From the NCBI RefSeq assembly GCF_001984155.1, contig NZ_MTQO01000049.1, forward strand, positions 496,001-560,000: DNA of 64,000 nucleotides. Direction: 5' to 3'. Position numbers and translations under genes: made by a program. This document shows, piece by piece, positions 1 through 64,000 of this stretch. How positions within the stretch are numbered: the stretch's first letter is position 1; each line of letters opens with the position of its first letter. Origin of the DNA: Actinosynnema sp. ALI-1.44. GTDB taxonomy: Bacteria; Actinomycetota; Actinomycetes; Mycobacteriales; Pseudonocardiaceae. The notes under the pieces are model-generated. The model was given only the letters and a program-made list of their open reading frames with translations, searched no databases and was not told the DNA's origin.

Positions 1-438
1 CTGCACGAACCCCTCGAAGTGGCCGGGCAGGCCGGCGAACCCGTACCGGCGTTCGATCTCGGCCGCGGTGAGCCAGTCGTACGGGATCGACAACGCGTCC
101 ATCGTCCGTGCGGTCGCGGAGATCTTTCCCTCGTTCGTGGCCACGTCGACGTCGCCGAACCACAGGCTGCCGAAGGCGTGCAGCAGTTGGTGGCCGGTGG
201 CCCGTTCCAGGTCACGCCACAGCGGCAGGGCCTCGCCGGTCAGACGGCACAGGTCCGGTTCGGTGTACTGCAGCCGCCAGTGCCGCTCGGCTCCGCTGGT
301 GCCGCACCGCTCGTTGCCGAACGTGAACTGTTCGAAGACGGCGACGCGTGCGCCGCGACGGGCGGCGTGCCATGCCGAGGAGAGCCCGACCGGGCCTCCG
401 CCGATCACGACGATGTCGTAGTGCTCTACTTCGGCCAT
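1..438 (-). CDS. FAD-dependent amine oxidase, sarcosine oxidase/NikD family (partial, N-terminal part)
   Basis: Only the first 146 codons are inside the window; the gene runs off the left edge. The protein starts MAEVEHYDIVVIGGGPVGL, a Rossmann FAD-binding motif at residues 13-18. The following stretch FTFGNERCGTSGAERHWRL is the flavin-contacting region of the monomeric sarcosine oxidase/N-methyltryptophan oxidase family. In nikkomycin-type and picolinate-containing antibiotics the NikD branch of this family oxidises piperideine-2-carboxylate to picolinate. The start overlaps the stop of the upstream DegT aminotransferase by 13 bp, so the two are translationally coupled. The pairing fits a lysine-to-picolinate module, but the C-terminal half needed to separate NikD from ordinary sarcosine oxidases is missing here. 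Confidence 0.8.
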   Translation of the reverse strand, partial: MAEVEHYDIVVIGGGPVGLSSAWHAARRGARVAVFEQFTFGNERCGTSGAERHWRLQYTEPDLCRLTGEALPLWRDLERATGHQLLHAFGSLWFGDVDVATNEGKISATARTMDALSIPYDWLTAAEIERRYGFAGLPGHFEGFVQ

Positions 439-1709
439 TGGGTCCACCCTCCTGCTGTCGGCGCCGCGCCTGCGGTGATCGGTACCGGACGGAGTTCGCG
501 GCGCAGTACCGTGTCCAGGCTGGATGCCAGGTAGTCGACTTGCTGGTCGGTCATCGACGGGTGGCACGGCAGGTTCACCTGATGCTCGAACCACATCCGT
601 TCGGCGACAGGGCATTCACCGGCGTCGTGGCCCCGCGCCCGCCATTCGGCGAGCAGGTGCAACGGGAAGTAGCGCAGCTGCATCTGCACACCGAGCGCGT
701 CGAGCCGGGCGATCAGGCGGTCGCGGTGGATGCCGTCTGCCGGGTCGACGAAGAACGTGTAGAGGTGGTAGCCGTGCCGGACCGAGTCCGGCCCCTGCTG
801 CATCCGCACACCCGGGAACTGGCTGAGCACTTCGGTGTAGGTGTCGGCGATCTGCGCGCGCCTGCCGACCAGGTTGTCGAGCTTGGCCAGCTGAACGGTG
901 CCGACCGCGGCGTTCGGCTCCGCGAGTGTGGCGTTCGTGCCGCCGTACCGGATCGAGGCGCACCCGTGGGTGAAGGCGACGCCCGGGTGCATCATCCACG
1001 GGTGGGCGCTGGTGCGTTCCCCGATGGCCCGCACCTTCTCGTGGTACACCGCGTCGGCGTTGTTGGACCGGATGCGGTCCACCCGATCGGCCAGCACGGG
1101 ATCGAACAGGGTGATCATGCCGCCCTCGCCGAGCGTGGTGATGTTCTTCGACGAGTGGAAGCTGAAGCAGCCGATGTCCGCCAGCGCACCGGGTTTGCGG
1201 CCGCGGTACTCCGAACCGAGCGCGTGCGCGCAGTCCTCGATCACGGTGACACCGCGCCTGCGCGCCATCGCCATGATCGCGTCCATGTCGCAGGGCAGGC
1301 CGCCGTAGTGCACGAGGATGATTGCCTTGGTGCGGCTGGTGATCAGCGCCTCGAGCCGCGTGGCGTCGACGTTCAGCGACATCGGGTCCACGTCGCAGAA
1401 CCGCACTGTCACCGGGTAGTTCAACAGCGGCTGGACACTGGCCTTGTAGGTTTGCGGCGTGGCGATGACCTCGTCACCGGCGTCCAGGTCGAGCAGCCGG
1501 ATCGCGATCTCCAACGCGACCGTCCCGCTGGTGACCGAAAGCGCGTACGGCACGCCGAGGTGCTCGGCGAAACGCCGTTCGAACTCCTCGCGCCACCGCC
1601 CACCTGACAGATTTTCACCGGAGTTCACCAACTGGGCGAGCACGCGGACTTCCTGGTCGCCGAGCACCGAACCGAGTTGCGGATAAGGAATAGCGTACGA
1701 CTGATCCAC
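426..1709 (-). CDS. DegT/DnrJ/EryC1/StrS-family PLP aminotransferase (candidate L-lysine 2-aminotransferase)
   Basis: The 427-residue protein is a complete fold-type I PLP enzyme of the DegT family. EDCAHALGSEY near residue 160 supplies the cofactor-binding aspartate, and the Schiff-base lysine is K188 in FHSSKNITTLGEGG. Many relatives act on nucleotide sugars or on aminocyclitols. No sugar genes are near, and the gene is coupled by overlap to a NikD-like oxidase, which is the arrangement expected for an L-lysine 2-aminotransferase that feeds picolinate formation. That role is inferred from context. The start ATG at 1709 follows a GGAGG and lies in a 325-bp region shared with the divergent carrier-protein gene. 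Confidence 0.85.
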   Translation of the reverse strand: MDQSYAIPYPQLGSVLGDQEVRVLAQLVNSGENLSGGRWREEFERRFAEHLGVPYALSVTSGTVALEIAIRLLDLDAGDEVIATPQTYKASVQPLLNYPVTVRFCDVDPMSLNVDATRLEALITSRTKAIILVHYGGLPCDMDAIMAMARRRGVTVIEDCAHALGSEYRGRKPGALADIGCFSFHSSKNITTLGEGGMITLFDPVLADRVDRIRSNNADAVYHEKVRAIGERTSAHPWMMHPGVAFTHGCASIRYGGTNATLAEPNAAVGTVQLAKLDNLVGRRAQIADTYTEVLSQFPGVRMQQGPDSVRHGYHLYTFFVDPADGIHRDRLIARLDALGVQMQLRYFPLHLLAEWRARGHDAGECPVAERMWFEHQVNLPCHPSMTDQQVDYLASSLDTVLRRELRPVPITAGAAPTAGGWTQWPK

Positions 1710-2034
1710 CGATCACCTCCAGTACCCCCAGCCAGCGGACAACCGCCACCCGAACGATCGGGAAACCACGACGGATTCAAGTCACCGCCGGCAAACGCCA
1801 CAGGCATGGGAAATCCCCATCCGGGCACGTACTCCCCAGGCTGGCAAAGCGCGGCACACCCTGGCAATACACCGGACGATTGAGTGCCGTTCTACAACCT
1901 TTGCGCACTAGTCCCAACGTAGCATCAACGATCCATTGCCCCGGTTGTCCGACGTCTATTAGCCTCGGCCGGAGCCCGTCGCGGTATGCGCCTTCAATGG
2001 CGTGGAACGTAAACAAACACAAGGGGCCGTCACC
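1710..2034. promoter_or_regulatory. Divergent intergenic control region between the aminotransferase and carrier-protein operons
   Basis: These 325 bp separate two divergent operons and hold no convincing gene. It must contain both promoters. It has ACAACC at 1894-1899 and CCCCGGTTGTCCGA at 1939-1952. The 10-mer CCCCGGTTGT recurs at 6455-6464 in the other divergent promoter of this cluster, so it is a candidate operator. No terminator-like hairpin was seen. Confidence 0.5.
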
Positions 2035-2268
2035 GTGTCCGTGGACGTACTCAAACAGTTGTTGCTCGATATCGGCATCGCCGAGGAAACGCTGACCGAG
2101 CTCCGGCCCTACACCCGGCTGCGCGCGGATCTCGGCCTCAACTCGACCGAGACGACCGACCTGGAGGTCCAGTTGCGCGAGCGGTTCGGCGTCCGGGTCA
2201 ACCTCTGGGACCAGGAGGACTACACCGTGGACGAGCTTGTCGCCGGAATCACGGAGAACTCCCGATGA
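2035..2268 (+). CDS. Free-standing acyl/peptidyl carrier protein
   Basis: A 77-residue acidic protein with the four-helix carrier fold. The phosphopantetheine attachment serine is S37 in DLGLNSTETTDLE, preceded by the usual leucine-rich helix I. The GTG at 2035 was chosen because AAGGGG lies about 8 nt upstream and the start sits just before the conserved helix; an upstream ATG at 2002 would add a non-conserved tail. Its stop overlaps the ATG of the AMP ligase by 4 bp, so the ligase most likely loads this carrier. In bipyridine biosynthesis a free carrier receives picolinate before the hybrid PKS/NRPS; that role is inferred here. Confidence 0.85.
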   Translation: MSVDVLKQLLLDIGIAEETLTELRPYTRLRADLGLNSTETTDLEVQLRERFGVRVNLWDQEDYTVDELVAGITENSR

Positions 2269-3911
2269 GCCTGATCGACGCGGACGTGCCCACGATCGAC
2301 CGGCAACGGGCACAGGACTACCTGCGGGCCGGGCTGTGGAGCGAGGAGCGGATCGCCGATTCGCTGCGCGCCGCGCGTCTGCGCCGTCCCGACCACTGTG
2401 CCGTGGTGAGCAGGACGGCACGGCTTTCCCACGGCGAACTGGATGCGGCAGTCACGGTGACCGGGCAACGCCTGCGGGGACTCGGTGTCCGCGCGGGTGA
2501 CCGAGTCGTGGTGCAACTGCCGAACCGCACGGAGTTCCTCGTCCTGGTGCTGGCGCTGCTGGACATCGGCGCTCCGCCGGTGCTCGTGCTGCCTGGGTTC
2601 GGTGACTACGAACTGGGTCACGTGGTGCGCGCCGCTCAGCCGGTCGCCCTTGCGGTGACATCGGGCACCAAGCGGACCGACCTCGTGGAATCGGCTCGCC
2701 GGATGCGCGAGGAAGTCCCGTCGCTGGCGCACGTCCTGTGCCTCGGCGACACCAGGGGCGAGGACGTCGACCTCGCCGCGCTGTGCGATCCGGCCGCGCC
2801 TTGGGACGGGCCACTGGCTGGCCCGGCGGCGAACCCGGCCACCATGGACGACGCGGCCGTGTTCCTGCTGTCCGGCGGGACGACCGGTCCGCCGAAGGTG
2901 ATTCCGCGGGGCAACGCCGGTTACGCGTACATGATCCGCGCAGCTCGGGAGATCGCCGACGTCTCGCAGGACACGGTCCTCCTCGCGGTGATGCCCGCCG
3001 CGCACGGGTTCGTGATGAACTGCCCCGGTGTGCTCGGCACCTTGGCCGCTGGCGGCACGGTCGTGCTCGGCGATCCCACCGACCCGCGGCAGGCCTTCGA
3101 GCTGATCGAACGGGAGCGGGTGACGCACTGCACGCTCGTGCCGACCGTGGCCATGCAGTGGGCGATCTCGGCGGCCGAGACGACAGCCGACCTCAGCAGC
3201 CTGCGGGTGATCCAGGTCGGCGGAGCCCGCCCCGCCCCGGAACTGGCGAGCCGGATCCGTACCGTGCTGGGCGCGACGCTGCAACAGTGCTACGGCATGA
3301 GCGAGGGCCTCTTGTGCTACACGAGGCTCGACGACGACGAGACGGTGATCGTCGAGACCCAGGGCCGCCCCGCGTCCTCGATGGACGAAATACTGCTCGT
3401 CGACGAAGACGGCGACCCTGTGCCGGACGGCACCCCTGGGGAACTGCTGACCAGGGGCCCGTACACCGTCGCGGGGTACTACCGGGATCCGGGCGCGACC
3501 GCGAAGGCGTTCACACCGGACGGCTTCTACCGCACAGGCGACCTGGCCACCAGGAGACCCGACGGCAACGTCGTCGTCAACGGCCGGGTGCGCGACATCA
3601 TCAACCGCGGCGGCGACAAGATCCCGGCCGAAGACCTGGAAGTGATGGTCGTACGGCACCCCGCAGTACGGGCCTGCGCCGCCGTCGGCGTTCCACACGA
3701 GCTGTTCGGCGAGGTCGTGTGCCTGTACGTCGTGCCGGAAGACCAGGAGCCCACCCTGTTGGAACTACGGAAGTTCCTACGCGATCTCGGGTTGGCCCCG
3801 TACAAACTGCCCGAGCTGCTGGAGGTCGTGTTCGCGCTGCCGACCACCGCCATCGGCAAGATCGACAAGAAGGCGCTCCGCGCCGACATCGCGCGGCGAG
3901 CGGAGGCGTAG
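2265..3911 (+). CDS. Aryl-AMP ligase of the EntE/DhbE class (candidate picolinate-activating enzyme)
   Basis: The 548-residue protein is a complete ANL-superfamily adenylating enzyme. It has the P-loop SGGTTGPPK near residue 205, the A5 motif QCYGMSEGLLCYTRLDD, the TGD motif in YRTGDLATR, and the C-terminal lysine region TAIGKIDKKALR. The A5 motif with CYTRLDD is typical of stand-alone ligases for 2,3-dihydroxybenzoate, salicylate and 3-hydroxypicolinate. It overlaps the carrier gene by 4 bp and precedes the amidohydrolase by 4 bp. The simplest reading is activation of picolinate (made by the two divergent genes) as an AMP ester and transfer to the adjacent carrier. The aryl substrate cannot be proved from sequence alone. 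Confidence 0.88.
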   Translation: MSLIDADVPTIDRQRAQDYLRAGLWSEERIADSLRAARLRRPDHCAVVSRTARLSHGELDAAVTVTGQRLRGLGVRAGDRVVVQLPNRTEFLVLVLALLDIGAPPVLVLPGFGDYELGHVVRAAQPVALAVTSGTKRTDLVESARRMREEVPSLAHVLCLGDTRGEDVDLAALCDPAAPWDGPLAGPAANPATMDDAAVFLLSGGTTGPPKVIPRGNAGYAYMIRAAREIADVSQDTVLLAVMPAAHGFVMNCPGVLGTLAAGGTVVLGDPTDPRQAFELIERERVTHCTLVPTVAMQWAISAAETTADLSSLRVIQVGGARPAPELASRIRTVLGATLQQCYGMSEGLLCYTRLDDDETVIVETQGRPASSMDEILLVDEDGDPVPDGTPGELLTRGPYTVAGYYRDPGATAKAFTPDGFYRTGDLATRRPDGNVVVNGRVRDIINRGGDKIPAEDLEVMVVRHPAVRACAAVGVPHELFGEVVCLYVVPEDQEPTLLELRKFLRDLGLAPYKLPELLEVVFALPTTAIGKIDKKALRADIARRAEA

Positions 3912-3915
3912 GGAC

Positions 3916-5154
3916 ATGAACCATCGCATCGACGCGGACTTGCTCATCCCCGGCGCGGGAAAGCCCATTGTGGACGCGACCGTGGTGCACGCCGACGGTC
4001 GCATCCGGTACGCCGGGCCCACGGCCGAACTCGGCGCCGACGACCAGTCGCTCCCACCGGCCCGGGTGGCCACGCTGCTGCCCGGGTTCTGGGACTGCCA
4101 CGTGCATTTCGCCGGGATCCGCGGCCGCGTCAACACCGAGGAGCTGCGGCTCACCCCGGAGACGCTGGCGGTCGCCCGTAGCGTCAAGGACGCCGAAACG
4201 GCCCTGCGCGCGGGCTTCACCAGCGTGCGCGACATGGGTGGCTACGGCTGCGTGCTCGCCGAGGCCATCAGGGAAGGGACGTTCGTCGGCCCGAACATCT
4301 ACAGCGCCAACCAGGTCATCGGGCAGACGGGCGGGCACAGCGACGCACACCGGCTGCCGTACCGCTGGGTGAGCGATCCGTGCCAGACCGGCGGCACACT
4401 GCACATCGCCGACGGCGTGGACGCCTGCATCCGGGCCGTGCGCCTGCAACTCAGGGCAGGCGCCCAGGTGATCAAGGTCTGCACGTCGGGCGGTGTGCTG
4501 AGCGAGCTGGACAACCCGGTGCACCAGCAGTTCCGCAGCGAGGAGCTGCACGCGATCGTCACCGAGGCCGCACGGGCCGAGCGGGTGGTCGCGGCGCACT
4601 GCCACGGCCGGGTGGGCATCCTGGCCGCGATCGAAGCCGGATGCCACACCATCGAACACGGCACCGAACTCGACGAGGAGACCGCGGGCCTCCTGGCAGA
4701 ACGGGGTATGGTGCTGGTTCCCACCCGTACCATCTACGAGGCGCTCCGGCAGAACGTCGCCGCTCTGCCGCCCACGTGGAAGGACCGCTTCGAAACCATG
4801 GCCGAGCGGCACCTCAAGGCCATCCAGATCGCCCACCAGGCCGGAGTCACCATCGCACTGGGCACCGACCTGGGCACGAGCGACCGCGACGGGGCGTTGT
4901 CCTGGGGCAAGCACGCGAGCGAGTTCGGCCACATGATCACCGCGGGTCTCACGCCGCTGGAGGCGATCGAGGCGGCCACGGTGAACGGTCCTCGTACGCT
5001 CGGTCCGCGCGCCCCCAAGTCCGGTCAGCTGCTTCCGGGTTACGACGCCGATTTCCTGGCGGTGGACGCGGATCCGCTCGCCGACATCTCAGTGCTGGCC
5101 AACCAGGCGCACATAACGCAGGTGTGGAAGGCCGGGATACCCGTTCTCGGTTGA
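3916..5154 (+). CDS. Amidohydrolase-superfamily metalloenzyme (CrmL-like candidate deacylase/deleucylase)
   Basis: A 412-residue metal-dependent amidohydrolase of the imidazolonepropionase/prolidase type. Metal ligands are visible in order: HVHF (HxH), the lysine likely to be carboxylated in QVIKVCTSGG, HCHG, EHGTEL, and the aspartate in ALGTDLGTSD. It follows the AMP ligase by 4 bp in one operon and ends at a strong terminator. In caerulomycin and collismycin pathways an amidohydrolase removes a leucine that the NRPS adds to the bipyridine. The presence of such an enzyme directly beside the picolinate-loading genes is one of the main reasons to suspect a bipyridine product. No signal peptide is present, so it acts in the cytoplasm. 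Confidence 0.85.
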   Translation: MNHRIDADLLIPGAGKPIVDATVVHADGRIRYAGPTAELGADDQSLPPARVATLLPGFWDCHVHFAGIRGRVNTEELRLTPETLAVARSVKDAETALRAGFTSVRDMGGYGCVLAEAIREGTFVGPNIYSANQVIGQTGGHSDAHRLPYRWVSDPCQTGGTLHIADGVDACIRAVRLQLRAGAQVIKVCTSGGVLSELDNPVHQQFRSEELHAIVTEAARAERVVAAHCHGRVGILAAIEAGCHTIEHGTELDEETAGLLAERGMVLVPTRTIYEALRQNVAALPPTWKDRFETMAERHLKAIQIAHQAGVTIALGTDLGTSDRDGALSWGKHASEFGHMITAGLTPLEAIEAATVNGPRTLGPRAPKSGQLLPGYDADFLAVDADPLADISVLANQAHITQVWKAGIPVLG

Positions 5155-5165
5155 CCCACAGCGAA

Positions 5166-5191
5166 AACCGTCCGCGTTCGCGCGGACGGTT
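5166..5191. terminator. Bidirectional rho-independent-like hairpin
   Basis: A perfect 11-bp stem (AACCGTCCGCG / CGCGGACGGTT) closes a TTCG tetraloop. It lies between the convergent ends of the amidohydrolase (stop 5154) and the flavin monooxygenase on the other strand (stop 5207). AAAA precedes it and TTCTCG follows, so it can serve both strands. Confidence 0.8.
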
Positions 5192-5206
5192 CTCGTGTCA
5201 GTACTT

Positions 5207-6382
5207 TCAGCTCCACCGCGCGCTGAACTCGGACAACGCCGTGACGCCGGAGTTCACGCGGGCGAAGTCGTCCATCGCGTCCTGGTTGCCTTCGATGTCC
5301 GCCAGGGTCTTCTGGAACTCCGGCGGCAGGGGTTCCAGGGTGGACACCTGGACGGTGAACTCGTACACAGGTTCCGCATGCTGGTCACGAGCCGCCTGGT
5401 ATCCCGCCATCGCCGTGTCGAACGGCTGCTGTCCGGACAACGCCTCGTCCAACGCGTCGGCGCACAACTCGGCAGAGATGAACGCGTCACTGATTCCCTG
5501 TGCGGTGAAGAAATCCTTGCAGTATCCCGCGTCGCCGACCAGGACCCAGCCCGCGCCGAACGGCTTGCGGAAGTAGTTCGGCAGCGCCGCACCCACCACT
5601 CGTGTTTCCCTGCGCGCGGCCCGGATTCGCTCCGCCCACGCGGGCGCCAGTTCGAAGTTCTTGACGTAGTGGCCCTCGATGTCCTTCTTGACCTCGTTGA
5701 ACTCGGCGAACGGCCAGCAGCCGCCGACCAGTGTCATACCGTCGTTGGTCGGCCACGCGCCGAACGCGCGGTGGGGACGGGAGTGCGCCTTGAAGACACC
5801 GTCCATGTCCAGCCCGCTGTAGTAGCTGTAATACCCGACCATCAACTTCGGGTTCTCGTTGTACACGTGAGCATTCACCGCCCGCGCGACCAGCGAGTTC
5901 AGGCCGTCCGCGCCCACGACGACCCGCGCGCGCTCGGTCACCTCACGCCCGTCGCGCTCGCGCCCGCGGATTCCGGTGATCCGGCCGTCGTCGACGACGA
6001 CTTCGGAGACCGTGAAACCCTCGCGCACCTCGGCTCCTGCTGCCGCAGCGGCGTCGACGAGGATCTTGTCGAGCACGATCCGACGCGGACCGTACGCGAC
6101 GGGTTCGGCTGGTGTTCCGGGACTACCGGAAATGACAAGGGAATCGAGATCGAACGCGTAGGTGTGAATGGGCGGACACCCCGTGGCGACCAGTGTCTCC
6201 AGCAGTCCCCACCTGCGCAACGCCGCAACACCCGGCGGGTGCACGAGATGTGTGGACAACGTGTCACTCGGGAAAGTCGCCCGATCGACGACAAGAACGC
6301 GATATCCCATCCTGGCCAACAACATCGCACTCGGCGAACCAGCACACCTGGCGCCAACGACAATCACGTCGTAACCACTCAT
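5207..6382 (-). CDS. FAD-dependent monooxygenase/oxidoreductase, geranylgeranyl-reductase-like (paralogue A)
   Basis: The 391-residue protein begins MSGYDVIVVGARCAGSP, an FAD Rossmann motif in the GARCAG variant. It also has ARVVVGADGLNSLVAR (second FAD motif) and GWVLVGDAGYCKDFFTAQG (GD motif). The start at 6382 is preceded by AGGAG at 8 nt; an upstream ATG has no such site. It lacks the lysine and WxWxIP signatures of flavin halogenases. It is clearly paralogous to the enzyme at 17891-19105, with long shared blocks such as TNDG, KDxEGHY and RKPFGxGW. A role in hydroxylating the pathway intermediate, perhaps the ring that is later O-methylated, is inferred. Confidence 0.82.
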   Translation of the reverse strand: MSGYDVIVVGARCAGSPSAMLLARMGYRVLVVDRATFPSDTLSTHLVHPPGVAALRRWGLLETLVATGCPPIHTYAFDLDSLVISGSPGTPAEPVAYGPRRIVLDKILVDAAAAAGAEVREGFTVSEVVVDDGRITGIRGRERDGREVTERARVVVGADGLNSLVARAVNAHVYNENPKLMVGYYSYYSGLDMDGVFKAHSRPHRAFGAWPTNDGMTLVGGCWPFAEFNEVKKDIEGHYVKNFELAPAWAERIRAARRETRVVGAALPNYFRKPFGAGWVLVGDAGYCKDFFTAQGISDAFISAELCADALDEALSGQQPFDTAMAGYQAARDQHAEPVYEFTVQVSTLEPLPPEFQKTLADIEGNQDAMDDFARVNSGVTALSEFSARWS

Positions 6383-6560
6383 CGCCACTCCTGCCAAGGT
6401 AGACACCACGGAAGGCTACGCACACAACCACTCTGGCGGCAACGCAGCCTAGATCCCCGGTTGTAAAACCAGACCGTCGATCGGACAACTAGCCCGGCGA
6501 GTATCCGACCTTGTACGTTCGAATGAGACTTGGGGGCAATGAAATACGAGGAGCATGGAA
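6383..6560. promoter_or_regulatory. Divergent promoter region with repeated GGTTGT half-sites
   Basis: These 178 bp separate the minus-strand flavin enzyme from the plus-strand LuxE/LuxC operon. ACAACC occurs at 6424-6429, CCCCGGTTGT at 6455-6464, and TCGGACAAC (reverse complement GTTGTCCGA) at 6481-6489. The same words occur in the control region at 1710-2034, which suggests a shared pathway regulator. This is visual matching only. Confidence 0.4.
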
Positions 6561-7670
6561 ATGACCTCACGTGCCGCATCCGCGCTCGACGCGACGTGGG
6601 ACAGCGCGCCGGACGCGCGGGATCTCATCCAGGAAGCCATGGCGTGGCACTTCGACAAGCGGACCGGCTCGCCGTTCTGGCAGGAACAGGCGAAGAAGCT
6701 GGACTTCGACCCGCGCAAGGACGTGCGCACGGTCGACGACCTGTTGCTGTTCCCCAACATCGTCGACGAGCTGCGGCACGTCCGGATCGAGGACCTCGTG
6801 CCACGGGGATACGGGGCCATCGACTCGCTGCCCGTGCCGCCGGTGATCGGTGAGAGCGGCGGCACGACCGGGGCGCCGAAGCGGGTGTTCATGCTGCCCG
6901 ACGTTCGCGAGCAGTCCTGGGCCTGGTACCACAACCGGTTGACCGAACACGGGATCAAGGACGGCGACAACTGGCTCGGCGTGATGCCCGCCGGGCCGCA
7001 CATGGCCGGGGTCCTGGCCGGGGACACCGCCGCCCGGTTCCGCAGCATCTTCTTCACGCTCGATCTCGACCCTCGGTGGGCCAAGCTCGTCATCGGCCGG
7101 GGCGCGGCGGACGAACTGAAGGCCTACGTCACCCACATCGTCAACCAGGCCGAGTGGATCCTGCAGAGCCAGGACATCCGCGTCATGTGCGTCACGCCGC
7201 CGATCCTCGAAGCCATGTGCCAACGCGACCACCTCGTCGACCTGATCAACGAGAAGGTCAACACGGTCATCTACGGCGGCACGTCGATGGACCCGGACAC
7301 CCGCCACCTGTTGCGCACCGAGGTCTTCCCGAACGTCACCTTCGTCAGCATCTTCGGCAGTACGATGATCTTCTGCGCGATGCCCGAACGGCCGGGAGCC
7401 GACCCCGACTCGGCCCCGATCTTCGACCCCCCGTCGCCGTTCTCCGTCTTCTCGGTGATCGACCCGGAGACCGCGCACCCCGTGGCCTACGGCGAACGCG
7501 GCCAGGTGCTCACCCACCACATCACCCGCAACCTGTTCCTGCCCAACAACTTGGACCGTGACACCGGGATCCGCCATGAGCACCGGTTCGGCTATCCGGG
7601 CGACGCGGTCTCGGAGTTCAAACCGGTGCAGGAGTTCGGCGCGGCGCCCGTGATCGAAGGGGTCTACTGA
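6561..7670 (+). CDS. LuxE-like acyl-protein synthetase / AMP-forming ligase lacking the C-terminal subdomain
   Basis: The 369-residue protein has the adenylation P-loop ESGGTTGAPKRVF and a conserved IYGGTSMD segment, but ends without the mobile C-terminal domain and its catalytic lysine seen in full ANL ligases. This shape is that of LuxE, which activates a fatty acid and hands it to a reductase. The ATG at 6561 lies 7 nt after GAGGAG; the ATG at 6555 is too close to that site. The next gene, 1 nt downstream, is a LuxC-like reductase, so together they probably convert a carboxylate (such as bipyridine carboxylate) to an aldehyde. The substrate is inferred from the cluster, not from active-site residues. 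Confidence 0.8.
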   Translation: MTSRAASALDATWDSAPDARDLIQEAMAWHFDKRTGSPFWQEQAKKLDFDPRKDVRTVDDLLLFPNIVDELRHVRIEDLVPRGYGAIDSLPVPPVIGESGGTTGAPKRVFMLPDVREQSWAWYHNRLTEHGIKDGDNWLGVMPAGPHMAGVLAGDTAARFRSIFFTLDLDPRWAKLVIGRGAADELKAYVTHIVNQAEWILQSQDIRVMCVTPPILEAMCQRDHLVDLINEKVNTVIYGGTSMDPDTRHLLRTEVFPNVTFVSIFGSTMIFCAMPERPGADPDSAPIFDPPSPFSVFSVIDPETAHPVAYGERGQVLTHHITRNLFLPNNLDRDTGIRHEHRFGYPGDAVSEFKPVQEFGAAPVIEGVY

Positions 7671-7671
7671 C

Positions 7672-9060
7672 GTGCGGAGCGAATCCACCGCACTGGCGAA
7701 GCTCCCCGCGCTCGGCGCGAACGGGCCGTATGAGAGCCGCACCACCGAGATCGTCACCGACGTCACCGGCAAGCCCGTGGCGCAGCTCAGCCTGGTGCCG
7801 TGGTTGTTCGCGCAGCGCAGCATCCGCACGCTGCGCAGGGCCACCCCGCCGGATCCGGCGCGGCGCAGGGAACTCCTGACCGAGGCGGGCAGGCTGTTCG
7901 CGAGCGGCACGGTCGACGGGGTCTCCCCGGAGGCCTACCACCGGACCATGGCCGAAGTGGCCGGGATGCCGATCTCGATCGTGCGGGACCTGACCGGCCA
8001 GGTCGGCGACTACGCCGCAGCGGCGTACGACGCCGTGCACCAGGCGCGCCCGATCGGTGCGGCCGACAGTTGGCGTGATCACCGCACCAAGCAAGGCTCC
8101 GGCGTGTGGACCAGGCGTGGTGAAGTGCTCATGGTGCACGCCCCGGCCAACTCCCCCGCTGTGCACCAGGCATGGCTGGACGCGCTGGCGCTCGGCTACC
8201 GCGTGGCGATCCGGCCGTCACAACGGGAGCCGTTCACCCCCTACCGGCTCGTCGCCGCGTTGCGGGCGGTGGGGTACGGCGACGACCAGGTCGTCCTGCT
8301 GCCCACCGACCACCCCACGGCCGACCGGATCATCTCCGAGGCGGACGTCGCCATCGCGTTCGGTGGCGACGAAGTGGCCCGCAGGTACGGCGCCAGCACC
8401 CTGATCATGCCGTTCGGGCCCGGCCGGTCGAAGATCCTGCTGACGTCCGGTGTGGACGCCGAACAGCACATGGACACGATCGCCGAGTCCGTCGCCGGGC
8501 ACGCCGGGACCGGCTGCGTGAACGCGACGGCGGTGTTCGTGGAAGGCGATCCCGCGCCCGTCGCCGAGGCGATCGCCAAACGCCTCGGCGAACTGCCGTC
8601 CCTGCCGCCGGGTGACGAGCGTGCCAAGTTGCCGGTTCGCCAGGCCGACACCGCCCGCGCGGTGGACGAGTACCTGCGCGGCAAGGCCGGGAACGCGAAA
8701 CCGTTGCCGCACGGGAGCTCCGTGGTCGACGAACTCGGTGACGGGTCAGCGGTGCTGCGCCCGGCCGTGTTCCTGCTCGACCACCAGGACGCCCCGCAGG
8801 CCCGGATCGAGATGGGCTTCCCGTGCGTGTGGATCGTGCCGTGGAAGCGGGATGGTGACTGGCTGGCGCCCCTGCGCGGGACGTTGGCGCTCACCGCACT
8901 GACCGACGACGACGCGCTGATCGACGCACTCGTGGCGGAGCCGACGATCGACAAGATCCACGTCGGGGACCACGCGACCACGTGGACGCGTCCCGGCCTC
9001 CCGCACGAGGGCTATCTCGGTGAGTTCCTGATGCGGACCAAGGCAGTAGTAGTCGACTGA
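7672..9060 (+). CDS. LuxC-like acyl-CoA/acyl-protein reductase (ALDH superfamily)
   Basis: A 462-residue member of the aldehyde dehydrogenase superfamily, LuxC branch. The catalytic cysteine is in HAGTGCVNATAVFVEG, and the nucleotide-binding region includes VAIRPSQREPFTPY and IAFGGDEVARRYG. In the Lux system LuxC receives the acyl group from LuxE as a thioester and reduces it with NADPH to the aldehyde. The GTG start follows the LuxE-like stop after one nucleotide, so the two are translationally coupled. In this cluster the pair gives a way to make an aryl aldehyde for the transaminase at 13547-15124. Confidence 0.82.
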   Translation: MRSESTALAKLPALGANGPYESRTTEIVTDVTGKPVAQLSLVPWLFAQRSIRTLRRATPPDPARRRELLTEAGRLFASGTVDGVSPEAYHRTMAEVAGMPISIVRDLTGQVGDYAAAAYDAVHQARPIGAADSWRDHRTKQGSGVWTRRGEVLMVHAPANSPAVHQAWLDALALGYRVAIRPSQREPFTPYRLVAALRAVGYGDDQVVLLPTDHPTADRIISEADVAIAFGGDEVARRYGASTLIMPFGPGRSKILLTSGVDAEQHMDTIAESVAGHAGTGCVNATAVFVEGDPAPVAEAIAKRLGELPSLPPGDERAKLPVRQADTARAVDEYLRGKAGNAKPLPHGSSVVDELGDGSAVLRPAVFLLDHQDAPQARIEMGFPCVWIVPWKRDGDWLAPLRGTLALTALTDDDALIDALVAEPTIDKIHVGDHATTWTRPGLPHEGYLGEFLMRTKAVVVD

Positions 9061-9074
9061 ACCGCCCACACCCC

Positions 9075-10760
9075 ATGCGAGGATCAGTGTCCCCGAAAGA
9101 TACGCAGGTTCTGGTGGCAGGCTGCAGCCTCACCGGGGCTACCGCCGCGGTGCTCCTGCGGCACTATGGCATCCGGACCCTCGCCGTCGAGCAACGCAAC
9201 TCCGTGTTCCCATGGCCCCGCACCAGGATCATCCTCGGCAGGCCGATGGAGATCTACCGCACGGCGGGTCTGGAGGAGCAGATCCGGGCCAGGCCGTCGC
9301 AGATCGCGCACTTCCCGGAGATGGCCAGGGCGGAAACGGTCGCCGGTCCGGAGTGGATGCGAGGCGAGATCGAAGGTCTCGACGAGGCAACGGCGTACGG
9401 TCCCGCCCCGTGGGCGCCGATCGACCAGCACCACCTCGAGCCGCTGCTGCGAGCCCGTGCCGAGCAGTTGGGCGCGCGGATCGAGTGCGGCTACCGGCTG
9501 GCCACAGTGGACCAGGACGAGGGCGGCGTCAGGGCGACCGTCGTGGACAAAGCCACCGGCGCCACACGTACGATCAGCGCGGACTACCTGATCGCGGCCG
9601 ACGGCGCCAACAGCACTGTCCGCGAGTTGCTCGGGATCGGGATGTGCGGTCTCGGCGTGATCGGCCGGTACGTGAACATCGTGTGGGAAGCCGACATCAC
9701 CGGGCCGCTGCGCGGGCGACCGGTCGGTGTGTGGTTCCTGGACCGGCCACGGCCCGCCGCGGTCATCATGCCGCAGGACCGGCCCCACCGCTGGATCCTC
9801 ATGGTGCCCCACGACCCGGCGACCGGTGAGACACTGGCGGACTTCACCGAGGACCGGTGCCGTGAGCTGGTCCGCGAAGCGGTCGGCGTGCCCGACATGG
9901 CCGTCCGGATCGTCGACTTCGGCGACGAGGGCGTGTCCCCGCTGGTGAAGCTGTGGGAGGTCGGTTCCTCCGTCGCGGAGGAGTTCCGCCGGGGGCGGGT
10001 CTTCCTGGCCGGTGACGCGGCGCACGTGATGCCGCCGGTGGGTGCGTTCGGCGCGAACCTCGGCATCCAGGACGTCCACAACCTCGCCTGGAAGCTGGCG
10101 TTGGTCCTGCGCGGCGTGGCCGGTCCGGGGCTGCTGGACAGCTACGACCTCGAACGAGTTCCGGTGGCCGACGCCACGGTCGGCATGGCCACCAGCCACC
10201 TCCAGGTGCGCAGCGAGGTCGGTGGGAAGGGCAACACCACGGACGGCAACGTGGCGGTGATCTTCGGGCACCACTACCAGTCCGCCGCGGTCCTCGCGGA
10301 GAACCCGGACTACTCCGGTGAACTGCACCACCCGGCTTCGCTGTGCGGCGAACCGGGCACCCGAGCCCCGCACATGGTGCTGCTGCACAACGACAAGCAG
10401 ATCTCCAGCATCGACCTGTACGTCAACGAGTTCGTGCTGATCACGGGCCCGGACGGGCAGCAGTGGGCGCAGGCGGGCCGCGATGTCGCCGCCGATCTCA
10501 GCCTTCCCCTTGCCACGTACCGCATCGGCGACGAGTTGGTCGACGAGAGCGGCACCTGGGCACAGGCCCATCGTGTGGCCGGTGACGGCGCGGTCCTGGT
10601 CCGGCCGGACGGGTTCGTCGCGTGGCGTGCCAAGTCGTCGACGCCGGAGCCCGGGAAGGTCCTCCGCGTCGTGCTGGCCCAACTCCTCGACACGGCCAAG
10701 ACTCCAGAATCAGGGGCGATACGCACCGGCGTCACAGGGCCCTGGGCAGCCGGATCGTGA
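9075..10760 (+). CDS. Class A flavin aromatic hydroxylase (PHBH/PgaE-like) with C-terminal thioredoxin-like domain
   Basis: The 561-residue protein is a group A flavoprotein monooxygenase. The N-terminal FAD motif is a variant, VAGCSLTGATAAVLL near residue 15. The DG motif is YLIAADGANSTVRE and the GD motif is VFLAGDAAHVMPPVGAFGANLG. The last ~160 residues form the thioredoxin-like tail usual in PgaE/RdmE hydroxylases. A GTG at 9087 with GAGGA just upstream is an equally possible start. It follows the LuxC-like gene by 14 bp in the same operon. Its 3' end overlaps the convergent sensor kinase gene by 29 bp. Aromatic or pyridine ring hydroxylation is the expected reaction. Confidence 0.87.
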   Translation: MRGSVSPKDTQVLVAGCSLTGATAAVLLRHYGIRTLAVEQRNSVFPWPRTRIILGRPMEIYRTAGLEEQIRARPSQIAHFPEMARAETVAGPEWMRGEIEGLDEATAYGPAPWAPIDQHHLEPLLRARAEQLGARIECGYRLATVDQDEGGVRATVVDKATGATRTISADYLIAADGANSTVRELLGIGMCGLGVIGRYVNIVWEADITGPLRGRPVGVWFLDRPRPAAVIMPQDRPHRWILMVPHDPATGETLADFTEDRCRELVREAVGVPDMAVRIVDFGDEGVSPLVKLWEVGSSVAEEFRRGRVFLAGDAAHVMPPVGAFGANLGIQDVHNLAWKLALVLRGVAGPGLLDSYDLERVPVADATVGMATSHLQVRSEVGGKGNTTDGNVAVIFGHHYQSAAVLAENPDYSGELHHPASLCGEPGTRAPHMVLLHNDKQISSIDLYVNEFVLITGPDGQQWAQAGRDVAADLSLPLATYRIGDELVDESGTWAQAHRVAGDGAVLVRPDGFVAWRAKSSTPEPGKVLRVVLAQLLDTAKTPESGAIRTGVTGPWAAGS

Positions 10761-11811
10761 CGAGAAGACCGCCGTCGGGGCGGGGTGTGAGGGTGAGTGT
10801 CCCGTCGTGCGCCCGGACGATGCTGTGCACGATGGCCAGCCCGAGACCCACGCCAGCATGCTCGTCGGTACGTACGCGTTCGGTGCCCCGCTGGAACGGT
10901 TCGACGAGGGTCGGCACCAGGTCCTGCGGAAGAGGGTCCCCCGTGTTCTCGACCAGGACCACGCTCATGGCGAGCTGTGGTTCGGTGTGCATGGTCACCG
11001 TGCCGCCGACGGGCAGGTTGTGCACGATGGCGTTCTGGACGAGGTTGGTCACCATGCGCAGGATGAGCGCCATGGAGCCGATGGTGTGCGTCGGCTCGCC
11101 GGTTACTTCGAGTGTGACCCCGCGCTTCTCGGCCAGCGGCAGCAGTGTTTCCACGGCTTCCTCGGCGACGAGGGACAGGTCGACGGGCTCGCGGGTGAAG
11201 TTCCTGCGGTCGCTGCGGCTGAGCAGCAGGAGGGCCTCGGTCAGGTCGATCGCGCGTGAGTTGGCGGTGTGCAGGCGTTCGACGAGTTCGTCCCGTTCCC
11301 GCGCGGGGTCCTGGCGGGCGACGTCCAGCAGTGTCTGCGAGATCGCCAGCGGGGTCCGCAGCTCGTGGGACGCGTTCGCCGCGAACCGCTGCTGTTCGGC
11401 GACGTGGGCCTCGAGTTGTTCGAGCATGGTGTCGAACACGTCGGCGAGTTCGCGGAACTCATCCTTGCGTCCCTCCAGGCGGATCCGGTGCGACAGGGAA
11501 CCGCTCGAGGCCATCCGCGCCGCGTCGGTGATCCGGGTCAGCGGTGCGAGCATCCGCCCGGCGAGGAACCACCCGCCGACGAGGCCGACCAGCAGCAGGA
11601 ACCCCATCGCCACGGCCGCGGCTTCGCCGAAGATGCGGGACAGGAGATAACGGTTGGGGGAGATCCCGAGCAGTCCTTTGTCGGTGTCGGGCACGTAGCG
11701 CAACAGGAACACCCATACCACAACCAGCAGGACAGCACCGGTGAGCAGGAGGATCGCGGCGTAGCTGAGGGTGAGCTTCACCCGGGCGCTGAGCCCTCGG
11801 CGCCGGTTCAC
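10732..11811 (-). CDS. Two-component sensor histidine kinase
   Basis: A 359-residue membrane kinase with an N-terminal transmembrane segment (AILLLTGAVLLVVVWVFLL), a short extracytoplasmic loop, a second membrane segment, a HAMP linker, the phospho-acceptor H-box FAANASHELRTPL, and an ATPase domain with the N-box NLVQNAIVHN and G-box GVGLGLAIVHS. The GTG start at 11811 overlaps the stop of the response regulator by 4 bp, so they form one unit. It probably regulates this cluster or senses stress caused by its product; the signal is unknown. Its end overlaps the convergent monooxygenase gene. Confidence 0.9.
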   Translation of the reverse strand: MNRRRGLSARVKLTLSYAAILLLTGAVLLVVVWVFLLRYVPDTDKGLLGISPNRYLLSRIFGEAAAVAMGFLLLVGLVGGWFLAGRMLAPLTRITDAARMASSGSLSHRIRLEGRKDEFRELADVFDTMLEQLEAHVAEQQRFAANASHELRTPLAISQTLLDVARQDPARERDELVERLHTANSRAIDLTEALLLLSRSDRRNFTREPVDLSLVAEEAVETLLPLAEKRGVTLEVTGEPTHTIGSMALILRMVTNLVQNAIVHNLPVGGTVTMHTEPQLAMSVVLVENTGDPLPQDLVPTLVEPFQRGTERVRTDEHAGVGLGLAIVHSIVRAHDGTLTLTPRPDGGLLVTIRLPRAL

Positions 11812-12473
11812 GAGGTGGTGTCGATTCGGTAGCCGACGCCGGGAACCGTGGCGATGAGCCACGGTTCGCCGAGTCGTTTGCGCAGGGCGGAGACGGTTAT
11901 GCGGACGGCGTTGGTGAAGGGGTCGGCGTTCTCGTCCCAGGCCCGCTCCAGCAGCTCCTCGGTGCTGACGACGCCGCCTTCGGCGCTGACGAGGACTTCG
12001 AGCACGGCGAACTGCTTGCGGGTGAGCGCGACCTGGCGCCCGTCGCGGAAGACCTCCCGGCGGAAGGGGTCCAGCCGCAGGCCCGCGATCTCGCGGACCG
12101 GTGGCCGGGCGTGCGCGCGCCTGCGGTCGAGCGCCCGCAGCCGCAGGACGAGCTCCCGCAGGTCGAACGGTTTGGTGAGGTAGTCGTCGGCGCCGAGTTC
12201 GAACCCGGACGCCTTGTCGTCGATCCGGTCGGCGGCGGTGAGCATGAGGATCGGGATGCCGCTGTTCGAGGCCACGATCCGCCGGGCGACCTCGTCACCG
12301 GAGGGCACGGGGATGTCGCGGTCGAGCACCGCGATGTCGTAGGAGTTGACGCTGAGCAGCTCCAGCGCGGTCTCGCCGTCGCCGGCGATGTCGGCGGCGA
12401 TCGCCTCCAGCCGCAGACCATCACGGACGGCTTCGGCCAGGTACGGCTCGTCCTCCACGATCAGCACACGCAT
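11808..12473 (-). CDS. OmpR-family response regulator
   Basis: A 221-residue response regulator. The receiver domain (about 1-115) has the acidic pair in VEDEPY, the phospho-acceptor aspartate in IAVLDRDIPVPSG, the threonine in MLTAAD and the lysine in LTKPFD. The C-terminal winged-helix domain ends with TVPGVGYRIDTTS, typical of OmpR/PhoB DNA-binding domains. It lies 19 bp after the O-methyltransferase on the same strand and is coupled to the kinase. The partner kinase is therefore the adjacent gene. Target promoters are not known. Confidence 0.92.
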   Translation of the reverse strand: MRVLIVEDEPYLAEAVRDGLRLEAIAADIAGDGETALELLSVNSYDIAVLDRDIPVPSGDEVARRIVASNSGIPILMLTAADRIDDKASGFELGADDYLTKPFDLRELVLRLRALDRRRAHARPPVREIAGLRLDPFRREVFRDGRQVALTRKQFAVLEVLVSAEGGVVSTEELLERAWDENADPFTNAVRITVSALRKRLGEPWLIATVPGVGYRIDTTS

Positions 12474-12492
12474 ACGAGCAGCCTAACCACGG

Positions 12493-13509
12493 CTACATCG
12501 GCGCGGTCGTCTCGATCATGTGCAGTGACGAGTCGACAGGTCGTACGTCGTGCACGGTCAGGCCCGCTCGTTCCGCGATCCGCAGCAGCCCGGCCCTGGT
12601 GTGCTTCTGGCCGCCGATGACGAGCAGCATCCGCAGGTCCATCGCGGCCGCGAGTGTCCTTCCCGGACCGTCCTCGTCGACGAAGTTCTCCACGATGACC
12701 ATTCGCGTCCCCGGCTTCGCGGCCCGCACGGCGTTGCGCAGGATCCGTACCGAGTCGTCCTCGTTCACGCCGAGGATGTTCTTGAACAGGTACACGTCCG
12801 CGTCGGCGGACACCGCTTCGAGGCAATCTCCCGGCACGAGCCGCACCCGGTCGGCTAGGTCCCCACCGGGACGCAGCCGCGCGTCGGCGTTCGCCACCAC
12901 GTCCGGCAGGTCGAGCAGGAACCCCCGCAGCGCCGGGTGGCGGTCGAGCAACGCGCCGAGGACGACGCCCTGTCCCCCACCGACGTCGGCGATCGTGGCG
13001 ACACCCGACAGCGACAGCATGTCGGCGATGGTCACCGCCGACAGCCTGGTCTGCTGGGTCATCGCGAGGTCGAAGACCTTGGCCGACTTCGGCCACTCGG
13101 TGTGCAGCTGCGAGTAGAACCGCCTGCCGTGCGCCTGGGTGAACACCTCGCCGCCCGTCCGCACCGCCTCGTCCAGCCTGCCCCACAACGGCCACAGCCA
13201 CTGCTCGGTACACCACAGCACGAGGTATTTGACGCTGTGCGGCACGTCCTCGCGCAGGGCGAGCGACTTCTCGGTGTGGATGAAGGAATCATCGCCCTTC
13301 TCCGCGAACACGCCGTAGGACGTCAGCGATCGCATGAGCCGCCGCAGCGCTTCGGGGTTCGCGCTGACGGCCGTCGCGAGTTCGTCGATGGTCGCGGGCG
13401 CGTCACCCAGGGCCTCGGGCAGGCCCAACGTCACCGCCGCGCGCACGGACGCCGCGCAGGCGGCGCTGAGCGCGTGCTCCATCAGGTCGGACACCAGGGA
13501 CTCGCTCAC
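12493..13509 (-). CDS. SAM-dependent O-methyltransferase, DnrK-type (plant-like OMT family)
   Basis: A 338-residue enzyme with an N-terminal helical dimerisation domain (about 1-95) and a C-terminal Rossmann domain. The SAM motif is IADVGGGQGVVLGALL, followed by VRLVPGDCLEAV and KNILGVNEDDSVRILRN. This is the architecture of carminomycin and aromatic polyketide O-methyltransferases. It lies between the transaminase (stop 13547) and the response regulator in one minus-strand operon. In caerulomycin the 4-methoxy group is made by an enzyme of this class. Here it is the first of three such paralogues in the window, so the exact hydroxyl it methylates is open. Confidence 0.88.
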   Translation of the reverse strand: MSESLVSDLMEHALSAACAASVRAAVTLGLPEALGDAPATIDELATAVSANPEALRRLMRSLTSYGVFAEKGDDSFIHTEKSLALREDVPHSVKYLVLWCTEQWLWPLWGRLDEAVRTGGEVFTQAHGRRFYSQLHTEWPKSAKVFDLAMTQQTRLSAVTIADMLSLSGVATIADVGGGQGVVLGALLDRHPALRGFLLDLPDVVANADARLRPGGDLADRVRLVPGDCLEAVSADADVYLFKNILGVNEDDSVRILRNAVRAAKPGTRMVIVENFVDEDGPGRTLAAAMDLRMLLVIGGQKHTRAGLLRIAERAGLTVHDVRPVDSSLHMIETTAPM

Positions 13510-13546
13510 GGGACACCTCTCTGCCGGTTCGGTCGTGGTCTCTCGG

Positions 13547-15124
13547 TCAGCGCGCGAGACGATGTCCTGCCTGGTCGCGGAGTATCGTGCAGGCGTCGCG
13601 CAGCGCGGCCCCGGTGCGCGCGATGTCGGCGTCCGTCAGGAAAATGGACGGTTCGAACCGCACCGAGTTCCCCGACGGGCCGAGCGGGAGCACGCGGATC
13701 CTGTGCTCACGCAGGATGTACCCGGCGATGACGTACCCGAGCATGCCCGACCGGGCCTTCTCGGAGATGAGTTCGGACGAGGCGTTCGTCTGGTCCTTGA
13801 ACTCCAACGCAAGCATCAGGCCGATGCCGTTGACGGCGTCGACCACCTCGGGGAATTCGGCCCGCACGGATTCCAGTACCGCCTTCAGCTTTCCTCCGAG
13901 CTCCGCCGCGACCGCGTACGCCTTGCCGTTGTCGGCCTCCAGCATCCGCAGCACCTTCTTGGCGATGGCGCCGGAGTACCCGTCCTTGGCGTACGTCGAG
14001 CTGTGGATCACCTCGAACTCGGGCCGGAAGCGGTCCTGCCGGAACAACACCACCGAGTTCTTGGCGATGCCGCCACCGAGGCTCTTGGACAGCGTGTAGT
14101 AGTCGCCGCGCAAACCCATGTGCTTGCTGGCGAAGAAGGCGCCCGTCCGTCCCATGCCGCTGTGGATCTCGTCGACGACCAGCGGGCATCCCACCGCGTC
14201 GCACACCGCCCTGATCTCCCGCGCGGCTTCCTCGGTCAGCACACGCATCCCGTTCGCGCCCTGCACCGGTTCCACGAAAAAGGCGCCGATGACGGGGAAA
14301 TCCCGTTCGGCCACGGTCACCACGCCGTCGTCGACGAGCACGTCGAGCATGCTCTCGCGCACGTCCTCGATCGCGGTCTTCATCGCCTCCGGCTGGTCGG
14401 CGCGCACGAACCGCGTCGACGAGGCCAACGCCGTGAACGGCGTCCGCCAGTGCGGGTTCTGGGTGAGCTGGATGCTGGCGACCAGCTTGCCGTGGAAGGC
14501 GTTCTCCAGCGCGAGGTGCACCGGCTCGCGCGCCATCAGCTCAGCGTTGCGGCGTTCGACCTCGGCGACGAGGGATTCGAACTCGTCGGCGCCGCCGTTT
14601 CGTTCGACCCGCACGTACGGGGTGTCGGCCACGGTCACGTTGCCCGCGCGGAACGCCTCCCGTGCCTGCTCGATGTGCGTGCCGACCTCGTCGGCGAGGG
14701 CCGCGATCCGGGCCTGGCGCTCCAGTTCCGCGTGCTTCAGGCATATTTCTACGGCCTCGGCGCCGCTGTTGGCGTAGATCGCCGAGTAGTGCTGGTCGCC
14801 GTCCGGTATTTCCCGCCGCAGGATCGCGTTCAGCTCAGCGGCGACGTCGTCGGCGTGGGACTGCCGCGACAATTGGACGTACACCGGGACCTGCCGGTCG
14901 AGAACGGATTTCGCGTGCTCGACGATCTCCCGGTTGTTGTGGCCGAGGATCAGGGACCCGAAACCGCAGACGTGGTCGAGAACCGGAACCTCGTCACCGT
15001 TCTCGTCCACGAAGTACAGCGTGTTGCCATCCGCCCGGGTGTATTCGATTCCGAGTCCGACACTGGACAGCCAGTCGTTCAGCACTTTGTCCGCGAAGAC
15101 ACGCTTGTCGACCGGTCGGCTCAT
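13547..15124 (-). CDS. Class III PLP aminotransferase with insertion, CrmG-like
   Basis: The 525-residue protein is about 80-100 residues longer than ordinary class III transaminases. Key motifs are YANSGAEAVE near residue 120, VEPVQGANG near 285, the PLP aspartate in VVDEIHSGMGRTG near 318, and the Schiff-base lysine K347 in YTLSKSLGGG. An extra helical segment of roughly 70 residues lies between residues 131 and 200. CrmG of the caerulomycin pathway, as I recall it, is also about this size, has an added segment and a lysine at nearly the same position. It would aminate the aryl aldehyde made by LuxE/LuxC or by the flavin oxidase encoded divergently. Substrate assignment is inference. Confidence 0.87.
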   Translation of the reverse strand: MSRPVDKRVFADKVLNDWLSSVGLGIEYTRADGNTLYFVDENGDEVPVLDHVCGFGSLILGHNNREIVEHAKSVLDRQVPVYVQLSRQSHADDVAAELNAILRREIPDGDQHYSAIYANSGAEAVEICLKHAELERQARIAALADEVGTHIEQAREAFRAGNVTVADTPYVRVERNGGADEFESLVAEVERRNAELMAREPVHLALENAFHGKLVASIQLTQNPHWRTPFTALASSTRFVRADQPEAMKTAIEDVRESMLDVLVDDGVVTVAERDFPVIGAFFVEPVQGANGMRVLTEEAAREIRAVCDAVGCPLVVDEIHSGMGRTGAFFASKHMGLRGDYYTLSKSLGGGIAKNSVVLFRQDRFRPEFEVIHSSTYAKDGYSGAIAKKVLRMLEADNGKAYAVAAELGGKLKAVLESVRAEFPEVVDAVNGIGLMLALEFKDQTNASSELISEKARSGMLGYVIAGYILREHRIRVLPLGPSGNSVRFEPSIFLTDADIARTGAALRDACTILRDQAGHRLAR

Positions 15125-15330
15125 GGTGCGCCTCTTTCGTGTGACTGCAGGAGGATCCCGATTCGGGGGCTATGATTCTTCCGGTTCACGTGGTACTCGA
15201 ATTTACCGACGAGCATCACGGGCGGCAATGGGTTTAGATCTCCGGGTCTAGTCGCATGGAACTTTCGTTTGTGTTGCCCGCGGCCAACTTCTCCTGCCAA
15301 GGTGGAGATCATCACCAGGGAGATGGAAAC
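15125..15330. promoter_or_regulatory. Divergent promoter region between the transaminase and flavin-oxidase operons
   Basis: These 206 bp must carry promoters for both strands. A partial palindrome TAGATCTCCGGGTCTA lies near 15236-15251. The word TAGATC-CCGG resembles TAGATCCCCGG at 6450-6460. No other element could be supported by eye. Confidence 0.35.
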
Positions 15331-16848
15331 GTGCCGACTTACTCGACGCCAGTTTCAACCATGGTCACGCCCGACGACATCCGCTACGAGGCGTTGTGCC
15401 GGGCGTACAACTACCGGTTCGTCGCGAAACCCGACTACTTCCGGCTCGTGCACTCCACCGGACAGGTCGAGGACGCGGTCAGGGAGGCCGTCTCGGCCGG
15501 GAAGCGGATCGCGGTGCGCTCACGCGGGCACTGCGGTGAGGACTTCGTCGCAGCGCCCGACGTCAAGGTGATCATCGACCTGTCTCCCATGTCCCACATA
15601 GGGTTCGACGAGGAGCGCAACGCCTTCGTGATCGAGGCTGGCGCCCCTGTCGGCAAGATGATCCACGAACTGTTCCACAACTGGGGTGTCACCATCCCGT
15701 GCGGTTTCTGCATGGGTGTGGGAGCGGGCGGCCACATCAGCGGCGGCGGTTACGGTCCGCTGGCCAGGCTCCTTGGCCTGAGCGTCGACTACCTGTACGC
15801 GGTCGAAGTGGTGGTGGTCGGTGAAGACGGCACTGTGTCGACGGTCGTGGCCAGTCGCGAGCAGGACGACCCGAACCGGGAGCTCTGGTGGGCGCACACC
15901 GGCGGAGGCGGCGGGAACTTCGGCGTGATCACCCGGTACTGGATGCGTTCACCCGAGGCGTCCGGCTCAGATCCGGCCGGTCTGTTGCCCCAGCCGCCCG
16001 GCGCACTGCACATCGCCGAAGTGAGCTGGCCATGGGCCGACCTGACCGAACAGGACTTCGTGCGGCTGCTCGGCAACTTCATGGCGTGGCAGATGGCCAA
16101 CAGCGTCGACGGCGCGCCCAATGTGGACATCTACGCGATGCTCACGTGCCTGCACCGCTCGGCGGGCAACCTGATGATGCACGCCCACGTCCCCGCAGAC
16201 GCGACCAACGCGGCAGCTCGGCTGGACGTGTTCCTGGCGGCGCTCAACGACGGCGTCGGTGTCACCCCGCTCGTCCGGCGACAGTCCCTGCCGTGGCTGG
16301 CAGCGAGCCAGTACCTGGCCGTGCCCGAGACCGGACCGTTCGCGATCACCCTGCGGTGCAAGGTGAAGTCCGCGGACCTGCGCACGCCGCACACCGAGGA
16401 GCAGCTCTCCACGATCTACCGCCACCTCACCCGGGACGACTACCAGGGCACCTACTCTGCGATCGACTACATCGCCTACGGCGGCAAGGTGAACACCGTG
16501 CCGCCGGGCGCCACGGCCATCCCGCGCGGCGCCGTGGTGAAGACGTTCTACATGGTGACGTGGCACGACTCGGCCGAGGACGACAGGCACATCCGGTGGA
16601 TCCGCGAACTGTACCGCGACGTGCACTCGTCGACCGGCGGCGTCCCCGTGCCGGACGAGAACCACACCGGCGCGTACGTCAACTACGCGGACATCGACCT
16701 CGCGGACCCGGAGTGGAACACGTCCACCGTCGCGTGGCCCGAGCTCTACTACGGCGAGAACTACCCGAGACTGCAGGCAGTCAAGGCGAAATGGGACCCG
16801 ATGAACATCTTCAACCACACCTTGTCCATCCGGCCGGTGAGCTCATGA
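15331..16848 (+). CDS. BBE-type FAD oxidase with bicovalent flavin, CrmK-like
   Basis: The 505-residue protein is a PCMH-type FAD oxidase of the berberine bridge enzyme family. Counting from the GTG at 15331, H67 in RSRGHCGED and C127 in IPCGFCMGVGAGG are spaced 60 residues, as in enzymes that hold FAD by two covalent bonds. A C-terminal BBE domain ends with KWDPMNIFNHTLSI. The GTG follows GGGAGATGG; an earlier ATG at 15256 would add an unrelated tail. In the caerulomycin pathway the homologous oxidase CrmK oxidises an alcohol to the aldehyde used by the transaminase. Here the oxidase gene is divergent from just such a transaminase. It overlaps the next gene by 4 bp. Confidence 0.88.
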   Translation: MPTYSTPVSTMVTPDDIRYEALCRAYNYRFVAKPDYFRLVHSTGQVEDAVREAVSAGKRIAVRSRGHCGEDFVAAPDVKVIIDLSPMSHIGFDEERNAFVIEAGAPVGKMIHELFHNWGVTIPCGFCMGVGAGGHISGGGYGPLARLLGLSVDYLYAVEVVVVGEDGTVSTVVASREQDDPNRELWWAHTGGGGGNFGVITRYWMRSPEASGSDPAGLLPQPPGALHIAEVSWPWADLTEQDFVRLLGNFMAWQMANSVDGAPNVDIYAMLTCLHRSAGNLMMHAHVPADATNAAARLDVFLAALNDGVGVTPLVRRQSLPWLAASQYLAVPETGPFAITLRCKVKSADLRTPHTEEQLSTIYRHLTRDDYQGTYSAIDYIAYGGKVNTVPPGATAIPRGAVVKTFYMVTWHDSAEDDRHIRWIRELYRDVHSSTGGVPVPDENHTGAYVNYADIDLADPEWNTSTVAWPELYYGENYPRLQAVKAKWDPMNIFNHTLSIRPVSS

Positions 16849-17894
16849 CCGCGGCAGCGGACGCCCGCCGCACCGTGATCACGACGATCTTCGGGACCAT
16901 GGCCACCCAGGCGCTCGGCGCCGCCGCACGGCTGGGTCTGGCCGACCACATCGGCGACACCGAAGCCGGCACCGCGGATCTGGCCGCGGCCTGCGGAGTG
17001 CCCGCCGAGCAGCTGAGCAGACTGTTGCGCACCTTGGCGTCACTCGGTCTGTGCACCGAGCGCACGCCCGACCGGTTCGCCCTCACCGAGGCGGGCGCGT
17101 TGCTGCGCCGCGACCACCCGGAGTCGCTGCTGGACTTCACGCAACTGATGACCCACGAGGTCTTCCAGCGCAACTGGGTCAACCTGGACCAGTCGCTGCG
17201 CGACGGCGAGCCCGCGTTCGACACCGAGTACGGCGAGCCCGTCTTCACCTACATGTCAGGCCGTCCGGACCTGGCCGCGCTGTTCCACCGGGCCATGAGC
17301 AGGCGGCACCTGCACCCGGAGATGGCCGAGGCGATCTCGGCGGCGTACGACCTGAGCCGCTTCGGGACGGTGGCCGATATCGGCGGCGGTGACGGCACGA
17401 TGCTCGCCGCTCTGCTCGAACGGCACCCGCATCTGACCGGTACGGTGTTCGACACCGAAGCCGGGGTGGCGCGGGCGCGGGAAACCATCGCGTCGTCCAC
17501 ACTGGACAACCGGTGCACCGCGGTCGCGGGCGACTTCTTCACCGAGGTCCCCAAGGGCGCGGACCTGTACCTGGTCAAGAACGTCGTGCTCAACTGGGAC
17601 GACGAGCACGCGGCACGGATCCTGCGTTGCTGCCGGGCGGCCATGCCCGAGCACGGCAGACTGCTGATCGTCGAAGCGGTCCTGCCGGACACGGCCGGTA
17701 CGCTCAACCACGCCGCCTTCGAGAACCCGTACCTGACGGACCTGCACATGCTGGTCACCATCGGCGGTCGCAACCGCACACGGGCCGAGCACACCGCACT
17801 CTGCGCGCAGGCCGGGCTGCGCGTGACCGGGTCTGTGCCGCTGGCACAGGAGATCAACGCGTCGGTCATCGAAGCAGTACCCGACACAGCATGA
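16845..17894 (+). CDS. SAM-dependent O-methyltransferase, DnrK-type (second copy)
   Basis: A 349-residue enzyme with the same two-domain layout as the protein at 12493-13509. The SAM motif is VADIGGGDGTMLAALL, followed by CTAVAGDFFTEV, KNVVLNWDDEHAARIL and GRLLIVEAVLP. NWDDE matches the usual family motif more closely than the sequence in the first copy. It overlaps both neighbours by ATGA, so oxidase, methyltransferase and flavin monooxygenase are made as a coupled unit. A second O-methylation, or a specialised substrate, is implied. The position modified cannot be deduced. Confidence 0.88.
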   Translation: MTAAADARRTVITTIFGTMATQALGAAARLGLADHIGDTEAGTADLAAACGVPAEQLSRLLRTLASLGLCTERTPDRFALTEAGALLRRDHPESLLDFTQLMTHEVFQRNWVNLDQSLRDGEPAFDTEYGEPVFTYMSGRPDLAALFHRAMSRRHLHPEMAEAISAAYDLSRFGTVADIGGGDGTMLAALLERHPHLTGTVFDTEAGVARARETIASSTLDNRCTAVAGDFFTEVPKGADLYLVKNVVLNWDDEHAARILRCCRAAMPEHGRLLIVEAVLPDTAGTLNHAAFENPYLTDLHMLVTIGGRNRTRAEHTALCAQAGLRVTGSVPLAQEINASVIEAVPDTA

Positions 17895-19105
17895 GCACGA
17901 CCGGCTACGACGTCATCGTGGTAGGGGCGCGGTGCGCCGGGTCGCCGACCGCGATGTTGCTGGCGCGGATGGGACATCGCGTCCTGGTCGTGGACAGGGC
18001 CACCTTCCCCAGCGACACGTTGTCCACGCATCTGCTACAGCCTCATGGTGTTGCCGCGTTGCGCAGGTGGGGCCTGCTGGATCGGGTGGTGGCCACTGGA
18101 TGCCCGCCCATCCACACGTACACCTACGACTTCGAGCAGTTCGCCATCTCCGGCAACCCGGGCACGACCTACGAACCGGTCGCGTACGGCCCCCGCCGGA
18201 CCGTGCTGGACAAGATCCTGGTGGACGCGGCCAGAGAAGCAGGCGCCGAAGTCCGTGAGGGATTCGGCGTCACCGACCTCGTTTTCGACGACGACGGCCG
18301 GGTGGTCGGCGTCCGCGGGCGGGAGCGTGACGGTCCGGTAATCACCGAGCACGCGCGTGTCGTGGTCGGCGCGGACGGTCTGCACTCGCTGGTCGCACGG
18401 TTGGTCGGCGCGCAGGCGTATCACGAGAAGCCACGGTTGATGTGCGCCTATTACACGTACTTCAGCGGGCTTCCGATGCACGGCGTGTTCGAGGCGTATG
18501 CCCGGCCCCATCAGGGCTTCGCCGCGTCACCGACCAACGACGGTCTGACGATGGTCGTCGGCACCTGGCCGTTCGCCGCGTTCGACGAGGTGCGCAAGGA
18601 CGTTGAAGGCCACTACGCCAAGAACTTGGAACTGGTCCCGGCGTTCGCGGAACGGATTCGCGAGGCGCGGCAGGAGACGCGGCTGGTCGGCAAGGCCGTG
18701 CCGAACTTCTTCCGCAAGCCGTTCGGCCCCGGCTGGGCGCTGGTCGGCGACGCCGGGTACACCAAGGACTCCATCACCGCGCAGGGGATCAGCGACGCGT
18801 TCCGGTCAGCCGAGTCGTGCGCGAACGCACTGAACGCCGCCTTCTCCGGACTGCAGCCCTTCGGCACCGCGATGGCCGACTACCACGCCAACCGCGACCA
18901 CCACGCGTTGCCGATCTACGACTTCACCGTCGAACTGGCCACACTGACGCCCCCGACCGGCGACTTCCTTCGTCTGCTCAAGGCCATTCACGGTCACGAG
19001 GAAGCGATGAACGAGTTCATCCGCGTCAACTCGGGCGTGGGCTCACTACCCGAATTCCTCGCCACATGGTCCGAACCCACCACTATGGACGTACACGATG
19101 AGTGA
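17891..19105 (+). CDS. FAD-dependent monooxygenase/oxidoreductase, geranylgeranyl-reductase-like (paralogue B)
   Basis: The 404-residue protein starts MSTTGYDVIVVGARCAGSP and has the second FAD motif ARVVVGADGLHSLVAR and the GD motif ALVGDAGYTKDSITAQG. It is a clear paralogue of the enzyme at 5207-6382, sharing most residues along the whole length. It overlaps the methyltransferase by 4 bp and the P450 by 8 bp. Two copies in one cluster suggest two similar oxidations on one scaffold, for example at two ring positions, or functional divergence after duplication. It has no halogenase motif. Confidence 0.84.
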   Translation: MSTTGYDVIVVGARCAGSPTAMLLARMGHRVLVVDRATFPSDTLSTHLLQPHGVAALRRWGLLDRVVATGCPPIHTYTYDFEQFAISGNPGTTYEPVAYGPRRTVLDKILVDAAREAGAEVREGFGVTDLVFDDDGRVVGVRGRERDGPVITEHARVVVGADGLHSLVARLVGAQAYHEKPRLMCAYYTYFSGLPMHGVFEAYARPHQGFAASPTNDGLTMVVGTWPFAAFDEVRKDVEGHYAKNLELVPAFAERIREARQETRLVGKAVPNFFRKPFGPGWALVGDAGYTKDSITAQGISDAFRSAESCANALNAAFSGLQPFGTAMADYHANRDHHALPIYDFTVELATLTPPTGDFLRLLKAIHGHEEAMNEFIRVNSGVGSLPEFLATWSEPTTMDVHDE

Positions 19106-20288
19106 ACCGAACAACGTCGCCGCCATGGACCCAGCCGAAGAGATGTTCGCCTGGTTCGGGGAAATGCTCGAAACCCAACCGGTGCGCCACGACGCCGAGC
19201 ACGGCTGGCAGGTGTTCAGGCACGCCGACGTCGTCCGTGTCCTGTCGGACACAGCGACGTTCTCGTCCGACGTCACCAGGGTCTTCAACCCGCCGCATCC
19301 CGATCTCGACTTCTTCGACATGGGCAATCTCGTGACGAAGGACTGGCCGCGGCATCGGAAACTGCGCACGCTGGTCAGCCAGGTCTTCACCCCGCGTGCC
19401 GTGGCCGGGTTGCGACCGCACATCGAGAAGACCACCGACTCGTTGCTCGACGCCGTAGCGGACGCGGGCCAGTTCGATCTGATCGACGCGCTCGCCTACC
19501 CCCTGCCGATCACCGTCGTCGCCGAGCTGCTGGGACTGCCGATCGAGGACAAACCGCGCTTCCACGTGTGGGGCGAGGCCCTCGGCATCGTGGCCGCGGC
19601 CACCGTGCGGCCCGACGAACTGGCCACCGTGGTCGCACCGGCGGTGCGCGAGATGAACGAGTACCTGATCGGCCACGTGCGCCGCCGCCGCCGTCAGCCG
19701 ACCGATGACCTGCTCAGCAGGGTCGCCACGGCTCAGGTGGACGGTCGGCCGCTGGCCGACGGCGAGGCGGTCGGCATCATCGCACTGACGTTGCTCGCCG
19801 GGTACGCCACCACCATGGCCCTGATCGGCAACGCGGTGCTCTGCTTCGAGCAGCACCCCGAAGCCGCGGCCGCCGTCCGGGCGGACCGCGTGCTGCTGCC
19901 CGCGGCCATCGAGGAGATCCTGCGGATCCGGTCGCCGTTCTGCCGACTGACGCGCGTCACCACGACCGGCACCCGGATCGGCGGCCATGCCGTGCCCGCC
20001 GGAGAACTGGTCACGACGTGGATCGGCGCGGCCAACCGTGATCCTGCCCGGTTCCCCGACCCAGGCGTGTTTGACATCCATCGAACCACCGCCGGTCACG
20101 TCGTGTTCGGCCACGGTGTCCACTTCTGCGTCGGCGCACACCTGGCCAGGTTGGAAGCCGACGTCGCGCTGAACGCGTTGCTGGATCGGTACCAGGACAT
20201 CCGCGTGGACGAGTCCGGTTCGATCGAGTTCGAGAACCCGGTGCAGATAGTTTCACCGAAACGGCTGCCACTGCGGGTGTCCACCTGA
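19098..20288 (+). CDS. Cytochrome P450 (soluble bacterial type) with altered I-helix
   Basis: A 396-residue P450. The heme-thiolate motif is VFGHGVHFCVGAHLARLE, the K-helix ExxR is EEILRIRSP, and the I-helix motif reads LLAGYATTMAL. The usual acidic residue before the threonine pair is alanine here, a change seen in P450s with unusual oxygen activation. The start overlaps the flavin monooxygenase by 8 bp. The gene is last in the oxidase-methyltransferase-monooxygenase operon. No ferredoxin gene is next to it, so it depends on redox partners from elsewhere. A tailoring oxidation of the pathway product is likely. Confidence 0.9.
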   Translation: MSEPNNVAAMDPAEEMFAWFGEMLETQPVRHDAEHGWQVFRHADVVRVLSDTATFSSDVTRVFNPPHPDLDFFDMGNLVTKDWPRHRKLRTLVSQVFTPRAVAGLRPHIEKTTDSLLDAVADAGQFDLIDALAYPLPITVVAELLGLPIEDKPRFHVWGEALGIVAAATVRPDELATVVAPAVREMNEYLIGHVRRRRRQPTDDLLSRVATAQVDGRPLADGEAVGIIALTLLAGYATTMALIGNAVLCFEQHPEAAAAVRADRVLLPAAIEEILRIRSPFCRLTRVTTTGTRIGGHAVPAGELVTTWIGAANRDPARFPDPGVFDIHRTTAGHVVFGHGVHFCVGAHLARLEADVALNALLDRYQDIRVDESGSIEFENPVQIVSPKRLPLRVST

Positions 20289-20343
20289 CCGCCCCCGAAG
20301 GAGGCTCACTCAGTGGCAGCGTGCCCCCTGCTGTGCACGTAGA

Positions 20344-20979
20344 ATGCGCGGAATGAGTCAGCGCCGTACGAGCCCAGGCCGCCCGCGTACCAAACCCGCC
20401 GAGGAGCGGCGGGCCGACCTTCTCGACGCGGCCGAGCGCGTGTTCGTCGAGAAGGGGATCGACGCCGCCCGGCTCGACGAGATCACCGACCGCGCGGACG
20501 TCGCCATCGGCACGTTGTACCTGCATTTCCGCTCCAAGCACGACCTTCTGGTCGCGGTGCGGGCCCGCTTCAACGACAGGCTGGTGGAACGGCAGCAAGC
20601 GGTGGTGCGGGCCCTGCCCGCCGACGACTGGATCGGCCGAGTGGACGCGTGGCTCAGCGACGCCGTCCGCGCCTATGTGGAGCATGCCGAACTGCACGAC
20701 GTGCTCTACGACCACACGCCGATCAACGCCAAGACCACGATGCAGGTCTCAGCGGAGAACGCGCACATGGAGGCGTTCCGCGAGCTCATCGCCGAACGCC
20801 CGGACGCGCCACCGGACGCGCCCGACCCCGCGATGGCCGCGAACCTGATCTACAGCGCCTGGTACGGCTCCACCCACGCGCTGCTGCACCACGAGGCCGC
20901 CGACATCGACCGGCTGGCTGTGGAGCTCATCGCCGACCTCACCGACCTCGCCCACCGCTACCTGCGCATCGAAGGCTGA
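20344..20979 (+). CDS. TetR-family transcriptional regulator
   Basis: A 211-residue protein. The N-terminal helix-turn-helix runs from about residue 22 to 68 and includes LDEITDRADVAIGTLYLHF, the typical TetR recognition region. The C-terminal ligand-binding part is all helical. An ATG at 20353 is an alternative start. It follows the P450 by 55 bp on the same strand and closes the biosynthetic block, so it may repress the operon or an exporter in response to the product. No exporter gene lies next to it. Confidence 0.9.
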   Translation: MRGMSQRRTSPGRPRTKPAEERRADLLDAAERVFVEKGIDAARLDEITDRADVAIGTLYLHFRSKHDLLVAVRARFNDRLVERQQAVVRALPADDWIGRVDAWLSDAVRAYVEHAELHDVLYDHTPINAKTTMQVSAENAHMEAFRELIAERPDAPPDAPDPAMAANLIYSAWYGSTHALLHHEAADIDRLAVELIADLTDLAHRYLRIEG

Positions 20980-21004
20980 CGGCGGCGGTGCTGTGCCGCA
21001 GTAC

Positions 21005-21976
21005 TCACAGGCTGGCATCCGCGCCGGTACGCGCAGCGAAGACACGAAGCCCCGTGGGTGCCACGCCAGGCAGTTCCAGCAATCCCAGTGTGAACTGGCG
21101 GATCTGTCCGCGGCGGACTTCTTCCGGCGCGTATCGCTCGGCGTGCTCCAACGCCCGCAAGCAGTTCTCGGCTCGACCGTAGGCGTGCCAGGCTCGGGCC
21201 ACGTCGATACAGACCCGCGCCCGGCGTTCGGCACTGGGCAACTGCCCGAGCCGCAACCCACGCGCCACAGTAAGCGCCTGCGCTGGGTCGCCCAGCGCAT
21301 TGTGGATGGAGATCTCGTACACCGGCACTTGGCTGGCAGTGAAGATCGGGTTGCTCGGCAGCCACGCGGGCAGGCGAGCGGCTACGCCCCTGGCCTCGGC
21401 CGCCAGATCGTGCGCGGCGCCGGTGTCACCTTGCTGAGCATGGGTATACGCGGCCGTCAACAACAGACTGCCCTGACCGACCAGATCCCAACCGGTCTCG
21501 GCTGGCAGGCTGGTGGCCGTGGTGGTCAGAAGCTCCGCGGCCGTGCCGTGATGCTGGGCACGGCGCATGGCGACGGCGGCTTCGCGGGTCGCCGCCGCGA
21601 CGGACAGCGGATTGCCACTCACCGTCGCGTGTCGCCGGGCGCGATCGGCGAGCACCCACGACAAGCCCCAGTCCCCTAGCTTGTCCGCTGTGAACGCGGC
21701 AAGGCTGTAGGCATCGGCGAGCACCGATTCCGCCCGTTCTTTCATTTGCCCCGCAGTCGCGTCACGCAACCGGTGGCCGTCAGCGACGAGGGCAGGCAGC
21801 AGCCCCGCAACAGCCTGGTAGTGACACGCATCGAACTCCACCCGCGTACGAACCAGCTCGGCACGCAGAGCGGTGACGGTCCGGGGCTCAGTCCCAGCGG
21901 CCTGAGCGTGCCCAGTGGGAATCAGGGACGTACTGGCCAGCGCGACCAAGCCGGACAACAGCTCACGGCGATGCAC
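21005..21976 (-). CDS. Helical-repeat (TPR-like) protein without an HTH domain
   Basis: The 323-residue protein is chosen to start at GTG 21976, where GGGAGGAG lies 6 nt upstream. The body is a run of helix pairs typical of tetratricopeptide arrays that form the sensor half of many actinomycete XRE regulators. Its beginning, HRRELLSGLVALASTS, is what normally follows the DNA-binding domain in those proteins, but no helix-turn-helix precedes it. It may be a stand-alone partner protein or a remnant of a longer regulator. It lies tail to tail with the TetR gene, 25 bp away. Function unknown. Confidence 0.7.
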   Translation of the reverse strand: MHRRELLSGLVALASTSLIPTGHAQAAGTEPRTVTALRAELVRTRVEFDACHYQAVAGLLPALVADGHRLRDATAGQMKERAESVLADAYSLAAFTADKLGDWGLSWVLADRARRHATVSGNPLSVAAATREAAVAMRRAQHHGTAAELLTTTATSLPAETGWDLVGQGSLLLTAAYTHAQQGDTGAAHDLAAEARGVAARLPAWLPSNPIFTASQVPVYEISIHNALGDPAQALTVARGLRLGQLPSAERRARVCIDVARAWHAYGRAENCLRALEHAERYAPEEVRRGQIRQFTLGLLELPGVAPTGLRVFAARTGADASL

Positions 21977-22157
21977 CGAATCTCCTCCCACGAGCAGCGG
22001 GTTGGCGCACACCTTAAACGCGATCGGCTCCTCCAGCCCGAACACCGCGCCGGGCAACTCCAACACACGCGGACCGGCGAAGCACCAACGTGTCGCCACT
22101 GCCTCGACAAGCGGCGTGTCCACAGGTGGCAGTGGACGGCTTTATGAGATCACTCAG

Positions 22158-22206
22158 AACCGGACGCCACGGATGGGCCAACGTCAATCACCCGTGGCGT
22201 CCGGTT
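22158..22206. terminator. Hairpin with 15-bp perfect arms
   Basis: AACCGGACGCCACGG at 22158-22172 pairs perfectly with CCGTGGCGTCCGGTT at 22192-22206 around a 19-nt loop. It lies downstream of the small minus-strand gene 22283-22606 and upstream of the repeat-protein gene, so it probably ends transcription of the former. No U-tract follows. Confidence 0.6.
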
Positions 22207-22282
22207 GCCACCATCGTCCCCTACGGACACGTCCAATCAGGTCCCCGCGCCACCCGAACGCGGTACCACCACCGACAGCCGA

Positions 22283-22606
22283 TCAATGCGGACGAGAGTC
22301 GTCCCGTTTGCGCAGCGCATAACCAGGCACCAACTGATCCTGCAGCTCCAGCCTGTCCCGACGTCCGTCCGCGTACGGGACCGCGAAGTTCACGACGCCC
22401 AGCCAATCGCCTTTCACTGTCCGCCACCAACCCGACACGTGGCCGCGAACCTCGCCGGACAGGTCAAGTCCATCCCCCACCGTGCGGATCGGTGTGTTCG
22501 GGTTACGAAGGTAGAGCGCGTCCAGACGTACCCACGCCGGTGTCACCCTCGCGTGCCAACCGTGGAGATCGTCGCCAATCATGCGCGTATACGGACTATT
22601 GATCAT
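22283..22606 (-). CDS. Small hypothetical protein (107 aa)
   Basis: Not recognised. The protein begins MINSPYTRMIGDDLHGWHAR, is soluble, and is rich in tryptophan, arginine and aspartate; no signal peptide or membrane segment is seen. The composition and third-position GC are those of a real gene. A GTG at 22618 is an alternative start. A near-perfect LexA-type palindrome lies at 22699-22714, about 95 bp upstream, so it could be part of the SOS response. It is followed by a strong hairpin. Confidence 0.55.
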   Translation of the reverse strand: MINSPYTRMIGDDLHGWHARVTPAWVRLDALYLRNPNTPIRTVGDGLDLSGEVRGHVSGWWRTVKGDWLGVVNFAVPYADGRRDRLELQDQLVPGYALRKRDDSRPH

Positions 22607-22698
22607 GAGACCGGCCACCGAACGTCACAATCACACGGCGCAAGACAGGTGTTGTCGCTGGTCAGCAGGGGCGTCATAGGGCCACATCGTAACGACTA

Positions 22699-22714
22699 TC
22701 GAACATACATTCGA
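22699..22714. promoter_or_regulatory. Candidate LexA (SOS) box
   Basis: TCGAACATACATTCGA matches the actinobacterial LexA palindrome TCGAAC-N4-GTTCGA at 11 of 12 fixed positions. It lies upstream of the small minus-strand gene starting at 22606. Only a visual match; similar palindromes occur by chance. Confidence 0.35.
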
Positions 22715-22833
22715 ATCGGTTCAGCGTGTCGGCAGGAGCCTGCAGGCCGGTCGGCGTGTCATTCACAGCCGATCGACGTCGGATGACGCGAAGGTCGAAG
22801 GGGCCGGTGGGGACGGGCATCCGAGCAGTGCCG

Positions 22834-23646
22834 TTATGGACGTGACTGCAGCATGTCGCGGAGCTGTTCGAGTGATGCCTCGGGGCTGAGCGCTTGTCGT
22901 GCGACGTGGCGGAGCAGGTGTCTGATCTTGTCGGTGTGCGTCGGGTCGTGGCTTTGTTGCAGGCCGATCACCGATTCGGTGAACACGCTGTCCGGCTCGT
23001 CGAGGTCGTCGAACGACAGCAAGCTCACCGAGCTGGTGAGCTCCGGGCCCGCACAGGCGGGTGGCACGATCTGCAGGGTGACGTTCGGCAGCTGCGCGCA
23101 CTTGATCAGCTTCGCCAGCTGGTCATCGTCCACTCCGTGGCCCAGCACAGACTCATGTATCAAGGCGTGGAACTCCAGCACCGGTTCCGCGATGAGCCGC
23201 TCCTGTTGCCGCTTCAGGAACGCCACCCGCTTGGCCACCAGCGACGGGCACTGTTTCGCGATGGTGATGCGTGCGTAGGCCTCGGTGTGCAGAAGGGCCG
23301 GGAGCTGGCTGAGTTGATACTCGACCTTCCGGCTGGCGTAGTCCTCCAGCCGGATGTAGCGAACGTCGTCGAGGTTGAACTCGTGCCACCACGGCCGTTG
23401 CTTCGCCTGTTTCCACAACTCGGTGTACGGCGTGTAATCACAACTCGGAACCCCGTAAGCGTCCAACAAGATGATCAGCTCGTGATACGTCGGCAGCTGG
23501 CGCCGTTCGAGCCGACCGAGCTTCTTCGGGTCCAGGAATACACGCTCGCCCGCCTGGCCCTGGGTCAACCTGTTCTGCTCTCGCAGCTTCTTCAACACTC
23601 GCGCGAGCTTGCGGCCGTAGTAGTTCAACTCCAGATTGCCGCTCAT
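22834..23646 (-). CDS. XRE-family regulator with DUF5753 (Scr1-type) domain
   Basis: A 270-residue protein. An N-terminal XRE helix-turn-helix occupies about residues 10-70 (KKLREQNRLTQGQAGERV). The rest is the DUF5753 ligand/partner domain, with the typical block around PALLHTEAYAR and the later NVTLQIVPPACAGPE. Such proteins are abundant in actinomycetes and usually pair with a small DUF397-type or other partner. Here the start overlaps the stop of a zinc-ribbon-like small protein by 4 bp, and that gene in turn overlaps an aminotransferase-fold gene, forming a three-gene operon. Confidence 0.88.
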   Translation of the reverse strand: MSGNLELNYYGRKLARVLKKLREQNRLTQGQAGERVFLDPKKLGRLERRQLPTYHELIILLDAYGVPSCDYTPYTELWKQAKQRPWWHEFNLDDVRYIRLEDYASRKVEYQLSQLPALLHTEAYARITIAKQCPSLVAKRVAFLKRQQERLIAEPVLEFHALIHESVLGHGVDDDQLAKLIKCAQLPNVTLQIVPPACAGPELTSSVSLLSFDDLDEPDSVFTESVIGLQQSHDPTHTDKIRHLLRHVARQALSPEASLEQLRDMLQSRP

Positions 23647-24002
23647 ACAAGCTCCCTGAGCGCAGGCGCCGGATATTCGGTGATAGGCATGATGTCGCGT
23701 TTCGTATCCGTAGTGGACAGTTGTGTCGCAGAGGGTTGGGTCGTGTCGGCGAGGTCGAGCACCGGCCGCTGCTGATCAGTAACGGGAAATATCCACGCGA
23801 CCGCGAGCAAACAGCACTCCGGGCACAGACGGTGCGACGTGAGCGGCCGCTGCTCCCACACTTGCTCGACAGGAAGCCCACACAAGGAGGTCCACGGATA
23901 CTCACGCGACACCGCATGCACCCGCCCGGCGTAGTACGCACTGCATTCCGGATTGGTCCCCCACCACACGACCCCGACGGCGCCCACGTGATCACCCGCC
24001 AA
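23643..24002 (-). CDS. Small putative zinc-binding protein in XRE operon
   Basis: A 119-residue protein of unknown function. Cysteine and histidine residues in TSLCGLPVEQ and TSHRLCPECCLL could bind one zinc ion, and tryptophans are frequent in the N-terminal part (VVWWGTNPE). The tail after residue 75 is low-complexity and probably disordered. It overlaps the upstream aminotransferase-like gene by 11 bp and the XRE gene by 4 bp. Small proteins of this look often precede DUF5753 regulators in actinomycetes, so a role as its partner is plausible but unproven. Confidence 0.65.
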   Translation of the reverse strand: MAGDHVGAVGVVWWGTNPECSAYYAGRVHAVSREYPWTSLCGLPVEQVWEQRPLTSHRLCPECCLLAVAWIFPVTDQQRPVLDLADTTQPSATQLSTTDTKRDIMPITEYPAPALRELV

Positions 24003-25527
24003 CCGCCATCACCCGGGCCGATCGTTGACAGGCGTTCCACGTCCGCTGCCACAACTCCGACGAACATTGACCCAGCTGCCACAGGAAAGCTTGGAACGCC
24101 TCGCGCGGCGCCGACAGATTCACCCGCAGAACAACGTGCGGCTCGACCGCGTCCGGATCGTAGTACCAGCTGAACAGCTCACCGGGCAGCAACACGACAC
24201 GCATGGAGTCGGAAACCACGCAGTGGTACTCCAGCAACGAAGTGAACACATCGAAGCTGCCGTCGACGGAGAACGGGAACAGCCGCTGATGGAAGCGTAC
24301 GGTGGTATGCCACCCACCGTCCACATGACTCCCGATGCTCAGTCCCTCGAATCCACACTCGGCCGAGTTGAACCGGACAACAGCCTCACGCAGCAGCCGA
24401 AGGTTGTTCGCGGTGTGATCATTCGCTTCGTCGAACCAGCGCCGCGGTGTCAGGCACAACGCCGCCGCAGCCGCGAGGTCGTCCAGCGCGCAGGTGTTGG
24501 CGTGTCCGTAGGTGATGCTCCAGTCGTTCACCGCACCACGCAGCCACCGATTCCCTGTCACCGCGAACGCCACCCGCGAGGTCAGCAGAACCATGCGCGG
24601 TGACACCACATCCAACGTCCACGCACTCATCCCACCCAACGACGAGTCACCAACATCGACACCGGTGAGCGCGCCCATCGGGACGGTGTCGAACTCGATG
24701 ACCTCGGTGTGACAACTCTCGATCCCGGACACGTCGGAGAACACGAACACCGGCCGGTCCGGGTGATCCCTGTTGTGCCGCAACACGACGCCAGCTAGAT
24801 CGCGAGCACGTCGCTGGGTAAGTACCTGCCCGGTCAGCGGATTCACCACCGGCAGAACCACCGCACGCGCCCCATCACCATCACGACCGAGCCATTCGGC
24901 AAGTACCGGACCAGTCAACTCCTCGACAACATCAGTCACACAGCCATACCCGACGGCAGCGTCCAGCAATGCGCGGTCGATCCCCACCGGAGCGAGAAGA
25001 ACCGCGCCGTCACTGGCAACGTCGTGCTGGCTGCCCACCGCTGACACGAACGACAGGAACAAGCCGTCAACACCCGCTCTATACGCCGCCACATCCATCG
25101 GTGTCGCAGGTACACCATGCTGCCGAAAGTACGCCGCAGCGAACGCACGCGCCTCCTCGTCACCAAAGATGCCGCCGTGCACGAGAAGTTCACGCTGTAG
25201 CAGACATGTCAGATAGCCGTCGTGTTCGGCATCCGCAGCCAGTACGTCGAACACCGCCTGTGTGGAAACGACCGGCGAGGCTTGCTCGTCAAACACGCTC
25301 AGGGCGTCACGGCTCGTGTCCTCGATACTCGACGATCCGTGCTCGATGGCATAAGCAAGCAGCCCTCGCCGACTCTGGTGCACCCACTGGATGAAGGCGG
25401 TCGGTTCGGCCGGAGCATCGCAGAACAGGTTGGCTTCGCCGTCGAGGCGCAGCACAGCATGTTGTGCGGCAACACGATGAATGGCGTTGTACACTGTGTC
25501 GCGCAACCTTCCTCGCGCAGACGTCAT
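23992..25527 (-). CDS. Aminotransferase-fold (class I/II) protein lacking the PLP lysine
   Basis: The 511-residue protein has the class I/II PLP fold: VVLPVVNPLTGQVLTQRRA is the NPTG-type substrate loop and PVFVFSDVSG the strand with the cofactor aspartate. At the place of the Schiff-base lysine the sequence reads LLTSRVAFAVTGN, so the lysine is arginine (about residue 318; codon CGG on the coding strand). An ordinary transamination cycle is therefore not possible. The start at 25527 has AAGGAAG 8 nt upstream. It heads an operon with the zinc-ribbon-like and XRE genes. It may bind PLP or another ligand as a sensor, or act as a PLP-independent enzyme. Confidence 0.75.
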   Translation of the reverse strand: MTSARGRLRDTVYNAIHRVAAQHAVLRLDGEANLFCDAPAEPTAFIQWVHQSRRGLLAYAIEHGSSSIEDTSRDALSVFDEQASPVVSTQAVFDVLAADAEHDGYLTCLLQRELLVHGGIFGDEEARAFAAAYFRQHGVPATPMDVAAYRAGVDGLFLSFVSAVGSQHDVASDGAVLLAPVGIDRALLDAAVGYGCVTDVVEELTGPVLAEWLGRDGDGARAVVLPVVNPLTGQVLTQRRARDLAGVVLRHNRDHPDRPVFVFSDVSGIESCHTEVIEFDTVPMGALTGVDVGDSSLGGMSAWTLDVVSPRMVLLTSRVAFAVTGNRWLRGAVNDWSITYGHANTCALDDLAAAAALCLTPRRWFDEANDHTANNLRLLREAVVRFNSAECGFEGLSIGSHVDGGWHTTVRFHQRLFPFSVDGSFDVFTSLLEYHCVVSDSMRVVLLPGELFSWYYDPDAVEPHVVLRVNLSAPREAFQAFLWQLGQCSSELWQRTWNACQRSARVMAVGG

Positions 25528-25798
25528 GATCCACTTCCTTTGCTTGGCGTTCATAGGGGAAACGATGGAGCCCGATCCGCACGGCCGCGGTGGTGGTTGC
25601 GGGCCACATCAGCCGTGCGGATCGGCGGGTTGACGCAGAGCAGGCGGTCTCAACGCGACAGACGTCGGCGAATCGTCCTGCGGAGCCACTACCTGCTCGA
25701 CACAGCGCCTACCCCACCACGCGGCAGATATTCCTGCCGCCGCTGGCCGCCATCCTGAGGCAAGGGATGACGACCACGTTCATTCCACTCACCAGCAA
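25528..25798. other. Intergenic region without a supported gene
   Basis: Upstream of the minus-strand aminotransferase-fold gene. Open frames here have no recognisable domain or clear start site. It should contain that operon's promoter, but no convincing -35/-10 pair or palindrome was found. Confidence 0.4.
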
Positions 25799-26131
25799 TC
25801 ACGATCCGGACCGTTCCCGCCGCGTGCAAGCAGCACCCGGAGCAGACGGACGCGTTGCTTCATCCGGCGCTCGCGGCCTTCGCCGGATGTCGCACGCCCG
25901 ATCCTGCACCTCAACAAGACGAACACGCGCCACTCGCCGTTCGACCACACGGCTGCGTGCCCAGGCAACTGCACCTGCAGCCACAAGGAACAGGACGAAC
26001 ACGACCGCCACAAGACCGACTGCTTCGCTCCACCGGTCGGCGGCAGCACCGATTGAGAATCTCGAATTCGGGAAACCCGACAGTGAGAGTTCGCCGATCC
26101 CGCTGAACACATTCGCTCCATCCGGACGCAT
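25799..26131 (-). CDS. Possible small single-span membrane protein
   Basis: A 110-residue frame with one clear transmembrane helix, VGLVAVVFVLFLVAAGAVAW near residues 38-57, followed by arginine-rich cytoplasmic sequence. That positive-inside pattern is why I prefer this frame to the long frame on the opposite strand, whose product is arginine- and threonine-rich without a fold. No good ribosome site precedes the ATG; a GTG about 21 nt further in is possible. No family was recognised, and the gene is uncertain. Confidence 0.4.
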   Translation of the reverse strand: MRPDGANVFSGIGELSLSGFPNSRFSIGAAADRWSEAVGLVAVVFVLFLVAAGAVAWARSRVVERRVARVRLVEVQDRACDIRRRPRAPDEATRPSAPGAACTRRERSGS

Positions 26132-26465
26132 GAATCGTGGGTGTTGCTACATACGACCAAAGGAATCGGCGCTCCGAAACGGGGCAACTCAGAATCTGAG
26201 GTAGTTGCACCCATCAGCCTTGCGGAACGGACTACCCATCAGTGTGCGCGAAACCAACAGGTCCGTCCAGGGTCGGCCCTCGCCACCTGACAACCGGGGC
26301 CCACCTGCAACGACGTCGATGTACAGGCTGATACACCGTTGCCTCGACCGGGTGTACCAGGAACACAACTAGCGCTCTTCGTCGACCAATGGACTATGGT
26401 GGCGACACCATCCTTCCGGAATATCTTCTATCCCGTAGCAGATTTGCGAGCAACGCAAGGAGAGC
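26132..26465. promoter_or_regulatory. Upstream region of XRE/TPR regulator with short palindrome
   Basis: No gene supported. ATGGTG-GCGA-CACCAT at 26396-26411 is a perfect 6-bp inverted repeat 55 bp before the regulator start, a possible autoregulatory operator. AAGGAGAG lies just before the start codon. Confidence 0.35.
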
Positions 26466-27815
26466 ATGGTGAGCGCCGACGAAAGGACCGTCGCCACGAG
26501 TCCTGACTCTGCCGCAGAGCGTCTCGCATCCGAGATCCGCAGGCTGCGACGGAAATCCGGACTGAGCCAAGTCGACCTCGCAGCTGCGGCTGGCTACACC
26601 AGACAATACGTATCGCAAGCCGAGATACCCCGCAGGAACCTCCCCTCACTGGACTTGATTCGCACACTCGATGACGTCTTGACCGCCGAAGGACAACTGG
26701 TCGCCCTCCGCGAAGACGCACTGGTTGAGCGACAAGGACGGCGTGTTGTACTGCGCAAGCAACAGACAGCAGGATCCGGCGCTTCACCGGGCCCGACCAT
26801 CGCCTCCAGCAGGGGCACGGCGACCGCAACGGAAACCGACTCCATCACGACGCGCAAGATGGTCCGGGCATCCGCGCAGGACGCACGGTGGATCAGCTCC
26901 TGGATGGCCGCCACGAACGCCGGTGCACACGCAATCCAGATGTACCGCGATTGCCTGAAAGCATCATCCGCCGACTTCCTGCACCGACCTGCTGCCGAGG
27001 TGTTCAGCGATCTGGACAACATCCGGCGAGAACTGTTCAGCGACATCGAGGCTCGCCGTCATCACCCCCGGCACGACCACGAACTGCTCATGCTGCTCGG
27101 CATGACCTCCGTTGTGCTCGCCCATGCCTCCCACCTGCTCGGACACCCGAACGAGGGCATGACGCAGACTCGCCTCGCCCTGCAGTGCGCTGAGCAGATC
27201 GACCACGTAGAACTCGGAGCATGGGCATACGGCACCCAAGCACTCATCGCCGAAGGCCGAGGTAACCTTCATGAGGCGATCAGTCATGTCCGCCGGGCCC
27301 GTCAACACCTGGCCAGGTCCCGGATACCGGGCAGCGCCACCACGCAGTGTTCCCTGGCGACGGTCGAGCAGGCACAGGAAGTTCTGCGGCAAACGAACGA
27401 AGTAGCAGACCTCGACGACATCGGCGGGATCCTCGAGTTCCCAGCACCCAAAGCCTCGATGTACGCCGGCCAAGTGCACACGCTGATCAACCAGCCTCAA
27501 CTAGCCGAACAGCACGCCCAATCAGCCATCGACAGCTACCTCTCCGGCGAGCCCGAGTTGCGTTCGTACGGCGACATCGCGCTAGCCCGGATCGACATCG
27601 CCACGGCGCGACTCACAGCACGCGACCTGACCGGCGTCCACGACGCCCTCACCCCCGTCTTCAGCCTGCCCGTAGCCCTGCGCACCGAACACCTGCGGCC
27701 TTCACTCACTGCCTTGGCAACTGCCCTGACGTCAAAGTCAGGCAAAACCTCAGTCGGCGCCATCGAACTCCAGCAGAAGATCACGGCCTTCGCCGTCATG
27801 CCTTGCGTCGAATAG
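26466..27815 (+). CDS. XRE-family regulator with TPR-type sensor domain
   Basis: A 449-residue protein. The helix-turn-helix spans about residues 18-75 (LSQVDLAAAAGYTRQYVSQAE) and is followed by a linker and a long all-helical part with repeats such as HVELGAWAYGTQALIAEGRG, characteristic of TPR sensors. These regulators control morphological or antibiotic genes or bind peptides; this one's ligand is unknown. Its DNA-binding half is close to that of the protein at 29045-30622, though their C-terminal parts are unrelated. The phosphotransferase gene follows at once, so the two are probably cotranscribed. Confidence 0.88.
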   Translation: MVSADERTVATSPDSAAERLASEIRRLRRKSGLSQVDLAAAAGYTRQYVSQAEIPRRNLPSLDLIRTLDDVLTAEGQLVALREDALVERQGRRVVLRKQQTAGSGASPGPTIASSRGTATATETDSITTRKMVRASAQDARWISSWMAATNAGAHAIQMYRDCLKASSADFLHRPAAEVFSDLDNIRRELFSDIEARRHHPRHDHELLMLLGMTSVVLAHASHLLGHPNEGMTQTRLALQCAEQIDHVELGAWAYGTQALIAEGRGNLHEAISHVRRARQHLARSRIPGSATTQCSLATVEQAQEVLRQTNEVADLDDIGGILEFPAPKASMYAGQVHTLINQPQLAEQHAQSAIDSYLSGEPELRSYGDIALARIDIATARLTARDLTGVHDALTPVFSLPVALRTEHLRPSLTALATALTSKSGKTSVGAIELQQKITAFAVMPCVE

Positions 27816-28763
27816 GTGCGAGCACGAAAATCGAGGCTTGTGGCCAACCCCATCAGGAACGCCAGCGCTACGACCGAGATGCGCAATCGCCTGCAAACAG
27901 CGTGCTCGCACACCGGCCTACCCGCGTCCGGTGCGCAACTGCTGCACCACTACGCCAACGCAGTGTGGTTGCTACCCGAACATCCCGCCATCATCCGGAT
28001 CACCGACTCCGCATTCGCTCATCAGAAGGCGACCACGAACATCGCAGTCTGCCGATGGCTTGTCCAACACCAGCAGTTCCCGGCAACCGCACCGCTGACC
28101 ACGGACGTGATCCCCTTGGACGAGCACGCGGTCGCCACAGTGTGGACCTATTATCCCCAGCCACCCGACCTGTCCCCCACATCCACCGACCTCGCCGGTC
28201 TGCTTCGTCAGTTGCATGCGCTACCGTCACCACCATTCGAACTGCCTCGGTGGACGGCTTTGACCAGCCTGGAAGGGGTACTCAGAGACACCACGCGCCC
28301 CATCGCAATCGACGACTCGGACCGCCGGTGGCTCCTACAACGCATCGATTATTTACGCGACGAGCTTGCCCGTCTGGACTGGCGTTTGGGCGACGGGCAC
28401 ATCCACGGCGACGCGTGGGCGGGAAATCTACTGTGGAACGACACGGCCAACCCGAGAACGGTCCTACTCGGCGACTGGGACTCGGTCTCTTGGGGCCCGC
28501 GGGAGGTTGACCTGATCCCCACTTGGCACGCGGCGACCCGATTCGGCCGCGGACAGCAGTGGTCCGACGACTTCGCAGCCGAGTACGGATACGACCTCGC
28601 CCAATGGTCCGGCCTCCCCACCCTGTTCGCCATCCGAGACCTCGTGCAGCTTGTGGCGCTGCTCCGTCAAGTGCCGCGCCGACCAGGACTGGCAGGCGCG
28701 CTACGGCAACGTCTTAGCGACATCAGGACAGCTCACGGAACCGCTGTATGGAAGTCTTTCTAA
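27816..28763 (+). CDS. APH-family phosphotransferase (aminoglycoside/choline-kinase fold)
   Basis: The protein of about 305-315 residues is a protein-kinase-like phosphotransferase. The catalytic loop is GDGHIHGDAWAGNLLW (HGD...N) and the metal-binding aspartate is in LLGDWDSVSWG. The glycine-rich N-lobe is weakly defined. The GTG at 27816 directly follows the regulator's stop; GTG 27840 or ATG 27879 are possible starts. Relatives phosphorylate aminoglycosides, macrolides, homoserine or choline. With no matching resistance or metabolic gene nearby, the substrate is unknown. Cotranscription with an XRE regulator suggests a small stress or resistance module. Confidence 0.8.
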   Translation: MRARKSRLVANPIRNASATTEMRNRLQTACSHTGLPASGAQLLHHYANAVWLLPEHPAIIRITDSAFAHQKATTNIAVCRWLVQHQQFPATAPLTTDVIPLDEHAVATVWTYYPQPPDLSPTSTDLAGLLRQLHALPSPPFELPRWTALTSLEGVLRDTTRPIAIDDSDRRWLLQRIDYLRDELARLDWRLGDGHIHGDAWAGNLLWNDTANPRTVLLGDWDSVSWGPREVDLIPTWHAATRFGRGQQWSDDFAAEYGYDLAQWSGLPTLFAIRDLVQLVALLRQVPRRPGLAGALRQRLSDIRTAHGTAVWKSF

Positions 28764-29044
28764 CTAACCTATTCGTCAGCCCCGGCGAAATCGTCTGGAA
28801 TAGACCTATGGCGACCGGCAAACCACACTAGTGGTCACGGCCGGTTCGACAGCTTGACGCGCCTACGCCACCACGTGGGCACGTGAACAACGCTTTACAG
28901 TAGCATCGCATGCAACGACCCAACAGAGTTAATCAAGGCAGAGGTATGCCCTCCTGGCAAGTGAATGGGCTATCGTTACGCAACAACTGATCTGAAGCAA
29001 CCGCAGGCCGGTCACGGACTCGTGGAGACCTCTAGGAGCACGGC

Positions 29045-30622
29045 GTGGGTGGTAACGACAATCCCAGCACCCCGGAGCCGAACTCAGCGGCAGATCGCCT
29101 CGCAGCCGAGGTCAAAAGGCTACGACTGGGAGCTGGCTGGAGCCAAGTCGATCTCGCCGCCAGGGCTGGCTACACGCGGCAGTACGTGTCGCATGCCGAA
29201 GTAGCTCGCAGGAACCTTCCTTCGCTGGACTTGATACAGACACTCGACAATGTCCTGAACGCAAGCGGAAGCCTGCTCAAGCTCCGCGAGGAAGCATTGG
29301 TCGAGCAACGACAGCGCCGTGTAACGTCACACGACCGGTCGGCAGGAACATCGCGTCACCACAACACGACGATGGCGCAGGCCTTCACCAGTCCCGCCGT
29401 ACGCGAGTTCATCCAGACCGCCATACGCCTCTCCGACAACTCATCGCCCCTCAACGACGGTAATGCCACCGAGGTACTCGGACCCGACATCGCCGAGAAC
29501 GTTCGGCGAAGTCAGGAACAGTGGATTCGTGTGCGCCGCGCACCTGGCGCGCATGGGCGGGAACTGGCGGAACTCGCGGCGTGGCTGTACCCCAAAAGCC
29601 ACTGGGCGCCCGGAGGCCACGCGCTGGTGGGGTCCGATTGGCTCCTGGACAAGCCAGTGGAACTGGACTCCGTCCGGCTGACGTTCACCGACGCCGGACA
29701 TTCCACTCCGACGATCGAACCGAATGACCGGGTGCTGCCGTTGACGGCTCGTGGCAACCGCTACTCCAGCTACAGCAGGGCTGTCAGAGATCTCGTCCGT
29801 CCTCGCTTGCTGGAGAACCGGCTCAGTTACCGGCTCCTCGAGATATCGCAGCGGGGTGGGTTGTCGATGACGTTCGGCACTACCACGTTCTTCGAGGTGT
29901 TCGACGTCAAGGAATACCTCGCCCACGAGTTCAAAGCCGCCTGGCTGGCGTCCGGTGGATCGGTGCCGAGTTGGGACAGCCTGCCCTTGCGCCAATCCGT
30001 AAGTGACCCCTTCGATCCGGTCCGGCTGCTGATGTCGCCGGGAATCAGCACCTTGACCATCCGTAAGGATCGCCGCGGCGAGCACCGATTCGTCATGCAC
30101 CAGCGCGACGGAAAAGCAGTGGCTGACGGCGGAAGCATGTGCACCGTCATGCCTTCCGGCGAATTTCAGCCTTCATCGCTCGCCACAGTGGACGTGCACA
30201 ACGACTTCTCTCTGTGGCGCAACATCATGCGGGAGTACTCGGAAGAGTTCTACGGCAACCCGGAACACGACGGTAGTAGCGCCCGCTCGATCAACTACGC
30301 CGAGGAGGAGCCGTTTCGCAACTTCGAACAAGCACGTACCCAGGGCAGCTTCCAGCTATGGCACTATGGCCTTGTCATGGACGCTCTCACTCTCGGTGTG
30401 AACCAGCAAACCGTTGCAGTGATCGACGGTGACGTCTTTGACCAGCTGTTCGCCGGCCTTGTGCCGAGCAATGACGAGGGGCGCGTGATCGGCGAAGGCA
30501 GCCGCGCGGACTTGCCGTTCACCAGCGAAGCGATCGACCGGCTCAATCCTCGACTTTCGGCCAGTTCGCTGACGCTTCTCCGTCTGGCCTGGCGAGATCG
30601 ACAGATTTTGCTGGCGCAGTGA
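29045..30622 (+). CDS. XRE regulator fused to a large uncharacterised C-terminal domain
   Basis: A 525-residue protein starting at GTG 29045, with AGGAG 6 nt upstream. The first ~95 residues are an XRE helix-turn-helix with SQVDLAARAGYTRQYVSHAE, very similar to the regulator at 26466-27815. The remaining ~420 residues match no family I can name. They include an alpha/beta segment with YRLLEISQRGGLSMTFGTT and later LVMDALTLGVNQQTVAVIDGD, not the helical repeats of its neighbour. The tail may bind a nucleotide-like ligand, but no motif proves it. It is a good candidate for a new sensor domain. Confidence 0.8.
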   Translation: MGGNDNPSTPEPNSAADRLAAEVKRLRLGAGWSQVDLAARAGYTRQYVSHAEVARRNLPSLDLIQTLDNVLNASGSLLKLREEALVEQRQRRVTSHDRSAGTSRHHNTTMAQAFTSPAVREFIQTAIRLSDNSSPLNDGNATEVLGPDIAENVRRSQEQWIRVRRAPGAHGRELAELAAWLYPKSHWAPGGHALVGSDWLLDKPVELDSVRLTFTDAGHSTPTIEPNDRVLPLTARGNRYSSYSRAVRDLVRPRLLENRLSYRLLEISQRGGLSMTFGTTTFFEVFDVKEYLAHEFKAAWLASGGSVPSWDSLPLRQSVSDPFDPVRLLMSPGISTLTIRKDRRGEHRFVMHQRDGKAVADGGSMCTVMPSGEFQPSSLATVDVHNDFSLWRNIMREYSEEFYGNPEHDGSSARSINYAEEEPFRNFEQARTQGSFQLWHYGLVMDALTLGVNQQTVAVIDGDVFDQLFAGLVPSNDEGRVIGEGSRADLPFTSEAIDRLNPRLSASSLTLLRLAWRDRQILLAQ

Positions 30623-30746
30623 CATCAGCATGGGGTCGTGCCTGCTTGCCGAGTTCCCACCAACTGAACCTGTTGCAATCACTGCTGGCACAACGTGTTT
30701 CGCCTGCGGGGCCTGTTCGCCCGGTCGTCCTCGGACAGGGGCGCAG

Positions 30747-30789
30747 GCCTGTCGCCGGTGCCCTCGTGGGCAGGTCACCGGCGACAGGC
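30747..30789. terminator. Bidirectional terminator hairpin
   Basis: GCCTGTCGCCGGTG at 30747-30760 pairs perfectly (14 bp) with CACCGGCGACAGGC at 30776-30789. It lies between the convergent ends of the XRE fusion gene (stop 30622) and the ABC exporter gene (stop 30809). Confidence 0.75.
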
Positions 30790-30808
30790 AAGGATTCACA
30801 GTGCAGGC

Positions 30809-32554
30809 TTACAGGGCCGCGTTGGCGATCCGCCAGTGCCGTGCCCGCTCGTACTGGCGGCTGATGCGCGCGAACGTCCCGTCCGTACGCATCAGCTCCG
30901 CAGGCGTGCCGTGCTCGACAACGCGTCCCTCGTCCAGTGACACGACGTAGTCCGCAGCGGCCAAAGTGGCCGGTCGGTGCGCGATCACGATCACGGTGCG
31001 GTTGGGGTCGTCACCGAGGTTGGCGATGGCCTGCGTGACCGCGGCCTCGTTCTCCGGGTCGAGCGCGGAGCTGGCCTCGTCGACGAGCACGATGCGCGCC
31101 CGCTTGAGCATCGCGCGGGCGATCGCCACGCGCTGGCGCTCACCACCCGACAACTGGGCGCCCGCCTCGCCGACGCGTGTGCCCCAGCCGTCCGGCAGGC
31201 GCTGGATCACCTCGTCGAGCCGCGCCGACCTGGCCGCCTGCTCCATCTCGTCCCACGTCGCGTCCGGGTGCGCGAGGCGCAGGTTGTTCTCGATGGTGTC
31301 GTCGAACAGGTAGACGTCCTGGAAGACGATCGCGATCTCGTCGAGCAGGACGCTCGGGTCCAGGTCGCGCACGTCGACACCGCCGACCCTGACGTGACCC
31401 GACTCGACGTCGAAGAACCGGGCGATCAGCCGGGTCACCGTCGTCTTGCCTGACCCCGACGGCCCCACCAACGCGGTGGTGGTGCCCGGCTGGCAACGCA
31501 TGACCACGCCACGCAGCGCCGGGTCTTCGCTGCCGGGATAGGTGAAGTCCACATTGGACAGCTCGACCACGGCCTCGTCGATCTTGCCGACCGGGTCTTC
31601 CCGCACCGGCAGCGCGGGAGTCTTCAGCAGGTCCTCGATGCGCGCGATCTTGTTCGTCATCGCGCGCAGTGCGCCGATGAGGTTGATGAGGTTGCCAAGC
31701 GGCTCAAGGAAACGCGCGGCCAGCACAAGCAGCGCGACCGCTTCGGCGGCACTGATGCTGTCAGTCAGCACGAGCTGCGCGACCAGCGCGAGCACCGCGA
31801 TGAATCCGGCCATGACCACGGCGGTGTAGGTGAAGAACGGCCGCCGCGCACGGCGCATGCCGTCCCGGTAGGTCTCGCGATGATCCTCAAGCGCGGCTTG
31901 CATCCGCGGTGTGCCGTCGGCGTAGCCCGCGGCACGCAGGACCGGCTGGGCCTGGCCGAGTTCGATCGCCCGGCTGGCGACCCCGGCAGACGCTCGCTCC
32001 AGTTCGATCTCGGCGATCTCCGCGATGTACGCGGCGCGCCGCAGCGCCACGTACGCGACGAGCGCGATCACGCACAACAGCACCGCCATGCGCCAGTCGA
32101 TGAAGAGCGTCACGGTGACGACCGTCGCGGGCAGCAGCGTCGAGGTGATCGCGGGCCCGGCGACCGTGACGGCCAGGTGCGCGGCGTCACCGACGTCCGC
32201 GGTCACGCCGCGAGCGAGCCGCGCCTTGTGCTCGGAGGTGAACCACCCGAGTGGCAGCGTCGCCACGTGGCGCATCAATGTTCGCCGCAGTTGTGCCGCG
32301 AGCACACCGGCCGCCTTGAATCCGATCGGGTCGGCGATGATGCTGAGCACCACGTACGCGACGGCGCCGATCACGCCGAGCACGAGCCACGGAGTGGCGG
32401 CGGCGATGTCGGGCTCGGGGCGCACGAGACAACCGAGGATCGGGACGAGCAGGCCGAGCAACAGTCCTTGCAGGACCGCCTGCGCCGCCGTGAGTGACCA
32501 CAGGCCGGCCAGGATCTTCGGCTCCGGCCAGAGCCGGTACAACCGGCGGATCAT
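30809..32554 (-). CDS. ABC transporter, fused membrane and ATPase domains (subunit B, iron-regulated locus)
   Basis: The 581-residue half-transporter has about six membrane helices in residues 1-310 and an ATPase domain with Walker A VGPSGSGKTT, signature LSGGERQR, Walker B IVLVDEASSALD and the H-loop IVIAHRPATL. All catalytic residues are canonical. The ATG at 32554 overlaps the stop of the preceding ABC gene by 4 bp, so they form a heterodimer. IrtA/IrtB-type pairs near siderophore genes move iron chelates in or chelators out. The iron box upstream of the operon supports such a role; direction of transport is uncertain. Confidence 0.9.
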   Translation of the reverse strand: MIRRLYRLWPEPKILAGLWSLTAAQAVLQGLLLGLLVPILGCLVRPEPDIAAATPWLVLGVIGAVAYVVLSIIADPIGFKAAGVLAAQLRRTLMRHVATLPLGWFTSEHKARLARGVTADVGDAAHLAVTVAGPAITSTLLPATVVTVTLFIDWRMAVLLCVIALVAYVALRRAAYIAEIAEIELERASAGVASRAIELGQAQPVLRAAGYADGTPRMQAALEDHRETYRDGMRRARRPFFTYTAVVMAGFIAVLALVAQLVLTDSISAAEAVALLVLAARFLEPLGNLINLIGALRAMTNKIARIEDLLKTPALPVREDPVGKIDEAVVELSNVDFTYPGSEDPALRGVVMRCQPGTTTALVGPSGSGKTTVTRLIARFFDVESGHVRVGGVDVRDLDPSVLLDEIAIVFQDVYLFDDTIENNLRLAHPDATWDEMEQAARSARLDEVIQRLPDGWGTRVGEAGAQLSGGERQRVAIARAMLKRARIVLVDEASSALDPENEAAVTQAIANLGDDPNRTVIVIAHRPATLAAADYVVSLDEGRVVEHGTPAELMRTDGTFARISRQYERARHWRIANAAL

Positions 32555-34314
32555 GCGAGAATCCCTTCCTGTGCGGCCCACATCCGGGCGTACAACCCGC
32601 CGTGTGCCAGCAAATCATCGTGGTGGCCCTGCTCGACCAGCCGTCCGTTGTCGAGTACGAGGATCTGGTTGGCGCCCGCGATCGTGTGCAGCCGGTGGGC
32701 GATCACGATCACCGTCTTGCCGACAGCCAACGTGGCCAGCGCGTCCTGCACCGCCGCTTCGCTGTCGGGATCCAACGCGGCCGTCGCCTCGTCCAGTACG
32801 ACGATCGGCGCCCCGGACAGGATCGCCCGCGCGATCGTCAGCCGCTGGCGCTCGCCCCCGGACAGACTTCCCCCGCCCGCGTCGAGCAGCGTGTCGTAAC
32901 CGTGGGGCAGGCCCTCGATCACGTCGTGGATGTGTGCGGCCTTCGCCGCCTCGCGGACCTCCGCGTCGGTGGCGTCCGGCCTGCCGATGCGGATGTTCTC
33001 CACCACGCTGTCGCGCAGCAGCGCGACATCCTGGAACACCAGCGACATCGACGCCAGCAAGTTCTTCGACGGGATCGAGCGCACGTCGACACCGCCGATC
33101 CGGATGGCGCCGTCCGACACGTCGTAGAAGCGCGGCAGCAGGCTCGCGAGCGTCGTCTTGCCCGCCCCGGACGGCCCCACGATCGCGGTCACCTGACCCT
33201 GCGGACAGGTGGCCGTGATGTTCTCGACCGCGTTGTGCTCGCCGTCGTAGGAGAACGTGACGCGGTCGAACTCAACGCCGTGACTACTCGGCGTTTGCGG
33301 GCGCTCCGGCTCGGGCAGCGGCGCACGCGACAGCAGCCGTTCGATGTTGGCCGCGCCCATCCGGCCCTTGCGTACTCCCTGGAACGCTTGCACGGCAGGC
33401 ATGACCGAGTTCGGCAGCCCGATCGCGACGACCAGGAAGGCGACCAGGTCCGCCACACCGAGCGACCCGTTCCGCAGGAAGATCAACCCGGCGACGGTCA
33501 CGGTGACGAGGATGGCCATCTCCGAGCCGAGCACGCGTGTGACCGCCGAGCTGTAGCGCACCTCGGCGACCCACGCCGCGAACGCCTGGGTGTGCTCGTC
33601 CACGGCTTCGTCGAACCGGCGCAGCACCCGGCCCCCGGTGCCGAACGTCTTGACCACCTGGATCCCGTCGCCGTATTCGACGCTCGCGGCACTGATCCGT
33701 GTCTCAGCAGCGATCAAACGGTTCATGTGAACCGTCATCGACCGCATCGAGACGCGGTAGACGATCGCCATCAGGACCAGGACACCGAGCGTGACCAGCG
33801 CAAGGGGAACGTCGACGAACAGCAGGTAGCCCGCGCCGACCACTGTCACCGTGATCGCTCCGGTGAGCTGGCCCAGCGCGTGCGCGATCACCTCGTGCAT
33901 CTCTTCGATGTCGCCCGTCATCGCCCGCTTGACCTTGCCGGACCCCACCGAGCGGAACCAGCCGAGAGGCAACGCGCCGAGGCAGCGCACGATCCGCGTC
34001 CGCAGTTCGTACGTGATCGCCGCGTCGGCGTAGTGCCCGACGCGAGAGGACTGCACGAACAACAACAGCCACACGCCCGCGGCCGCGGCACCGATGCCGA
34101 CCCACGTCCAGATCCTCGCGGGCTCCGCCACCGGGCCTTCGAGCATGACCCGAGCGATCTCGGCGAAAGCGATGTAGGGCACGATCCCCGCCGCCGCGCT
34201 CAGGGTCGACAGGATCGCGCAGATCACTAGGTGGGTCCGGATCGGAGCGAGCAGGCGCGCCAACGCGCCCGGCCCTGCCAGCCCCGGCGCCTCCGGCGCT
34301 GCTGATGGTTTCAT
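32551..34314 (-). CDS. ABC transporter, fused membrane and ATPase domains (subunit A, iron-regulated locus)
   Basis: The 587-residue half-transporter has six membrane helices followed by Walker A VGPSGAGKTT, signature SLSGGERQR, Walker B IVVLDEATAALD and IVIAHRLHTI. Both ATP sites of the expected heterodimer look active, unlike the pair at 59364-62884. The ATG at 34314 abuts an iron box (34314-34328), leaving no room for a ribosome site. On the minus strand TTGAAT, 18 nt, TAGGCT lies just upstream, so the transcript may be leaderless, beginning at or near the ATG. An in-frame start further inside cannot be excluded. Confidence 0.9.
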   Translation of the reverse strand: MKPSAAPEAPGLAGPGALARLLAPIRTHLVICAILSTLSAAAGIVPYIAFAEIARVMLEGPVAEPARIWTWVGIGAAAAGVWLLLFVQSSRVGHYADAAITYELRTRIVRCLGALPLGWFRSVGSGKVKRAMTGDIEEMHEVIAHALGQLTGAITVTVVGAGYLLFVDVPLALVTLGVLVLMAIVYRVSMRSMTVHMNRLIAAETRISAASVEYGDGIQVVKTFGTGGRVLRRFDEAVDEHTQAFAAWVAEVRYSSAVTRVLGSEMAILVTVTVAGLIFLRNGSLGVADLVAFLVVAIGLPNSVMPAVQAFQGVRKGRMGAANIERLLSRAPLPEPERPQTPSSHGVEFDRVTFSYDGEHNAVENITATCPQGQVTAIVGPSGAGKTTLASLLPRFYDVSDGAIRIGGVDVRSIPSKNLLASMSLVFQDVALLRDSVVENIRIGRPDATDAEVREAAKAAHIHDVIEGLPHGYDTLLDAGGGSLSGGERQRLTIARAILSGAPIVVLDEATAALDPDSEAAVQDALATLAVGKTVIVIAHRLHTIAGANQILVLDNGRLVEQGHHDDLLAHGGLYARMWAAQEGILA

Positions 34315-34328
34315 TAGGGTAGCCTAAC
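34314..34328. promoter_or_regulatory. Iron box (IdeR/DmdR1-type operator), copy 1
   Basis: TTAGGGTAGCCTAAC contains the palindrome TTAGG-gtag-CCTAA and matches most of the inner half of the actinobacterial iron-box consensus. It touches the start codon of the ABC gene on the minus strand and lies 236 bp before the P450 gene on the plus strand. Five bases later, 34334-34348 reads GACTGAGGCTCATTC, identical to a segment beside copy 2. Confidence 0.75.
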
Positions 34329-34333
34329 ACGCC

Positions 34334-34348
34334 GACTGAGGCTCATTC
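34334..34348. repeat. Conserved 15-mer flanking iron box 1
   Basis: GACTGAGGCTCATTC recurs exactly at 37615-37629, at nearly the same distance from the second iron box. TGAGGCTCA resembles a degenerate half of an iron box, so the whole may be a tandem operator. Confidence 0.65.
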
Positions 34349-34563
34349 AATAACACCTGTGCGCCGTGGAACAGCGCATACATCGCAGGGTCTAAGACGG
34401 TTTGCATCGCCAGGTGGTAGCCCGTGCGGCACCGATCCGGCATCGTGAGATCACGAGACGCCGAAGCACGAGTCAGCTCGGTCGGACCACCCCGAACCTA
34501 CTCGTATCCCCTTGCGCCCCAACGCTCTCCGTTGTCCATCCGACTGAACCCGGGAGGAGAACA

Positions 34564-35778
34564 TTGTCCACCGACACCGACTGCCCCGTTGCCGACATCG
34601 ACCTGTGGAGTGACAGCGCACTCGCCGACCCCTACCCGTTGTGGGCCGAACTGCGGGCGCTCGGCCCGATCGTGCGGCTCAATCCCTACGGCTTCTACGC
34701 CGCCCCTCGCTTCGCCTCTTCTCGCGCCGTCCTGGCCAGCTGGCAGGACTTCTCCTCGGCCAGCGGAGTCATGCTCAACGACGAGACCAACAAGGAGCAA
34801 GCAGGCGCCACGCTGCACAGCGACCCTCCGCAGCACACCCTGCTGCGCAAGATCATCAGCCGGCCGCTGACCCCGTCGTCGCTGAAGGCCGTCTGCGGCA
34901 CGATCCACGACGAGGCGGAGGCACTCGCCGACCGCCTCGTGGGCCGCGTGCGCTTCGACGGAGTCGTGGATCTGGCCAGGTACCTGCCGATGACCGTCGT
35001 TTCCCGGCTGGTCGGGCTGCCGGAGTCCGGCAGGGAAAGCATGCTCGCGTGGGCCGCGGCGGCATTCGACTACTCGGGACCACCGAACGACCGGGCCCGA
35101 GCGGCGCTCCCGGTCGTGCGAGAGGCTTTCGAGTACTCGTTCGACCCGCGGCTGCGGGAACGACTGGATCCGGACGGGTGGAGTGCCCAACTCTGGCGTG
35201 CGGCCGAAGCGGGCGAGATCGACGACACCCAGTGCCACACGCTGCTGCTCGACTACTGGGGCCCGGCGCTGGACACCACGATCTCCGCGATCGCGGGCGC
35301 TGTCTGGCTGTTCGGCCGTTTCCCCGCACAATGGCGACTGCTGCGGGACGATCCGCGACTGCTCTCGCACGCGGTCAACGAGGTACTGCGCTACGAGTCG
35401 CCCACCCCGTACTTCTCCCGGGTGACCACTCGGGACGTCGAACTCGGCGACCAACGGATACCCGCCGGATCGCGGGTGCTGGTGATGTACGGCTCGGCCA
35501 ACCGGGACGAGCGCAAGTGGGACCACCCCGAGGTCTTCGACATCCGGCGCAACCCGACCGATCACCTCGCCTTCGGCCACGGAGTCCACATGTGCGCGGG
35601 CATGCACCTGGGCAGGATGCAGCTCCTCGCTGTCCTCGGCGCACTGCTGCCCCGGGTCGAGCGGTTCGAAGTCCACTCGGCCGAAGTGCTGCGGAACAAC
35701 ATGATTCGCCAGCTCCGGCGCCTCGACGTGTCGGCTCACCCCGCATCGGGCCACCAGGCACAGAGGACTTCGACGTGA
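34564..35778 (+). CDS. Cytochrome P450 of the iron-regulated operon
   Basis: The 404-residue P450 uses a TTG start at 34564, 7 nt after GGGAGGAG; upstream frames in the same phase lack a ribosome site. The heme motif is AFGHGVHMCAGMHLGRMQ, the ExxR motif is EVLRYES, and the I-helix motif WGPALDTTISAI keeps the acidic residue and threonine. It heads an operon with two methyltransferases; the next gene overlaps by GTGA. The iron box at 34314 lies between it and the exporter genes. It probably oxidises a small aromatic or peptide metallophore or a precursor; no scaffold-building gene is adjacent. Confidence 0.9.
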   Translation: MSTDTDCPVADIDLWSDSALADPYPLWAELRALGPIVRLNPYGFYAAPRFASSRAVLASWQDFSSASGVMLNDETNKEQAGATLHSDPPQHTLLRKIISRPLTPSSLKAVCGTIHDEAEALADRLVGRVRFDGVVDLARYLPMTVVSRLVGLPESGRESMLAWAAAAFDYSGPPNDRARAALPVVREAFEYSFDPRLRERLDPDGWSAQLWRAAEAGEIDDTQCHTLLLDYWGPALDTTISAIAGAVWLFGRFPAQWRLLRDDPRLLSHAVNEVLRYESPTPYFSRVTTRDVELGDQRIPAGSRVLVMYGSANRDERKWDHPEVFDIRRNPTDHLAFGHGVHMCAGMHLGRMQLLAVLGALLPRVERFEVHSAEVLRNNMIRQLRRLDVSAHPASGHQAQRTST

Positions 35779-36827
35779 ACAACCACGAACCACCGGCTCC
35801 CGCGCAGGCGGACCCGGCCGCCCTCCGCCTCCTCGATCTGATCTCGGGGTATTGGCGGGCAGGCGTGGTCAGCACCTTCGCGGAACTCGGTATCGCCGAC
35901 TCCCTTGGCTCGGAGTGCCTGCCACCGGCAGAGGTCGCGCTGCGACTGGGGCTCGACGGCTCGACGTGCGCACGCTTCTGCCGGGCCGCGGCCGCCATCG
36001 GACTCCTGACCCGCACGCCTGAGGGTGCCGTCTCGTTGACCGACCTTGGTCGCGCGCTCATGACGGACGCGCCCGGCTCGGTGCGCGACGTCGCCCGCTG
36101 GTCCGGCTCGATCGCCGAGCGGGCGACGTGGACCCAGCTGGACGCGGCCGTACGCACCGGCCACTCACGTTTCTCCGCAGTCCACGGCCACGACATCTGG
36201 GACTTCTTCGACTCCCATCCCGCCGTGGGAGCGGTGTTCGACGCGGCGATGACGGACCTGTCGCGGACAGTCATCGCGGCGGTCGCGGACGTGCTGGATC
36301 TGGCTGGTGTCACCACTGTCACCGATGTCGGGGGTGGACGCGGTGGGCTGCTCGCGGCGATGCTCACCCGTGCCCCGCATGTGCGGGGTGTGCTTTTCGA
36401 CCAGCCTGAGGTCGTCGCACTCGCACCCGAGGTCTTCCTGGCGGCAGGCGTCGAAGATCGGGTCACCATCACCGCGGGTTCCTTCTTCGACGCCATCCCG
36501 GCAGGCAGCGACCTGTTCGTCATCTCGAACGTCCTGCACAACTGGGACGACGACCGGACTCGAGCCATCCTGCGGTCCGTCGCATCGGCCATGAAGGCAG
36601 GCGACCAGCTTGCCATCGTCGAGGCACTGCCGGATGTCGACCCGCGCTTCGACGAGCTGGTCGCGCTGATGGACATGGACATGCTCGTGCTGTGCGCAGG
36701 CAAGCAGCGCACCATCGACGACTACCGCGCGTTGCTCGCCGAAGTGGACATCGAGATCACCGGTGTGGACCGGGCCGGGCTGGAGTCCGTCGTCCGCGCC
36801 ACGAAGATCCACCCAGTCTTCGACTGA
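35775..36827 (+). CDS. SAM-dependent O-methyltransferase, DnrK-type (third copy)
   Basis: A 350-residue enzyme with a helical dimer domain and a Rossmann domain. The SAM motif is VTDVGGGRGGLLAAML, then VTITAGSFFDAI, and the family motif NVLHNWDDDRTRAILRS. It starts at GTG 35775, overlapping the P450 stop by 4 bp. It is the third DnrK-type enzyme of the window. It acts in the iron-linked operon, perhaps on a hydroxyl made by the P450. Whether it serves the same product as the copies in the first cluster is open. Confidence 0.88.
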   Translation: MNNHEPPAPAQADPAALRLLDLISGYWRAGVVSTFAELGIADSLGSECLPPAEVALRLGLDGSTCARFCRAAAAIGLLTRTPEGAVSLTDLGRALMTDAPGSVRDVARWSGSIAERATWTQLDAAVRTGHSRFSAVHGHDIWDFFDSHPAVGAVFDAAMTDLSRTVIAAVADVLDLAGVTTVTDVGGGRGGLLAAMLTRAPHVRGVLFDQPEVVALAPEVFLAAGVEDRVTITAGSFFDAIPAGSDLFVISNVLHNWDDDRTRAILRSVASAMKAGDQLAIVEALPDVDPRFDELVALMDMDMLVLCAGKQRTIDDYRALLAEVDIEITGVDRAGLESVVRATKIHPVFD

Positions 36828-36836
36828 AGGAGAAAC

Positions 36837-37529
36837 ATGGACACGCTTTCGAGCCCGCGCGTCGCCGACGTCTTGACCGCGTTGTTCGACGACGCCGTCA
36901 CCGCCGACCAGTCGATGGCGCAGAAGTCCGACGACGTACTGATCGACGACGACATGATGAGCTGGGCCATCGCCGAGGAGCGCCGGGACTACAAGGCGTT
37001 CTACCAGTCGTACCCCGGGAACTACTGGTGCATCGCCCCGGAGTTCGGCCGCCTGCTCTACGTGCTCGCACGGGCCTGCGGTGCGCGACGGATCGTCGAA
37101 TTCGGTACGTCCTTCGGCGTCTCGACGATCCACCTCGCGAGCGCGTTGCGCGACGCCGGTGGCGGCGGCAAGGTGATCACCACGGAGATCGTGCCTGAGA
37201 AATCCGCGCGAGCACGACAGAACCTCGCCGCGGCAGGACTGGACGACCTCGTCGAGTTCCGGGTAGGTGACGCGCTCGAGACGCTGCAGGACGGCTTCGA
37301 CGGCCCGGTGGACCTGCTGCTGCTCGATGGCGCGTTCAGCCTCTACCACCCGGTCCTGCGACTGGTCGAGCCGTACTTGCGGCCGGGCTCGCTGGTCCTC
37401 GGCGAGAACGCGCTGGAAACCGCAGGTCCCTTCCTGGACTACGTCCGCGACCCGGCGAACGGTTACGCCGGGCTCACGCTGCCGTTCGAGCCGTCGCGAG
37501 GCAACCACCTGGCAGTGCGCACCGGGTGA
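36837..37529 (+). CDS. Class I O-methyltransferase (caffeoyl-CoA/catechol OMT-like, family 3)
   Basis: A 230-residue SAM enzyme of the single-domain CCoAOMT/catechol type. The SAM motif is ARRIVEFGTSFGVSTIHLA and the metal-site region is PVDLLLLDGAFSLYHPVL. AAGGAGA stands 5 nt before the ATG. It follows the DnrK-type gene by 9 bp. This family often methylates vicinal hydroxyls with a bound metal ion. A catechol or hydroxypyridine substrate would fit an iron-linked locus, but the usual DxD metal ligands are not fully clear, so this is tentative. Confidence 0.82.
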   Translation: MDTLSSPRVADVLTALFDDAVTADQSMAQKSDDVLIDDDMMSWAIAEERRDYKAFYQSYPGNYWCIAPEFGRLLYVLARACGARRIVEFGTSFGVSTIHLASALRDAGGGGKVITTEIVPEKSARARQNLAAAGLDDLVEFRVGDALETLQDGFDGPVDLLLLDGAFSLYHPVLRLVEPYLRPGSLVLGENALETAGPFLDYVRDPANGYAGLTLPFEPSRGNHLAVRTG

Positions 37530-37593
37530 GCCCTGCGGCCGACACCGCGAACTCCCCCGACACGTCGGATCTTGCTGATGACGCGTGGCTTCG

Positions 37594-37608
37594 TTAGGGT
37601 AACCTAAC
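37594..37608. promoter_or_regulatory. Iron box (IdeR/DmdR1-type operator), copy 2, overlapping a promoter
   Basis: TTAGGGTAACCTAAC contains TTAGG-gtaa-CCTAA. On the plus strand TTGCTG (37572-37577), a 17-nt spacer and TAGGGT (37595-37600) form a plausible promoter, whose -10 lies inside the box; binding would block transcription of the siderophore-binding gene at 37694. Confidence 0.78.
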
Positions 37609-37614
37609 AGCCTC

Positions 37615-37629
37615 GACTGAGGCTCATTC
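37615..37629. repeat. Conserved 15-mer flanking iron box 2
   Basis: Exact repeat of 34334-34348 (GACTGAGGCTCATTC), 6 bp after the box. AGCCTC-GACT-GAGGCT around it is a small perfect palindrome (37609-37624). Confidence 0.65.
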
Positions 37630-37693
37630 GACAATGCCGGTCGTCGCCACTTCGGTGCCACTGGACGACTGACCGTGAAAGGGGACCCGCTTC

Positions 37694-38719
37694 GTGCGCC
37701 AGGTGCACCCTGACCACCGGACACGAGGTCCGAACCGGCTCCTGGCCGCCACGCTCAGCGCACTCGCCCTCGCGGCAGCAGGATGCGCGGGTCAGGACGC
37801 CGGTTCGAGCCAGGCCGCCGGACCGGGCAGGATCAGCTTCACGTCCTGCGGCCAGACCATCACGCTCGACCGCGCCCCGCAACGCGTGGTGATCACCAAC
37901 GACGCCATCGCCGACGCGCTGTTCGCACTGGGTGTCGGCGACCGGATCGTCGCCAAGACGCGGGGCGAGTCCGCCCCCTCCCCCGCGCTCAAGGCACGCC
38001 TGGAGTCCCTGCCCAACCTGGGAGTGCGCAACCCGAGCACAGAGGCGCTGATCGCCGCCAAGCCCGATCTGCTGATCACCGATCAGCTCGACAAGGTCTC
38101 CGGCAGCAACGGCGGCCCTACCGTCGACGAGCTGAAACAGCTGGGAGTCGCGACCTTCGTCGTCGGCGGCGACTGTGTCAGGGACATCGCCGAGGACAGC
38201 GCGGGGCTCGACGCGCTGGACGCCGACCTCGACCAGTTCGGCAAGGTCTTCGAGGTGCAGACGGCCGCACGCGCACTCGCGGACCAGTTGCGCGCCCGGC
38301 TCGACGACACCCGGCGACGCACCGCCCAGCAGCCCAAGGTCGGCATCGTCGAGGTGGCGCAGGTCGCGGGTCAGCTCTACGTCACCACCGGCGGCCTGTC
38401 GAACGACGTGATGCAGCGAGCGGGCGGCAAGAACCTGTTCGGCGAGCTGCCAGGGCAGTTCACGCCGATCAGCCCCGAACAGATCATCGCCCGCAACCCG
38501 CAGGCGATCATCATCGACGACTTCACTGCGTCGGCCGACGGACAGCGTGACTCGATCGCCTACCTGACCCGAACGTTCCCCACGACCGACGCCGTCAAAC
38601 AGCAGCGCATCCTCGCGATCGACGCGGCAAGGACCGGCGCGCGTGGCAGCACCAGACCGGTGGACGGCGTCGTGGAACTCGCGCGCTTCCTGCACCCGAA
38701 CGCCTTTCCCGCTCAGTAG
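37694..38719 (+). CDS. Siderophore-binding lipoprotein of an ABC importer (FecB/FhuD type)
   Basis: A 341-residue exported lipoprotein: the signal segment RLLAATLSALALAAAGCAG ends in a lipobox with the acylated cysteine. The mature part is a class III periplasmic-binding fold, with TLDRAPQRVVITNDAIADAL and ITDQLDKV typical of iron-chelate receptors. The GTG start at 37694 is preceded by AAAGGGG. An iron box 86 bp upstream indicates repression by iron. It is followed by its permease (9 bp) and ATPase. The ligand is unknown; a metallophore made by this locus or by the adjacent bipyridine-like cluster is possible. Confidence 0.9.
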   Translation: MRQVHPDHRTRGPNRLLAATLSALALAAAGCAGQDAGSSQAAGPGRISFTSCGQTITLDRAPQRVVITNDAIADALFALGVGDRIVAKTRGESAPSPALKARLESLPNLGVRNPSTEALIAAKPDLLITDQLDKVSGSNGGPTVDELKQLGVATFVVGGDCVRDIAEDSAGLDALDADLDQFGKVFEVQTAARALADQLRARLDDTRRRTAQQPKVGIVEVAQVAGQLYVTTGGLSNDVMQRAGGKNLFGELPGQFTPISPEQIIARNPQAIIIDDFTASADGQRDSIAYLTRTFPTTDAVKQQRILAIDAARTGARGSTRPVDGVVELARFLHPNAFPAQ

Positions 38720-38728
38720 ACCTCCTCG

Positions 38729-39793
38729 ATGCCGAACAAGACACTGCCCGTCGCCGGCCCCGACAAGCCGTCGCGTACGCGACTCTCCCTCCCGGTCACC
38801 GCGCCCGCTCTGCTGCTGGTGCTCATCGTCATGGTCTGCGTGGCTGTTTCGATCGGCTCAGTCGGCGTGCGGCTGGACACCGTCGCCATGGTCATCCGTG
38901 ATCACCTGATCGGCGCCAAGCCCGCCGCCAGCGCCGTGGACGACCGGATCGTGTGGCACCTGCGGCTGCCCCGCGTCCTGCTGGCCGCCGTAGTCGGCGC
39001 GGGACTCGCCGCCGTGGGTGTCGCCCTGCAGGCGACGGTCCGCAACCCGCTCGCCGATCCGTACGTGCTCGGTGTCTCCGCGGGCGCCGGGTTGCTGGCC
39101 AGCGTCGCGATCACGCTCGGATCAGTGGCGGTGGCGGGGTTGTCGACGTCGGCAGCGGCCTTCGTCGGTGCGCTGGTCGCGACGATGGCGGTCCTGATGT
39201 TGTCACGCAGGGCCGGTCGTGTCGTGCCGGGTCGGCTGGTCCTCGCCGGGGTGACGCTGTCCTATCTGTTCAGCGGGGCCACCAGTTTCGTCATCTTCCG
39301 CAGTTCCGATCCGAACGCGGCGCACTCGGTGTTGTTCTGGCTGCTCGGTTCGCTGTCGGAGTCGTCGTGGAAGAACCTGACGCTGCCCGCCGCGGCCGTG
39401 GTGGTCAGCGGCGTCTACCTGATCCTGCAGGCCCGGACGCTCAACGCGCTCGCCGCGGGCGACGACGCGGCGCTGTCGCTCGGCGTTTCCGTGCACCGCA
39501 CGCGGATCCAGCTGCTGGTCGCGGCGTCGCTGCTGACCGGTGTGCTCGTCGCGGTGTCCGGCGGGATCGGGTTCGTCGGGCTCATCGTCCCGCACGTCGT
39601 GCGGCTGGTCATCGGCCCCGACCACCGGCGGCTGCTGCCGACCGCGATGCTCGTCGGCGCGATCTACCTCGTCGCCGTCGACATGGTGTGCCGTATCGCC
39701 GTTCGCCCAGAGGAGCTGCCCATCGGGATCGTCACCGCCGTACTCGGCGCACCGGTGTTCCTGTGGCTGCTGCGCCGTTCGGAGGCATCGTGA
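38729..39793 (+). CDS. FecCD-family ABC permease for iron-siderophore uptake
   Basis: A 354-residue integral membrane protein with the multi-helix BtuC/FecCD fold. Conserved family segments are LRLPRVLLAAVVGAGLAAVGVALQ near residue 75, NPLADPYVLGVSAGAG, and GGIGFVGLIVPHVVRLVIGPDHR near the coupling region. One permease gene is present, so it should work as a homodimer with the adjacent ATPase. The stop overlaps the ATPase start by 4 bp. It belongs to the iron-box-controlled operon starting at 37694. Confidence 0.92.
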   Translation: MPNKTLPVAGPDKPSRTRLSLPVTAPALLLVLIVMVCVAVSIGSVGVRLDTVAMVIRDHLIGAKPAASAVDDRIVWHLRLPRVLLAAVVGAGLAAVGVALQATVRNPLADPYVLGVSAGAGLLASVAITLGSVAVAGLSTSAAAFVGALVATMAVLMLSRRAGRVVPGRLVLAGVTLSYLFSGATSFVIFRSSDPNAAHSVLFWLLGSLSESSWKNLTLPAAAVVVSGVYLILQARTLNALAAGDDAALSLGVSVHRTRIQLLVAASLLTGVLVAVSGGIGFVGLIVPHVVRLVIGPDHRRLLPTAMLVGAIYLVAVDMVCRIAVRPEELPIGIVTAVLGAPVFLWLLRRSEAS

Positions 39794-40569
39794 GACTCTC
39801 GTTGTCCGGGGTGAGCGTCCAGCTCGGCGCCACCCCCGTCGTCTCCGACTGCGACCTGGCGGTCGGCGACGGCGAACGCGTCGGCCTCGTCGGCCCCAAC
39901 GGAAGCGGCAAAACCTCGCTGTTGCGCACCATCCACCGCGCGATCGATCCGGTCGCGGGCAGTGTGGCACTGGACGGCGACGACGTGCGTGGCCTCGGTC
40001 AACGCCAGATCTCCCGGCGTGCGGCCCTCGTCGCGCAGGACAGCGCCCCGGACTTCGACTTCACCGTCGAGGAAGTCGTGGCCATGGGTCGCGGCCCGTG
40101 GCTGGGGCCGTTCGACCGGACTTCGGCACGCGACAAGGCCACGATCGTGGGCGCGCTGGAACGGGTCGAGCTGGCGAACCACCGCACAAGACGGCTGTCC
40201 ACCTTGTCCGGTGGCGAGCGGCAACGGGCACTGGTCGCCCGTGCCCTCGCCCAGGAAAGCCCGCTGCTCCTGCTCGACGAGCCGACCAACCACCTCGACG
40301 TGTACGCCGCGCTCGAACTGCTCGAACTGGTCCGCGACCTCGGCCGGGCGACGCTGTGCGTGCTGCATGACCTGAACCTCGCGGCCACGTACTGCGACCG
40401 GATCTACGTCCTGCACCGCGGACGGCTCGTCGCCCATGGCCCGCCCGTGGAGGTGCTCAGCCCGGACCTGGTCCAGGAGGTCTTCGGCGTCACGTGCACG
40501 CACGTGACGCACCCGGTCACCGGCGGGCTGCTCCTCGCGTTCTCCCCGCGCAAGGTCGCCGACCTCTGA
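39790..40569 (+). CDS. ABC ATPase for iron-siderophore uptake (FecE/FhuC type)
   Basis: A 259-residue ATPase with Walker A VGPNGSGKTSLL, signature LSGGERQRALVARAL, Walker B LLLLDEPTNHLD and the switch histidine in CVLHDLNLAATY. The GTG start at 39790 overlaps the permease stop. This completes a binding protein-permease-ATPase importer. Transcription probably ends at the perfect hairpin at 40581-40633. Confidence 0.92.
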   Translation: MRLSLSGVSVQLGATPVVSDCDLAVGDGERVGLVGPNGSGKTSLLRTIHRAIDPVAGSVALDGDDVRGLGQRQISRRAALVAQDSAPDFDFTVEEVVAMGRGPWLGPFDRTSARDKATIVGALERVELANHRTRRLSTLSGGERQRALVARALAQESPLLLLDEPTNHLDVYAALELLELVRDLGRATLCVLHDLNLAATYCDRIYVLHRGRLVAHGPPVEVLSPDLVQEVFGVTCTHVTHPVTGGLLLAFSPRKVADL

Positions 40570-40580
40570 ACGGATGCTGT

Positions 40581-40633
40581 GCAACCAATGTGGCCTTCGT
40601 TGCGTTTTTCGCAACGAAGGCCACATTGGTTGC
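40581..40633. terminator. Perfect 24-bp hairpin with T5 loop
   Basis: GCAACCAATGTGGCCTTCGTTGCG (positions 40581-40604) is exactly reverse-complementary to 40610-40633 around TTTTT. It follows the ATPase stop by 11 bp and surely ends that operon. Its length and perfection are more than a terminator needs; it could be a dispersed hairpin repeat. Confidence 0.8.
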
Positions 40634-40709
40634 CAAGAGTGGCGACGCCGTTCACCGGCGGTTTTCCTGCTGGTCCGCTCTGGACACCTGGGCGTTGTAG
40701 CTTCCTGCG

Positions 40710-43460
40710 GTGTCAAGGATTTCCGTGATCATCTGCAGTGTCGCCGCCGCCGCGCTGGTGCTCGGCGCGAGCCCGCCCACGGTTCAGGCGGCCAACACGG
40801 CCGACGTCGAAGGTGTCGTCTACGCCGACACCAACGGCAACGGCAAACAGGACGAAGGTGAGCGTGGGCTCGGCGGCGTCTCGATCAGCGACGGCGCCGC
40901 CTGGGCGACGACCGACAACGCGGGGCGCTACACCATCACCGTGGACGTCGCGCGGCGCGAGAGCGACCTGGTCTACGTCGTCTCCCCCGACGGGTACACG
41001 CCGCCGTTGCGGGAGGACTTCGTCCCCCGGTACTTCCGGCCGGTCGCGCCCACTGTCGACTTCCCCCTGGTGCCGGACGCCCGAGCGGCCGACCCGGCCG
41101 AGAAGTGGCAGATGGTGTCCGACACCGAGACCGACAACCGCAGCGACCAGTCCAGCGAGCACACCCTGGACCAGTGGACCAGCCAGGTGCGCGCGATGGC
41201 CGAAGACCCCGCTGCGAGCCTGACGATCGCCACCGGCGACCTCACTGTCACGGACTACACCACCGCGTCCCGCAGGCAGGGCAGTTACGACATCCTGCGC
41301 ACCGGACTGGTCTCCGGCAAACTCGGCCACGCGTTCTACCCGGTCATGGGCAACCACGACTTCTCCGAAGGCGCGTACACCGCATCGGTCGAGTTGTTCC
41401 GGCGCAACCTCGGGCCGGAGTGGTACAGCTTCAACCGCAACGGCCGCCATCACGTGGTGCTGGAGAACAACTACGACACCGGCTCACTCGTTCCGCAGCT
41501 GGCGTGGTTGCGTGAGGACCTGCGCCGCAACGCAGTCGGCAAGCAGGTTTTCGTGTTCGCGCACCGCTCCCTGTTCACCCAGTGGGGACCGGGCTCGGCC
41601 ATCCAGCCCATTGTGGACGAACTGGCCAAGTACGACGTGCGCATGTTCGCCGCGGGGCACAACCAGCAGGCGGAGTTCCGCCGAGGCGCCTTCCCCCGTT
41701 CGGTGGAGATCAACAACATCGGCGCGACCTACGGCATCGACGGCGTACGCCCGAGCTACAAGGTCCTCGACTTCACTGACCTCAACGACAGGTATGTGAC
41801 CGGCCAGCACCACCAGTTCACCGTGCGCGACGACATGGCCGTGGTGAGCCCAGCGCAAGCAAGCGTGCACGAGCCGTTCGCCAAGATCCCGCTCGACGTG
41901 TACGCGGAAGACGACGGACGCATCCCGGCCAGGGCAAGCGTGCGGATCCGCAACGCATGGGGATGGACCGTGTGGCAACGCGATCTGACGTTCGGCTCCG
42001 CCAGCGAGCCGGGCGGAAAGGTGAACTGCTACACCCCACCGGGCGGGTCCCCGGAGCCGTGCCCGAAACCGCGTGACAACTGGACGATGGCCCGTTCGGA
42101 GATCGCAGGGCTGTTCCCGGGCACCTACCGGGTCGACGTGATCGCCCACGACACCGCAGGAAAATCGTGGCCCGCTGCGCGGAACACCTTCCGTGTCGCC
42201 CCGCCCTTCGCGTTGCACAAGCCGAAGGCGGGTGCGGACTGGGCCAGGCAGGGCGGCGACGAACAGGGCCGCTCGGCGGCGTCCAGCGACCCAGGTGCCG
42301 TCCTCGACCAACGCTGGTCGGCCAACACCGGCCAGAACTTCACCCTCAACGGCGCCGCGATCGCCGGCGGCAAGGCGATCGTGACCACCCAGGCGTTCGC
42401 GTCGCCGTACAACCAGGTGATCGCCTACGACCTGCGAACGGGCAAGACAGCGTGGCGCACCTATGTGGACGGTGACGCCGAATCGTTCCCGACCGTCCAC
42501 GGCAACACGGTCTACCTGACCACGGGTGTCGGCCGGGTGTACGCACTCGACGCGAACGACGGTCACGTGACGTGGGAAAGCATTGAGAACGAACAGAAAA
42601 TCGGCACCACGGTCCGCCGTTACGGCCGTGCGGGTGGCCCGGTGAGCGTGTTCGACACGTCAGCCGGACGAGTCGCCGTCTACCAACAGTGGAACCAGAT
42701 CATCTGCCGCGACGCGACCACGGGTACCAAACGCGGCGCCTTCCGCGCCGACGAGGTGGGTTGGGGCGAGTTCCACAGCACAGCGGTCCGCGTCCCCGGC
42801 TCGGACAGCGCGTACCTCAACAGCGGGGCGGGCAACGCCCTCATCCGCATGAATCTCACCACCTGCGCACGGGAGTCGTCGGTATCCCTGTCCAAGGACA
42901 TCTACGCCCACCCGTCGCCGGTGATCACGGGCAACACCGTGGTCTCGGTGTCCCAGCAAGGGGTGGTCGCCCACGACACAGCGGGCAAACAGCTGTGGTC
43001 GGCGACGGTCCCCACCACCAACTGCGAGCCGGGACCGCCGCCGATCACGACACCGGCGGTGTACGACAACATGGTGTACGTCGCCGGAATCGACGGGAAG
43101 GTCCGCGCGGTCAACCCGGCCGCACCGAACACGCCCGCGTGGGAGACAGCGGTCGGCTATCCTCCGGGCAGGAGCCCGATGGACGATCCGGCGCGTGCCA
43201 AGTATTGCTCGGCCCGTCCGGCAGGCGCCCCGGCGATGCACCCGTTGGCCACCGCCACGACGGTCTACGTGGGCACCTGGGACGGCCGCCTGATCGCCCT
43301 CGACCGCCGGACGGGAAAGATCCGCTCCGAGTACAAGCTCGGCGGCGGCCTCACGTCCGCGCTGTCGGTCTCCGGCGACTGGCTGATCGCGCTCACCACT
43401 GACGGAACCGTCCACGCGCTGGCGAGCCGCCGTACGCTCTATCCCTTGCCTCCATTGTAG
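40710..43460 (+). CDS. Secreted calcineurin-type phosphoesterase fused to a PQQ-like beta-propeller
   Basis: A 916-residue exported protein. A signal peptide ([18 protein letters not shown]) is followed by an SdrD B-like repeat ([19 protein letters not shown]), a metallophosphoesterase domain ([39 protein letters not shown]), a beta-rich linker, and a C-terminal propeller with PQQ-type repeats such as [27 protein letters not shown]. The first metal motif reads SDTETD rather than the usual DxH. The GTG start gives a good signal peptide. It may hydrolyse a phosphoester outside the cell, and the propeller may bind a partner or polymer. Confidence 0.85.
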
Positions 43461-43468
43461 GCAGGACG

Positions 43469-43498
43469 GGAACCCGGCGCGGTGCCGCGCCGGGTTCC
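43469..43498. terminator. Terminator hairpin
   Basis: GGAACCCGGCGCGG and CCGCGCCGGGTTCC are perfect complements separated by TG, so the real loop is four bases (stem about 13 bp). It directly follows the phosphoesterase gene stop at 43460. Confidence 0.75.
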
Positions 43499-43542
43499 GC
43501 CAGCGTCTGGCCAAGGTTGGATCGAGTCCCGGCTTCGGTAGC

Positions 43543-43986
43543 ATGCGACAGATGGCCATCAAACTCGAGAACGTCGGCATCACCGTTCGCGACCTCGAAG
43601 CAGCGATTTCCTTTTTCACAGACCTCGGTCTCACCGTCGTCGGCCGTGACACGGTCAGCGGTGGGTGGACCGAGACTGCCGTCGGCCTTGATGGCAACCA
43701 CGCCAACATCGCGATGCTCCAGACGCCGGACGGTCAGGGTCGCCTTGAGCTCTTCGAGTACATCCACCCCGAAGCGATCGAGTCGGAGCCCACTCGTCCC
43801 AACGAGATCGGCATGCACCGCGTCGCCTTCTCCGTCGATGACATCGACAAAGCCCTTGAGACAGCCGCGAAACACGGATGCCGTCCGCTTCGCGGCGTGG
43901 CCACCTATGAGGACATCTACAAGCTCACGTACGTCCAAGGTCCCAGCGGCATCATCGTGATGCTCGCCGAGGAGCTGAAGAACTGA
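43543..43986 (+). CDS. VOC-superfamily (glyoxalase/dioxygenase-fold) protein
   Basis: A 147-residue single-domain VOC protein with two beta-alpha-beta repeats. MAIKLENVGITVRDLEAAI is the typical first strand-helix, MHRVAFSVDDIDKALE the second repeat, and GIIVMLAEEL the last strand with its metal-site glutamate. ATG 43552 may be the true start. Family members act as lyases, epimerases, dioxygenases or bind antibiotics such as bleomycin. No neighbour fixes the role. It stands alone between the phosphoesterase and a convergent DUF3558 lipoprotein gene. Confidence 0.82.
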   Translation: MRQMAIKLENVGITVRDLEAAISFFTDLGLTVVGRDTVSGGWTETAVGLDGNHANIAMLQTPDGQGRLELFEYIHPEAIESEPTRPNEIGMHRVAFSVDDIDKALETAAKHGCRPLRGVATYEDIYKLTYVQGPSGIIVMLAEELKN

Positions 43987-43998
43987 CGTCCGATCGGA

Positions 43999-45003
43999 TC
44001 ACGTGACGATCAGCGGAAGTCTCGGCTCGATGTCGGCAGCCACTTCGGCGGCGGCAGCGCAGGCGGGCTCGACGTTGTTCGCCCCCAGTACCTGGCTCCT
44101 GACGTGGACGGATGTCGCCGTGGTGACTTCGAGGCGGTACTCGCAGTCGCTGATCGTGGACACCCCGGACTTGTCGGGCCGTTTCTCGTACGCGTTGCGC
44201 TCGTTCACCACGCGCACGGCCGATGTCTCCCCGTTCTGGCCCTTCGCCCCGGAGGTCCAGAGGGACACGGAGACGAACTCAAGGCTGCCGGGGGTCGTGG
44301 TCCCGGTGCTGTACCGACAGGACCGCACCACCTCGGTGGACGGGTTGCCCTCACCGAGGCGCATCGACGCCTTGCGGTCCGTGCTGATCAGGGCGCATGG
44401 GTCAAGCGCGCGCACGTCGACCGGCCGGTCACGGTCGGCGCGTACGGGCGCTGGATCCGGAGCGGGCAGTTTGGCTGCCAACTGGCGGGTCAGGTCGGGA
44501 AAGGCACAGTCCTTGCTCTCGGGTTTCGTCACGGGCGCGACTTCCAGCGAGGACGTCGCGTTCACCTGGAAGAACACCCTGCACCCGATCAGCTGCACCG
44601 GGCCGACCTGGTAGACCTCCCTGCCGTCGACGTTGGTCGTGACGAGGTTGGCCGACCTCTCCCGCTGGAAGCTCTCGGCGATCCGCTTGGCGTCGGCGAC
44701 CCGGTTCGGTGCGGCGCTGTCGCGCAAGACGAGTTCCAGGGATCCCATCCGGACCCCGCTGGAGTCGTCGAGCAGTCTCGTCGTGAGCAACGTGCACGAA
44801 CGCCGGTGGCCGTCCTTGGTCTCCTTGTCCACTTTGAGGCGAAGGTCGGCCTTCTCCTGGTCGGTGAGCAGGTCGCACGGGTTGATCGCGGCGACGTTCG
44901 CCGGTCTCGCCGGTGCCTCAGGCGTGCCGGATGTGCCGGAGCACCCTGCTGTCAACACGAGGACCATCGCCGCACCCACCAGGCGCCTCATCGGTGTCAC
45001 CAC
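43999..45003 (-). CDS. DUF3558-family lipoprotein
   Basis: A 334-residue lipoprotein. The signal is RRLVGAAMVLVLTAGCSG, with the lipobox cysteine. Two similar halves each contain a NPCDLLT/DPCALIS-type motif and paired cysteines (LRLKVDKETKDGHRRSCTLL and MRLGEGNPSTEVVRSCRY), the mark of DUF3558, common in Pseudonocardiales. The start may be GTG 45003 or ATG 44991. The role is unknown; related proteins are surface lipoproteins linked to cell-envelope biology. It ends 12 bp from the VOC gene. Confidence 0.85.
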   Translation of the reverse strand: MVTPMRRLVGAAMVLVLTAGCSGTSGTPEAPARPANVAAINPCDLLTDQEKADLRLKVDKETKDGHRRSCTLLTTRLLDDSSGVRMGSLELVLRDSAAPNRVADAKRIAESFQRERSANLVTTNVDGREVYQVGPVQLIGCRVFFQVNATSSLEVAPVTKPESKDCAFPDLTRQLAAKLPAPDPAPVRADRDRPVDVRALDPCALISTDRKASMRLGEGNPSTEVVRSCRYSTGTTTPGSLEFVSVSLWTSGAKGQNGETSAVRVVNERNAYEKRPDKSGVSTISDCEYRLEVTTATSVHVRSQVLGANNVEPACAAAAEVAADIEPRLPLIVT

Positions 45004-45170
45004 GTCCTTAGTCGAGTTCGGCGCCCACCATGGCAGCTCCGGGGCCCACGGGGCGAGGGTTGAACGACCGTCATCGGATAACGCGCGAGCATAGGGAACT
45101 GGCAGTGGCAGACCCCGGCGGGGTCCACTGAGACTGACCGGGCCCTGTCCCGGACCCGAGAGGTTTCCCC

Positions 45171-46592
45171 ATGGCTGTGCGGATTCGACGAACGTTCTCG
45201 TCGGTCACCCTGCTGCTGTGCGGCCTGTCCTTGTGCCCAGCCGTCGCCCACGCAGCCGACACCGTCGACACCGACACGATCGGCACCGACGGATACGTGC
45301 ACGTCGCGCCCAACGGCGTCGTGCTCGGCGTCGACCCCTACTACCCCACGGACGGCAACGGCGGGTACAACGTCGCCGACTACGCGGTGAACCTGACGTA
45401 CGACCCGGCTGACCGCTTCCTCAACGCCCGGACCGTCGTCACGGCCACCACGACCCAGCGTCTCACCCGGTTCAACCTCGACCTGCGCGGCCTCACCGTG
45501 AGCTCGGTGAAGGTCGGCGGCGTTCCCGCGTCCTTCACCCGCGCCAAGGAGCACGAGCTGGTGATCACCCCGGCCACCGGGCTCGCCGCGGACACCGCCT
45601 TCACCGTGGAGATCGTGTACTGCGGCCGCCCGCAGCCCGAACACACCCCGAGGCGGGGCGCGACCGGTTGGCGCACGTCGTTGTCCGGCGGGGTGTTCGC
45701 GGCAGGCGCGCCTCACTCGGCGACGACGTGGTTCCCCGTCAACGACACCTCGGCGGACAAAGCCACCTTCCACGTGAAGGCCACTGTTCCCGACGGCTGG
45801 GCCGTGGTGTCCAACGGGGTGCGCCAGTCCGTCCACAACGGACAATACACGTGGGCGGAGGAAACCCCGATCACCCCGTCCGCCACGATGATCGGCATCG
45901 ACCGGTACACCGTGCGCGAAACCACCCTGCCGGACGGCACTCCCGTCCTCGACGCGTTCGCACCCGGCACCGGCACCGCCCTCGCCAGGTCCCTGCCCAA
46001 GGTCATGGCCTTCCTGACGGCCAAGCTCGGGCCATACCCGACACCTTCCGCAGGCGGACTGTACGTGCCGGACTGGATCGCCTACACGCATCCGTCACAG
46101 GGCCGCCCGGTGTACGGCTCCGGCGCGGACCAGTCGGCGCTGGCCCAGGCTGTGGCCGCGCAGTGGTGGGGCAACCAGCTCGCCATCAAGATGTGGAGGG
46201 ACCAGCCGCTGGTCGACTCGTACGCCCGCTACCTGGTGTGGCTGTGGGACGAGGCGAACGGTGGCCCGGATGTCGAGCGGCGCTACCAGGACGCGCTGCG
46301 CCGGGCAGGCACGGACGCCCGGTTCTGGGGACGTCAGCTGGCCGATCCGGGTGTCGGCAGGGAGTTCTCCGTCACCGACAAGGGTGTGCTGATGGTGCAC
46401 GCCCTGCGCAAACACATCGGTGACGAGAAGTTCTTCGTGGTTCTGCGTGAATTCCCGCAGATCGCCGTGCTGCTCAACCAGGGCTGGCACGACTGGGAGC
46501 TCTACACGGCGGCGGTGGCCGACATGGACCTCAGCGCGTTCCACAACGCCTGGGTGCACGGCACCACCCCGCCACCGGCGGAGTTCCGCTGA
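45171..46592 (+). CDS. Secreted M1-aminopeptidase-like protein without zinc ligands (pseudopeptidase)
   Basis: A 473-residue exported protein with a signal peptide (VTLLLCGLSLCPAVAHA). It aligns with the N-terminal beta domain and the start of the catalytic domain of M1 metallopeptidases: YDPADRFLNARTVVTATTT and HVKATVPDGWAVVSNG are typical. Where M1 enzymes have HEXXH followed by QWFGN, this one has QAVAA (326-330) and QWWGN, and the downstream NEG glutamate is replaced in PLVDSYARY. All zinc ligands and the general base are lost. It may bind peptides or cell wall rather than cut. The gene stands alone and ends at a terminator. Confidence 0.8.
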   Translation: MAVRIRRTFSSVTLLLCGLSLCPAVAHAADTVDTDTIGTDGYVHVAPNGVVLGVDPYYPTDGNGGYNVADYAVNLTYDPADRFLNARTVVTATTTQRLTRFNLDLRGLTVSSVKVGGVPASFTRAKEHELVITPATGLAADTAFTVEIVYCGRPQPEHTPRRGATGWRTSLSGGVFAAGAPHSATTWFPVNDTSADKATFHVKATVPDGWAVVSNGVRQSVHNGQYTWAEETPITPSATMIGIDRYTVRETTLPDGTPVLDAFAPGTGTALARSLPKVMAFLTAKLGPYPTPSAGGLYVPDWIAYTHPSQGRPVYGSGADQSALAQAVAAQWWGNQLAIKMWRDQPLVDSYARYLVWLWDEANGGPDVERRYQDALRRAGTDARFWGRQLADPGVGREFSVTDKGVLMVHALRKHIGDEKFFVVLREFPQIAVLLNQGWHDWELYTAAVADMDLSAFHNAWVHGTTPPPAEFR

Positions 46593-46603
46593 CCAGCGCG
46601 GAC

Positions 46604-46630
46604 GCGGGTGTCCTCCAGGAGGACACCCGC
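46604..46630. terminator. Bidirectional terminator hairpin
   Basis: GCGGGTGTCCT and AGGACACCCGC pair perfectly (11 bp, CCAGG loop, outer arms 13 bases with the loop partly pairable). It separates the convergent ends of the M1-like gene (46592) and the LysR gene (46635). Confidence 0.8.
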
Positions 46631-46634
46631 CCGG

Positions 46635-47570
46635 TCAAGCCAGGTAGCGCGAGTACACCGGCGATTCCTCGCACTCCAGCCGGTACGCCAGCGCGGCGTC
46701 CGCGACGACCTGCCGCGCGCAGTCGGCGAACTCGCCTTCCCTGTGCCACACCAGCAAGAACCGCCGCGACAGCGCTCCGTCCGCGAGCAGCCGTGCGGCG
46801 ACCTGCTGGTGCCCCTCGCACGCCGCCTGCGACAACCCGACGGCACCGTTGCGCACCGCCGCCACAACCATCCCGTAGGACTCCGAGACGTACCGCACCC
46901 GAGGCGTGAACCCCGTGCGACGACAGGTTGTATGGAAGTACTCGTGGAACCGCGACGAGTCCGGTGTGGGCAGCACCCACTCCTCCCCCGCCAGCTGGTC
47001 CAGCCGGATCACCTTGTGCCGGGCCAACGGGTGGTCCTCGCGCAGCAGCACGAGCGTCTGGTCGTGCGTCACCACCGCTGTTTCCACCGACGCGGGCGCG
47101 ACCGTCTCGTACCCGGGGTAGTCCTTGACCACGCCCACTTCCAACCGCCGCTGGGCGACCAGGTTCACCACGAGGTCCCGGCAGTCGCTGTCGAACAGCG
47201 ACGCGCCGGGACCGCTCGGCCCGTGTTCGCCCACGATCGCGGGCAGGTGGCCGAGGATCGGCGAGCACACCCCGCCGACCCGGACCACCCCGGACGGTCC
47301 GGTGCGGGTCTCGATGTCCCGCACCAGGCCCTCCATCAACGGCAGCACCGCGCTGATCCGGTCGAGCAGCAGTTCTCCCGTCGGCGTCGGCGCGACGGAA
47401 TGGGTGTGGTTTCCCCGGTCGAACAACCTTTGCCCGAGCGTGTTCTCCAGGCGCTTGAGCTTTCCGCTGACCGCGGGCTGGCTGATGCCGAGCAGCACCG
47501 CCGCCTCCGACAGGCTGCCCGTCGCGCCGATCGCCTGCACCAGCCGCAGGTGGTGGACATCAAGTTCCAT
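46635..47570 (-). CDS. LysR-family regulator (last gene of the cyclodipeptide synthase operon)
   Basis: A 311-residue LysR protein. The winged helix spans residues 1-60 (LSEAAVLLGISQPAVSGKLKRLE), followed by the periplasmic-binding-like effector domain (VRVGGVCSPILGHLPAIV and later VGLSQAACEGH). The ATG at 47570 lies 17 bp after the permease stop on the same strand, so it is probably cotranscribed with the synthase and permease. The effector could be the diketopiperazine product or a precursor. Another LysR gene lies on the other side of the operon. Confidence 0.9.
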   Translation of the reverse strand: MELDVHHLRLVQAIGATGSLSEAAVLLGISQPAVSGKLKRLENTLGQRLFDRGNHTHSVAPTPTGELLLDRISAVLPLMEGLVRDIETRTGPSGVVRVGGVCSPILGHLPAIVGEHGPSGPGASLFDSDCRDLVVNLVAQRRLEVGVVKDYPGYETVAPASVETAVVTHDQTLVLLREDHPLARHKVIRLDQLAGEEWVLPTPDSSRFHEYFHTTCRRTGFTPRVRYVSESYGMVVAAVRNGAVGLSQAACEGHQQVAARLLADGALSRRFLLVWHREGEFADCARQVVADAALAYRLECEESPVYSRYLA

Positions 47571-47587
47571 GCCGTCACCTCCGGCGT

Positions 47588-48889
47588 TCAGCGGTGCGTG
47601 TCGACCCCGGACCCGGACAGCGGCCGCGTGATCCCGACCGTTTTGCCGATCACAGCGTACAGCGCGAACGCGGCCACGACGGAGTTGATCGTCGGGATGC
47701 CGACCGGGACCAGGAACCCCACGGCCGCGCCCACCACCCAGCACACCAGCGACGCGGGCACCCAGTCCGGCGGGTCGTCCGGCAGTTTGCCTGCCGCGCG
47801 TGTTTCTTCGAGCTGCGCACGCCAGGTGCGCACCACGAAGTACTCGGCGATCACGATGCCCGCGACCGGTGGGGTGACCACCCCGATCCAGGTCAGGAAC
47901 ACGGTGAAGTGGTCGAGGATCCCCCACGCGGACAGCCCGGTGCCGAGCGCGCCCAGCCACAGCGTCGCCCGGGCGCGGCTGATCTGTCTGCGCAGCAACA
48001 TGTCCACCGTGTTCACCAGGCCAAGCGACGCCGAGTACAGGTTCCAGTCGTTGATCTTCATGATCGCCGCGACCATGATCAGCGTGCCGATCACACCGGA
48101 GTTGGACATGATCACCGCGACCACGTCCGCGCTGCGCGCGGCGTGCGCGAGCAGCACCCCGGTCAGGCCGATCAGGTACTCGCCGAGGGTGACGCTGATC
48201 AGGGTCTGCTTCACCACGTCCCCGACCCGCCGGTTGAACCGGGTCATGTCGGGTGTCATCACCGCACCCATGATGAACGCGCCCGCGACCAGCGTGGTGC
48301 CCTGCGCGAGGCTCAACGCGGGGCCGGGAGCAGGCATCCCGACCAGCTGAGCCAGATCGTGCCTGCTCAGCTCGGACACGATCGTCCACCCGGTGAGCAG
48401 CAGGAACGCGGGAACGGTCAGGTACGCCGTCCACGCCATGGTGTGGAAGCCCGCGACCACGACCGCGGTCACCGCCATGCCTCCGACGACCGCCCACACC
48501 CAGACGGGCGGACCGCCCATGAGCGCGTGCAGGCCGTGCGCGAACACGTCGTTCTGCACACCGAACCACCCCGCGAGGCTCAGCGTCACCAGCAGGCCCA
48601 CCAACGCGGAACCCCGCCCGCCGAACCCGGCCCAGCGCGCCAGCACGGACGTGGAGAGACTCTCCCGCATTCCCGCGACGCCCATCAGGATCGTGACGAT
48701 CTCCAGCATCACCGACCCGAGGGTGATCGCGAGCACCGCGTCCCAGAACGTCATCCCGAGGCCGAGTGTGGCGCCGAGCAGGAACTGGTGGAACGCGGAC
48801 ACCTGGCCGAAGCGCTGCACGGCGACGGAGAACCACGACGTGCGGGCCTCGTCGGGCAGCCTGCGCAGCGAATAGTCGTCGTGTGCCAT
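47588..48889 (-). CDS. NCS1-family permease (cytosine/purine/hydantoin type)
   Basis: A 433-residue membrane protein with about twelve helices. The first conserved block is SAFHQFLLGATLGLGMTFWDAV; later LVTLSLAGWFGVQNDVFAHGLH and MKINDWNLYSASLGLVNT are hallmarks of CodB-like NCS1 transporters. Its ATG follows the synthase stop (48892) by 2 bp, so the two are tightly coupled. Known NCS1 substrates are cytosine, purines and hydantoins, which are small cyclic amides like diketopiperazines. I infer that it moves the cyclodipeptide or its derivative. Direction of transport is open; most NCS1 proteins are importers. Confidence 0.88.
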   Translation of the reverse strand: MAHDDYSLRRLPDEARTSWFSVAVQRFGQVSAFHQFLLGATLGLGMTFWDAVLAITLGSVMLEIVTILMGVAGMRESLSTSVLARWAGFGGRGSALVGLLVTLSLAGWFGVQNDVFAHGLHALMGGPPVWVWAVVGGMAVTAVVVAGFHTMAWTAYLTVPAFLLLTGWTIVSELSRHDLAQLVGMPAPGPALSLAQGTTLVAGAFIMGAVMTPDMTRFNRRVGDVVKQTLISVTLGEYLIGLTGVLLAHAARSADVVAVIMSNSGVIGTLIMVAAIMKINDWNLYSASLGLVNTVDMLLRRQISRARATLWLGALGTGLSAWGILDHFTVFLTWIGVVTPPVAGIVIAEYFVVRTWRAQLEETRAAGKLPDDPPDWVPASLVCWVVGAAVGFLVPVGIPTINSVVAAFALYAVIGKTVGITRPLSGSGVDTHR

Positions 48890-48891
48890 CG

Positions 48892-49596
48892 TCACGCCGC
48901 CTCGTCTTCGGCGCACAGCACGACGAACCCCTGACCCGGGTGCGGCTGCCAGGTCAGTTCCCGCGCGTAGAGCCGTTCCAGGAATGCGACGCGCTGGTGG
49001 TAGGCGAACACCGAGCTGTCGACCCCGGCGATCGCCGGGGTGTCGATGAACATCGGCAGTTCGGCCAGGAAGTACAGAACGGCACACCGCAGCTGCGCGT
49101 CGGTCGGCGTTCGGCCAGGTGGCAGACGGCGGTCGAGCACCCAGTGGGTGGCGTCCAGGCAGTGCGCACCGAACTTCTCGTCGGTGGCGAACCTGTCGTG
49201 CGCGTCGCGTAGGAGGCCCTGGTAGTGGGCGTTGTAGGCGAGCGCGGCGCCGTCGAGCACGTGCTCGCACGGGTCGTTCACGCCCACGTCCCGCAACGCG
49301 CGGCAGATCTTGTTGAGCACGTACTGGCCTTGGCGGCTGGCCTTCCGCCGGGCGCGGGCGGGTTCGTAACCGAGTGCCTCCAAGGTGTGCACGGCCGCGC
49401 GGTCGGGCACGAAGAAATGGAAACGCTCGAATTCCCGTGACGCCCAGTGGGCGAGCGCGGCGATGCGTTCGGGCGTGAAGTAGCTGTTGAACGGGCTCAC
49501 ACCGATACACACGTGCCTGCCACTTCGAAGCGGGGCGGCGCAGTGTTCGGTCAGCGGAGTTGTCAGCAACACCGTCGACTCCGAAATGTATTTCAC
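48892..49596 (-). CDS. tRNA-dependent cyclodipeptide synthase (NYH subfamily)
   Basis: The 234-residue protein has the full catalytic set of cyclodipeptide synthases. S34 in CIGVSPFNSYF is the aminoacyl-accepting serine (AlbC S37). Y175 and E179 in LYFLAELPMFIDTP match AlbC Y178 and E182, and Y199-H200 in SSVFAYHQ matches Y202-H203. N37 three residues after the serine places it in the NYH subfamily. A constant offset of three residues from AlbC shows no internal gap around the active site. It uses two aminoacyl-tRNAs to make a diketopiperazine. Amino-acid specificity cannot be read without pocket comparison. It starts a minus-strand operon with a permease and a LysR gene. Confidence 0.93.
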   Translation of the reverse strand: MKYISESTVLLTTPLTEHCAAPLRSGRHVCIGVSPFNSYFTPERIAALAHWASREFERFHFFVPDRAAVHTLEALGYEPARARRKASRQGQYVLNKICRALRDVGVNDPCEHVLDGAALAYNAHYQGLLRDAHDRFATDEKFGAHCLDATHWVLDRRLPPGRTPTDAQLRCAVLYFLAELPMFIDTPAIAGVDSSVFAYHQRVAFLERLYARELTWQPHPGQGFVVLCAEDEAA

Positions 49597-49746
49597 AGGG
49601 GCAGGGAAGATCCGGATTCGACCACTATCGGCAGGAACCCGCGCACCAGGTACTGCCGAAAAGTCATGCCGCCGTCTTATACGCCATGGGAACTTCTGGG
49701 GCGTCCGATGCCGGTGAGGTGGCCTTCACGGCACGCCATGGCTCTA
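49597..49746. promoter_or_regulatory. Divergent promoter between the cyclodipeptide synthase and second LysR gene
   Basis: The 150-bp gap has no supported gene. LysR proteins commonly bind such divergent regions. No clear T-N11-A palindrome could be picked with confidence. Confidence 0.35.
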
Positions 49747-50688
49747 ATGAGTGGCATGGAGCTTCAGGTTCGGCATCTGCGGGTGCTGGTCGCCATCGCC
49801 AGGGCAGGCAGCCTCAACCGGGCGGCGGGCCAACTCCGGCTGGCACAGCCCGCCCTCAGCCACCAGCTGCGCAGGATCGAACAACTGGTGGGCGACAAGC
49901 TGTTCGACCGCGGCCCGCGCGGCGTGCGACCCACCCGGATCGGGCAGCTCGTGCTGGCCCGCGCGGCGGCCATCATCCCGGCGTTCGACGAGCTGGATCG
50001 GGATTTCCGCGGGCAGCAGCTGGCGCAGGGCGACGTCCGGATCGGCTGGAACGACAGCGCGCTCGCGTCCGACGTCTTCCACAGCGTCCGGCACCTGGTT
50101 CCGGGCGCCGAACTCACCACCCGCTCGGATCTGTCGAACAGTCGGCTGGTGACCCAGGTCGCGGGCGGGTGCGTGGATCTCGCGCTGGCGATGATCTGCG
50201 GCCCGCGGTCGCTTTCCGCGCCGGACGGGGTGCGCGTCGAACGGGTGGCGACCGAGCCGTCGTTCGTGGCGATGCCGTCGACGCACCCGCTGGCCGCCGC
50301 GCCGGTCGTCGACCTGGCGGAGTTGGCGCAGGAGCGGTGGATCGTGTCCAGCTGCGGCGACGGCTGCCGGATCGTGTTCCGCGAGATGTGCCTGGCGCAC
50401 GGGTTCGCCCCGCGCATCGCGCACGACGTGGACACGCTGCGGTTCAACCTGGTCCGCGGCGGGCACGGCGTGTGCCTGGTGCAGCCGACCACCCCGGAGA
50501 TGCCCGGCATGGCGATCCGTCCGCTGGCCGGCGATCCGATGACCGTGCAGCACCTCCTGGTGTGGCGGGCGGATCATCCGTTCGCCGAACGGTTCGACGC
50601 GGTGCGCCGGGCGGGTGTCGAGGCGTACGACCGGCTCGCCGCCGAGAACGACCGCTATCGCCGGTGGCTGGATAACGGCGTGGCATAG
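49747..50688 (+). CDS. LysR-family regulator, divergent from the cyclodipeptide synthase
   Basis: A 313-residue LysR protein (310 if ATG 49756 is used). The N-terminal winged helix has RAAGQLRLAQPALSHQLRRIEQ and the effector domain is typical. Two LysR genes bracket one short operon, so control is likely to be by both. This gene is divergent from the synthase, which is the classic arrangement for a LysR activator and its target. The following rhodanese gene is 90 bp downstream. Confidence 0.9.
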   Translation: MSGMELQVRHLRVLVAIARAGSLNRAAGQLRLAQPALSHQLRRIEQLVGDKLFDRGPRGVRPTRIGQLVLARAAAIIPAFDELDRDFRGQQLAQGDVRIGWNDSALASDVFHSVRHLVPGAELTTRSDLSNSRLVTQVAGGCVDLALAMICGPRSLSAPDGVRVERVATEPSFVAMPSTHPLAAAPVVDLAELAQERWIVSSCGDGCRIVFREMCLAHGFAPRIAHDVDTLRFNLVRGGHGVCLVQPTTPEMPGMAIRPLAGDPMTVQHLLVWRADHPFAERFDAVRRAGVEAYDRLAAENDRYRRWLDNGVA

Positions 50689-50778
50689 CCGTCTGGCAGT
50701 GGGCGCGAAGTCCTCGCCCGGCCACACTCGGAATTGGCGTGAAACACCACGCCGATCGGGCCGGAAAGGGATTCCACG

Positions 50779-51126
50779 ATGCTGCCGCTGATCACGCGTG
50801 ACGAACTCCGAAAAGGTCTCGAAGCCGGCACGCTGGTGGTGGTCGACACCATGCCCGCGGCTTATTTCGAACAGGAACACCTGCCCGGTGCGGTGAACAT
50901 TCCCGGGTTCCCCTACGAGCAGGCGGCCGAGTTCACCGACCGGTACGCGCCGGAGGCCCTGCCGGACAAGACCGCCGAAATAGTCGTCTACTGCGCGAAC
51001 GTGCCCTGCCGCAACAGCGAGTTCGTCGGCGCACGGCTGCGCGAACTCGGCTATTCGAACGTGCGCAAGTACCGCGAGGGCATCGAGGACTGGGTCGCCG
51101 CCGGTCTGGCGACCACCTCCGGCTGA
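50779..51126 (+). CDS. Single-domain rhodanese (sulfurtransferase)
   Basis: A 115-residue protein with one rhodanese domain. The conserved HLPGAVNIPG strand and the active-site loop VVYCANVPCRNS are visible, with the cysteine in YCANVPC as the likely sulfane-sulfur carrier; the loop is longer than in the simplest rhodaneses. No signal peptide is seen. AAGGGATT precedes the start. It stands between a LysR gene and a secreted thioredoxin gene, so sulfur or redox handling at the envelope is one possibility. A link to the cyclodipeptide pathway is unproven. Confidence 0.88.
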   Translation: MLPLITRDELRKGLEAGTLVVVDTMPAAYFEQEHLPGAVNIPGFPYEQAAEFTDRYAPEALPDKTAEIVVYCANVPCRNSEFVGARLRELGYSNVRKYREGIEDWVAAGLATTSG

Positions 51127-51167
51127 CCCGCACACACGCACTTTTCCCTGCACATCAAGGAGCTCCC

Positions 51168-51629
51168 ATGTCCCTGCTCAAGAACTGGCTGCGCGCGGGC
51201 ACTGTCGCCGCGGCCGTGGTGGCCTCGGCGCTGCTGTCCGCCCCCGCCCAGGCCGCGCCGGTCTCCGCCCCGAACGCGGTGATCAGCGCGGAGAACGTCG
51301 TCACCGTGACGTCCGCGAACTACAACCAGGTGATGGAGACCTCCCGCACCAAGCTGGTGATCCTGGACTTCGGCGCCACGTGGTGCCCGCCGTGCCGCCA
51401 GCTCAAGCCGGTCATCGAGAAGCTGGCCGGGCAGTACGGCGGCCGGTTCCTGCTCGGCGAGGTCGACGCGGACACCAGCCGCGACCTGGTGTCCCGCTAC
51501 CGCATCCAGTACCTGCCGACCCTGGTGCCGGTGCGCAACGCGGCTGAGCTGCCGAATTCCCGAATGATCGGGTTCAAGGGTGAGTCCGCATTGCGGACGT
51601 GGATCGACGCCCAGTTGGCCAAGGGCTGA
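51168..51629 (+). CDS. Secreted thioredoxin-like protein (CPPC active site)
   Basis: A 153-residue exported thioredoxin. The signal peptide AAAVVASALLSAPAQAAP is cleaved after AQA. The mature fold contains FGATWCPPCRQLKP; the active site is CPPC rather than the usual CGPC, which raises redox potential. IQYLPTLVPV holds the cis-proline segment. AAGGAGC stands before the start. It should act outside the membrane in thiol exchange. The gene ends at a strong terminator. Confidence 0.88.
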   Translation: MSLLKNWLRAGTVAAAVVASALLSAPAQAAPVSAPNAVISAENVVTVTSANYNQVMETSRTKLVILDFGATWCPPCRQLKPVIEKLAGQYGGRFLLGEVDADTSRDLVSRYRIQYLPTLVPVRNAAELPNSRMIGFKGESALRTWIDAQLAKG

Positions 51630-51641
51630 TCCAATCCCCCG

Positions 51642-51675
51642 CGCCCCGGCACGGCCAGCCCACCGTGCCGGGGCG
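51642..51675 (+). terminator. Rho-independent-like terminator
   Basis: CGCCCCGGCACGG and CCGTGCCGGGGCG are perfect 13-bp arms around an 8-nt loop, followed by TTT. It ends the thioredoxin transcript 24 bp before the MFS gene. Confidence 0.78.
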
Positions 51676-51698
51676 TTTCCGCTCGGGAAGGAAACCCT

Positions 51699-52868
51699 GT
51701 GCCAGTGGACAGACTGCCGCTGCGGGCGTTGCTCGCGTTCACGTTGACCGTGCTGCTCGGCTGCCTCACGGAGGTGTTGCCCGCGGGCCTGCTGCTGGGG
51801 ATGTCCGAGGACCTCGGGGTGTCGCCGTCCACGACGGGACAACTGGTCACGGTGTACGCCGTCACCACCGCCGTGACCGCGATTCCGTTGACGGCGTTGA
51901 CGTCCCGGCTGCCGCGCAAGCGGGTTCTGGTGGCGCTCGTGCTCGGGTTCGTCGTGACCAACCTCGTGATCGCCGTGTCCCCTTGGTATTCCGTGATCAT
52001 GGGTGCACGGGTGGTGTCCGGGGCGGTGACCGGTGTGATGTGGTCGCTGGTCGCGGTGTACGCGATGCGGATCGCGCCGCCCGCGCTGGCCGGACGGGCG
52101 CTGGCCGTGGCGATGGCGGGGACGCCCGTCGGGTTCGCGGCCGGCGTGCCCGCCGCGACAGCGCTCGGCGAACTCGTCGGCTGGCGTTGGTCGTTCGCGG
52201 CCATGGCCCTGATCGCAGTGCCGTTGCTGTTCTGGATTCTCGTTGTGGTGCCGCCGATCCAGGTCACCACCGCCGGGTCCGGCCGGACAACACCGGCTTC
52301 CTCGCCGTGGGCCGGAATGCGACCGGTGCTGCTGATCGTGTTCGCGTACTCGTTGGGGCACAACGTGCTCTACACCTACCTCGGTCCGGCACTGGCTCGG
52401 CTGGGCCGCGAAAACCTGGTGAGCACCGCCCTTCTGGCGTTCGGCGCGGCGGCGGTGTGCGGGATCGTCGTGGTCGGCTCCGCGCTGGACCGGTATCCCC
52501 GTGCCGTGCTTGCCTGGTGTCCCGCGTTGACCGCCGCCGGGATCGTCTCGCTGGCGTTGTCCGACGACGCTGGCCCGATCCTGCTGGCGTCCGCCCTGTG
52601 GGGTTTGGCTTTCGGTGGCGCTCCCACAGCGTTCCAGGCCGTCACCGCTCTGGTCGCGGGCAGAAGCGCCGACCGGGCCCAGTCGTTGACCATCGCCGCG
52701 TGGAACGGCGCCGTGGCCGCCGGCGCGGCGCTGGGCGGCGTGGTGTTGAACCACGCCGCCCCCGCTCTACCGTGGACCGCCGCCGTGCTGCTGGCGGTGC
52801 CGATTCTCACGGCGGTCCGGCTACCGCTGTCAGCGCGTGGAACTGACCACGCGCTCGTCAGCGAATGA
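51699..52868 (+). CDS. MFS transporter (drug/metabolite efflux, DHA1-like)
   Basis: A 389-residue protein with twelve predicted helices. The A-like motif is seen in LTSRLPRKRVLVALVLGFV and the motif C-like segment in AVAMAGTPVGFAAGVPAAT. The start GTG has GGAAGGAA 5 nt upstream. It resembles sugar- and arabinose-efflux-type (AraJ-like) exporters that often accompany biosynthetic genes. It could export the product of either neighbour. Its stop is only 6 bp from the stop of the convergent acyltransferase gene, with no room for a separate terminator. Confidence 0.88.
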   Translation: MPVDRLPLRALLAFTLTVLLGCLTEVLPAGLLLGMSEDLGVSPSTTGQLVTVYAVTTAVTAIPLTALTSRLPRKRVLVALVLGFVVTNLVIAVSPWYSVIMGARVVSGAVTGVMWSLVAVYAMRIAPPALAGRALAVAMAGTPVGFAAGVPAATALGELVGWRWSFAAMALIAVPLLFWILVVVPPIQVTTAGSGRTTPASSPWAGMRPVLLIVFAYSLGHNVLYTYLGPALARLGRENLVSTALLAFGAAAVCGIVVVGSALDRYPRAVLAWCPALTAAGIVSLALSDDAGPILLASALWGLAFGGAPTAFQAVTALVAGRSADRAQSLTIAAWNGAVAAGAALGGVVLNHAAPALPWTAAVLLAVPILTAVRLPLSARGTDHALVSE

Positions 52869-52874
52869 GACCTT

Positions 52875-54656
52875 TCACGCTCCCGCCAGCAGATCGATCA
52901 GTTCACTCAGGGAGTCGCGCAGAGCGTCGGCGAACGCGTGCATCTGCTCCGCGACCGGTTGGGGCGTGCTCAGGTACACGTTGAGGCGACCGGGCAACAG
53001 GACGTAGGCGACGCCGATGCAGCGACTGCTGGTCGAACCGAACCCGAAGTACTGGATGTTGTGCGACGGGGCCGAACTCGTGCTCAGGTAGTCGTCGCGC
53101 ATGATCTGCCAGCCCGGGGACTCGTACAGCGCCAACGGCTCGGTCGCGCCGAGTTCGGCGCCGCGGCGCCGCTGGATCATCTGCAGCTCCCACAGGTGCT
53201 GTTCCGGCGCCTGCCCGGCCTGGCACTGCTTGGCCCTGGCCACGTGCTTCGCCCCGGCTTCGGCCAACGCCGCCCGACGGGTCGCCGCGTCCGCGTCGGG
53301 ATCCTGCATGGCCTGCACGAACCGCACCATTTCCGGTGTCACGACGCGCATCGCCTCGGTGCGGCCGTTCTGGAACTGCCGTGTGGCGATCGACTCGTAC
53401 GTGGCGCCGGTCAGCCCCTTGGCGCGGTAGTGGGCCAACTGGTACGCGGCCTGGACGAAAGCGTCCGGCGACATGCCGAGCTGCTTGATCCGATCGGTCC
53501 CGATGTCCGCGAAGGACAGTTCGGTCGTCGCGGTGGCCGCCGCGTAGTTCGCGAACGCCTGACCCGCGGCCTCGACGTCGACTCGCAGCGCGTCGCCGAG
53601 GACGAACCGGATCGGTTCCACCTTCGGGATGCCGCTGCCCGGTGTGCCCGGGTCCACCGGCGTGCCGACGACCTTGTCGACGAACGCGAGGATCGTGGTG
53701 CCGTCGAGCAGGCAGTGCTCCACGTTGATTCCGGCCTGGCCGTCGGCGAACACGACGAACGTCACCGCTTTGTCGAACCACCGGTTGGCGCTGTCGCCGT
53801 GCAGCAGGGCATCACAGGCAGCCAGCTTGTCCGCGGGCGCGTCGCTCTCCAGAGACACGCAGAACAACGCGGTTTCGACCACGTCCAACGCCTCGGCGTT
53901 CGCCGGGTCCTCGGCGATCAGGGCCTCGCGGCTGGCCGCCCACGCCGCCCTGGCCTTGGTCGTGAGGTGCCCGACGGGACTGTAGTGGGCTTCCTCACCG
54001 GCCAGGACGCTGCGCAGGCCGTCGGCGAGTTCGCTGGTCGCGTACGGCTTGCCCTGCTCGTCGAGTACGTCCATCCGGAACATCCGCCCGCGGTGGAAGA
54101 CGACGATGTGCCGGGCAGGCGAAGGGCCCGGCCATTCGTCGCCGTAGGGGGCGCGCACGGTGTCCTGGTCGGCGCCGGGGATCCGGGTGGCCGAGAACAG
54201 GTACTTGTGCTGCAGCATCGACTGGGCCTGGCCGCGCAGCACCACCGGTGGCAGTTGCTCCGCGTCCACCAACGCCTTGTACGCCAACGACGACGCGATC
54301 AACCCGGTCGCCCGGTCCACCTGATCGGCGCCCCGGGCGTCCTGGAACAGGAAGAAGAAGTTGGCGTTGAGGGCGATCCGGTCCCGGCGGCCGAGGTACC
54401 GCGTCCGCCAGAAGTCGTCCAACCAGCTGAGCACACCCGGGCTGTCGTTGTAGCGCTCCAGGTCGGCGTGCAGGACGTGGGCGGGACTGTCCGGTGCCAG
54501 GAACGCGGCCACCGCGGCCTCCGTCGTGGCCAACTCGTCCGCGGTGAGCAGCGGCGCGCACCACTCCAGCAACAGCGAACAGCTGTCATCGAGTGTGGGC
54601 AGCGGCACGCGGGGCAGCAGGCCTTCGTTGCTGAAGGTGGTGGTCAAGTCCCTCAT
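52875..54656 (-). CDS. Choline/carnitine O-acyltransferase family protein
   Basis: The 593-residue protein has the length and motifs of carnitine/choline acyltransferases. The catalytic histidine is H314 in GINVEHCLLDGTTI (family EH-x3-DG), GRTEAMRVVT matches the RTE-x-R substrate motif, and VYLSTSSAPSHN-type sequence gives the STS motif (DDYLSTSSAPS). The ATG at 54656 overlaps the methyltransferase stop, so the two are coupled. These enzymes move acyl groups between CoA and the hydroxyl of carnitine, choline or similar betaines and are rare in bacterial biosynthetic loci. With a methyltransferase and an oxygenase next to it, I infer acylation of a hydroxylated betaine-like product. Confidence 0.88.
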   Translation of the reverse strand: MRDLTTTFSNEGLLPRVPLPTLDDSCSLLLEWCAPLLTADELATTEAAVAAFLAPDSPAHVLHADLERYNDSPGVLSWLDDFWRTRYLGRRDRIALNANFFFLFQDARGADQVDRATGLIASSLAYKALVDAEQLPPVVLRGQAQSMLQHKYLFSATRIPGADQDTVRAPYGDEWPGPSPARHIVVFHRGRMFRMDVLDEQGKPYATSELADGLRSVLAGEEAHYSPVGHLTTKARAAWAASREALIAEDPANAEALDVVETALFCVSLESDAPADKLAACDALLHGDSANRWFDKAVTFVVFADGQAGINVEHCLLDGTTILAFVDKVVGTPVDPGTPGSGIPKVEPIRFVLGDALRVDVEAAGQAFANYAAATATTELSFADIGTDRIKQLGMSPDAFVQAAYQLAHYRAKGLTGATYESIATRQFQNGRTEAMRVVTPEMVRFVQAMQDPDADAATRRAALAEAGAKHVARAKQCQAGQAPEQHLWELQMIQRRRGAELGATEPLALYESPGWQIMRDDYLSTSSAPSHNIQYFGFGSTSSRCIGVAYVLLPGRLNVYLSTPQPVAEQMHAFADALRDSLSELIDLLAGA

Positions 54657-55510
54657 CCTCGTGGTTGGTGCTGACCTGCCACTCCGTCCGCGGCAGGGGT
54701 GGAACCGGCGCTGCCGGGAGGTCGGCAGACACGCAGCTGGGCGTACAGCCAACCAGTGTCCTCCAGCCCGCGCGGATCGATGCCCCGTGAGTGCAGCGTG
54801 TCCAGGACCTGGTCGCGCTCCTCGTCGGAGACGAACCGCCGCTGCCGGAACACCCCGTCGACCAGTTCGATGTCATACCCCATCGCGCGCAGGCACTCCT
54901 CGATGGGGTCGAACGGCACCATCCGCAGCACGAAGTGGGCCATCCACGGCCGGTGGTCGCCGTCGACTGTGGCCAGTCGGGTGATGGTGCGGGCACCGAC
55001 GTACCCGATGCAGCCGGTGGAGATCACCAGGTCGGTGCCGGACAGCCGGGCACGCTGGGATTCGGTGAGGTCGCCGGTTTCCAGGTCGGCGCAGACAGTC
55101 TCGTCCAGCAGCCCGGACGCGTACGCGTAGTCCAGCGCGGGCCGAGACGAGTCGAAACCGACAATCCGGGCGCGCGACTGACCGTCCGCGAACCGCTTCC
55201 GGTCGCGAGCCAGCACCTCTTCGCGGTCCATGGCGCCGACGATCGGGTCGGTATACCACTCGTACAGTTCGTCCATGGTGGCGCCGCCGTTCAGCAACGC
55301 CGCGTTGATGCCGTATGAACACCCGACATCAAGCACCCGCACAGTCCGGCCGAGTCGCGTCTGCCGCTGCCGGATCAAATCGGCGAAGTACGGCGCCGCG
55401 AGTTGGGGTATGCAGTACTCGAACTCGCGCAAAGTCGTGAAGTAAGCGCGTGGATCGGCCTGCGTGTAGATGTGGTCGAGGGAGACTTTTCCGGTGGTGT
55501 CATAAGGCAC
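54653..55510 (-). CDS. Class I SAM-dependent methyltransferase
   Basis: A 285-residue enzyme; the SAM motif is VRVLDVGCSYGINAALL near residue 57. GTG at 55510 is chosen because GAGGAG lies 8-9 nt upstream; the long upstream extension in this frame is arginine- and cysteine-rich noise. The start of the product, YDTTGKVSLDHIYTQADPRAYF, and the later FDSSRPALDYAYASG suggest a small-molecule N- or C-methyltransferase. It is not of the EgtD, RebM or DnrK types. It is coupled by 4 bp to the carnitine acyltransferase gene and lies 19 bp after the oxygenase gene. Confidence 0.82.
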   Translation of the reverse strand: MPYDTTGKVSLDHIYTQADPRAYFTTLREFEYCIPQLAAPYFADLIRQRQTRLGRTVRVLDVGCSYGINAALLNGGATMDELYEWYTDPIVGAMDREEVLARDRKRFADGQSRARIVGFDSSRPALDYAYASGLLDETVCADLETGDLTESQRARLSGTDLVISTGCIGYVGARTITRLATVDGDHRPWMAHFVLRMVPFDPIEECLRAMGYDIELVDGVFRQRRFVSDEERDQVLDTLHSRGIDPRGLEDTGWLYAQLRVCRPPGSAGSTPAADGVAGQHQPRG

Positions 55511-55529
55511 GCGCCGCACTCCTCTGAGG

Positions 55530-56399
55530 TCAGTCGAGCAGGCGGTCCCCACGGACCGCGCGGAACTCGGCCGCGGTGTGCTCCGGTAGCACGCGGCCGA
55601 ACAGCTGCCTGGTGCGTTCGACACTACCCATGACGCCTGGTCGCTCGCTGTAGGCGAAGATCGCCGTGTGTCGTGCGGTGCCGCCGGTGACCTCGGTGAC
55701 GCGGTGCAGGGAATACCGGCCCTTGAACAGTTGGAGATCACCAGGGGCCAACGTCAGCCGTCGTGGCAGGTCGGGTCGCGTGCCTGCCAGCACGCCCGCG
55801 ACGTCCTCGAAGTTCTCCGCGTCGGCCGACCGGATGTTCGGACAGTACTCGAAGTCGCCGCCCTCCGCCGATTCCTGCGTGAGCATGCTGACTGTGTACT
55901 CGTTGGTGTCGAAATGCCACGGGTGTGCGCGTCCGGGCGCGATGACGTTGAGGCAGAGACCGGACAGCGGATCAGCCAGTTCGTACAAGGCAGGCAACCG
56001 GAAACAATCCGCGACGAAGCGCTGGAACAACGTGCTCGTGTACAGCTGTTGTAGGACGGAGTCGGCCGGGATCTGGTCACGGGCCACGAAGGCGTTGCCG
56101 CGTTCCATCGTGACCCTGCCGGGGTGGCCGTCGGGCAACGGCGTGCCGACCGCGATGTTGTAGGCGTTCACCACTTCGACCTGGCCATGGGCCAGCGGGG
56201 CGACCCCGGCGCACTCCCGCTGGACGGTGTCGCGCAGCTCGGGCCGGATGAAGTCGGACAGCACGCAGCAGCCCACGCGATCCAGTTCGCGCCGCGCGTG
56301 ATCGACAGCCGCGCGCCACGCCGCACTGCCGGGATCCGACAGGGGGTAACGATCCGTGTCGACTACCTTTCCCGGTGCCGCGACGACCGGTCGTTTCAT
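55530..56399 (-). CDS. Fe(II)/2-oxoglutarate oxygenase (phytanoyl-CoA-dioxygenase-like)
   Basis: A 289-residue oxygenase. The iron ligands are H162 and D164 in HPWHFDTNEYTV and H232 in YSLHRVTEV; R243 in GGTARHTAIFAY probably binds 2-oxoglutarate. The jelly-roll spacing is normal for PhyH-type enzymes. The start at 56399 was chosen at MKRPVVAAPG, where the conserved part begins. Enzymes of this fold hydroxylate amino acids and betaines; gamma-butyrobetaine hydroxylase, which makes carnitine, is a more distant 2-oxoglutarate enzyme. Next to an acyltransferase of the carnitine family, hydroxylation that creates the acylated alcohol is an attractive inference. Confidence 0.88.
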   Translation of the reverse strand: MKRPVVAAPGKVVDTDRYPLSDPGSAAWRAAVDHARRELDRVGCCVLSDFIRPELRDTVQRECAGVAPLAHGQVEVVNAYNIAVGTPLPDGHPGRVTMERGNAFVARDQIPADSVLQQLYTSTLFQRFVADCFRLPALYELADPLSGLCLNVIAPGRAHPWHFDTNEYTVSMLTQESAEGGDFEYCPNIRSADAENFEDVAGVLAGTRPDLPRRLTLAPGDLQLFKGRYSLHRVTEVTGGTARHTAIFAYSERPGVMGSVERTRQLFGRVLPEHTAAEFRAVRGDRLLD

Positions 56400-56574
56400 G
56401 CGTGGGATCCCTTTCCCTGGTTGCCGTCCTGCGATCGCAGTCAAGCTTCCCGGCTGCGCACCCCGCACGGCTGCCTTTTTGTGATCTGCTCCACCAAAGT
56501 CTGGCAGACCCAGGTGCCTGCGCCTGCTGTTCCTTGTTACCCCACAACGCCTCGGCAGCACCAGGGCTCATCCG

Positions 56575-57780
56575 TCATCGACGAGAGCCATCACGGTCGG
56601 CAGCCGGTGTGCCGGTGACAGGGAAGCCGTCGACCGCCGGTGCCGGGGTGGCAGTGTCGGCACTGTCCTCAAGCAACTGGGCGACGGCCTGGTTTCCCGC
56701 GTAGGTGATGAGTTCGAGCAATGAGCCGTCGGGGTCACGGAAGTACAGGCTCGTACCCGCGCCCCGCGCTCCGGGCCTGGTAACCGGGCCGAGTTCCACG
56801 GCCACGTCGTGGCGCGCGAGGTGCGCCGCGGCGTCGGCCACCGTTCCGGTCCAACGGAAACACAGGTCCGACCCGCCTGGTGTCACAGGAACGCGTGCGA
56901 CGGGCACAGGGGCCATCCCGGGACCGTGCACGTTGAGATGCTGGGCACCGAACCGGTAGACGAACCCTTGCCCTGTGGCTATGACAGTGGCCCCGAGGAC
57001 ATCGCTGTAGAAGGTGTTGGAGCGGTCCCAGTCGGTGACACTGATGACACAGTGGTCCATGGCCACCATCACCTTGCCGGGTGTCCGGCCGGGTGCCAGT
57101 GCCAGATCGAGCGCGGCCTCGCAGTGCAGTGCGGTGGTTGCGAAAACCGGGACATCGAGGTGCTCCTGGCTGACGCTGAGTTCGAGTTCGGCGCAGCCGA
57201 GGACGACGCCTCCGGCCCCGGCGTCGACGAGGGACCGGGCGATGCCGAGCAGCCGGTCACGCGATGCGGGGTCGACCCGTCCGACGCAGAGCTCGTCGTA
57301 GATGATCCGCTGAACCGCCTGCCGGTCCGCCTCGTCCGGGACCAGCGTCCGGATGCCGTGCGCTTCGAGCCGGTCGCGGTAGAAGGATTGCTCCATTGTG
57401 TACTTCGTGGCGAGCAACCCCACCGTGGTCACGCCGGACGCGGTGACCGCATCGGCGGTGACGTCCCCGAGGTGCAGTACCGGGATCGTGACGGCGGCTG
57501 CGACCTCGTCGTACACCTTGTGCATCGTGTTCGTCGCGATGAGCACGAACGACGCACCCGCTGCCTCCAGTGACCGCGCCTCCTGAGCGAGCACGGCTGC
57601 CGCCGCGGCCCAGTCGCCCTCCTCCTGCATCCGCGCGATCGGCGCGAAGTCGACGGTCGCCACCCGCAACCGGGCGGAGTGCAGTCCGCCGAGGCGGGCC
57701 CTGGTCCCCTCGTTCAACCGGCGCAGGTACTCCGCCGTCGATTCCCAGCTCATGCCGCCGATGACGCCGATCAGTTCCAT
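56575..57780 (-). CDS. Fusion of Asp/Glu-type racemase (YgeA-like) and VOC domain
   Basis: The 401-residue protein has two domains. Residues 1-240 are an aspartate/glutamate racemase: GVIGGMSWEST, T83 in IATNTMHK and C196 in VVLGCAELE match the unusual Thr/Cys catalytic pair of E. coli YgeA. Residues 255-375 form a VOC domain (MDHCVISVTDWDRSNTFYSDVLG, ending SLYFRDPDGSLLELITYAG). ATG 57780 is the natural start; the frame extends upstream without conservation. This fusion is unusual. It may racemise an amino acid precursor and then catalyse a metal-dependent step or bind the product. It belongs to the same minus-strand set as the oxygenase. Confidence 0.87.
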   Translation of the reverse strand: MELIGVIGGMSWESTAEYLRRLNEGTRARLGGLHSARLRVATVDFAPIARMQEEGDWAAAAAVLAQEARSLEAAGASFVLIATNTMHKVYDEVAAAVTIPVLHLGDVTADAVTASGVTTVGLLATKYTMEQSFYRDRLEAHGIRTLVPDEADRQAVQRIIYDELCVGRVDPASRDRLLGIARSLVDAGAGGVVLGCAELELSVSQEHLDVPVFATTALHCEAALDLALAPGRTPGKVMVAMDHCVISVTDWDRSNTFYSDVLGATVIATGQGFVYRFGAQHLNVHGPGMAPVPVARVPVTPGGSDLCFRWTGTVADAAAHLARHDVAVELGPVTRPGARGAGTSLYFRDPDGSLLELITYAGNQAVAQLLEDSADTATPAPAVDGFPVTGTPAADRDGSRR

Positions 57781-57841
57781 GACGTCCAGACTCCGCGATC
57801 GACTAGGAAAGTAAAAGCGGAAGTCGGTGACGTCACCTGGT

Positions 57842-58384
57842 TCAGAGATCCGGGAGCACGTCACCGGCGTCCGGGTAGCGACCCTGTTCCAGGCGGAAGA
57901 TGTAGCCCCGGAGGTCCGCCCTCAGGTCACCCGCCAGGTACGTGAGGAACTCGCGCGCCCCTTCAGCGGCGTCGCGGTCGTAGCGGTCGACCTCGCCGCT
58001 CCACTCGCTGAGCAACGCCGTGACATGCTCCTCGACCCGGTCTCGCTGCTCCCACCAGGCGCGGACGGCGTCCGGTGTCCACCGGGAGTCGCCGTCGCAG
58101 GCGTAGCCCTGGAAGGGATCCGCTTCGGCGGCGGCCAGCAGGCAGTCGACCTCCGTCGGGGTCTTGGGCTGGCGGAAGACGAACTCGTTGTAGTACTCGC
58201 CGCCGTAAAGGACGTGGTGTGGCGCATGCAGCCGTCCGGTCCAGCAGTTGTCGGTACTACCCGTGTAGAAGGGGCCTGGCACGTTCAGCCAGTGCTTCTC
58301 CGCCCATTTCTTGCCGTCGTCGGGCGGGAAGAAGCCTGGCGGAACGTGCGAGGTCGGATCCCATGGCGCGGGCGTGTCAGTCAC
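57842..58384 (-). CDS. Uncharacterised W/Y-rich protein (180 aa)
   Basis: Not recognised. The product begins VTDTPAPWDPTSHVPPGFFP and contains HWLNVPGPFYTGSTDNC and GGEYYNEFVFRQPKTPTEVD, rich in Trp, Tyr, Pro and His; the rest is helical with many acidic residues. It has no signal peptide or membrane segment. The GTG at 58384 was chosen over an ATG at 58405 because similarity-like composition begins here. It sits 61 bp from the racemase-VOC gene and 55 bp from the methyltransferase gene on the same strand, so it is likely part of the pathway. The composition suggests ligand or cofactor binding. Confidence 0.72.
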   Translation of the reverse strand: MTDTPAPWDPTSHVPPGFFPPDDGKKWAEKHWLNVPGPFYTGSTDNCWTGRLHAPHHVLYGGEYYNEFVFRQPKTPTEVDCLLAAAEADPFQGYACDGDSRWTPDAVRAWWEQRDRVEEHVTALLSEWSGEVDRYDRDAAEGAREFLTYLAGDLRADLRGYIFRLEQGRYPDAGDVLPDL

Positions 58385-58439
58385 AGCACCAGCATCCCGC
58401 AGCACCTACGGGCGCCGCCACCTCCGGCGATCCACCTGC

Positions 58440-59279
58440 TCAGGAAGCTCGTTCCGCCCGCAGCAGGATGTAGTCCTGAGAGCTGACGAACAGGCCGGTG
58501 TAGAGGGCCGCGCTCTGCGTCGCGCCCGCCAGGCCTTCCTCGCCCGCGACCGCGAGCAGGTCGTCGCGTCGCTCCTGCACCACGTCGACCAGCATGGGAG
58601 CACTGGGGCGGATGTCGTCGGCCAGCGAGCGGATCGTCACCTCGCGGAACCCGTTCTGCTCCGCCGCCTTTCCGGCCTCCTGCGCGGTGACCAACGGGAC
58701 CGCGCACAGCGCCTTCACGGACAGCTCGATGTCGTCGTCGGACATCGGCGTGCCCAGCGCGTAGTCCGCGACCACCAGGACCCCGCCTGGCTTGAGCACC
58801 CGCGCGATCTCCGCGAAGGCCGCTGCCTTGTCGGCCACGTGGAACAGGATCGATTCGATCGCGTAGGCCGCGTCGAACGAGTTGTCGGGGAACGGCATGT
58901 CGACGATGTCGCCGACCGCGAAGTCCACTGCGGACACCCCGGCCCGTTCGGCCGCGTCGGTGGCCGCCGCGACCTGCTGGGGGCTGAGGTTGATCCCCGT
59001 GACGCTCACCTGGTGACGGCGTGCCGCCAGCATCGCCGGGCCGCCGACGCCGCAGCCGAGGTCCAGCACCTTCTGGCCCGGCCGCAACCCGCAGGCGTCC
59101 AGTACTTCCTCGTTCATGTGGGCCTGTGCCTCGACGATCGTGGTGGCGCCTCGACCGCAGTAGCCTGCGTGCACGGAGCCGTCGAACAACGCCGAGAACG
59201 GCTCGGTGACGGCGTCGTAGAACCCGGCGACCGCCGCGGCGTTCCCGTTCGATCCGGGCTTGTCGTCTACTATGGACAT
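58440..59279 (-). CDS. SAM-dependent methyltransferase, RebM/sterol-type
   Basis: A 279-residue enzyme; SAM motif VLDLGCGVGGPAMLAA, post-motif YAIESILFHVADKAAAFAEIARVLKPGG. N-terminal YDAVTEPFSALFDGSVHAGY is characteristic of RebM-like O- and N-methyltransferases that act on secondary metabolites. ATG 59279 has GAGGTGA 7 nt upstream. It is separated from the exporter gene by 84 bp and could start its own transcript or continue from upstream. Together with the enzyme at 54653-55510 it gives two methylation steps in the set. Confidence 0.87.
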   Translation of the reverse strand: MSIVDDKPGSNGNAAAVAGFYDAVTEPFSALFDGSVHAGYCGRGATTIVEAQAHMNEEVLDACGLRPGQKVLDLGCGVGGPAMLAARRHQVSVTGINLSPQQVAAATDAAERAGVSAVDFAVGDIVDMPFPDNSFDAAYAIESILFHVADKAAAFAEIARVLKPGGVLVVADYALGTPMSDDDIELSVKALCAVPLVTAQEAGKAAEQNGFREVTIRSLADDIRPSAPMLVDVVQERRDDLLAVAGEEGLAGATQSAALYTGLFVSSQDYILLRAERAS

Positions 59280-59363
59280 AAGTGGTTCACCTCGTGACGG
59301 GGATCTGGGCAGTTCGCTGCGAATACATCCGTCCACCTCGGCCGACGCTACCCAGGTCGGCTC

Positions 59364-61151
59364 TCAGTGCGGTCTCGCCGCCTCCGGGCCGTACAGCCGC
59401 CGCATTTGCGGTGAGGTGTCGAGAAGTTCGAGCAGGGTGCCTCGTGCGACCACACTGCCGCTGTCGAGCAGCACGATCTGGTCCGCCCGCTCCAGCACCG
59501 CCCGTCGGTGCGACACCGCCAGAACCGTCACACCGGCGCTGAACACCATCCGCCAGAGTTCCCGTTCGGTCTCCACGTCCAAAGCGCTGGACAGGTCGTC
59601 CATGACCAGCAGTTCGGGGTCGCGGGCGAACATCCGGGCCGCTGCCGTGCGTTGGATCTGCCCGCCGGACAGGCGAACACCGCGGACGCCGATCTCGGTG
59701 TCGAGCCCGTCCGGCATGCTCGCCACATCGGGGCCGAGCACCGCGCGACGGACCGCGTCGGTCACCACGCCGCCATCGTCAGGCAGACCGAGCAGGATGT
59801 TCTCGCGCAACGTCCCGGACACCAGCGTGGGTGTCTGCGCGGTGTACGCGACCCGCGGCGGAACCAGGAAATCGCCGGGATCGGCCACCGCCCTCCCGTT
59901 CCAGTCGATCTCACCGCCCTGCCGGTCCAACAGGCCGAGCAGTGCGCGCAGCGTGGTGGTCTTCCCGGCGCCCATCGGTCCGGCGACGACGGTGACGCTC
60001 CCCCGCTCCACCCGCAGCGACACGTCATCGATGCCCCGCTCCGATCCGGGGAACCGGTAGGTCAGCCCGGTGGCGTTCAGCACATCGAGCGGCTCGTCGG
60101 CCCGCCGCGGCGGTACGTCGACCGGCGCGTCCGACTTCAGGTACAGCGGATGGTGCTTCACCACGTCCATCGGCGGCGCCCCTTGCATCAACTCCACCGA
60201 CCGGTCCAGCGACACACGCACCTGCTGGAACGTCCTGACCAGATAGCCGATGAAGCCGGTGTACGACGCGACCTGCATCAGATACGTGGCGAACAGGACG
60301 AAATCGCCGATGGTGAAGTCACCGCTGCGCATCGCGCCCGCGGCCGTCAGCAGGATCAGCCCGGCGCCCAGGCTGGCGGTGCTGTTGAAGACGGCGTCCA
60401 GCGCGTAGCTCTGCGTCTTGTCACGGACCATCGCGTGCCTGCGCTCGTCGCCTTGCCGCGCCAGGTGCGCGACCACGTTGTCCTGCGTGCCTGCCGCCTG
60501 GATCGCCCGCACCGCGACCACGATCTCGCCGATGGTGCCGGTGACCTGCGCGGTCGCCGCACGGCTTCGCTCCCGCAGTGTGTGCGCCCGCGCCTTGGCC
60601 AGTTGGGCCAGCGCGATCACGCAGATCATCGGGACCATGACCAGCAGCGTCACCCGGGCGTCCACGCTGATCAGGATGGCGAGCCCGGTGGACGCGAAGA
60701 TCACCGCCGACAGCGCGTCGAACCCCCAGTCCCCCATCAGCGAGATGGCCTCGGAATCGTCACGGAGGGTGGAGATCCCCGCACCGACGTTGCCCGGCAT
60801 CGCCCGCGCACCCGGCCGTTCGAACAGGCGCGCGAGCAGGTTGCGCTGTACGAGCCCCCGAGTGCGCACGTGCCAGCCCGCCACGGCGACGGTGGCGCCG
60901 AAGATCGACGCCATCCTGGCCAGGCCCGCCGCGACCAGGATCGCGACGATGGTCGTGAGGTTCAGTTCGGCCTCGGTACCGCCTTCGAGCGTGTCGAACA
61001 ACGCCTTGCCGAGCACACCGGGCAACAGCGGCCACAGGTGGAAGATCATCCAGCCGACCGCCGAAGCCGCGTACAGCCCGCGGTGGAACGCCATCACCCG
61101 CAGGATGGTCCGCAGGGTGAACCACTTTCCCTTGCCCCCGCGTGTCTTCAC
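59364..61151 (-). CDS. ABC exporter half-transporter with altered Walker B (subunit 2 of pair)
   Basis: A 595-residue protein with six membrane helices and a C-terminal ATPase. Walker A is VAGPMGAGKTT and the signature VRLSGGQIQR is canonical, but Walker B reads LLVMDDLSSALD, so the catalytic glutamate is aspartate. The start overlaps the stop of the partner gene by 4 bp. Together with the partner's altered signature this gives one weak and one strong ATP site, as in asymmetric heterodimeric exporters such as TM287/288. It is the likely efflux pump for the product of the genes that follow. Confidence 0.9.
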   Translation of the reverse strand: MKTRGGKGKWFTLRTILRVMAFHRGLYAASAVGWMIFHLWPLLPGVLGKALFDTLEGGTEAELNLTTIVAILVAAGLARMASIFGATVAVAGWHVRTRGLVQRNLLARLFERPGARAMPGNVGAGISTLRDDSEAISLMGDWGFDALSAVIFASTGLAILISVDARVTLLVMVPMICVIALAQLAKARAHTLRERSRAATAQVTGTIGEIVVAVRAIQAAGTQDNVVAHLARQGDERRHAMVRDKTQSYALDAVFNSTASLGAGLILLTAAGAMRSGDFTIGDFVLFATYLMQVASYTGFIGYLVRTFQQVRVSLDRSVELMQGAPPMDVVKHHPLYLKSDAPVDVPPRRADEPLDVLNATGLTYRFPGSERGIDDVSLRVERGSVTVVAGPMGAGKTTTLRALLGLLDRQGGEIDWNGRAVADPGDFLVPPRVAYTAQTPTLVSGTLRENILLGLPDDGGVVTDAVRRAVLGPDVASMPDGLDTEIGVRGVRLSGGQIQRTAAARMFARDPELLVMDDLSSALDVETERELWRMVFSAGVTVLAVSHRRAVLERADQIVLLDSGSVVARGTLLELLDTSPQMRRLYGPEAARPH

Positions 61152-62884
61152 TCCAGCACCTCCCCGGCCCGGCAGAGCTCGGCCAGCCGTGAGGCGGGTT
61201 CGCCGAGCAGGTCACGTGTGGCGCCGTGTTCGGTGACGCGTCCGCCGTCGATGACGGCCACGGTGTCCGCCCGTCGAATCGTGTCCAACCGGTGCGCGAT
61301 CACCACGCACGTGCGGTTCTCCAGCAGCCGGTCGAGCGCTCGTTCGAGCAGGTGCCCGGTTCCCGGATCGAGGCGGCTCGACGGCTCGTCCAGGATGACC
61401 AGCCCGGGGTCCTTGATGAACACCCTGGCCAGCGCGATCAGCTGGGCCTGCCCAGCCGACACGCTGGAGCCGGAGATCCGGGTGTCCATGCCGTCGGGCA
61501 GTGCGGTCAGCCATGGCCGCAGGCCCAGTGTGTGCAGGATGTCGAGCAGACGGGCGTCGTCCACCCCGGTGTCGAAGAACGTGAGGTTGTCGCGGACGGT
61601 CGCGTCGAAGATGTGCACGTCCTGGGTGACGAACCCGATCCGCGACCGCAGGGACTTCAGGTCCGCGTCCTTGACGTCGACTCCGCCGAGGCGGACCTGG
61701 CCGTGCCGTGGGTCGTACATGCGGAACAGCAGGTGGGCCATGGTGGTCTTGCCCGCACCGGTGCGCCCGACCAGCCCCAGAGTGGCGCCGGGTTCGATGC
61801 TCAGAGTGAGGTCGCGCAGCACCTTGCTGCCGGGATCACGCTCATAGGAGAACGTCACGTCACGGAACTCCACCGACAGAGGACCGGACGGCAGCGGCTT
61901 CGTCCCGTTGCGGAGCTTGGAGGAAACGGCGAGCAGTTCCGACACGCGCCACATGGCGGCGGTCGCGCGTTGCAGGTGCTGCAGTTGCTCCCGGATCACT
62001 TCCATGGGCGTGGCGAGCATGACCGAGTACGTCACCACCAGGTACACGTCGCTCAGTGGCACGGCACCGGCTTGGAAAAGGCCGCCGCCCAGCCCGAACG
62101 ACACCGCGGCCAGTGCGACGAAGACCATCGAGACGACGATCCAGATCAGACTGCCCCACGCCTCCGCACGGACCTTCACCGGCAGCCACGTGCGCAACTG
62201 GCGGTGGAAACGTGCCATCGCGTAGGAAACCGCCGACGAGGAACGGATGTCCTCTGTGGCACGCAACGCCTCGCTCACATAGCCGAAGAACAGCGCGCTC
62301 TGTTCCCTGTCTGCCTGCCATCGTGGGCCTGCCATCCGGGAAACCCGTTGCAGCAGGAGCATGCCGACGACGACGACGCCCGTGCAGGCGGCGCCGATCC
62401 GCCAGTCGATCACGAAGAGGGAAACCAGGATGAACACCAGCAGCAGCATGTTGCCGAGCAGGCGGACGATCAGGGTGGAGAAGAACTGGGCGATCTCGTT
62501 GACGTCGCCGTCGATCCGTTCGATCAGCTCGCCGGGCGAGCGCGATTCGTGGAAGGTCAGATCGAGGTTCAGCACGTGTGCGGTGAGATCGGCGCGCAGG
62601 GCGTTCGTGGCTGTCCAGGCGACGCGTTCGCTGGCGAAGGACGCCAGCACGTGCATCACCTGGCGGGCCAGCGCGGCGCCGAGGAAGACGAGCGCGATCC
62701 GCAGCAAGGTCTCCTCGCTCGCACCGAGCTGCACGGATTCGATGAAGTAGCTGACGATTCTCGGTTCCGCGACCTCGACGACGATGCTGCCGAGCAGTAG
62801 CGCGACCATGAGGATCACGCTGGTGCGCTGTGGTCTCAAGTACTTGCGCAGAAAGACCCAGTTGCTGTCCGAAGTCCTTGGCAT
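61148..62884 (-). CDS. ABC exporter half-transporter with altered signature motif (subunit 1 of pair)
   Basis: A 578-residue protein with six membrane helices (residues 20-300) and an ATPase domain: Walker A VGRTGAGKTT, Walker B LVILDEPSSRLD and H-loop VVIAHRLDTI are canonical, but the signature reads SVSAGQAQLI rather than LSGGQ. The altered signature of this subunit faces the altered Walker B of its partner, so both defects fall in the same composite site. It is preceded by the SDR gene 63 bp upstream on the same strand. Confidence 0.9.
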   Translation of the reverse strand: MPRTSDSNWVFLRKYLRPQRTSVILMVALLLGSIVVEVAEPRIVSYFIESVQLGASEETLLRIALVFLGAALARQVMHVLASFASERVAWTATNALRADLTAHVLNLDLTFHESRSPGELIERIDGDVNEIAQFFSTLIVRLLGNMLLLVFILVSLFVIDWRIGAACTGVVVVGMLLLQRVSRMAGPRWQADREQSALFFGYVSEALRATEDIRSSSAVSYAMARFHRQLRTWLPVKVRAEAWGSLIWIVVSMVFVALAAVSFGLGGGLFQAGAVPLSDVYLVVTYSVMLATPMEVIREQLQHLQRATAAMWRVSELLAVSSKLRNGTKPLPSGPLSVEFRDVTFSYERDPGSKVLRDLTLSIEPGATLGLVGRTGAGKTTMAHLLFRMYDPRHGQVRLGGVDVKDADLKSLRSRIGFVTQDVHIFDATVRDNLTFFDTGVDDARLLDILHTLGLRPWLTALPDGMDTRISGSSVSAGQAQLIALARVFIKDPGLVILDEPSSRLDPGTGHLLERALDRLLENRTCVVIAHRLDTIRRADTVAVIDGGRVTEHGATRDLLGEPASRLAELCRAGEVLE

Positions 62885-62947
62885 TCGCCGCCCCTGAGGT
62901 GTCGTCGGCCGCAGCCAAAGCTATGCGATGGCGATATCAGTCCACTC

Positions 62948-63874
62948 TCACCACTCGCTCCAGCTGTCCGGTGTGCGGCCGTCGATGTCGGTGAAGCCGT
63001 ACTCCGCGGCCATCTGGGCGGAGGTCACCGACTCCTGGTTCCACCTGGCGCGTTCGGGATCCGCGGCCAACGCGGCGACCGCGCGGCCCACGTAACGCGG
63101 TGACTCCGAGGATCCGAAGCCGGACGGCGCGGTGGGCAGGTCACCGGCGCGGTCCTCCTTCAGCGCGTCGCGCCAGTTCTCCTCGCTGACCCCGAAGCTG
63201 TCCAGCATCATCTCCGAGCGCAGCCAGCCGGGGGTGATGGCGACGGCTGTCGCCTTGTGCTGCGCCAGCTCGTGGCCCTGGGAGAACGCCAGCCGGTTCA
63301 CCGCGACCTTGACCAGGTCGTAGAACACCGAGATCCGGTAGTTCGTCTCGTTGTGCGCCTTGGTGCCGTCGGTCACTTCGACGAGCAGACCACCCGGCCG
63401 GTCGATCATCAGCGGCAGCAGGTGGTGCGACGTGATCAGGTGGGTGTCCAGGCCCAGCCGGACGATGCGCAGGCCGCGGTCGAGATCGTGGTCCCAGATC
63501 GGCGTGTTCCACTCCGGGGGCGCGCCTTTGAGCCGCTCGGCTCCCCAGATGTCGTTGACGAGAACGTCGATGTGCCCGTGGTCGGCCCGGATACGCTCGG
63601 CCAGCCGCTTGACCTGCTCCGGGTCGAGGTGGTCGACCGGGATCGCGATTCCGGTGCCGCCGAGCTCGGTGACCAGTTCGGCCGTCTCCTCGATCGTCTC
63701 GGGCCGGTCGTAGTCCGATCTGATGTTTCGGGTGGCACTGCTGCGCCCCGTGCAGATGACCGTCGCACCTGCTTCGCCCAGTGCGGCGGCGATACCACGC
63801 CCGGCGCCGCGCGTCGCACCGGCGACGACGGCGACACGTCCGGACAACGCGTGCTGATCCGGTGACCAAACCAT
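62948..63874 (-). CDS. Short-chain dehydrogenase/reductase (SDR)
   Basis: A 308-residue oxidoreductase. The nucleotide motif VVAGATRGAGRGIA is at residues 18-31 and the catalytic pair YxxxK is in VFYDLVKVAVNRLA. A threonine in VEVTDGTKAHN stands where the catalytic serine usually is. The ATG at 63874 begins just before the conserved first strand; the longer upstream frame is not conserved. It heads the minus-strand set that continues with the exporter pair and methyltransferases. It could reduce a ketone intermediate; the substrate is not evident. Upstream lies the divergent start of another gene. Confidence 0.85.
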   Translation of the reverse strand: MVWSPDQHALSGRVAVVAGATRGAGRGIAAALGEAGATVICTGRSSATRNIRSDYDRPETIEETAELVTELGGTGIAIPVDHLDPEQVKRLAERIRADHGHIDVLVNDIWGAERLKGAPPEWNTPIWDHDLDRGLRIVRLGLDTHLITSHHLLPLMIDRPGGLLVEVTDGTKAHNETNYRISVFYDLVKVAVNRLAFSQGHELAQHKATAVAITPGWLRSEMMLDSFGVSEENWRDALKEDRAGDLPTAPSGFGSSESPRYVGRAVAALAADPERARWNQESVTSAQMAAEYGFTDIDGRTPDSWSEW

Positions 63875-63959
63875 CGTCCGAGCATCGCAAAGCCGTGGCG
63901 AACCGGCAAATCGAGCGTTCTGGTCAGCGAATTCGCCGTTGTCGCGGGAAACTGACGGC
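63875..63959. promoter_or_regulatory. Short divergent promoter gap
   Basis: An 85-bp gap between the minus-strand SDR gene and a plus-strand gene cut by the right edge. No operator or clear promoter could be identified. Confidence 0.3.
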
Positions 63960-64000
63960 ATGGCAGCAGACCCGCTCGACCGTCTCCGGGCGATTTGTCT
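63960..64000 (+). CDS. Start of an MmcQ/YjbR-like protein (partial)
   Basis: Only 13 codons are visible: MAADPLDRLRAIC. This matches the usual beginning of MmcQ/YjbR-type small DNA-binding-fold proteins in actinomycetes, which read DPLxRLRxICLALPE. Too short for a firm call. GGGAA lies upstream of the ATG. Confidence 0.45.
   Translation, partial: MAADPLDRLRAIC

Follow-up and report, generated by a model that had tools for sequence, protein, structure and literature searches.

A conserved oxygenase-acyltransferase gene cassette of soil actinobacteria that may make a carnitine-like ester

The window, i.e. the whole stretch of 64,000 nucleotides from Actinosynnema sp. ALI-1.44 that was analysed, contains adjacent genes for an oxygenase (OX), a methyltransferase (MT) and an acyltransferase (CAT), which belong to a small gene set conserved across many soil actinobacteria. 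OX and CAT are the core of this cassette, whereas MT is optional. We propose, at a probability of about 0.5, that the product of the cassette is an endogenous O-acylated hydroxy-betaine, i.e. a short-acyl ester of carnitine-like type, which would serve the cell itself. The features of the region are as follows.

52875..54656, minus strand: CAT, a distinct subfamily of the choline/carnitine O-acyltransferase family (PF00755; residue comparison; family motifs)
54653..54656, minus strand: stop/start overlap of MT and CAT, ATGA, 4 bases (sequence)
54653..55510, minus strand: MT, SAM-dependent class I methyltransferase, family unnamed (conserved DxGCSYG-like region; AF2 model)
55530..56399, minus strand: OX, Fe(II)/2-oxoglutarate oxygenase of the BesD/HalD fold group with a hydroxylase-type triad (Pfam, alignment, AF2, Foldseek)
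56575..57780, minus strand: Asp/Glu racemase fused to a VOC domain, probably not a cassette member (PF01177 and PF00903)
59364..62884, minus strand: two adjacent ABC-transporter-type genes, probably not cassette members (open frames; tblastn matches to ABC-ATPase regions)

The positions, motifs and gene overlap given for the trio in the preliminary description were all verified in the sequence. OX (289 residues, ATG start) possesses H162, D164 and H232; MT has 285 residues and a GTG start; CAT (593 residues, ATG start) contains H314, R432-T433-E434 and S525-T526-S527. The ATGA overlap makes translational coupling of MT and CAT likely. The longer open reading frames listed at the three genes are upstream extensions. 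A single match was reported for each gene in its own genome. A scan of positions 52700-59500 revealed no promoter-like sites and two terminator-like sites, the same number as in shuffled sequence.

In one even draw of 249 genomes from the host's order, 28 genomes carry CAT and 27 carry OX; the two occur together in 26, while two genomes have CAT alone, one has OX alone and 220 have neither (Fisher p ~ 8e-32, uncorrected for relatedness). According to the listed coordinates, OX and CAT are adjacent, or leave room for MT only, in all 26 genomes. MT was found in only 22 of these 26, which defines OX-CAT as the core and MT as optional; the search behind this count gave 32 matches with loci for 30, and G082 and G224 were read separately. 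Eight genomes that showed no MT next to OX, two of which are truncated by the end of a contig, were picked for a genome-wide search; this set overlaps with the survey, and six of the eight have no MT match anywhere. MTs with neither OX nor CAT in the examined stretch also exist.

The order OX, MT, CAT is kept in 38 of 53 named loci, some of which come from surveyed genomes (e.g. G149/L092 and G174/L096), in support of the earlier view that the three genes belong together. CAT lies within the examined stretch of 48 of these loci; in the other five, the stretch ends just past OX (L103 and L110) or just past MT (L105), or OX itself is cut (L113 and L114). Moreover, the pairwise distances of OX, MT and CAT correlate over 65 sequence sets (64 loci with three complete genes and the window, some genomes being included twice), with Pearson coefficients of 0.81-0.88 and Spearman coefficients of 0.48-0.64, matched by none of 500 permutations, a correlation that common ancestry alone could produce. 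Genera with the cassette include Amycolatopsis, Streptomyces, Saccharopolyspora and Nocardia. Across the phylum, the carnitine acyltransferase family was reported in only 5 of 392 sampled genomes, and one of these matches, weak and of 59 residues, is probably due to chance. A plasmid or phage origin of the cassette was rejected, as the plasmid search gave no match to CAT and the phage search none to OX; OX relatives of less than 60% identity are found on 92 plasmid records, six of which were inspected.

The sole Pfam match of OX at E 0.001 is PF23169 (HalD), which scores 40.5 bits, above the cut-off. Structural similarity search with the AF2 model of OX (pLDDT 89.4) using Foldseek revealed BesD, HalA, HalB, HalD or a BesD-like hydroxylase at all of ranks 1-41. 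By its predicted fold, OX belongs to the BesD/HalD group of amino-acid halogenases and hydroxylases. Despite being the best structural matches, BesD, HalA, HalB, HalD and the BesD-like lysine hydroxylase (7JSD) share only 14-18% identity with OX in structural alignments, and differ in that OX retains the HxD carboxylate and that some of its relatives lie in methylated-zwitterion contexts. D164 is invariant in the 32 aligned OX sequences, from loci chosen for diversity, as well as in the 24 rows of a second comparison, with L109 counted in both sets. The kept carboxylate indicates an enzyme of hydroxylase rather than halogenase type, and a role as halogenase was rejected on the Asp ligand found in every row examined, compared to the HxG/A of halogenases. 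Judged from structure titles, the ligand of the solved structures nearest to OX, wherever a title names a substrate, is a free amino acid rather than a betaine, and is lysine or ornithine in the closest ones. A literature search for the substrate residues of BesD gave nothing usable in the accessible portions of PMC10187165 and PMC13244439. The kinship with carnitine-pathway oxygenases that had been implied for OX found no support, as OX falls into the BesD/HalD fold group. Those enzymes, GBBH and TMLH, we take to combine a TauD-like domain with the GBBH-like N domain PF06155, which had no match in the genome in a search whose control likewise gave none.

MT has no family match in Pfam or NCBIfam at E 0.001, and its profile found nothing usable in the PDB. 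The weak best matches of its AF2 model (pLDDT 91.3) are methyltransferase structures, a mix of N-, O- and C-methyltransferases, and either O or C could be the target as well as N. The DxGCSYG-like region is conserved in an alignment of MTs that left out L074 and L107, which have a stop inside the matched stretch, and also L100. The MTs beside OX-CAT fall into two deep clades with differing gene orders.

Most of the known carnitine acyltransferases are eukaryotic. CAT matches PF00755 over its full length (profile positions 1-573 of 574, 527 bits), with the catalytic H314 invariant in 27 of 27 CATs aligned from loci chosen for diversity. It shares with CrAT, CPT2 and COT the full-length fold family, the catalytic His, the TYES, GRTE and STS motifs and an aromatic residue in the place of F566; in a comparison with PDB entries it lies nearer to the carnitine than to the choline enzymes. 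Residues H314, Y420, S422, T433, S525, S527 and F539 of CAT are kept and correspond in the alignments to H343, Y452, S454, T465, S552, S554 and F566 of CrAT. The number H343 follows the available text of PMC11852590. By contrast, xDRHL of CrAT, CPT2 and COT is PEQHLW in all CATs extracted, their PVVPDGYG loop is replaced by a GSTSxxCIG-like sequence, and the CAT gene adjoins an oxygenase gene.

Two differences concern the acceptor site and the acyl gate. We presume roles for R518, T465, Y452, F566 and M564 of CrAT and for the ChAT Asn, for which a literature search led to no source; R518 is taken to contact the carnitine carboxylate, and the F566 and S554 positions to form the trimethylammonium pocket. 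The 74 CATs collapse to 68 distinct C-terminal sequences, all 68 of which have Gln (Q486 in CAT) at the R518 position; 67 of them have OX as a neighbour, and L059 has MT alone. CrAT, CPT2 and COT have Arg in the alignments, as does the bacterial CAT L164, whose genome gave no match to OX, so that CAT lacks the Arg of carnitine acyltransferases proper. Q486 also occurs in two CATs of genomes without OX (L059 and L161) and is therefore a mark of the CAT subfamily, not of the OX product itself. The gate residue, Met in CrAT and Gly in CPT2, is Phe in 66 and Trp in two of the 68 sequences. Long-chain acyl transfer was rejected on this residue, which is not small as in CPT2; the step from gate residue to chain length draws on work on CrAT M564. 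Together, Gln for Arg and the Phe/Trp gate suggest an acceptor that is carnitine-like yet different and an acyl group that is short, and make carnitine itself a doubtful acceptor. A CAT-family enzyme outside fatty-acid transport also exists as the carnitine-acyltransferase domains of fungal PKSs (e.g. luteodienoside A, in the accessible text of PMC10901484), whereas the present enzyme is stand-alone and bacterial, with no PKS.

The genomic context of some OX relatives points to methylated zwitterions, as betaine importers and DddP-like, MttB-like, Rieske and Fae genes lie beside them. The locus of a Caballeronia relative of 50% identity has a ProXWV-type importer and a DddP-like M24 gene; a Mesorhizobium relative has MttB-family and GbcA-like Rieske genes nearby, and a Rhodobacteraceae relative an MttB-family gene. 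In the MT-less cassette L092, ProW/choline-type permease genes are divergent from OX. Of 15 OX relatives fetched, three have a DddP-like M24 gene and five a Fae gene, one Fae being recognised by eye; the DddP-like, MttB-family and permease matches score below curated cut-offs. Most of this context comes from OX relatives that share 31-50% identity and may have another function, and no quaternary-amine context was seen at L149, L154, L156-L158, L160, L171 (Pantoea) and L170 (Enterobacter).

In the pathway that we propose, MT would N-methylate an amino acid to a betaine, which would be imported where MT is missing. OX would then hydroxylate a C-H of the betaine with Fe(II), O2 and 2-oxoglutarate, a substrate class suggested by the context, and CAT would transfer a short acyl group between the hydroxyl so formed and CoA, with acceptor and chain length predicted from two site residues. 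The catalytic machinery of OX and CAT is present in the sequence. The ester would likely act as an acyl/CoA buffer or acylated compatible solute, comparable to acetylcarnitine, rather than as a secreted antibiotic-like product. Eukaryotes make and acylate carnitine by methylation, 2-oxoglutarate-dependent hydroxylation and O-acylation, with TMLH, GBBH/BBOX and CrAT. The cassette has the same three reaction types, but differs in the oxygenase group, in the altered acceptor site of CAT and in having no constant aldolase or dehydrogenase neighbour. The acyl-betaine pathway of the preliminary description thus stands in part: homology and context fit hydroxylation and O-acylation of a betaine-like zwitterion, with methylation optional, whereas carnitine as the acceptor became doubtful.

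In one alternative, the substrate of OX is a free amino acid, as for its structural relatives, CAT acetylates the resulting hydroxyl group, and MT adds a single methyl group to N or else acts on O or C. The lysine or ornithine in the closest solved structures, the mixed structural matches of MT and the OX-CAT pairs in genomes without MT (6/8 selected) would agree with it; nevertheless, we consider it unlikely, as several OX relatives lie in a quaternary-amine context and CAT keeps the presumed trimethylammonium pocket. Somewhat less likely still is de novo synthesis of carnitine and acetylcarnitine, in which MT converts GABA to gamma-butyrobetaine, OX acts as a gamma-butyrobetaine hydroxylase unrelated to the classical one and CAT as an ordinary carnitine acetyltransferase. 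Most carnitine-site residues are kept, CAT is nearer to carnitine enzymes, betaine-type genes occur near some OX relatives, and a missing MT is compatible with imported gamma-butyrobetaine. However, the Arg of CrAT, CPT2, COT and L164 is replaced throughout, and Foldseek places OX outside what we take to be the fold group of the classical hydroxylase.

The preliminary description had envisaged a secreted acylcarnitine-like natural product, with an upstream racemase involved and export by pumps. The racemase gene and two ABC frames do exist (the latter assigned from an earlier reading and tblastn rather than HMM), and in the window, as one case, the genes stand side by side. However, 31 other stretches (13-18 kb, 25 with the whole cassette) contain no counterpart of the racemase-VOC gene, a hypothetical gene, a second methyltransferase gene or the ABC genes, and in flanks of up to 6 kb around the 53 named loci, ABC matches at 29-31% identity in two loci were all that was found. 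Moreover, the racemase gene is separated from OX by 175 bases, and elsewhere the cassette lies among ordinary genes, such as MetH-/HisG-like neighbours in one genus (by eye). These genes were rejected as cassette members because they show no conserved co-occurrence with OX-CAT; conserved pumps or tailoring genes of a secreted natural-product cluster did not appear in the 13-18 kb stretches or the flanks, and we hold such a product to be very improbable. About as little credence, or slightly less, is due to a catabolic or salvage role, in which the cassette deacylates or modifies imported betaines for degradation. Distant OX relatives do lie in apparent catabolic operons for quaternary amines or DMSP, with importers (ProXWV), DddP, Fae, MttB-family and GbcA genes, whereas the cassette has CAT and in most cases MT, but none of these catabolic genes as a constant companion; moreover, the MT that accompanies the pair in 22/26 genomes costs SAM, which fits synthesis better.

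A literature search found no paper on carnitine acyltransferase in actinomycete gene clusters or acylcarnitine in Streptomyces, none on topic for Amycolatopsis or bacterial carnitine and, in titles and abstract openings, nothing on the cassette under carnitine biosynthesis in actinobacteria. Extending the reading of an endogenous acylated hydroxy-betaine, we tentatively suggest, as a possibility well short of even odds, that actinobacteria evolved a carnitine-like system of their own, in which a hydroxylase of the BesD fold, often with a dedicated MT, produces a novel hydroxylated betaine, and a re-tooled CAT reversibly attaches short acyl groups to this betaine, which serves as acyl carrier or acyl-CoA buffer. 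Our guess is a molecule such as a shortened "norcarnitine", whose carboxylate would not reach the lost arginine. Should the product be a new acyl-betaine, species of Amycolatopsis, Streptomyces, Saccharopolyspora and Nocardia would contain a metabolite that has gone unrecognised. The cassette may also provide a lineage of hydroxylases that oxidise betaine C-H bonds, within a fold group in which most of the solved structures are of halogenases. Of the 28 CAT-bearing genomes of the order, 26 carry CAT together with OX. With such a defined set of three genes, experiments on two proteins and a few candidate substrates could directly address why bacteria retain a carnitine acyltransferase.

Three adjacent genes in the window encode a Fe(II)/2-oxoglutarate oxygenase (OX), a class I SAM methyltransferase (MT) and a relative of the choline/carnitine O-acyltransferases (CAT):

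55530-56399, minus strand: OX, matching PF23169 (HalD) with 40.5 bits
54653-55510, minus strand: MT, without a Pfam or NCBIfam match (E 0.001)
52875-54656, minus strand: CAT, matching PF00755 over its whole length with 527 bits

In the window sequence, a gap of 19 bases lies between OX and MT, and MT and CAT overlap by 4 bases (ATGA). Searches of the 11.7 Mb genome reported a single match for each gene. The motifs named in the preliminary description were all found, namely H162, D164 and H232 of OX, and H314, R432-T433-E434 and S525-T526-S527 of CAT. The nearest named relatives belong to Kibdelosporangium, with an OX identity of 82-83%, which would probably place the source of the window in or close to that genus. 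Elsewhere in the window, positions 22001-30000 have a GC content of 0.62-0.63, compared to about 0.68 in the remainder, and a partly stronger AT skew; this segment is possibly acquired DNA.

A fixed sample comprising 249 genomes from the order has PF00755 in 28, OX in 27 and both in 26, with a Fisher p of ~8e-32 that is inflated by relatedness. CAT without OX was found in genomes G018 and G050, and OX without CAT in G049, a weaker match. In all 26 genomes with both, the listed coordinates place OX and CAT next to each other or with space for MT only between them. Presence varies within genera, where the two genes are jointly present or missing; the listed genomes of genera g2 and g11 have both or neither. 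Among 53 named OX loci, the order is OX-MT-CAT in 38, OX-CAT-MT in three and CAT-OX-MT in one; OX-CAT lacks MT in three, and in three more, likewise MT-less, the two genes lie on opposite strands. OX-MT runs into a contig end in one locus (L105), and OX stands alone in four, of which L103 and L110 stop just past OX, and L113 and L114 have OX itself cut, CAT being absent from the 6 kb following OX in L114. Across the phylum, PF00755 was reported in 5 of 392 genomes, one of these matches being weak (59 residues) and probably due to chance. At the level of sequence, OX-CAT forms the core of one conserved unit.

MT was matched in 32 of 298 genomes of the order, and is adjoined by OX and CAT in 25 of the 29 non-self loci read; L030 has CAT and MT without OX, and the short stretches examined of L011, L029 and L031 have MT alone. 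It was matched in 22 of the 26 OX- and CAT-containing genomes, the copy in G224 lying about 2.1 Mb off, and the search gave no match in G149, G174, G227 and G247. Eight named genomes were selected for showing no MT next to OX (in the case of L103 and L110, owing to a contig end there); six of them gave no MT match at all and two have MT elsewhere. These MT-less samples overlap, as loci L092 and L096 come from G149 and G174, respectively. Across 65 sequence sets, the distance matrices of OX, MT and CAT are correlated (Pearson 0.81-0.88, Spearman 0.48-0.64; reached by 0 of 500 permutations), which fits inheritance as a unit, a pattern that common ancestry alone could also yield. With the partial MT of L109 left out, the MTs that accompany OX-CAT split into two deep clades, one with the order OX-MT-CAT and the other OX-CAT-MT, suggesting repeated recruitment or an old rearrangement. 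In L093 of Streptomyces clavifer, the best MT match spans only 112 of 285 residues, possibly because the MT lying between OX and CAT is frameshifted or decaying. An OX-MT-CAT cassette of actinobacterial appearance (OX 67%) also lies on a ‘Melainabacteria’ MAG contig (L079, CAJCJE010000026.1), which is probably the result of a binning error.

The AlphaFold2 model of OX (pLDDT 89.4) retrieved only BesD, HalA, HalB, HalD and BesD-like hydroxylase entries at ranks 1-41 of the 50 PDB rows listed, with 14-18% identity and a TM-score of about 0.5-0.7. All of the 32 OX aligned and the 24 comparison rows (L109 belongs to both sets) have the Fe ligands H162, D164 and H232, which argues that OX is of the hydroxylase type; a halogenase is ruled out by the D164 ligand in every row examined. 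The model of MT (pLDDT 91.3) is that of a class I SAM methyltransferase; the top matches in the PDB score weakly and are of several kinds, including plantazolicin methyltransferase, tyrosine O-methyltransferase, NNMT and C-methyltransferases. Members of the MT family also occur without OX or CAT in the stretches examined of L058, L060, L061 and L062, where the methylated product may have its own use.

CAT shares with the solved carnitine-type enzymes CrAT, CPT2 and COT the catalytic His, the TYES...GRTE block, the STS motif and the Phe at the CrAT F566 position. However, the Arg of the DRH motif in these enzymes (CrAT R518), the partner of the carnitine carboxylate, is replaced by Gln (PEQHLW) in all 74 extracted CATs; 67 of the 68 distinct ones lie beside OX and one (L059) beside MT only. 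Choline acetyltransferase has Asn at this position. An actinobacterial CAT, L164, from a genome without an OX match (G440), keeps DRH, so the change belongs to this CAT subfamily; another CAT without OX (L161) also has PEQHLW, thus the Gln is not strictly tied to OX. The acyl gate, Met564 in CrAT and Gly in CPT2, is Phe in 66 of the 68 and Trp in two (L059 and L108), which argues for short acyl groups.

Gene contexts of OX relatives point to the substrate class. Among 92 plasmid records with such relatives, six were inspected, and four have quaternary-amine- or sulfonium-type neighbours (importer, M24, MttB-family or Rieske). In Caballeronia, the relative (50%) is followed by a DddP-like M24 gene, an OpuAC substrate-binding protein, a ProW/choline-type permease and a ProV-family ATPase; Pseudomonas MPC6 has an M24 gene and two OX copies. 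A Rhodobacteraceae plasmid has an ABC importer, MttB-family, class III aminotransferase and betaine-aldehyde-dehydrogenase-like genes, and Mesorhizobium has MttB-family, Ldh-family and GbcA-like Rieske genes. Such neighbours were not seen around the relatives in the Pantoea and Enterobacter loci. Formaldehyde-activating enzyme (Fae) adjoins five of 15 fetched genomic relatives (L146-L160), four by Pfam and one by eye, all distant relatives in other actinobacterial genomes:

L151:2277-2789, Fae
L152:8417-8920, Fae
L153:7184-7711, Fae
L155:7127-7636, Fae
L159, about 8042-8686, Fae (by eye)

This adjacency suggests release of formaldehyde by oxidative demethylation in some OX relatives, and a family of 2OG-dependent oxidative demethylases coupled to formaldehyde capture. 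DddP-like M24 genes adjoin three of the 15 (L147, L148 and L150, identical to L118, L124 and L123, respectively), and one lies beside an OX relative at L166:6868-8094; DddP is their best NCBIfam match, at 240-411 bits, below the cut-off of 600. The OX relatives and these M24 genes, joined in Caballeronia by a betaine-type importer, possibly represent an uncharacterised module for betaine or sulfonium degradation. A 3-hydroxyisobutyrate-dehydrogenase-like gene adjoins two of the 15, one being a DddP-like case too, and none of these three gene types was seen beside the remaining six. Combined, these contexts argue for methylated zwitterions as the substrates of a large part of the OX family. Many enterobacterial plasmids (Pantoea, Klebsiella, Enterobacter) contain a 33-34% OX relative, once annotated ‘arpA protein’; in the two loci inspected, L170 and L171, it sits with DUF2817 and ABC substrate-binding protein genes and, in divergent orientation, a LysR-type gene.

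The preliminary description also invoked a secreted natural product, with an upstream racemase and export pumps. At 56575-57780 (minus strand), one ORF joins an Asp/Glu racemase (PF01177) to a C-terminal VOC/glyoxalase domain (PF00903), an architecture that, to our knowledge, is not common. This gene, like a hypothetical gene, another methyltransferase gene and a pair of ABC genes also located upstream, has no counterpart in 31 other stretches around MT (13-18 kb each, 25 containing the whole cassette; simple gene calls, >30% identity over half length). The same holds for the 53 named loci (flanks ≤6 kb), both Kibdelosporangium loci included, except for ABC matches of 29-31% identity in L091 and L092. 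These genes are probably not members of the cassette, which removes the support for a secreted product. The neighbours of the cassette vary with genus, and those nameable by eye look like ordinary genes.

In MT-less L092, two ProW/choline-type permeases (58-69 bits, below the cut-off) are divergent from OX, as is a quaternary-amine binding protein identified by eye, which fits import of a methylated precursor where MT is missing. No importer was seen by eye in the stretches read of L064, L094, L096, L098, L104, L173 and L175, which have no adjacent MT.

Sequences and predicted models together show three catalytic machineries and one conserved unit. MT, or import, would supply a betaine, OX would then hydroxylate it, and CAT would load and unload a short acyl group. 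The product would resemble acetylcarnitine, but the Gln at the CrAT R518 position makes carnitine itself unlikely. The gene set first described is confirmed. The betaine idea is partly supported, on evidence other than that first put forward, and the secreted product is not. An intracellular acyl buffer or a modified compatible solute would be in keeping with a cassette that is widespread yet lacks a constant neighbour. The ectA- and ectB-like genes (by eye; L173:13189-15161) about 2 kb from an MT-less OX-CAT pair hint weakly at the same kind of role. No account of the cassette was found in the open-access literature searched. Altogether, the cassette appears to be a widespread, uncharacterised version of the carnitine-type acylation theme.
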